IMG/VR virus record: IMGVR_UViG_3300035158_000345
Coordinates: 1-23,392 of that record
Source of the DNA: a virus
Direction: 5' to 3' (one strand)
DNA length: 23,392 nt
Under the pieces are notes generated by a model, which saw only the letters and a list, made by a program, of their open reading frames with translations, was not told the origin of the DNA and did no database searches. Made by a program: the position numbers and the translations under genes. This document shows, piece by piece, positions 1 to 23,392 of this stretch; within the stretch, counting starts at the first letter, position 1; each line of letters starts with the position of its first letter.

Positions 1-165
1 AGAACAAGTATGGGAACAGTGAGATCACATTTATCAGCATTCTCTCTCACATCAGATTCAGGTATGACTGCAGGTGGATATAATGGTTCAAACCTTGGAA
101 CCACGGAGAAATATACAGATGGAGAAACATACTTTACAGGATTTGCACTACAAACTTTTAAATAA
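1..165 (+). CDS. C-terminal fragment of an unidentified phage protein (5' end outside window)
   Basis: Frame 1 is open from the first base to a TAA at 163-165, giving the last 54 residues of a protein. The tail is rich in Gly, Ser and Thr (it includes GMTAGGYNGSNLG and ends GFALQTFK). This composition is common at the C-termini of virion surface proteins, but I do not recognise the family. It sits 14 bases before the portal start in the same direction, so it is probably part of the same virion transcription unit. In T4 the gene before the portal is the tail tube, but two tube-like genes occur elsewhere in this window and this fragment does not resemble them. The start lies upstream of the window. 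Confidence 0.7.
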   Translation, partial: RTSMGTVRSHLSAFSLTSDSGMTAGGYNGSNLGTTEKYTDGETYFTGFALQTFK

Positions 166-179
166 AAGGATAGATTATT

Positions 180-2243
180 ATGGCATGGTATAATTTTTGG
201 AAAAAAGAAAATGTGAATGAAGAAATAGATGCTTTCAAAGGCAAAGGAGCAGAAGAAACACCTGATGAAGCACAAGGAGAAGGTTTAGGAGCACTATCTT
301 CCATACCTAATTACGGAGCAGTACAATTAACCAGTTTTAATACTTTCTATAAGAATTATATTAACAAATCATTTAGTACTGAGAAATCAAAAATAATGAA
401 TTATAGAAATATGTCTTCTACTCCTGAAATAGCAGATGTTATAGAAGATGCTGTTAATGAATCCACACAGGAAGATGATGATGGAAATATTATTCATCTA
501 AAGTTAGAAAATGAATTGAATAAGAATGCAACTAATAATGTTTATAGGGAGTTTAATAAATTATTCTATAATAATATAAACATTCAAGAAAAAATTTGGG
601 ATTTATTAAGAACTTATTTTATTGATGGTAGAGTTTATTATGAAAGAATAATAAATGAGAAGAAGAAGCAAGATGGTATAATAAATATAAAAAGACTTCC
701 TTCTGAAACGATGGATTTTGCATATGATACTAATACAGGTAAGGTAAAATTCTTCTTCCAATATCTTTCCGGTAAACCTAAAAGACCTACAAGTATAGAG
801 GAAGCTAAGAAAGATGATAATATTGTAGTATTTAATCCACAACAAATTGGTTATGTGAATTACGGTATATATGGTAGGAATCTAACTGAAATAATGGGAT
901 ATCTAGAGAAAGCAAAAGTACCATATAATCAGTTGAAACTTCTAGAAACTTCGGTTATAATTTATCGTATTGTAAGATCACCAGAAAGATTTGTTTTCAG
1001 AATTGATACAGGTAATATGCCTAAAGAAAAGGCTATGAAATTTGTAGAGAAGATCAAACAGAAGTTTACTAAAAAGCAATCATACGATCCAACAACAGGT
1101 AGATTGACACACGACCCAGAGATCATGTCCCTCTTGGAAAATTTCTTTTTGCCTCAATGCTTACGGACCACTACAACACCGATTGCTCTATTAGATGGTA
1201 GAACAATTATGTTAGATCAACTTATAGATGAGCATAATAAAGGTATTAAACATGAAGTATATTCAGTAAACCAGAAAACAGGTAAAATAATTAGAGGTAA
1301 AGTAAAATGGGCGGGTATAACTCGTAAAAATGCAAAATTAGTGAGGGTTCATTTAGATAATGGCAAATATGTAGATTGCACTCCAGATCATAAATTCGTA
1401 ATGAGAAATGGTAAAGAAATTGAAGCACAAAATCTAAATGAGGGTGACTCTTTAATGCCATTATATAAAAGAGATAAAAAGAATAAATTAGGTAAACAAT
1501 CGTTCTATATCATAATGAATAAAGTTCTAGATTCTAACGATTACACAAATTTAAAACAGAAATTAGTAGTGAACCATAAAGTAGTAAAGGTTGAAAAACT
1601 AGATATAAAAGAAGACACAGGTTGCTTAACTATTGAAGACCCTGGTTCTAATCATAATTTCGCTTTAGGAGTAGGTGTTTTTGTTAAGAATAGTGCTGAT
1701 GGACGTGGCTCTTCCATTGATACGGTTGGTGGTGATGCTAAAGGCTTTACGGAACTTGATGATATTTACTATTTTGCCAGAAAGCTCTATCGGGCATTAA
1801 AATATCCTATATCAAGAGTTATAGCCGCTGAAGAAAAACAACAAGGTGATATTGTATTTGGTGGTACTAATACAGGCGAAATCCAAAGAGATGAGATAAA
1901 ATGGGCCAAGTTCCTAGAACGACAACAAAGTAGATTATGTAGTGATTTTGTTGACTTATTTTTGTTACACTTAGATTTCAAAGGTATGAAGAAACAGTAT
2001 GGACTAAATAAAGATAACATCCGTATTCATATGAATGCACCATCTCATTATAAAGAACAGATGCAACAAAACTTCTTGGAATCAAGATTCAATAATTATA
2101 CAACATTATCAACAAATCCAGAATTCTCAAAATCATACTTAATGGGTAAATATCTTGGTTGGTCAGAAGAAGAAATAAAAGAAAACGCAGAAGGTAAGAA
2201 AAAAGATAAGGAATTTGGTTTTGAAGAAGAGGGAGGATTTTAA
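180..2243 (+). CDS. Portal vertex protein (T4 gp20-like), interrupted by an intein
   Basis: The portal forms the dodecameric ring at the head vertex through which DNA is packaged and to which the neck joins. The 687-residue reading frame starts at ATG 180 behind an AAGGAT Shine-Dalgarno site. The N-terminal part carries T4-portal-like segments (around residue 50 FNTFYKNYINKS; around 260 YRIVRSPERFVFRID). Residues 327-504 are a self-splicing intein; joined exteins give 509 residues, close to the 524 of T4 gp20. The splice junction falls in the conserved stretch FFLP-Q/S-ADGRGSSIDTVGG, followed by the typical DDIYYFARKLYRALKYPISR. The C-terminus is charged and ends in an acidic, Gly-rich tail. 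It is the first gene of a head cluster in T4 order. Without splicing the intein would break a core portal element, so splicing is presumably required for a viable virion. Confidence 0.93.
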   Translation: MAWYNFWKKENVNEEIDAFKGKGAEETPDEAQGEGLGALSSIPNYGAVQLTSFNTFYKNYINKSFSTEKSKIMNYRNMSSTPEIADVIEDAVNESTQEDDDGNIIHLKLENELNKNATNNVYREFNKLFYNNINIQEKIWDLLRTYFIDGRVYYERIINEKKKQDGIINIKRLPSETMDFAYDTNTGKVKFFFQYLSGKPKRPTSIEEAKKDDNIVVFNPQQIGYVNYGIYGRNLTEIMGYLEKAKVPYNQLKLLETSVIIYRIVRSPERFVFRIDTGNMPKEKAMKFVEKIKQKFTKKQSYDPTTGRLTHDPEIMSLLENFFLPQCLRTTTTPIALLDGRTIMLDQLIDEHNKGIKHEVYSVNQKTGKIIRGKVKWAGITRKNAKLVRVHLDNGKYVDCTPDHKFVMRNGKEIEAQNLNEGDSLMPLYKRDKKNKLGKQSFYIIMNKVLDSNDYTNLKQKLVVNHKVVKVEKLDIKEDTGCLTIEDPGSNHNFALGVGVFVKNSADGRGSSIDTVGGDAKGFTELDDIYYFARKLYRALKYPISRVIAAEEKQQGDIVFGGTNTGEIQRDEIKWAKFLERQQSRLCSDFVDLFLLHLDFKGMKKQYGLNKDNIRIHMNAPSHYKEQMQQNFLESRFNNYTTLSTNPEFSKSYLMGKYLGWSEEEIKENAEGKKKDKEFGFEEEGGF
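1158..1691 (+). other. Mini-intein inside the portal gene (178 aa, no endonuclease domain seen)
   Basis: Block A begins at Cys327 (CLRTTTTPIALLDGR). Block B is VDCTPDHKF, with the Thr and His of the TxxH motif. Block F/G is TIEDPGSNHNFALGVGVFVKN, followed by Ser505 as the +1 nucleophile. These are the landmarks of a class 1 intein. The penultimate residue is Lys rather than the usual His, a known but less common variant. Between the splicing halves lie only about 35 residues (roughly KNKLGKQSFYIIMNK to NLKQKL), too short for a LAGLIDADG or HNH endonuclease. This is therefore a mini-intein, possibly with an endonuclease remnant. Boundaries were set by motif and by continuity of the portal sequence across the junction. 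Confidence 0.92.
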
Positions 2244-2248
2244 ATAAA

Positions 2249-2256
2249 TATAAATA
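2249..2256 (+). promoter_or_regulatory. T4-type late promoter box before the gp67-like gene
   Basis: An exact TATAAATA lies in the gap after the portal stop, about 35 bases upstream of the next start codon (2291) and upstream of its GAGGAGG ribosome site. T4 late promoters consist of this -10-region octamer, recognised by gp55 sigma with gp45/gp33. No gp55 gene is visible in the window, so use of this system is inferred from the repeated intergenic occurrence of the box. Confidence 0.6.
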
Positions 2257-2290
2257 AAGGTAGATCATAATGTGAGGAGGTATTATTGTT

Positions 2291-2542
2291 ATGGCAGACA
2301 TAGATAAAGAAAAAATTAAAGACGCTTTGGATGATTTTGAAAACGATAGATATATGGACTCAAAAGAAAAGATATCCAAAGAGATAAAGAAAGCTGTAAA
2401 AGACCATTTGAAGGATAAGCTAGAGTTGGAAAATGATTTAGATGGTGAGAAAGAAGAACATCAAGAGGAAGAAGAGGAAGAAGACGAAAATAAAGAAGAT
2501 GAAAAGAAAAAGAAAAGAGGAAGGAGTATTATAAAGAAGTAA
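2291..2542 (+). CDS. Small acidic prohead core protein (T4 gp67-like)
   Basis: This 83-residue protein is made almost entirely of charged residues. The first half is Asp/Lys/Glu-rich and helical, residues about 48-70 are a Glu/Asp run, and the C-terminus is a basic stretch (KKKKRGRSIIKK). In T4 the gene between portal and protease encodes gp67, an acidic internal prohead core protein later cleaved to internal peptides. Position and composition match, although such sequences are too low in complexity for firm homology. The start at ATG 2291 follows GAGGAGG (2274-2280) with a rather long 10-base spacer. A late-promoter box lies just upstream. Confidence 0.65.
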   Translation: MADIDKEKIKDALDDFENDRYMDSKEKISKEIKKAVKDHLKDKLELENDLDGEKEEHQEEEEEEDENKEDEKKKKRGRSIIKK

Positions 2543-2559
2543 CTTAGGAGATAGATAAT

Positions 2560-3183
2560 ATGAAGGCAAAATTAATAACTGAAACATCATTTGAATATGA
2601 GATTACAGAATCTAAAAGCAAAGGTATGCATATTGTTGGTATATTTTCAAGTGCGGAAATAGAAAACAACAATAAAAGAAAATATAAGAAAGACTTGCTT
2701 GAGAGAGAAATCAATAAGATTACTGAAAACAAGATCAATAAAAAGTGTTGTTTCGGTGAATTAGGACATCCACCACATCCAGAAATAGCTTTGGATAAGG
2801 TCTCTATACTTACAGAAAGGTTAGAGTGGCGTGGTAACGATGTTTATGGTACAGCTAAGGTTCTAGATACACCTATGGGAGAAATTACTAAAACTCTTAT
2901 CAAGGATGGTAATCTAGGTATCAGTTCTCGTGGTCTTGGAACAGTTAATGAGGACGGATATGTAAATGAAGATTTTAATCTACTTTGTTATGATATTGTA
3001 GGAGACCCAAGCAATCCAGCTTCATGGATAAAAGGTATATATGAAGGAAAAGAGTTTGAAATTCCAAGTGAAGAAGAAGAAGTAAAAAAAGAAGAGGAAA
3101 CATCAGAAGAACTCATAAAAGAAGCACAAGAAGAATATATGAAATATATATTAAGTGTTATTGATGGTATTGTAAAGAAGTAA
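2560..3183 (+). CDS. Prohead core protease (T4 gp21-like serine protease)
   Basis: The enzyme cleaves scaffold, core proteins and the capsid N-terminus during T4-type head maturation, usually after (L/I)xE. The 207-residue product shows the family signatures: GELGHP with His70 in the catalytic position, and GISSRG with Ser122/Ser123 supplying the nucleophile. These are followed by YDIVGDPSNPAS, with Asp145 and Asp149 as candidates for the third residue. The C-terminal third (from about residue 168) is Glu-rich and may be self-cleaved. It starts at ATG 2560 behind TTAGGAG, 17 bases after the gp67-like gene. It ends just before a strong terminator, so the portal to protease genes form one unit separated from the scaffold/capsid unit. 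Confidence 0.92.
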   Translation: MKAKLITETSFEYEITESKSKGMHIVGIFSSAEIENNNKRKYKKDLLEREINKITENKINKKCCFGELGHPPHPEIALDKVSILTERLEWRGNDVYGTAKVLDTPMGEITKTLIKDGNLGISSRGLGTVNEDGYVNEDFNLLCYDIVGDPSNPASWIKGIYEGKEFEIPSEEEEVKKEEETSEELIKEAQEEYMKYILSVIDGIVKK

Positions 3184-3204
3184 TAACTTGAGTATCCCAC
3201 ATAT

Positions 3205-3234
3205 AAAGCCTGGACTAGTTTCCAGGCTTTTTTT
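3205..3234 (+). terminator. Rho-independent terminator after the protease gene
   Basis: A perfect 10-bp stem (AAAGCCTGGA with TCCAGGCTTT) encloses a 6-base loop and runs into a 7-T tract. It separates the portal-protease unit from the scaffold-capsid unit, which has its own late-promoter box 19 bases downstream. Confidence 0.92.
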
Positions 3235-3252
3235 ATGCATTTATTACATAGT

Positions 3253-3260
3253 TATAAATA
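3253..3260 (+). promoter_or_regulatory. T4-type late promoter box before the scaffold and capsid genes
   Basis: An exact TATAAATA lies between the terminator and the scaffold start (3306), about 45 bases upstream of that start. It is the only promoter-like element seen before the scaffold and capsid genes. It would therefore drive the most abundant virion proteins. Confidence 0.65.
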
Positions 3261-3305
3261 ATAATAGAAAGAAACGTACCAATTAAAATATAGGAGGAAA
3301 GAGAT

Positions 3306-4154
3306 ATGGATCTTGAAAAACTTTTGAAGTTGCTTGGTGTTGAAAAACTAGATGAGTCCAAGCAGAATGAAATCAAGGAAAAACTTGATGAAGTTGTAAA
3401 GATTAAGGCTAAGGAAAAGTCTGATGAACTCCTCAAAGAAGAAAAAGACAAGATTATAGAAGACTATGAGGAAAAATTTGAAGATTATAAGAAAGACGTT
3501 ACCTCAAAATTCTCTAACTTTGTTGATTCTATCCTTGAAGAAGAATTAGTAATTCCTGATAAGGTAATGGAATTTGCTAGAAAAGGCGAACTCTACAGTG
3601 AACTTATCGAACAATTCAAGATTAGACTAGCTATTGATGAAGGTCTATTAGATGGTGAAGTAAAATCACTTCTTAAAGAAGCTAGAGAAGAGATCACCAG
3701 AATGAGAGAGAAAATGGACGATATGACAGCTGATAAGCTAGAGCTTGAAACTGATGCACAACAAATGGCTGCAGCTCTTTATTTAAGAGATAAGTGTGAA
3801 GGTCTCACTGAATCACAAAAATCTCATGTAATTGATATCCTTGGTGATGTTACGGATAAAGAAGAAATCAACAGAAAGTTTGACCTAGTTGTTGAAACAG
3901 CAACTAATGATAACGATAATAACGATGATTTAAATGAAGAAGAAAAGGATTATAAATGTCCTGAATGTGGTAAGAAAATGACTACAGAAGATGAAAAACC
4001 TAAGTGTCCTGAATGTGAAGTAGATATGAAAATGGTCACAGAAAGCTCTGTAGAAACCGATGAAAACGAAGAAGAAGAGCTTGATGAAGATGATAGTCCT
4101 TTCAAAAAACACATGTCACAATATTTGAAAGTACTAAAAGAAAACAGATGGTAA
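3306..4154 (+). CDS. Prohead scaffolding core protein (T4 gp22-like) with an embedded zinc ribbon
   Basis: The scaffold forms the internal core around which capsid subunits assemble and is then degraded by the gp21 protease. The 282-residue product is strongly charged with long heptad-like helices (residues about 1-75 and 115-150), as expected for gp22. It lies directly between protease and capsid genes and ends in a short basic/aromatic tail (SQYLKVLKENRW) after an acidic run. Unusual for a scaffold is a CxxC...CxxC pair: CPEC at 218-221 and CPEC at 234-237, within an otherwise acidic, disordered-looking linker. This predicts a small zinc ribbon. Start ATG 3306 follows AGGAGGAAAGAG. Confidence 0.85.
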   Translation: MDLEKLLKLLGVEKLDESKQNEIKEKLDEVVKIKAKEKSDELLKEEKDKIIEDYEEKFEDYKKDVTSKFSNFVDSILEEELVIPDKVMEFARKGELYSELIEQFKIRLAIDEGLLDGEVKSLLKEAREEITRMREKMDDMTADKLELETDAQQMAAALYLRDKCEGLTESQKSHVIDILGDVTDKEEINRKFDLVVETATNDNDNNDDLNEEEKDYKCPECGKKMTTEDEKPKCPECEVDMKMVTESSVETDENEEEELDEDDSPFKKHMSQYLKVLKENRW

Positions 4155-4186
4155 AAAGATTATAACTCTTATAGGAGGAAATAGAA

Positions 4187-5401
4187 ATGTCTGAAAAAGT
4201 TGATTTAAAAAAACTTATTACTAAATGGGGAGAAATTCTTGATGAAGGTACAGCAATTAAGAATGATAAAATCAAGAAATCTACCGCATTGATGCTCGAA
4301 AACCAATATAACTACATGTCTGAATCTGGTGGTTATACTGAGGGTATGTTCAATAAGTCCGGCGGATATGCAACATCTGGTGAATTTCACAAGATCGCAC
4401 TTCCAATGGTACGAAGAACATTTCCAGAATTAGTAGCACACGACCTAGTTGGTGTACAACCTCTTACTGGTCCTGTTGGTCTAGCATTCGCTCTTAGATT
4501 TAGAGCAGGTCAAACCTATGATGGTCAACCAGCAGGTGAAGAGCTTGGTTATAACACTATTGATAAGGGCTACACTGGTTCTTATGAAACAACCGCAGGT
4601 GAAGCTCTTGGTTCAAAAGCAGGTAGTGGTGTTGGTGATGATATTGGTATCGGAGTAGGTTCTGGTACACATATCAAAGAAGTTAACATGACTGTTGAAA
4701 AAGCACAAGTAGAGGCTAAAACCCGTAAGTTGAGAAGTCGTTGGTCTCTAGAAGTAGCACAAGACTTGAGAGCTATGCACGGTCTTGATCTAGAAGAAGA
4801 AATGATGGATATTCTATCATATGAAATCACAGCAGAAATTGACCGTGAATTGATTGATGCAATAAATGCAGTAGCTAACACAAGTACTTGGAGTTACAAT
4901 ACAAACGCAGATGGTAGATGGGAAGCTGAGAAGTACAGAAACCTCTATAACGAATTGATCCGTAGATCAAATAGAATCGCTGTACTTACAAGACGTGGTC
5001 CAGCTAACTTTATAGTTTGTGCACCTACAGTAGTTGCAGCTCTTGAAGCTATGTCAGCTTACACAATAGCTCCTGTTAACGCTGATGTAAATTCAGCAAT
5101 GACAGGTGTTGCAAGAATCGGTTCTCTTGACGGTAGACTTACTGTTTATAGAGATACTTTCGCAACTGAAACTACCACACCAAGTGGTACAACTTCAGAT
5201 GCAACCTTGGGTTATAAGGGTGCCAGTGAGTATGATACAGGCATCGTTTACTTGCCATATATACAACTTATGTCAAGTAAAGCAACATTTGAAAGTTCAT
5301 TCAATCCAAGTGTAGGTCTCATGAGTAGATATGCAATCCATAACCACTTGTTTGGAGCAGCAAACTACTATCATAAGATCACAATCCAAGACATGCCTTA
5401 A
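4187..5401 (+). CDS. Major capsid protein (T4 gp23-like)
   Basis: This is the hexamer-forming shell subunit with the HK97 fold. The 404-residue product contains the T4-type signature MVRRTFPELVAHDLVGVQP followed by LTGPVGLAFALRFR (residues about 74-108). The C-terminal part reads YLPYIQLMSSKATFESSFNPSVGLMSRYA, as in gp23 homologues. It is shorter than T4 gp23 (521 residues). In T4 the gp21 protease removes the N-terminus after (L/I)xE; the short N-terminal region here contains LDE and MLE candidates, and I cannot say which is used. An excellent AGGAGG ribosome site precedes ATG 4187, and the gene ends 29 bases before a strong terminator. It follows the scaffold gene by 32 bases and probably shares its late promoter. 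Confidence 0.95.
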   Translation: MSEKVDLKKLITKWGEILDEGTAIKNDKIKKSTALMLENQYNYMSESGGYTEGMFNKSGGYATSGEFHKIALPMVRRTFPELVAHDLVGVQPLTGPVGLAFALRFRAGQTYDGQPAGEELGYNTIDKGYTGSYETTAGEALGSKAGSGVGDDIGIGVGSGTHIKEVNMTVEKAQVEAKTRKLRSRWSLEVAQDLRAMHGLDLEEEMMDILSYEITAEIDRELIDAINAVANTSTWSYNTNADGRWEAEKYRNLYNELIRRSNRIAVLTRRGPANFIVCAPTVVAALEAMSAYTIAPVNADVNSAMTGVARIGSLDGRLTVYRDTFATETTTPSGTTSDATLGYKGASEYDTGIVYLPYIQLMSSKATFESSFNPSVGLMSRYAIHNHLFGAANYYHKITIQDMP

Positions 5402-5430
5402 TAGGTAATCTTGGTTTAGTAGTGTAATTC

Positions 5431-5461
5431 AAATCCCGGAGATTCTGTCTCCGGGATTTTT
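5431..5461 (+). terminator. Rho-independent terminator after the major capsid gene
   Basis: A perfect 12-bp stem (AAATCCCGGAGA with TCTCCGGGATTT) with a 5-base loop (TTCTG) ends in a T run. It is GC-rich against an AT-rich background and closes the head-gene transcription unit. Confidence 0.93.
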
Positions 5462-5502
5462 ATGCTTGGGTTTTTATAGATTACGATATTGGTGTTTACT
5501 TT

Positions 5503-5510
5503 TATAAATA
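5503..5510 (+). promoter_or_regulatory. T4-type late promoter box before the homing endonuclease
   Basis: An exact TATAAATA lies 20 bases upstream of the ATG at 5531, between the capsid terminator and the endonuclease. A transcript starting here would have a very short leader with no clear Shine-Dalgarno site, which may keep the endonuclease weakly translated. Confidence 0.6.
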
Positions 5511-5530
5511 ATAGTGATACCATTATAATT

Positions 5531-6952
5531 ATGAAAAGACTTGATTTCTCAAAAATAACAAAATCATTTGAATCTGAAGGATATAAAGTTATCAGTAAAC
5601 CTTCTGAGTATAAGAATAATAAATCTAAAATAAGATTTATCTGTCCTAAAGGACATGAATATTATATAGATTGGATACATTGGAAGAGAGGTCAAAGATG
5701 TGGTAAATGTAGAACTAATGCGCCTGTTGATTTTAATAGAGTTAAAAAATCTTTTGAAAAGGAAGGATATAAGCTCTTAGAAACTAAGTTTGAAAATTCT
5801 AAAAGTAAAATGAGGTATGTATGCCCTGAAGGGCATATAAACTTTGCAACTTGGGATAATTGGGAAAGAAGGAAAGCAAGATGTCCTACATGTGCTGGTA
5901 ACGCAAGGATAACATTTGAAAAATTTAAAGAATCGTTGGAAAGAGAAGAATATAGAATACTTTCAAATAAGGAAGAATTAAAGAATAGTAATACAAAAAT
6001 AGATTATATATGCAATAAAGGACATAAAAATAAAACTAATTGGAATTATTGGAATGCAGGTTTGAGATGTCCTGATTGCAGGAAGACTGTTTCCGACCAA
6101 GAAAGAGAAATAAGGAAATATCTACAATTCAAAGGAATCAAATACTTACATAATGTAAGAAATATAATACCACCACAAGAAGTTGATATTTATATACCTG
6201 AATTAAAAATAGCTATAGAGTATTGTGGTATATACTGGCATTCAGAACTACAGGGTAAGGATAAGAATTATCACCTTAGTAAGTTGGAAAGATGTTTAAA
6301 TAAAGGTATTAAATTAATAACAATATTTGAAGATGAATGGATGAATAAAAGAGAGATAACAAAGTCAAGATTATGTCATATATTAAAACTCAATACGAAT
6401 GGTAAAATATATGCAAGGAATTGTCATGTAGGAGAAATTAATACTAAAGATGCCACTAATTTTGTAAATAAATATCACCTACAAAATTATACTCCTTCAA
6501 GAATAAAATTAGGAGCATTTAATAACCATGAGTTAGTAGCTGTTATGACATTTTCAAAACCTTCATTATCTAAGGGTCAAAAAAGTAGAAGTGAAAATAT
6601 ATGGGAGTTATCAAGATTTTGTACATCAAAACCAGTCATAGGTATAGCATCCAAGTTGTTAAAGTTTTTCCAAAGGAATTATGATTATAAAGAAATATTT
6701 TCATATGCTGATAGAAGATGGAGTATAGGAAACGTATATGAAAAAATTGGTTTTGAGAAAGTGGGTTATACAAAGCCTAATTACTGGTACTTTAAGAAAA
6801 ATAATACTGATAATATGAGAAGATACCATAGATTCAACTTTAGAAAAGATAAAATAAACATAGATAATGAAGAAATGACTGAATGGGAACTAATGATGAG
6901 AGGTGGTTGGGATAGAATATGGGATTGTGGTAATATAAAATACAGAATATAA
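5531..6952 (+). CDS. Free-standing homing endonuclease, EDxHD / Vsr-like family, with three N-terminal zinc-finger repeats
   Basis: This gene probably encodes a selfish nuclease that cuts phage alleles lacking it. The 473-residue product begins with three tandem units of about 60 residues, each pairing a (F)xxGYK-type helix with a zinc finger: C38/H42 with C57/C60, C98/H102 with C118/C121, and C161/H165 with C180/C183. These probably read the DNA target. The nuclease core follows: EVDIYIPELKIAIEYCGIYWH (about 217-237), the Vsr-like EDxHD signature known from I-Bth0305I-type enzymes. A third domain (about 295-425) with LGAFNNHELVAVMTF, WELSRFC and NVYEKIGF is common in this phage family and of unclear role. 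I chose ATG 5531 because the zinc repeat begins there; a TTG at 5489 would add 14 residues and would lie upstream of the promoter box. No strong ribosome site is seen. Confidence 0.85.
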   Translation: MKRLDFSKITKSFESEGYKVISKPSEYKNNKSKIRFICPKGHEYYIDWIHWKRGQRCGKCRTNAPVDFNRVKKSFEKEGYKLLETKFENSKSKMRYVCPEGHINFATWDNWERRKARCPTCAGNARITFEKFKESLEREEYRILSNKEELKNSNTKIDYICNKGHKNKTNWNYWNAGLRCPDCRKTVSDQEREIRKYLQFKGIKYLHNVRNIIPPQEVDIYIPELKIAIEYCGIYWHSELQGKDKNYHLSKLERCLNKGIKLITIFEDEWMNKREITKSRLCHILKLNTNGKIYARNCHVGEINTKDATNFVNKYHLQNYTPSRIKLGAFNNHELVAVMTFSKPSLSKGQKSRSENIWELSRFCTSKPVIGIASKLLKFFQRNYDYKEIFSYADRRWSIGNVYEKIGFEKVGYTKPNYWYFKKNNTDNMRRYHRFNFRKDKINIDNEEMTEWELMMRGGWDRIWDCGNIKYRI

Positions 6953-6970
6953 AAAATCTATTACCGTTAG

Positions 6971-6999
6971 TTTACTTCTTTGTATTTTTATTATATAAT
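6971..6999 (+). promoter_or_regulatory. Host-type (sigma-70/sigma-A) promoter before the small terminase gene
   Basis: TTTACT (6971-6976), a 17-base spacer and a perfect TATAAT (6994-6999) lie 33 bases before the ATG at 7033. This differs from the TATAAATA boxes of the virion units and suggests transcription by unmodified host polymerase. Confidence 0.7.
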
Positions 7000-7032
7000 G
7001 GTAATAGGACTACATTTAAAGAGGGTGAGAAA

Positions 7033-7527
7033 ATGCCAGAATTAGACCTTGATGGACTTAATGAACAGTTTGATATTGACGCATTAGAAGAAAATGCTGA
7101 TGAGATAACTGAAAACCTTAGACATTCTGAAACTTCAGAGGATCCTCAAGAAGTGTTACAAGATAATATTAGTAGAGCTAATCGTATTCTTGATAGGATT
7201 GAAGATGAAATGGAGAATGGTAATTTTACAGCCAGGATGGCAGAAGTTGCAGGACAAATTATCAACTCAGTCACAAATGCAAGTGGACAGATAATGTCAG
7301 ACAAATATAATGAAAAATATTTACAAGTTAGGAACAATCTTGTAAAATTGAAAGCAGCTGAAGTTAGATTAAAGGCTAAGGAAATTGAAGGAAAAGGAAG
7401 AAGTAATAGAGAGTTGATAGTCACTGATAGAGAATCCATAATGAAAATTTTAAACGGTGAAAATCAAGAGGAACCTAAACAGATTGGTGAAAGTAAAAAC
7501 AATCAAAATGACCAAAATGAAAAATAA
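7033..7527 (+). CDS. Small terminase subunit (T4 gp16-like)
   Basis: TerS recognises phage DNA and regulates the large terminase during packaging. The 164-residue product equals the length of T4 gp16. It shows the T4-type pattern: an acidic N-terminus, a central coiled-coil beginning QDNISRANRILDRI, then ARMAEVAGQIINSVTNAS, which matches the EVAxxLIxxV..S segment of cyanophage and T4 TerS proteins. Near the C-terminus RELIVTDRESIMKIL corresponds to the conserved xxVFVGSxxELxxxL element. The tail is Asn/Gln/Glu-rich and disordered-looking. Start ATG 7033 follows GAGGGTGAG. In T4, gp16 directly precedes gp17; here over 5 kb of accessory genes separate them. Confidence 0.8.
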   Translation: MPELDLDGLNEQFDIDALEENADEITENLRHSETSEDPQEVLQDNISRANRILDRIEDEMENGNFTARMAEVAGQIINSVTNASGQIMSDKYNEKYLQVRNNLVKLKAAEVRLKAKEIEGKGRSNRELIVTDRESIMKILNGENQEEPKQIGESKNNQNDQNEK

Positions 7528-7529
7528 AG

Positions 7530-7558
7530 TTTACATATAGAAGCTATTATGTTATTAT
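7530..7558 (+). promoter_or_regulatory. Host-type (sigma-70/sigma-A) promoter before prkA
   Basis: TTTACA (7530-7535), a 17-base spacer and TATTAT (7553-7558) start three bases after the small terminase stop codon. The predicted leader to ATG 7619 is about 55 bases and ends with a TTGGAGG ribosome site. It is well placed to drive the prkA-yhbH-spoVR module on its own. Confidence 0.65.
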
Positions 7559-7618
7559 TGTAATACAAAACATGGGCGTGTCACAAGTACCATACTAAGA
7601 GAGAATTGGAGGATTAAA

Positions 7619-9583
7619 ATGTTAGAAGCGAATAAGGATTTTAGAGACATTATTTTAAATCAAAGGAAAGACAAGAAACAAGAAACGTGGGCTGGGACTT
7701 GTTTGGACTATCTTTATAAGGTTCAGGAAGACCCTTCTGTTTCCCAATTCGCTGCAGGTAGAATCTACAACATGATCATGAAGCATGGTGTTGAAGAAGT
7801 AGATTCATCCTTGAAAACTAGAGGTTATGAAGACTTAGTAAATTATAACTTCTTCAAGGATAAAATTTTTGGTTCTCATAAGCCTATTCACGACCTTATG
7901 AGATTTCTAAAAGCTTCTGCACGAAGAACAGAAACAGGTCGAAGGATTCTTATAATGGTGGGTCCTGTAGCCTCTGGTAAGAGTACACTAGCTTATCTTA
8001 TTAAGAGAGGACTTGAACAAGATGACACTCCAGCTTTTGGTATTAAGGGTTGTCCTATTCACGAAGACCCCTTACACTTGATTCCTCTTGAGGATAGAGA
8101 TTACTGGCGAGAACAACTAGGAATCAAAATTGAAGGTGTTGTATGTCCTGTCTGTCAGCAGATGCTTGATGAAAAGTATACCGATGAAAAAGGTGTTGTA
8201 AAATGGGACGAAGTTCCTGTTGAGAATATTAGTTTCTCCGAACAACGCCGTATCGGTATCGGTACATTTCAACCTTCTGATCCTAAAAGTCAGGATGTCT
8301 CTGAGTTGATTGGAAGAGTCAACATGTCTAAAATTGCTAGGTTCGGTGAAACTGATCCAAGAGCATATCAGTTTGATGGAGAAATGCAAATCGCCAATCG
8401 TGGTATGGTAGAAATGGTTGAGCTTTTGAAAACTGATATTAAACTTCAATATGTTCTTATCAGTGCAGCTCAGGAACAGCTTATCAAATCTCCTGGGTTC
8501 CCACAAATGTATGTTGATACATTGATTCTAGCACATACCAACCAAACAGAATTCGATTCATTCAAAGCTGAAAAGAAAAATGAGGCTTTGCATGATCGTA
8601 TGTACCCTGTAACAGTACCTTGGAACCTTCGAGTGGATGATGAAATCAAGATTTATGAAAAGTTAATTAATGAATCTGATTTTAGAAATATTCATATCGC
8701 TCCATATACTTTGAAAGTAGCAGCACAATTCGCTGTTCTCTCAAGATTGGAAAGTTCAAATAAGGTGTCTTCCATGGTAGAGAAAATGAAGCTTTACAAT
8801 GGTGAAGTTACAGAAGAGTTTAAGAAACATGATATTGATGTGAAAACCCTTGTACAAGAAGGTATAGATAAGGGTGAAGGTATGAGTGGAGTTTCTCCAA
8901 GATTTATCATCAATGCACTCAATGTAGCACTTGGTATGAAAGAAGACAAAAGTTGTATTAATCCTATTGATATTATCAGAGCATTGAGGTCAAATTTCGA
9001 TCATCACATTGGAATTACTGATGAAGAAAAAATCAATTATCTTAATATCCTACTTGGTGAAAAAGATTCTGTAAGCTCGGAATATAAAGACTTGGCTAAG
9101 AAGGAAGTCAACTTCGCATTCCTGTCAGCTTATAATGAGCAGGCTCAAAGCTTATTTGAAAATTATATCACCAATGCAGAGGCTTACTGTAAAAAGGAGA
9201 AAGTATATGACTCCATTACAGGGGAATACTCAAAGCCTGATGAAAAGCTAATGAGGTCTATTGAGGAATTAATCAGTGTACCAGTAAACTCAAAGTCTGA
9301 GTTTAGAAACGGTATCTTTGTGTATAAGTCTACGGCTGTAGAGAAAGGTGAGAAATTTACCTATAAGACATACAATCCTCTTCGTCAAGCTATTGAAAAG
9401 AAGCTTTTCGGAGACTTGAAAAATGTCGTATCTCTTACAATCGCTGATAAAACAGTCACAGGAAAGAGATCAAAAGCAAAACGTAAAAGTGCCATCAAAT
9501 CTCTTGAAAAGAGAGGTTACTGTGTACATTGTGCCGAAATGTTGTTGTCATTTGTGGGTGAAATACTTCGCAAGGAGGAGTAA
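7619..9583 (+). CDS. prkA: PrkA family AAA+ serine kinase/protease (YeaG/PrkA-like)
   Basis: PrkA proteins are AAA+ ATPases described as serine kinases and, more recently, as ATP-dependent proteases. They act in Bacillus sporulation and in enterobacterial starvation responses. The 654-residue product is full length (cellular forms are about 630-645). It has the N-terminal WAGTCLDYL and RIYNMI motifs, Walker A GPVASGKST at 115-123, and the conserved KGCPIHEDPLHLIP block (from about 143). GTFQPSDPKSQD, RAYQFDGEMQIANRGMVE and LAHTNQTEFDSF follow, and the C-terminal kinase-like half has AYCKKEKVYD, PDEKLMRSIEE and EKKLFGDLK. From memory these match the Bacillus form more closely than E. coli YeaG. 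A CPVC pair near residue 180 is an extra feature. The N-terminal domain and C-terminal half appear intact, so it is likely active. The gene begins the accessory module behind its own host-type promoter. Confidence 0.95.
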   Translation: MLEANKDFRDIILNQRKDKKQETWAGTCLDYLYKVQEDPSVSQFAAGRIYNMIMKHGVEEVDSSLKTRGYEDLVNYNFFKDKIFGSHKPIHDLMRFLKASARRTETGRRILIMVGPVASGKSTLAYLIKRGLEQDDTPAFGIKGCPIHEDPLHLIPLEDRDYWREQLGIKIEGVVCPVCQQMLDEKYTDEKGVVKWDEVPVENISFSEQRRIGIGTFQPSDPKSQDVSELIGRVNMSKIARFGETDPRAYQFDGEMQIANRGMVEMVELLKTDIKLQYVLISAAQEQLIKSPGFPQMYVDTLILAHTNQTEFDSFKAEKKNEALHDRMYPVTVPWNLRVDDEIKIYEKLINESDFRNIHIAPYTLKVAAQFAVLSRLESSNKVSSMVEKMKLYNGEVTEEFKKHDIDVKTLVQEGIDKGEGMSGVSPRFIINALNVALGMKEDKSCINPIDIIRALRSNFDHHIGITDEEKINYLNILLGEKDSVSSEYKDLAKKEVNFAFLSAYNEQAQSLFENYITNAEAYCKKEKVYDSITGEYSKPDEKLMRSIEELISVPVNSKSEFRNGIFVYKSTAVEKGEKFTYKTYNPLRQAIEKKLFGDLKNVVSLTIADKTVTGKRSKAKRKSAIKSLEKRGYCVHCAEMLLSFVGEILRKEE

Positions 9584-9592
9584 TACCTGGTA

Positions 9593-9760
9593 ATGAATAT
9601 CAAAGACAAGAAAGACGGTACAATTTATAAGGTATTGGGGAGCTTGTATATAGAAAATAAGTATGTATATAAGCTCCTCAATTCTAAAACAAACAATTAC
9701 GTTTATTTACCAAAAAACAGAGTTAAAAAAGTTAGTAAGGAGAAGAAAGATACCCTTTAG
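9593..9760 (+). CDS. Small basic protein of unknown function between prkA and yhbH (55 aa)
   Basis: An ATG at 9593 opens a 55-residue frame ending at TAG 9758-9760. It fills the gap between prkA and the yhbH-like gene almost exactly. GGAGG lies at 9573-9577, a somewhat long 15 bases upstream. The product is Lys-rich with alternating beta-type residues (GTIYKVLGSLYIENKYVYKL, then YVYLPKNRVKKV), compatible with a small beta-barrel fold. I do not recognise a family. Its placement within the module suggests an adaptor or regulator specific to the phage, but this is only inference. Confidence 0.6.
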   Translation: MNIKDKKDGTIYKVLGSLYIENKYVYKLLNSKTNNYVYLPKNRVKKVSKEKKDTL

Positions 9761-9774
9761 TTGGGAGAAATAAT

Positions 9775-11091
9775 ATGGCTATTGTAGATCATAAAGATTG
9801 GGATTTAAGTGAGAAAGGTAAGAAAGATGCATCCCGCCACCGAGAGAAAATAGATGAACACATCCGAAAAAATATTAAGGATGTTATTTCAGAAGAATCT
9901 ATTATCACCAAGAAAGCAGGTAAGAAGGTAAAAATACCTGTAAAGGGACTCAAGGATTACCGATTTGTTTACGGTAATGACGGTAAAGGTGGTGGTGTTG
10001 GTCAGGGTGAAGGAGAACCTGGAGATGTTGTTGGTAGACGACACAAACCTGGTCAAGATGGTGAAGAGGGTAAAGCAGGTAACAAACCAGGTGAAGATTA
10101 TATGGAAACAGAAGTTGATATTGATTACTTAATTGATATTATGTTTGATGATCTTGGTTTACCTTATATCGAAGAGAAAACAAAAGCCAAACAACTTGTT
10201 CCAAAAGGATGGAAATTTGAAACTGTTTCCAAGAAAGGTACATATCCTAGAATACATAAGAAGCGAACATTTAAAGAATCTATCAAAAGAACCGAAATGT
10301 TCTCTTATGAAATAATGGAGGAAACAGGTTGCGACAAAGATGATGCTTATAGAGCTCTTACACAAGGGAAGGGTGATATAGAAGAGGCTATAAGAATCAT
10401 CAAAGATGATGAACTGGATAAGTCTATTGATCCTAATATTTATATTGAGGATGATGACCTAAGGTTCAAGCAAATAGAGGAAGATGTTGAACTACATTCA
10501 AATGCTGTTGTATTAGCAATGATGGATGTTTCTGGTTCAATGACAACCAAAAAGAAATATCTAGCAAGGTCAATGTTGTTTTGGCTTGTGGAGTTTCTTA
10601 AAAAGACATATGAATTTGTTGAAATACGATTTATTACACACACCACTGAAGCGAAACTTGTTGATGAACATGAATTTTTCTACAAAGGAGAAAGTGGTGG
10701 TACCATGTGTCATACAGCATTTGATAAAGCTAACTATCTGATTGATACACAGTATCCTGTAGATGAATGGAATGTATATTCAATTTATATCTCTGATGGT
10801 GAAGATTTTACACCTGATAAAACAATGACATCTGTTCAACAAATGATTGATAAGAAAGTCAACATGGTGGGTTATTGTGAAATCTGTATGGAAGATGGAT
10901 TTTTTATGCCTGGTGGTAATACACTCATAAAAGATTTCCAGAAGAAATTTCAATTCGATAGGCATTATACTGAATTGGGTACGGATTTCTATAAAAATGG
11001 TGAGAAACGGTTGCTATGTTGTGTAATAAAGAATAAAAAACATGTATATCCAGCACTAAAACATTTTCTTTTTGAAAAGAGGAAGAAGTAA
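9775..11091 (+). CDS. yhbH: YhbH/YeaH family (DUF444) von Willebrand-A protein with a UBA-like insert
   Basis: This family is encoded beside PrkA and SpoVR in bacteria and is thought to be a PrkA partner. The 438-residue product has the family N-terminus (DHKDWDLSEKGKKDASRH) and a flexible Gly-rich linker (about 68-107). It also has the LPY/KKRTFKESIKR middle and a C-terminal VWA domain: MIDAS DVSGSM at 251-256, then FFYKGESGGT and YISDGED. Compared with Bacillus YhbH (about 392 residues, from memory), an extra segment of roughly 45 residues lies between KESIKR and the VWA domain. That segment (about 176-211: MEETGCDKDDAYRAL then GDIEEAIRII) reads as a UBA/EF-Ts-N-type three-helix domain. ATG 9775 follows GGGAG. 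Nine bases separate its stop from spoVR, so the two are co-transcribed. Confidence 0.92.
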   Translation: MAIVDHKDWDLSEKGKKDASRHREKIDEHIRKNIKDVISEESIITKKAGKKVKIPVKGLKDYRFVYGNDGKGGGVGQGEGEPGDVVGRRHKPGQDGEEGKAGNKPGEDYMETEVDIDYLIDIMFDDLGLPYIEEKTKAKQLVPKGWKFETVSKKGTYPRIHKKRTFKESIKRTEMFSYEIMEETGCDKDDAYRALTQGKGDIEEAIRIIKDDELDKSIDPNIYIEDDDLRFKQIEEDVELHSNAVVLAMMDVSGSMTTKKKYLARSMLFWLVEFLKKTYEFVEIRFITHTTEAKLVDEHEFFYKGESGGTMCHTAFDKANYLIDTQYPVDEWNVYSIYISDGEDFTPDKTMTSVQQMIDKKVNMVGYCEICMEDGFFMPGGNTLIKDFQKKFQFDRHYTELGTDFYKNGEKRLLCCVIKNKKHVYPALKHFLFEKRKK

Positions 11092-11100
11092 GGAGATATA

Positions 11101-12669
11101 ATGAAAAAGAACGATTTAAAAAGGTTAATCAAAGTAGAAGATAGAATAAAACAAATCGTTACAGAAGAATACGGTCTTGAATGTATGCCTATAGAATTTG
11201 ATGTTGTTCCTGCACCTAAAATGCTGGAGATTATGGCATATAGGAGTCCTGTAAATATCTCTAATTGGAAATTTGGTAGGGACTACGAGCGTCTAAGAAC
11301 TATACATGAAAATGTTGATCCAGGTTTACCTTACGAAGTTGTTATTAATTCAAACCCTTCAAGAGCATATTTGATGAATGACAATACTTTCGCGGTTCAA
11401 GCTTTGGTAATGGCCCATGTTTATGGTCATGTTAACTTTTTTACAGAAAATAATTGGTTCCAAAAGTCAAGAAGAGATATAACACAATTTATGGCTGAGG
11501 CTAATAGACGTTTCAATAAGTATGAAAGGCGTTTTGGTATTGATGAGGTTGAAACCGTTGTGGATGCAGGACACGCACTTCAACTCCACTCAAACCCATT
11601 TGATGATGAAACCGAAAAGGAAAAAAGAGAAAGAATTTATGAACAAAAAAAGATTGTAAAGAATGTTTCAGAATCATCGTCGGAATACGGTGACCTTACT
11701 TTTATAAACAAAAAACCTGTTGGAGGTGAAACTGACATAGCACTGGAAAACGAAAGGTTGTGGAGAAAATTAAAACTCACAACACCTGTAGAACCTACCG
11801 AGGATATTCTTAGGTATGTTATTGATAACTCTCGCGTCCTTGAAGATTGGCAGAAAGATATATTAGAAGTTTTAAGGATTGAAGGTCAATATTATTGGCC
11901 TGTTATAAAAACTAAATATATGAATGAAGGCTGGGCTACCTATATACATCAAAAAGTAATGAAGCAACTATTTGATGAGGGTATTTTAACTCAAAGCGAG
12001 CACGGTCAATTTAACTATTCTAATTCACTTGTAAAAGCTGAAAATCCACATACTTTGAATCCTTATCTTGTCGGTTCTAAAATGTGGGAAGATATAGAAG
12101 AAAGATGGAACAAAGGAAGGCATGGTTTTAAGTTTGATAACTGTGAAAGAACTGAAGAAAAGGAAAAATGGGATACAAAAGAAATGAAAGGTGAGGAAAA
12201 GATTAGAGAAATCATGAGGTCATATACTGATTGGTTCTTTATGCAAGACTTTCTCACTAGTAACTTAGTTGATAAATTAAACCTTTATGTCTTTCGACCC
12301 CAAGACATGATGACACATATAGATTATGTCAGAACTGGCCATAAGGCAAATGATGTAAGGCAGCTAATTGTGAATAGTTTTGCACATAGCGGTATACCAA
12401 AAATTGTGGTGAAAAATGGTAATGTAGAAAATAAAGGTGTTATGTTCTTACTACATAAGCATAGCGGAGCAAATTTAGATAAAAAATATGCAGAAGAAAC
12501 ATTACAACATATATATAGGTTATGGGGTAGACCTGTATTATTAGAAACAAAGAATAATGATCAAAGGATTATAGTTAAAGTGGAATCAGAATCAGATAAA
12601 AGAAATGTTATAAATTCTGATTCTACCTTCTTTAATCCTTTTGAACAAACTAATTTCTTCCAGTTCTAA
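11101..12669 (+). CDS. spoVR: SpoVR family protein (SpoVR/YcgB-like)
   Basis: SpoVR is required for normal spore cortex in Bacillus; its homologue YcgB belongs to a stationary-phase regulon in enterobacteria. The biochemical activity is not established. The 522-residue product carries the family landmarks: SNWKFGRDYERL, VINSNPSRAYLM, then VMAHVYGHVNFF with His106 and His110. These are followed by RRDITQFMAEANRRF, LEDWQKDILEVLR and MNEGWATYIHQ (Glu276, His283). NPYLVGSKMWEDIEERWN and LYVFRPQDMM lie further on, with LYRLWGRPV-like residues near the end. The H-x3-H plus NEGWA arrangement resembles a metalloenzyme site. It is longer than Bacillus SpoVR (about 468), with extra sequence at residues 165-230 and a C-terminal tail ending PFEQTNFFQF. 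ATG 11101 follows AAGGAGATATA. A terminator closes the module. Confidence 0.95.
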   Translation: MKKNDLKRLIKVEDRIKQIVTEEYGLECMPIEFDVVPAPKMLEIMAYRSPVNISNWKFGRDYERLRTIHENVDPGLPYEVVINSNPSRAYLMNDNTFAVQALVMAHVYGHVNFFTENNWFQKSRRDITQFMAEANRRFNKYERRFGIDEVETVVDAGHALQLHSNPFDDETEKEKRERIYEQKKIVKNVSESSSEYGDLTFINKKPVGGETDIALENERLWRKLKLTTPVEPTEDILRYVIDNSRVLEDWQKDILEVLRIEGQYYWPVIKTKYMNEGWATYIHQKVMKQLFDEGILTQSEHGQFNYSNSLVKAENPHTLNPYLVGSKMWEDIEERWNKGRHGFKFDNCERTEEKEKWDTKEMKGEEKIREIMRSYTDWFFMQDFLTSNLVDKLNLYVFRPQDMMTHIDYVRTGHKANDVRQLIVNSFAHSGIPKIVVKNGNVENKGVMFLLHKHSGANLDKKYAEETLQHIYRLWGRPVLLETKNNDQRIIVKVESESDKRNVINSDSTFFNPFEQTNFFQF

Positions 12670-12698
12670 AAAAACTTCTAACTAGCCTCCTTTGATAT

Positions 12699-12735
12699 AG
12701 CCTGGTTCCTAATTATTTAGGAATCAGGCTTTTTT
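12699..12735 (+). terminator. Rho-independent terminator after spoVR
   Basis: A 14-bp stem (AGCCTGGTTCCTAA with TTAGGAATCAGGCT, one G-U pair) with a 4-base loop runs into a T tract. It marks the end of the accessory module and isolates it from the large terminase unit. Confidence 0.9.
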
Positions 12736-12752
12736 AGTGCTTATAACTTTTA

Positions 12753-12760
12753 TATAAATA
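12753..12760 (+). promoter_or_regulatory. T4-type late promoter box before the large terminase gene
   Basis: An exact TATAAATA lies after the spoVR terminator and 35 bases before ATG 12796. It restarts virion-gene transcription for the terminase, neck and tail-terminator genes. Confidence 0.65.
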
Positions 12761-12795
12761 GGAATGGAGAAATAGTAATAGAGGATGGTTTAGTA

Positions 12796-14355
12796 ATGGC
12801 TATATCGTATGACCAACATGTTAAAAGACCACATCAAGAATTTGAATATGAACCAGAACATATAAAAGAGTTACAATTATGTTCTGAAGATATATATTAT
12901 TTTTTGAAGTATGTAAAGATAGTCAATCCTGATAGAGGAGAAGAATTTTTTCAACCATATGATTATCAGGTTCAATTATTAAAGAAATTTCAGCATCACA
13001 GATTCAACATTTGTTTATTATCTAGACAATCAGGTAAAACAACAGTTGTGGCTGTATATGCTTTATGGTATAGTATTTTCAATCCTGATAAAGTAATTGG
13101 TATTGTTTCCAATAAAGAATCTTCAGCTAAAATGATTCTAGCAAGGATAAGAAGAATGTATGAATGTTTACCTGTTTGGTTAAAACCAGGTGTAAAAGAT
13201 TATAGTAAAACATATGTAACATTCGATAATAATAGCCAAATAAAAATATCTGCTACTTCTGAAGATGCATTTCGTGGTGAATCAATGAACTTGTTGATAT
13301 GTGATGAGTTTGCCTTTGTTGCGCAAAACCAAGCAGAAGAGTTTTGGGCTTCAAACTATCCAACTATATCAGCATCTAAAGAAGCGAAAATTGTTATTAT
13401 TTCTACTCCAAATGGAATGTTCAATATATTCCACAGGTTATATTCTCAAGCAGAGAGAGGAGAAAATACTTTTGCCCATACTAAGGTCTCATGGGATGAA
13501 GTACCTGGTAGAGATAAAAAATGGGCAGATGAACAGTTAAAGAATCTTGGTAAACAGAAATTCAGACAGGAGTTTGCAGTAGAATTCTTAGGTTCTACAA
13601 ACACTGTAATAGACCCAGATGTTCTAGAAAATATAGTTTCTCAATGGGAAGATCCTATACATATTGATTTAAGGGGTAAGTTAAGAATATTTGAAAAACC
13701 CTTAGAGAGAGAAATATATGTTATGGGAGTTGATGTAGCCAAGGGAACAGGTGAAAATTCATCAACTATACAAATACTTAAAATTCTAGGTTTGAAACCT
13801 ATTAAAATGGAACAAGTTGCTGTTTATGAAAGTAATATGATTGATGTTTACCAGTTTACAGAAGTTGTAAATAGGTTATCATTTTATTATAAAAATGCTT
13901 TTATTATGTGTGAGAATAATTCAGAAGGAGCAGCAATTGTAAGTAGGTTATGGTGGGAACATGAAAATCCAAATTTGGTAAATAGTGGTTCTAAGAACGT
14001 TGACCTTGGTATAAGAGCTAAAAGAACAACAAAACCGAAAGCTGTTCTCCTTATGAAAAAACTGGTTGAAGATCATGCAATTAAGTTAATTGATAAGGAA
14101 ACATTAAACCAGTTAACTACTTTTATAGAAATATCAGATAATAAGTTTAGTGGTAAAGATATGCCGGATGATTTAGTATCAGCACTATATTGGGCATGTT
14201 ATGTCTTTGAAATGAATGTGTTCTCTGAAGGATATGAATTGAAGAGATATGGTGAAGATGAGGGTGAAGATACTGATATTTGGGGTATCTTAGGAGACAT
14301 TGAAGAAGATGTAGAAAATTGGAATTGGATGAAAGATATTGATCTTATAGGATAA
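12796..14355 (+). CDS. Large terminase subunit, ATPase/nuclease (T4 gp17-like)
   Basis: TerL is the packaging motor that translocates DNA into the prohead and cuts concatemers. The 519-residue product shows an adenine-binding region (QPYDYQVQLLK, about 53-63) and Walker A SRQSGKTT at 76-83. Walker B plus catalytic carboxylate is NLLICDE, about 165-171, and the coupling motif is STPNG (203-207). The C-terminal RNase H-fold nuclease has Asp313 (GVDVAKGTG), Glu373 (CENN) and Asp458/459 (MPDDLVSALYWA). It is shorter than T4 gp17 (610). No intein is present, although TerL is a common intein site. ATG 12796 follows an AGAGGATGG site. The gene leads a tightly packed neck operon; the next start is 11 bases after its stop. 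Confidence 0.96.
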   Translation: MAISYDQHVKRPHQEFEYEPEHIKELQLCSEDIYYFLKYVKIVNPDRGEEFFQPYDYQVQLLKKFQHHRFNICLLSRQSGKTTVVAVYALWYSIFNPDKVIGIVSNKESSAKMILARIRRMYECLPVWLKPGVKDYSKTYVTFDNNSQIKISATSEDAFRGESMNLLICDEFAFVAQNQAEEFWASNYPTISASKEAKIVIISTPNGMFNIFHRLYSQAERGENTFAHTKVSWDEVPGRDKKWADEQLKNLGKQKFRQEFAVEFLGSTNTVIDPDVLENIVSQWEDPIHIDLRGKLRIFEKPLEREIYVMGVDVAKGTGENSSTIQILKILGLKPIKMEQVAVYESNMIDVYQFTEVVNRLSFYYKNAFIMCENNSEGAAIVSRLWWEHENPNLVNSGSKNVDLGIRAKRTTKPKAVLLMKKLVEDHAIKLIDKETLNQLTTFIEISDNKFSGKDMPDDLVSALYWACYVFEMNVFSEGYELKRYGEDEGEDTDIWGILGDIEEDVENWNWMKDIDLIG

Positions 14356-14366
14356 GAGGATTATTT

Positions 14367-15203
14367 ATGACAAAAGAAAAGTTAATAATGAAAGTTAAAA
14401 GAAGATTGGGACATCCGATGGTGAAAGTAGAATTGGATGATTCACAAATTATTGACCATATTGATTACGCCAGAGATAAATATATTAAATGGGCTGTGGG
14501 AAATGCAACCCAAGAAGTATTTTTTACTTTAATGCTTTCTGGTGGTCAACACTTATACGATTTACCTATAGGTGTAACTGAAGTTGTTACCTATGAAGAT
14601 TATAGTACCACAGGTGGTATAAACACACTTTTTACAATAGAGAATTATTTGTATAACCAAGGAGTATTTAATCCTCTTGTTTCTAGTGATGCTGCTTATA
14701 CTTTAGTAAGTTACCATATAGCAAGAGATTTCCTAGAATCACTTGATAGATATGTAGTAGATGCATATAATTATAAATATCATCCTTATACTAATCAATT
14801 AGAAATTCAGCCACCACCTCCTTGTGATAGTTCTTTAGTATTACCGCCTAGTTATGACTGTGATGGTAATGAAACACATTCTGGAGGAACTTATAATTCA
14901 CCTGGTTGGATTTTAATAGATTCATATATGATTGAAGGATCAACACTTGACGGATGGTCACCAAGGAATAATGATTCTTATATATTTGAATCTGATTGGA
15001 TACTTGATTATACAACAGCACTATCTAAAATAACACTTGGAATGATAAGAAACAAATTTGCTAACTTTGCTTCTATTGGAAATGCAGGTATATCTTTAGA
15101 TGGTGATACAATGATAAGTGAGGGTAAAGAAGAGAAAGAAAGATTAGAAGAAACTCTTAGAGATGAAGAAGCATATGAAGGATATGGAATAACAGTTGGT
15201 TAA
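14367..15203 (+). CDS. Neck / head-completion protein (T4 gp13-like)
   Basis: T4 gp13 sits with gp14 at the head vertex, closing the portal for tail joining. The 278-residue product begins with the connector-type segment VKVELDDSQIIDHIDYARDK (about 19-38). It ends with the characteristic LGMIRNKFANFASIGNAG, then SLDGDTMISEGKEEKERLEE, matching gp13 homologues. A Pro/Cys-rich stretch (QPPPPCDSS then DCDGNETHSGG, about 148-175) interrupts the middle and looks like a surface loop specific to this phage. Start ATG 14367 follows AGAGGA. It lies directly downstream of the large terminase, as part of the packaging-to-neck gene order. Confidence 0.82.
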   Translation: MTKEKLIMKVKRRLGHPMVKVELDDSQIIDHIDYARDKYIKWAVGNATQEVFFTLMLSGGQHLYDLPIGVTEVVTYEDYSTTGGINTLFTIENYLYNQGVFNPLVSSDAAYTLVSYHIARDFLESLDRYVVDAYNYKYHPYTNQLEIQPPPPCDSSLVLPPSYDCDGNETHSGGTYNSPGWILIDSYMIEGSTLDGWSPRNNDSYIFESDWILDYTTALSKITLGMIRNKFANFASIGNAGISLDGDTMISEGKEEKERLEETLRDEEAYEGYGITVG

Positions 15204-15216
15204 GGAGGTATAAATA

Positions 15217-15399
15217 ATGCCATTAGTAGGAAAATTGGTAGAAAGAAAAAAAGAAAATAATTCAAAATCTCATTTTGAAGGTATGAAAGGCTGGGTAAAT
15301 GATGCTGAAAAAGCTTATAAATCAGGTAATAAAAAAATGGCTGTTAATATTCTAAAGGAACTAAAGAAGAATATAGATAAGACAATAAGAAATTTATAA
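15217..15399 (+). CDS. Small conserved-looking protein of unknown function (60 aa)
   Basis: The 60-residue product is highly basic and predicted helical (VNDAEKAYKSGNKKMAVNIL then KELKKNIDKTIRNL). Its AEKAYKSGNKKMAVN segment resembles a single TPR-like helical hairpin, but one repeat is not diagnostic. A strong AAGGAGG site precedes ATG 15217. It is packed between the gp13- and gp14-like genes with 13 and 11 bases on either side, so it is certainly co-expressed. I do not recognise a family. Confidence 0.75.
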   Translation: MPLVGKLVERKKENNSKSHFEGMKGWVNDAEKAYKSGNKKMAVNILKELKKNIDKTIRNL

Positions 15400-15410
15400 A
15401 GGGAAAATTA

Positions 15411-16046
15411 ATGACAGTAAAACACCACCCAACAGCTAACCATAAACCAAAATGGGATATGTATGATCTGGAAACTAATCCAGAGTATTCCCTTTTTGAT
15501 AGCTCTATTACTGAATATACTGATATCGCTGGTATAAAGATTGAATATTATTTCCGTGATAGAAGTATTGAATATGATAGACTTTATGGTGAAAGCACAG
15601 AAGTAACTTACTTACCAGGTATAGAAACAAAATTTATATATGAACCAACAGAAGAACCATCAATGATAAATACATTTGGTATGGTCTCTGAAGAAATGAT
15701 ACAATATGCTGCTATACCCAAAACAACATTTTCTAGAGATGTAAGTGCTTCTGTTAATCCAAGACCAGGTGATGTTGTAAAAACTTTATGGAATAATAGA
15801 ACATATGAAATTGTTGATGTACATGAGGAGTCTCAAATATTCCAGTTAAAGAAATTGATATGGGAATTTATTTTGAAGCCTTACCGATTCTCAGATACAA
15901 GTGATTCATCTAGGGAATTATCAGATGATATTGATGATACATTAACACAAGCTCTAACAGCATATGGAGATAATGAGTGGATAGAAGAAAAGAGTGATTC
16001 GATAGACAACTATGATGATGTAGATGAAAGTGTATATGGATATTAA
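15411..16046 (+). CDS. Neck protein (T4 gp14-like)
   Basis: gp14 forms the neck ring with gp13. The 211-residue product has the gp14-type progression: an early tyrosine/Asp-rich region with RDRSIEYDRLYGEST (about 49-63), a middle PRPGDVVKTLWNNRTYEIVDV (about 117-137), then FQLKKLIWEFILKPYRFSD and an acidic C-terminus. Its length is below T4 gp14 (256). Its position between gp13- and gp15-like genes supports the call more than any single motif. The ribosome site is GGGAAAA before ATG 15411. The next gene starts 3 bases after its stop, which suggests translational coupling. Confidence 0.75.
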   Translation: MTVKHHPTANHKPKWDMYDLETNPEYSLFDSSITEYTDIAGIKIEYYFRDRSIEYDRLYGESTEVTYLPGIETKFIYEPTEEPSMINTFGMVSEEMIQYAAIPKTTFSRDVSASVNPRPGDVVKTLWNNRTYEIVDVHEESQIFQLKKLIWEFILKPYRFSDTSDSSRELSDDIDDTLTQALTAYGDNEWIEEKSDSIDNYDDVDESVYGY

Positions 16047-16049
16047 ATT

Positions 16050-16871
16050 ATGAAAAGTTTTTATTATTATAAGGCGTTAAGAAAGACCATAATTCAATTT
16101 TTGGATCTTTTCAATGACATTCAGATAGCTAGATATGATCCGAATGGTAATGTAAAGAAAATGATAAAGTTACCATTGAAGTTTTCTCCTAAGAAAAAAG
16201 TATGGTATTGGATACATGAGAAGAAAGAAGATGAGGTATTACCTATTCTTTCCTCACAAATGGAATCCCTTGAATATTCTACAGAAAGACAAGTAAATAA
16301 GTTCAGGAAAATTGTAGAATCTTCAGATGAAGAAGTTGAAAAGATAATAAGTAGATACTTAAATCCTGTTCCATATGATATTACCTTTACATTAAATATA
16401 TGGTCTTTACATATGGTTGATGTTGATCAAATTTTGGAACAAATATTACCGTACTTTAGTCCTAACGCTTTTATAAGAGTTAAGATACCTGAACTAGATG
16501 CAACATTTGAAGTAAAAGTTCTCTTCCAATCGGCTAACCCTGACTTAACATATGATATGAGTGAGGAAGAAGTGAGAATATTAAAATGGGATTTATCTTT
16601 TATAGTTCAGACATACTTATTCTTACCTGTAAATGATGAGAAATTAATAAAAGAAATAATATCTAAAATATATGTAAATAAAAATGTACTAGATGAGAAC
16701 ATTGGAACAGAGAGTACATTTACTTCAGGAGCAAGTGGTGCTGAAGATGAGGCTATTTGGCTAAAAGCCCTAGAGACTGTTAACCCTTCTGCTGCAAGTG
16801 CTTCTCCAATGGAGAGTATATATTATGATGAAGATGTAAAACTATTATATAAATATGAGATATTTGACTAA
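16050..16871 (+). CDS. Tail sheath terminator / tail completion protein (T4 gp15-like)
   Basis: gp15 caps the finished tail and joins it to the neck. The 273-residue product is nearly the same length as T4 gp15 (272). It has the family outline: YYYKALRKTIIQFLDLFNDI at the N-terminus, MIKLPLKFSPKKKVW, VPYDITFTLNIWSLHMVDVD, then QILEQILPYFSPNAF. The C-terminal 50 residues are Ala/Ser-rich and less recognisable. It starts at ATG 16050, only 3 bases after gp14, with no strong Shine-Dalgarno. Its stop overlaps the next start in a TAATG, so gp14, gp15 and the following tube-like gene are probably translationally coupled. Confidence 0.85.
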   Translation: MKSFYYYKALRKTIIQFLDLFNDIQIARYDPNGNVKKMIKLPLKFSPKKKVWYWIHEKKEDEVLPILSSQMESLEYSTERQVNKFRKIVESSDEEVEKIISRYLNPVPYDITFTLNIWSLHMVDVDQILEQILPYFSPNAFIRVKIPELDATFEVKVLFQSANPDLTYDMSEEEVRILKWDLSFIVQTYLFLPVNDEKLIKEIISKIYVNKNVLDENIGTESTFTSGASGAEDEAIWLKALETVNPSAASASPMESIYYDEDVKLLYKYEIFD

Positions 16872-17371
16872 TGAATAATACAAATCTAGATAAAGCAAAT
16901 GCAACAAGTTTTGAATTAGTGTTTCCTAAAATACCAACTGAAAAAGGTATAAGAGCTTCAGAAGAATTAACATTAAACATCTTTGAAACTATTATTCCAT
17001 CTGTTTCTATAGATGCTAATGAACAAAATTGGCAAGGATCCAAGATTCAACTAGATGGAGGCAAGACAACATTTGAACCATGGACAGTAAATTTCGTTGT
17101 TGATTCAGATTTCAGGAATTGGAAAATGATATATAGATGGTTTATGTTTATTGCCAATAATAAGGATAAGTTTGGTGAAATTAGAAATAAATACACGGTA
17201 GACGCTAGACTTACAATATTAGATAATTATAGGAATAATATACTATCAATGAAATTTGTTAGTGCATGGCCTACAATGCTTACCGAAGTTAATCTTACTT
17301 ATAGAGAAGCGGAACCTAATTTAGAAGCATTGATAAACATAGCTTATGATTATTATGAACTTATAGAGTAG
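16871..17371 (+). CDS. Tail-tube-fold protein, first copy (tube terminator gp3-like or gp19-like)
   Basis: The 166-residue product resembles phage tail-tube proteins. It has a beta-rich N-terminus, the NWQG element at 53-56 (shared with the second copy, where it is at 64-67), and WTVNFVVDSDFRNWKMIYRWF. T4 gp19 is 163 residues. Lying immediately after the sheath terminator gp15 and before the sheath, it may instead be the tube terminator (T4 gp3, 176 residues, same fold); the sequence alone does not decide. Its ATG overlaps the gp15 stop by one base. Its 3' end overlaps the convergent minus-strand RHH gene by 19 bases, so antisense transcription would pass into it. Confidence 0.7.
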   Translation: MNNTNLDKANATSFELVFPKIPTEKGIRASEELTLNIFETIIPSVSIDANEQNWQGSKIQLDGGKTTFEPWTVNFVVDSDFRNWKMIYRWFMFIANNKDKFGEIRNKYTVDARLTILDNYRNNILSMKFVSAWPTMLTEVNLTYREAEPNLEALINIAYDYYELIE

Positions 17372-17547
17372 ATATCATCCGGCTCATCCAAAGTAATCCT
17401 ATTATATATTTCCTTTACATATGAGCGTAGCATTTGAGGTAAGTCTATATTCTTATCTTTGGAGAGATATTTTATCATTTTCATTTCATCTTTATCTACT
17501 CTTAATGAATATAATTCAGTCTTGTTTTTCTTTTGTATTACTTTCAT
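17353..17547 (-). CDS. Small ribbon-helix-helix (Arc/MetJ/CopG-type) DNA-binding protein on the opposite strand
   Basis: This is the only minus-strand gene I can support. From the Met at 17547 the 64-residue product has the RHH pattern: a strand TELYSLRVDKDE, helix A MKMIKYLSKDK and helix B PQMLRSYVKEIYNR. The frame is open for 37 more codons upstream, but those are hydrophobic, and they pass through the ribosome site and promoter. A clear GAGGTG lies just upstream of the chosen Met (minus strand), preceded by a TATAAATA at 17572-17565. RHH dimers are sequence-specific repressors or activators. It may act on the adjacent divergent sheath promoter or autoregulate. Its C-terminal coding end overlaps the tube-like gene by 19 bases. 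Confidence 0.75.
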   Translation of the reverse strand: MKVIQKKNKTELYSLRVDKDEMKMIKYLSKDKNIDLPQMLRSYVKEIYNRITLDEPDDIYSISS

Positions 17548-17564
17548 ATTACACCTCGTAATAT

Positions 17565-17572
17565 TATTTATA
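17565..17572 (-). promoter_or_regulatory. T4-type late promoter box for the minus-strand RHH gene
   Basis: The plus strand reads TATTTATA, i.e. TATAAATA on the minus strand, directly upstream of the GAGGTG site and the Met of the RHH gene. It lies back to back with the plus-strand box at 17590-17597, 17 bases away. Confidence 0.55.
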
Positions 17573-17589
17573 AAAAAATTAGCAAACAA

Positions 17590-17597
17590 TATAAATA
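17590..17597 (+). promoter_or_regulatory. T4-type late promoter box before the tail sheath gene
   Basis: An exact TATAAATA lies about 65 bases before ATG 17662. It would start the sheath-tube transcription unit after the convergent gene pair upstream. Confidence 0.62.
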
Positions 17598-17661
17598 GGA
17601 GTAGATGAAAAAAGTAGTATGGACTAACAGCTACTAAATTAATAATAGGGAGGAACAAAAT

Positions 17662-19368
17662 ATGGCGTTTTATCTTAGTCCTTTAGTTGACGTTAATGAA
17701 ATTGATCTTACCACAACTATCCCAGCAGTGGCAACATCAATAGCAGTTACAGTTTTAAGAAATACTTATAAAGGTCCTGAAAATGAGAAAACCTTTATAA
17801 CTAGTACAAACGAATTAGTTGATAAATTTGGATATCCTACTGATGATGCATCTTGTTATCAAGATATATTATCCGCTACAGGTTATCTAGAGTATGGTAA
17901 TAGTTTATACTGTACTAGAACCATGCCTACATCTGCGACATTTGCAGGAACGAAAGCAGTAACAGGTTCAGGTTCTTTTACACCTTATACTTCAGGTGGA
18001 GCATTTATTCTAACTGATTTTCCAAGTGAAGATCCTGATAATTTCCATGAAGAAGTAATAGTAACAGGTAATCCAATGTGGTTCATAGCTTCATCTAGAG
18101 GAGAATGGGGAAATAATATTAGATTGGCTATTGTAAATAAAAAATATCAATCAGAAATTTTATCAGGTGGAAACTCTACCTGGGAAACCTATGGAACAAT
18201 TGCTAGCGTTGATAGTCCTCTAGAAACCAACAAAGATTTTCTTGTTATTGTTGAAGCTAGAGAACAAAAAGAATCAACTTGGTCAGTGGTAGAAACCTTT
18301 AACGTTTCTACTGATACTAATGCACTTGATGATCAGGGTATAAAAAAGCATGCAGAAACAGTGATAAATCAACAATCAAATTATATTAGAATAGCTTTGA
18401 GTCCAGATCAAAAAGATTCTGACGTATATGTAACAACAGAGAATTACCAACAATTTGGTGGTGGTGTAGATAATCAAGGTGATTCATTACAAGATGGAAC
18501 GATAATGAATGCACTTGATCTATATGCAAATCCAGAAGAAATAGATGTAAATATGTTGATTGATTCTAACAAATCTGAAACAATAAAAAGATATATGATT
18601 CAGATTTGTGAAAGTAGAATGGATTGTATGGCAGTACTTGACTGTCCTTATAACATGGTAGTATATAATAGAGGTAACGAAACAACAGACCTTAGAAATT
18701 GGAGAAGATCAACATTTAATGAAAATACAAGTTACGCTGCTGTTTATGGTAACTGGCTAGATAAGTATGATAGATGGAATCAAAAATATAGATGGATTCC
18801 AATGTCAGGGCATGCAGCAGGTATCTTCGCTAATACAGATGGTGTTTCTGATCCATGGTTTGCTCCTGCAGGTCTTAATAGAGCTATTATGAATAATATT
18901 AGAAGACTAGCATGGAATCCAACCTTAGCTCAGAGAGATATATTATATAAAAATGGAATTAATCCAGTTGTAAGTTTTGCAGGTCAAGGAAAAGTTATTT
19001 GGGGTCAAAAAACATACCTAGATAAGAGTTCAGCATTTAACAGAATTAATGTAAGAAGACTTTTCATGGTATTAGAAAAAGCTATCAGTACAGCGTGCAA
19101 ATATTTCTTGTTTGAACCAAATGACCCTTCTACAAGAATACAACTAATTGATATGATAACACCTTTCTTGAGAGATGTACAAGGAAGAAGAGGTATATAT
19201 GAATTTGCAGTAGTATGTAACGAAACAAATAACACACCAGAAAGAATTGATAGAAATGAATTATGGTGTGATATTTATATTAAACCTACTAGAGCTGCAG
19301 AATTTATCGTATTGAATTTTATAGCTACTAAAACAGGAGCTAACTTTTCTGAAATCGCAGCTTTATAA
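17662..19368 (+). CDS. Tail sheath protein (T4 gp18-like)
   Basis: This is the contractile sheath subunit that drives DNA injection. The 568-residue product begins with the typical sheath N-terminus (YLSPLVDVNEIDLTTTIPAV) and has FLVIVEAREQ in the inserted domain. The conserved C-terminal sheath core includes NGINPVVSFAGQGKVIWGQK (about 432-451), INVRRLFMVLEKAISTACKY and DVQGRRGIYEFAVVCNE, ending IVLNFIATKTGANFSEI. It is somewhat shorter than T4 gp18 (659), mostly by smaller outer domains. ATG 17662 follows a strong GGGAGGAAC site. The second tube-like gene follows by 28 bases, the standard sheath-tube order. Confidence 0.96.
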   Translation: MAFYLSPLVDVNEIDLTTTIPAVATSIAVTVLRNTYKGPENEKTFITSTNELVDKFGYPTDDASCYQDILSATGYLEYGNSLYCTRTMPTSATFAGTKAVTGSGSFTPYTSGGAFILTDFPSEDPDNFHEEVIVTGNPMWFIASSRGEWGNNIRLAIVNKKYQSEILSGGNSTWETYGTIASVDSPLETNKDFLVIVEAREQKESTWSVVETFNVSTDTNALDDQGIKKHAETVINQQSNYIRIALSPDQKDSDVYVTTENYQQFGGGVDNQGDSLQDGTIMNALDLYANPEEIDVNMLIDSNKSETIKRYMIQICESRMDCMAVLDCPYNMVVYNRGNETTDLRNWRRSTFNENTSYAAVYGNWLDKYDRWNQKYRWIPMSGHAAGIFANTDGVSDPWFAPAGLNRAIMNNIRRLAWNPTLAQRDILYKNGINPVVSFAGQGKVIWGQKTYLDKSSAFNRINVRRLFMVLEKAISTACKYFLFEPNDPSTRIQLIDMITPFLRDVQGRRGIYEFAVVCNETNNTPERIDRNELWCDIYIKPTRAAEFIVLNFIATKTGANFSEIAAL

Positions 19369-19396
19369 TAAGTTTAATAATTAAGGAGGATATAAA

Positions 19397-19945
19397 ATGG
19401 CTGAAGAAAAACTAGTAGATGGTTTTAACATTGATAAATTTAGAAGTAATTTTCAAGCTGGAGCAAGACAATATCTATTTTATATGAGGCCAAATATGCC
19501 TGTTAATGGTTTTGATCCCAATAAGAGTATATATTTGGTTAGATCAACTAATTTACCAGAAGCCACGTTGGAAGAAACTATGGTAAATTGGCAAGGTTAT
19601 GATTATAAAATGGCCAGTAAATATACTTATGCAGATTGGGAAGTAACCTTTAATGTTGATATACAAGCAGATATACATAAATGGTTCACAAAATGGATGG
19701 AATTAACCCATAACTCGGAAACAAATGTACATGGTCTTCCCGCTGAGTATATGGCAGACCAACGAGTTCAGCTTCTTGATTTGAATGGTGATCCGATAAT
19801 AACATACTTACTATTAGGTGCTTGGCCTGGTACTGTAGGAGCGATTGACTTGGATTATTCAGGAACAGAAGTAGCACAATTTCCTGTTACCTTCAAATAT
19901 CAAAGACATGAAATAAATTATATTGATGGTGTATCATATAGTTAA
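19397..19945 (+). CDS. Tail tube protein (T4 gp19-like)
   Basis: The 182-residue product follows the sheath gene directly, as gp19 follows gp18. It shows the T4-type tube features: QYLFYMRPNMP near residue 25, YLVRSTNLPEATLEE, and NWQGYDYKMASKYTYADWEV (64 onward). VTFNVDIQADIHKWFTKWME and a C-terminal beta-strand FPVTFKYQRHEINYIDG follow. It polymerises inside the sheath to form the DNA conduit. An AAGGAGGATATAAA site precedes ATG 19397. It shares the NWQG element and overall pattern with the gene at 16871 but is clearly a separate protein; this is the likelier main tube subunit. Confidence 0.88.
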   Translation: MAEEKLVDGFNIDKFRSNFQAGARQYLFYMRPNMPVNGFDPNKSIYLVRSTNLPEATLEETMVNWQGYDYKMASKYTYADWEVTFNVDIQADIHKWFTKWMELTHNSETNVHGLPAEYMADQRVQLLDLNGDPIITYLLLGAWPGTVGAIDLDYSGTEVAQFPVTFKYQRHEINYIDGVSYS

Positions 19946-19964
19946 TATGTAAGAAGAAGCAATA

Positions 19965-20291
19965 ATGAATAAGAATATAAAACCAATAGTAGAAAAGTAT
20001 ATTGGTTCTATTGATGAAAAGATGAAACTTGCTAAGAAAAAGGATGCTATCAATAAAATTGAGAAAACTATTGATAGCATCACTAATGAAAAGCATATCA
20101 ATTCTGTAATCAAAATGATAGAAAATTTCTCCGAACAACCTGGACGGTTTAAAAAACGGTTTAACACATACAGTGAACTACTTGATAAATTAAACTTCAA
20201 GGTTCAAAAGCTTTACCATGAAGGGAAAATTAAATACGGTACGTTAGAAATGATGGAGAAAAAACTGAAAAAGGTAGCAGGAAAAGTGTAA
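19965..20291 (+). CDS. Helical protein of unknown function after the tail tube (108 aa)
   Basis: The 108-residue product is Lys-rich and predicted almost wholly helical (MNKNIKPIVEKYIGSIDEKM; INKIEKTIDSITNE; VIKMIENFSEQPGRFKKRF). It resembles no family I know. It lies between the tube gene and the gp26-like gene in the same direction, with an AAGAAGAAG site before ATG 19965. A role in tail or baseplate assembly is likely from position alone. Confidence 0.7.
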   Translation: MNKNIKPIVEKYIGSIDEKMKLAKKKDAINKIEKTIDSITNEKHINSVIKMIENFSEQPGRFKKRFNTYSELLDKLNFKVQKLYHEGKIKYGTLEMMEKKLKKVAGKV

Positions 20292-20338
20292 TTTAGAAGA
20301 ATGCGAGGTAGATAAATTTTACAATGTGAGGTGTAAAT

Positions 20339-21076
20339 ATGTCAGACTTTAAAAAATATTTAAATGTATATGAGTTTGAATGTGAATTACCCGGTAGTAA
20401 AAAGAAAGTTAAATTTAAACCTCTTACTACAGGTCAAATGAAAAAACTTCTTATTTATGAAGGTGAAGAAGACGAGGTTAAGGTAGAAGGAGCCTTAGAT
20501 GAGTTAATATCTTCAGCTATAATAACTAAAGATTTTAACATTGAGGAACTATACCTACAGGATAGATTTTTTCTCTTAGTTGAATTGAGAAAGAAAACGA
20601 AAGGTAGTTTATATAAATTTCAAATAAACTGTCCAGAATGTGGTTCACAATCAATAATAAAAATTGGTTTGGATAAGCTTCCTGTAAAAAAATTAGAAAA
20701 GGAAGAAGAGGAAATCAAAATTGATGATAATATTTCTTTAGTATTATCCCAGATAAAGAGATCAGATCAAGTAGAAGCAGCTAAGAAAGTTGAGATTTTA
20801 CCAAATCTCAATAAGTCTCAAAAGAATGCTGAACTAGCATTATATACATATGCATCAGCTATTAAGAAAGTCTTAACACCTGATGGTGAAAATGAAGTTA
20901 ATATTGATGACAAATATTACTTGCTTGAAAATATAAGTCAGGATAGCTATGATAAGGTTATAAATTGGTTCAGTAATAATGATTTTGGTATTGATTTTAC
21001 ATATAAGATAAAATGTATGCATTGTAAAAAATACGAATCTAAACAAACAATACCAATGGGAAATTTTTTCTTCTAA
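20339..21076 (+). CDS. Baseplate hub / tail assembly protein (T4 gp26-like) with a zinc site; zero-frame product
   Basis: The 245-residue product resembles the T4 gp26-type baseplate proteins. It has an N-terminal segment LPGSKKKVKFKPLTTGQMKK (about 18-36), a zinc-ribbon-like CPEC (98-101) that could pair with CMHC (226-229), and a middle helical region (PNLNKSQKNAELALYTYASA). It lies just before the tape-measure gene, where other tailed phages encode the tail assembly chaperone. Its last codons contain the heptamer T TTT TTC immediately before the stop. A -1 slip there would extend the protein by 61 residues. The start is ATG 20339, behind GTGAGGTGT. The baseplate call comes from family resemblance; the chaperone idea comes from context. 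Confidence 0.75.
   Translation: MSDFKKYLNVYEFECELPGSKKKVKFKPLTTGQMKKLLIYEGEEDEVKVEGALDELISSAIITKDFNIEELYLQDRFFLLVELRKKTKGSLYKFQINCPECGSQSIIKIGLDKLPVKKLEKEEEEIKIDDNISLVLSQIKRSDQVEAAKKVEILPNLNKSQKNAELALYTYASAIKKVLTPDGENEVNIDDKYYLLENISQDSYDKVINWFSNNDFGIDFTYKIKCMHCKKYESKQTIPMGNFFF
21064..21070 (+). other. Predicted programmed -1 ribosomal frameshift site (UUUUUUC)
   Basis: T TTT TTC fits the X XXY YYZ slippery rule exactly in the zero frame, and the stop codon TAA follows one codon later (21074-21076). Slipping back one base opens a 61-codon frame without any stop to 21253. A small hairpin (TAGGT-TCAA-GCCTA, 21092-21105) lies 21 bases downstream; it is weak and rather far for a stimulatory element. 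Confidence 0.55.
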
Positions 21077-21255
21077 TTAATTTGTTTACTATAGGTTCAA
21101 GCCTAGAGAATATTGTGGAAGAACAATTTCAATTATCTAGAAAAGCTGGTATAAATATATCCGAGAGTAACAGTTTGGCCGATTTCGAGAGAGAAGCATA
21201 TCTGAACCTTCTCATAAAAGATTTAAAGAATGAAGCTGAAGCAATGAAAAAATAA
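21070..21255 (+). CDS. Frameshift extension of the gp26-like protein (GT-like C-terminal domain), stop at 21253-21255
   Basis: In the -1 frame, 61 codons encode a helical, acidic segment that includes SLENIVEEQFQLSRKAG and LADFEREAYLNLLIKDL and ends EAEAMKK. The FEREAYLxLLIKDLKxE pattern is like the short T-domains appended by frameshift to tail assembly chaperones before tape-measure genes. No ATG start occurs before the penultimate codons. The possible TTG (21082) and GTG (21115) starts lack Shine-Dalgarno sites, so translation by frameshift from the upstream gene is the best explanation. The fused product would be 305 residues. If it is instead a free-standing ORF, it starts at one of those weak codons. 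Confidence 0.6.
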   Translation, partial: LLINLFTIGSSLENIVEEQFQLSRKAGINISESNSLADFEREAYLNLLIKDLKNEAEAMKK

Positions 21256-21300
21256 GATTTACTCACACTTAGCACACCTAAGCTAAAGGATCTTTTAAGT

Positions 21301-21345
21301 AAAGGTCTAAAGTGGACCCTATTAAGGTTACTTTAGACCTTTTTT
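21301..21345 (+). terminator. Rho-independent terminator between the gp26-like gene and the tape-measure gene
   Basis: A perfect 13-bp stem (AAAGGTCTAAAGT with ACTTTAGACCTTT) with a 16-base loop ends in a T run. It lies only 16 bases before the tape-measure start, with no promoter box in between. The tape-measure gene must therefore depend on readthrough, or the structure acts as an attenuator. Confidence 0.85.
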
Positions 21346-21360
21346 ATTTGGAGATAGATT

Positions 21361-23392
21361 ATGGCAAATGAAAGAATACAAGAACTTAATGAAAGACGGA
21401 ATAAGTTATTAGAAACAAATCTTTCCAAGTTAATAAAAAGTAATAGAGATATGTTAAATTCTTTAATAGAAGGTAATAAAGAATCAACTGAAAATATGAA
21501 GACTAAATTGGTTGAGACTTTATCCACAAGTAAAGAATTTAAAAGTGTTGATATTACTAGTGCTATATCAGAAAATATAACAGGTGCCATAGAAAATATT
21601 AGCTTAGCAGAGGCTAAAAAAGTTATAAACAAATCTGCTTCACAACAAATGTCTCAAAATAAAGAATTACTAACAAGAATAGAATCTGGTAATAAAAAAG
21701 CACTTGAAACGTTAAGAAATAATTTAGAAAATACATTATCAACTACTCTTCCCTCTATGGGTGGAGAAGCAATATCAGAAGTAGTTAATACACATATAAA
21801 AGATTTGAAAGATAAATTTCAACCAACAGCTATCAAATCTATGAAAAATATATTTGATACGGTAGGAGAGAATCTAAATGAAAATGTAGGTACTGCTATA
21901 TCTAATATATCAAGTGGATTTAAAGATGTTATAGAAAATGAGAAAGAATGGCTTAGTGAGAATAGTAAAATAGTAAAAGCTTTCCATTCAGAAGTAGCAG
22001 AATCTTTCAAAGAACATCTCAGTAATTTTGTAAACTCAATAGGAGGACATATAAGAGATGTATTAGGGCCTGTAGGTGATGTAATCGAGATGGGTAAATC
22101 CTTATTTACCTCTGCTTTTGGAATGATGAAATCAGCCGCATCAGGTATAATGGGTCTGTTTGGTGGTGATAAAGATGATAAAGAACTTGATGAGTCAAAA
22201 AGACAAACAGGACTGCTAAAGAAGATTGTTGGTTATTTTGAGAAAGAATCAGATATAAGGGCTCTACAGCTAGGTAGAAAAGAGGAGGAAAAAAAGGGTA
22301 TATTTGATTTTGATTTGATGGCTATAGTAGGCGGAGCACTCTTTGCACTAGGTGCAACAATAGGTGGTGTTACCAGAGCAATTACATTACCTTTAGAACT
22401 TCTAAGTAAAGCATTTTTAAAGATAGAACCTATTGCTAAGATAATAAACAGAGTTGGTCAGTTCTTTGGAAGTTTACCAGGAATAGGAAAAATGTTGGAT
22501 TTTGCTTACAAAGGTTTAAATAAAATTAAAAATGTTTTCCGGCTTATTGCTGATAAAGCGCCTTTAATAGGTAAACTATTTGCAGGTGTTGCAAAAGGTT
22601 TCAAAATTCTAGGTTGGCCAATAACAATAATATTCGGATTGATTGACTTCATAAAGGGTTTTGTAGGTGAAAAAGGAGATTTAATTGATAAAATAAAAGC
22701 AGGACTTACAAGTGCTGTTATGGGTTTTATAGAACTACCTGTAAAAATAGTGGGTTGGATGGCAGATAAAGTACTTAGTTTATTTGGTATAGAAATAGAA
22801 GGTGGAACAGCATCCGCTGCCCTAAAGGGTATTAGATTTTTATTGACCACTGCTTTTAATATTTTAGCAGCACCTTTTAAAATACTAAAGAGTATAGTAT
22901 CAACAGCATCTAAAATATTGGAAAATACATTCAGTATGTTTCTCATACCTTTCAAAACTATGTATGAAGCTGTTTCTAATGTTGTAGATTCTATTAAACA
23001 GATATTTAGAGGAAACATTATTAAGGGATTACTGGGTTTAATTTCTAACCTTAATCCTATAAAGTGGTTAGGTGCTGTCTTATCGAAGATATTAGATAAT
23101 GTGGCTAAAATATTTAATGTTGATAAGATGTGGAATAATTTCAAATCTTGGTTATATGATAAAACACCTAAAATGCTTAGATTCTTACTTCCTGGATCAT
23201 TTAAGGAAGCCGCGAAGGAACAAGGTACAGGAATAAAGCCTAAGATTGATGTTCCAAAAATAAGTCCTGAGGTAGATACTCCAAGGATAAGTCCTGAGGT
23301 AGATACTCCAAGGATAGTAGCGGAGACTGTTACTCCAAGGATAAGTCCTGAGGTAGATACTCCAAGGATAGTAGCGGAGACTGTTACTCCAA
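21361..23392 (+). CDS. Tape-measure-like tail protein, N-terminal 677 codons (3' end outside window)
   Basis: ATG 21361 (behind TTTGGAGATAG) opens a frame that runs off the window end without a stop. The first 280 residues are charged, long helices typical of a coiled rod (MANERIQELNERRNKLLETN and similar). Hydrophobic segments follow at about 320-341 (MAIVGGALFALGATIGGVTRAI) and about 418-437 (GWPITIIFGLIDFIKGFVG), with further amphipathic helices to about residue 600. This mixture is usual for tape-measure proteins, which set tail length and are injected with DNA. From residue 632 the protein turns into Pro-rich nine-residue repeats. The position after the chaperone-like gene supports the call. 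A minus-strand frame at 22506-23144 is a shadow of this gene. Confidence 0.85.
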   Translation, partial: MANERIQELNERRNKLLETNLSKLIKSNRDMLNSLIEGNKESTENMKTKLVETLSTSKEFKSVDITSAISENITGAIENISLAEAKKVINKSASQQMSQNKELLTRIESGNKKALETLRNNLENTLSTTLPSMGGEAISEVVNTHIKDLKDKFQPTAIKSMKNIFDTVGENLNENVGTAISNISSGFKDVIENEKEWLSENSKIVKAFHSEVAESFKEHLSNFVNSIGGHIRDVLGPVGDVIEMGKSLFTSAFGMMKSAASGIMGLFGGDKDDKELDESKRQTGLLKKIVGYFEKESDIRALQLGRKEEEKKGIFDFDLMAIVGGALFALGATIGGVTRAITLPLELLSKAFLKIEPIAKIINRVGQFFGSLPGIGKMLDFAYKGLNKIKNVFRLIADKAPLIGKLFAGVAKGFKILGWPITIIFGLIDFIKGFVGEKGDLIDKIKAGLTSAVMGFIELPVKIVGWMADKVLSLFGIEIEGGTASAALKGIRFLLTTAFNILAAPFKILKSIVSTASKILENTFSMFLIPFKTMYEAVSNVVDSIKQIFRGNIIKGLLGLISNLNPIKWLGAVLSKILDNVAKIFNVDKMWNNFKSWLYDKTPKMLRFLLPGSFKEAAKEQGTGIKPKIDVPKISPEVDTPRISPEVDTPRIVAETVTPRISPEVDTPRIVAETVTP
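23254..23388 (+). repeat. Compound tandem repeat of 27-base units within the tape-measure gene
   Basis: Five 27-base units run head to tail in frame, in order a', a, b, a, b. Unit a encodes PRISPEVDT and unit b PRIVAETVT; a' has PK in place of PR. The a-b pair (54 bases) at 23281-23334 is repeated without a mismatch at 23335-23388, and the array continues past the window end. Confidence 0.95.

Follow-up and report, generated by a model that had tools for sequence, protein, structure and literature searches.

The window analyzed here is a 23,392-nucleotide stretch of viral DNA (IMG/VR record IMGVR_UViG_3300035158_000345, positions 1 to 23,392) that carries homologs of PrkA, YhbH and SpoVR between the genes for the small and large terminase subunits (Table 1). 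The genes flanking the trio encode a T4-type portal, prohead protease, gp23 major capsid protein, TerL, neck, sheath, tube and baseplate hub, and the homologs of gp20, gp21, gp23 and gp17 together with the late promoter motif TATAAATA identify the virus as a T4-type phage. The first-pass annotation did not recognize the gene directly upstream of prkA as TerS, an identity that places the three genes between the two terminase subunit genes. The window's TerS matches the terminase small subunit family phrog_445 over its full length with an E value of only 0.0067, and 7 of 9 aligned relatives match this family with a best E value of 3.9e-5. Scans for Rfam families and tRNAs found nothing in the window. 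That a small gene is conserved between prkA and yhbH as a general component was considered and rejected, as the corresponding gaps in relatives hold unrelated small ORFs and homing endonucleases; peptides resembling the window's small ORF occur in L023, L071 and L079, and gap content differs among relatives. A bacterial prophage remnant was also rejected given the virion-gene flanks and the presence of a single distant TerL relative (34%) among 84,980 bacterial and archaeal genomes. This relative resides in a Robiginitomaculum MAG and is too distant for host assignment.

Table 1. Features of the terminase-trio region, in positions of the 23,392-nucleotide window.
Feature	Position	Strand	Basis or remark
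gp23 major capsid protein, upstream neighbor of TerS	4187..5401	+	PF07068 E 2.3e-97
TerS, small terminase subunit (T4 gp16-type), 164 aa	7033..7527	+	first gene of putative late operon
PrkA, AAA+ ATPase (AAA_PrkA + PrkA C-terminal domain), 654 aa	7619..9583	+	Pfam
55-codon small ORF between PrkA and YhbH, status uncertain	9594..9761	+	read from sequence
YhbH (DUF444), VWA/MIDAS-domain protein, 438 aa	9775..11091	+	Pfam/NCBIfam
UBA/TS-N-like insert in YhbH, residues 173-218	10291..10428	+	profile comparison
SpoVR, 522 aa	11101..12669	+	Pfam
Intrinsic terminator closing the putative TerS-trio unit	12699..12730	+	14-bp stem, 4-nt loop, T-run
T4-type late promoter motif TATAAATA	12753..12760	+	43 nt ahead of TerL start
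TerL, large terminase subunit (gp17-type)	12796..14355	+	PF03237 E 1.8e-17, phrog_5989 E 2.2e-61

The first-pass annotation described three full-length genes in bacterial order with intact motifs inside a virion gene cluster, a description that stands on all of these points. PrkA contains full-length AAA_PrkA and PrkA C-terminal domains, with matches to PF08298 (E 3.6e-111) and PF06798 (E 7.6e-71) that span nearly the whole protein at 372 and 239 bits versus Pfam cut-offs of 25. Its Walker A sequence is GPVASGKST at residue 115, and residues G115/P116/K121/S122, N260, E265, E268, N308, R327 and R428 are invariant in 83 of 83 aligned sequences. From general knowledge of AAA+ proteins we take these to represent Walker A, Walker B-like glutamates, sensor 1, the arginine finger and sensor 2. 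Outside of its own family the PrkA profile finds its best AAA+ matches among Lon proteases and not MoxR proteins, with RavA matched weakly. A PrkA homolog has been solved (9xip), and the nearest sampled bacterial PrkA is that of Thermomicrobium at 44% identity. For PrkA of B. anthracis, both kinase and protease activity in vitro are reported to be negligible (PMC13001217).

YhbH matches the DUF444 family over nearly its whole length (E 1.4e-93, 314.7 bits) and scores 346.7 bits against the equivalog cut-off of 467.95 for NCBIfam TIGR02877 (sporulation protein YhbH), so that it is a family member rather than an equivalog. Its MIDAS site is complete (DVSGS at 251, T310 and D341), and residues D251, S253, S255, T310 and D341 are invariant across 75 aligned sequences. 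A search of the PDB with the YhbH sequence returned nothing useful; its AF2 model resembles VWA folds, including the MDN1 MIDAS domain 8ql1. In contrast to the sampled bacterial YhbH proteins, the phage protein has an added UBA/TS-N-like insert. The insert is present in 72 of 72 aligned members of the lineage and absent from YhbH of five bacteria, two huge phages and LAU1, as well as from that of L047, L048, L117 and L119-L125. As judged by sequence, it is seen solely in the present phage lineage among the YhbH copies compared. Individual Pfam UBA families hit as many as 12 of 16 insert segments (UBA_4 12/16, UBA_HYPK 10/16, best E 2e-5), with the window's own segment scoring under the Pfam gathering score for these families. 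With the insert profile, archaeal NAC (1tr8, 4.2e-6) and EF-Ts (0.0022) are found as well, and the AF2 model predicts three helices in this region (162-184, 188-197 and 202-210) with a pLDDT of about 90.

SpoVR matches PF04293 (E 3.3e-101, 339 bits) and SpoVR_C (E 4.2e-12, 46 bits) over almost its entire length, and falls below the NCBIfam equivalog cut-off with 234 of 679 bits. It contains the motifs H106-x3-H110 and NEGWA with E276, in addition to conserved H158 and H163; H106, H110 and E276 do not vary in an alignment of 82 sequences, nor among 50 divergent phage sequences. The catalytic glutamate of an HExxH motif is missing, as no Glu follows the first His in the window (HVYGH) or in the aligned sequences shown. 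A sequence search against the PDB gave nothing useful and Foldseek found no significant match to the AF2 model (pLDDT 86). Among the top rows of a VIA-align second look were 3o0y (Z 12.4), 3iuk (10.7), APN (10.3), LTA4H (9.2) and M32 (9.1). From this second look and the motif, and from these two sources only, the SpoVR model appears to have a metallopeptidase (gluzincin)-like core.

PrkA, YhbH and SpoVR co-occur throughout an uncultured T4-type lineage, where they are located between TerS and TerL. PrkA lies directly 3' of TerS in every relative with sequence available there, and SpoVR is located upstream of TerL in 57 of the 58 relatives that were selected by TerL and whose contigs provide at least 2.5 kb of upstream sequence. 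One relative (L037) has its TerS-trio-TerL block on the strand opposite to gp23, portal and sheath, which indicates that the block stays together as a unit. Median dN/dS values for the trio are 0.103, 0.104 and 0.131 versus 0.087 for TerL and 0.144 for gp23. The histories of the trio proteins and TerL are congruent (Mantel r 0.71-0.87, with 0 of 999 permutations as high), and PrkA of the lineage forms one clade with an SH-aLRT of 100 and a long stem, in a tree where bacterial sampling consists of plasmid-borne copies only. Decay of the genes in relatives was considered and rejected. Eight PrkA or SpoVR matches located away from contig ends cover less than 85% of the model and one YhbH (L026) is over-long, and all of the odd ORFs that were fully read (three PrkA, three SpoVR and one YhbH) contain in-frame inteins; the remaining two shortened loci (L107 and L109) span the same stretches as the intein-bearing ones. 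In relatives, inteins are located within active-site motifs of all three proteins.

As far as gene order and sequence divergence tell, the trio is a fixed core component of this lineage that is preserved as strongly as the capsid and packaging genes. The first-pass annotation had argued for selection on joint function, which it proposed to check with trees, dN/dS, synteny beside terminase genes and a search for decay. This argument is borne out by co-occurrence of the genes, virion-like purifying selection (dN/dS 0.10-0.13), congruent histories, a monophyletic phage PrkA clade and the fixed TerS-TerL position. Cellular homologs exist for all three families, as they would if a host operon had recently been captured by neutral processes and carried as auxiliary cargo of no lasting importance. 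However, such a capture is contradicted by the data and hardly credible: the trio is fixed across the lineage, evolves under purifying selection and is inherited along with TerL, PrkA has a long stem and the YhbH insert is specific to the clade.

According to the first-pass annotation the trio is also self-contained, with a promoter and a terminator of its own. The terminator is upheld by the hairpin that follows spoVR, and a terminator is also present after spoVR in 19 of 39 relatives with a gap of 30-400 nt versus 0 in shuffles. The promoter is not upheld: the region contains 56 sigma-70-like matches, that at 7530-7558 among them, and chance alone would give 43 +/- 6. Among relatives, TATAAATA occurs within 120 nt upstream of TerS in 31/58, TerL in 43/72 and sheath in 20/20 cases, versus 0/70 for PrkA, 0/77 for YhbH and 0/87 for SpoVR. 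The exact motif precedes TerL in 59% versus 4% in shuffles and TerS in 51% versus 3% when shuffled. In the window itself the region upstream of TerS has no exact late motif, the best being TATAAAAA with one mismatch, 85 nt upstream. Gaps between TerS and PrkA have a median of 25 nt, with the genes overlapping in 15 of 56 relatives, and no terminator was found in 24 testable gaps. Upstream, a terminator is present in all 22 relatives with gp23-TerS gaps of 30-400 nt. Given the lack of a late promoter before the trio genes and the short or overlapping TerS-PrkA gaps, late expression of the trio on one transcript with TerS is most likely. Rather than being self-contained, the trio would belong to the transcription unit of TerS. 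A terminator-like hairpin occurs in 13 of 36 PrkA-YhbH gaps, and YhbH and SpoVR may therefore at times be transcribed apart from PrkA.

This predicted timing bears on the first-pass proposal that the trio may serve to block or redirect sporulation of the host, to exploit it, or to enter spores. There is precedent for such a role in that SpoVR of B. subtilis acts in spore cortex formation (as cited in PMC12456014), B. anthracis needs PrkA to sporulate (PMC13001217) and phages carrying sporulation regulators exist (PMC10294663). However, an early developmental switch of the host is at odds with transcription of the trio late and together with TerS, and no sporulation-related gene other than these three families was found in the window or the flanks examined. 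Furthermore, the trio is not specific to sporulators since it is also common among non-sporulating bacteria, such as E. coli (yeaGH; PMC10954441), and occurs on Pseudomonadota plasmids and in Thermus phages. We regard a sporulation or spore-targeting role as very improbable.

Comparison with other carriers indicates that the trio is not confined to this lineage. The bacterial module (prkA/yhbH/spoVR in B. subtilis; yeaG/yeaH plus ycgB in E. coli) comprises the same three full-length families with the same catalytic motifs, and plasmid copies from Thermomicrobium and Pontibacillus have the identical PrkA-YhbH-SpoVR order. The phage trio differs from the bacterial module in its location within a late cluster between TerS and TerL, and in a PrkA that forms its own clade. 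Thermus phages phiYS40, TMA, phiLo, MN1 and Lalka also carry the complete trio, but in the order YhbH-SpoVR-PrkA and with PrkA proteins that are 31-36% identical and form a separate clade. Huge or jumbo phages (LR7565xx/LR745206 records) likewise contain PrkA, YhbH and SpoVR homologs, with three of the four records examined having a YeaG-type PrkA that groups with Pseudomonadota. Overall, the PrkA tree contains five further groupings of trio-bearing phages, three of which have the trio beside helicase/RNR, GroEL/PhoH or RNA ligase/methyltransferase genes and not packaging genes. The trio in these other phage groups appears to be of separate origins.

We give an even chance to the interpretation that the trio is a phage-maintained, ATP-driven remodeling machine, core and late in this T4-type lineage and probably directed at the host. 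PrkA would form an AAA+ ring that performs ATP-dependent mechanical work, and YhbH would be an adaptor that grips clients via its MIDAS site, following the logic of RavA-ViaA, NorQ-NorD and midasin, and in the present lineage also via the added UBA/TS-N-like domain. SpoVR would be a metal-binding effector or client, with its invariant His/His/Glu and a predicted metallopeptidase-like core without the HExxH glutamate. As would hold for PrkA and YhbH, an AAA+ ATPase is paired with a MIDAS-bearing VWA partner in RavA-ViaA, NorQ-NorD, CbbQ-CbbO, Mg-chelatase I/D and midasin. The phage system differs by the addition of a third protein, SpoVR, and by a PrkA that is nearer to Lon than to MoxR; the MoxR/VWA-type pair is used here as an analogy of working principle alone. 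The likeliest target would be the host cell late in infection, in keeping with how the cellular module acts, with metabolism or the envelope held in a quiescent, stress-like state as virions are assembled and packaged. Counting against this reading, phage genes that act on the host are usually expressed early and not late. In its favor are the neighbors of the trio in other phage groupings and the observation that E. coli YeaG and YeaH jointly act as a metabolic brake in starvation (PMC10954441).

Location between TerS and TerL could equally signal a role in assembly or packaging, in which case the machine would remodel the TerS ring, the terminase on the portal or the prohead, with the UBA-like insert serving as a phage-specific client grip. 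The invariable position of the trio in the lineage, its close spacing with TerS, its virion-like selection and the intact L037 block are all in line with such a factor. So is the location of the trio in the unrelated Thermus phages, where it lies between a minor head protein and TerL in Lalka27b and about 1 kb from TerL in phiYS40, although both neighborhoods differ from the T4-type gp23-TerS-trio-TerL arrangement. Elsewhere, however, the trio is far from TerL, at about 60 kb in the L125, L123 and L121 contigs and at tens to hundreds of kb in huge phages, one record of which has the trio split over two places. The trio of other lineages adjoins replication or metabolism genes, and T4-type phages of the annotated collection package DNA without it, PrkA being present in 16 records versus 2670 with a related TerL. 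An assembly or packaging factor seems somewhat unlikely. We consider it rather unlikely that in the present lineage a cellular machine has been turned into a dedicated part of virion production, namely a late AAA+/MIDAS remodeler with a UBA-like client grip that is required for terminase or prohead function. If true, this would be a component of a type not known from studied tailed phages.

The trio might instead dismantle or inactivate a host anti-phage complex. This would explain its repeated acquisition by unrelated phages, as phage PrkA occurs in several separate tree groupings, and AAA+ remodelers are suited to taking complexes apart. Counter-defense is nevertheless quite improbable since the predicted late expression comes late for such a role, the trio is fixed in the lineage and not patchy, and no defense or counter-defense gene adjoining the trio was found in the window.

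Although PrkA, YhbH and SpoVR are found widely among bacteria, to our knowledge there is no settled biochemical function for the trio. A phage lineage with a core late trio, an altered YhbH and active-site inteins provides a compact, independent system for finding the client and the mechanism. Since spoVR in this lineage appears to be part of a core late operon and not optional metabolic cargo, labels such as "sporulation" or auxiliary gene on virome spoVR (e.g., PMC8940887) may mislead. SpoVR and PrkA have also been reported in Ralstonia phage RsoM2USA (PMC8504454).

The 23.4-kb virus record is that of a T4-type phage, and the Pfam matches to its PrkA, YhbH and SpoVR (the trio) are full length for all three proteins. 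None of them reaches its NCBIfam equivalog cut-off and they are therefore divergent members of their own families. The 164-aa protein directly upstream of PrkA is the small terminase subunit (TerS), as phrog_445 is matched by this protein in 7 of 9 relatives (best E 3.9e-5), with the window copy on its own giving a weak match (0.0067). This assignment places the trio between TerS and the large subunit, TerL. The endonuclease ORF that precedes TerS has a Mom-like C-terminal match as well as CapR/zinc-ribbon matches, and ORFs akin to it sit elsewhere in relatives, on both strands.

Features of the window, in gene order
Feature	Position	Strand	Remarks
Portal, gp20-type	180-2243	+	In-frame intein, splicing domain about residues 333-504
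Prohead protease, scaffold-like protein, gp23 (major capsid protein)		+	
HNH/Mom-like endonuclease ORF	5489-6952	+	Between gp23 and TerS; homing-endonuclease type; listed start TTG
TerS (164 aa)	7033-7527	+	
PrkA	7619-9583	+	
YhbH	9775-11091	+	
YhbH insert	10291-10428	+	Residues 173-218
SpoVR	11101-12669	+	
TerL	12796-14355	+	
Neck, tail-tube, sheath, baseplate-hub and tape-measure-like genes		+	
Two tail-tube paralogues	16871-17371; 19397-19945	+	Flank the sheath gene
End of tape-measure-like ORF	23200-23391	+	At window edge; repeat of about 10-20 residues (RISPEVDTP / RIVAETVTP)

Scans of IMG/VR with PrkA, SpoVR and TerL recovered the order gp23-TerS-PrkA-YhbH-SpoVR-TerL in many contigs. A TerL alignment was used as a query so that loci were not picked by the trio itself, and among the best 80 loci obtained in this way SpoVR lies upstream of TerL in 57 of the 58 with 2.5 kb or more of sequence before that gene. 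The sole exception has just 3.2 kb upstream; the SpoVR-TerL distance elsewhere reaches 5.6 kb. The trio is a lineage-wide core feature of these uncultured phages. Additionally, one relative (L037) carries the TerS-PrkA-YhbH-SpoVR-TerL block on the strand opposite to its gp23, protease, portal, sheath and tube genes, so TerS-trio-TerL holds together as a unit.

The T4 late promoter TATAAATA lies in the 120 nt before TerS (31/58), TerL (43/72), sheath (20/20) and scaffold (25/45); at this distance it never precedes PrkA (0/70), YhbH (0/77) or SpoVR (0/87). Against shuffled controls, the exact motif is enriched before TerS (51% vs 3%) and TerL (59% vs 4%) and stays at background level before the trio genes. 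The TerS-PrkA gap has a median of 25 nt, with the genes overlapping in 15 of 56 cases, and no terminator was found in 24 testable gaps. Terminators follow gp23 (22/22) and SpoVR (19/39), with none in shuffles of either gap. We infer that TerS-PrkA-YhbH-SpoVR form one late unit and that TerL is driven by its own late promoter, although hairpins occur in 13 of 36 PrkA-YhbH gaps and the window's own TerS lacks the exact motif.

Median pairwise dN/dS is 0.103 for PrkA, 0.104 for YhbH and 0.131 for SpoVR, compared with 0.087 for TerL, 0.144 for gp23 and 0.155 for TerS. Pairwise distances of the three trio proteins and TerL are correlated (Mantel r 0.71-0.87, 0/999 permutations). In the PrkA tree every sampled lineage member falls into a single group on a long stem (SH-aLRT 100), separate from the bacterial sequences sampled and from those of other phage groups (L047/L120-L125; L048/L119; L117; Thermus phages; huge phages). 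Because bacteria are represented by plasmid copies only, this tree does not fix the donor or the exact number of acquisitions.

The AAA+ motif residues of PrkA, the YhbH MIDAS and SpoVR H106, H110 and E276 are invariant among aligned sequences. PrkA matches its direct homologue 9xip among PDB sequences, followed by Lon proteases and, weakly, RavA. The predicted YhbH model adopts a VWA fold and matches, among others, the MIDAS domain of midasin; an insert that is UBA/TS-N-like by profiles and modelled as three confident helices precedes the MIDAS domain of YhbH. All 72 aligned YhbH proteins of the lineage have this insert, which is absent from the bacterial, huge-phage and Enterobacter phage LAU1 copies compared and from the other phage groups of the alignment; it is a lineage-specific domain. 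For the SpoVR model (pLDDT 86) Foldseek gave no match, and a VIA second look returned DUF885, aminopeptidase N, LTA4H, M32 and ACE-type metallopeptidases (Z up to 12.4). Despite these rows SpoVR is not filed as a peptidase, because it lacks the glutamate of HExxH.

Inteins tend to be retained in active-site motifs that are essential. Intein domains were identified in segments that interrupt the trio proteins of relatives in frame: in PrkA after SDPK of a conserved motif (L027/L107 and L011) or close to the Walker B region (L113), in YhbH at the MIDAS T310 loop (L026), and in SpoVR within NEGWA, immediately past E276 (L042, L162, L043), the site at which SpoVR of L109 is also interrupted. Given this tendency, their positions suggest, as support rather than proof, that the trio is important and catalytic. 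In L011, TerL is encoded in three pieces that lie apart from one another. None of the literature searched, whose coverage is incomplete, describes the TerS-trio-TerL arrangement across the lineage, the late wiring, the UBA-like insert or the inteins.

A role in virion assembly would fit Thermus phages, whose trio genes are annotated, as the trio of Lalka27b is flanked by a minor head protein and TerL and that of phiYS40 is near TerL. However, other phage groups hold the trio beside non-packaging genes, such as DnaB, other helicases and RNR (L048, L119), GroEL and PhoH (L125), or RNA ligase and a DNA methyltransferase (L117), and in IMG/VR contigs of other groups and in huge phages, which also have the trio genes, it is distant from TerL wherever TerL was located. 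Virion assembly is an unlikely, if still sizeable, alternative. What the phage groups with the trio have in common is the machine, not terminase. E. coli YeaG and YeaH jointly quiesce metabolism under nitrogen starvation (PMC10954441; PMC4664914), and PrkA of B. anthracis, an AAA+ protein whose kinase and protease activities in vitro are negligible, is required for sporulation and osmotic stress (PMC13001217). On these grounds we favour, with about even confidence, a trio that would act as a late remodelling machine directed at the host; counter-defence seems improbable and sporulation slightly more so.

SpoVR and PrkA have been reported in Ralstonia phage RsoM2USA (PMC8504454), and spoVR was the most abundant of the sporulation-labelled viral genes in an oxygen-minimum-zone virome (PMC8940887). 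SpoVR lies about 240 kb from PrkA-YhbH in huge phage LR756502.1 and a few kb away in LR756504.1. The LAU1 record opens with YeaG and YeaH, and its PrkA groups with E. coli; these genes appear to be chromosomal host DNA bordering a prophage, not phage cargo. A divergent complete trio with a long PrkA branch, which could be of phage-like origin, sits amid small hypothetical genes on the 898-kb Pontibacillus plasmid NZ_CP062975.1.
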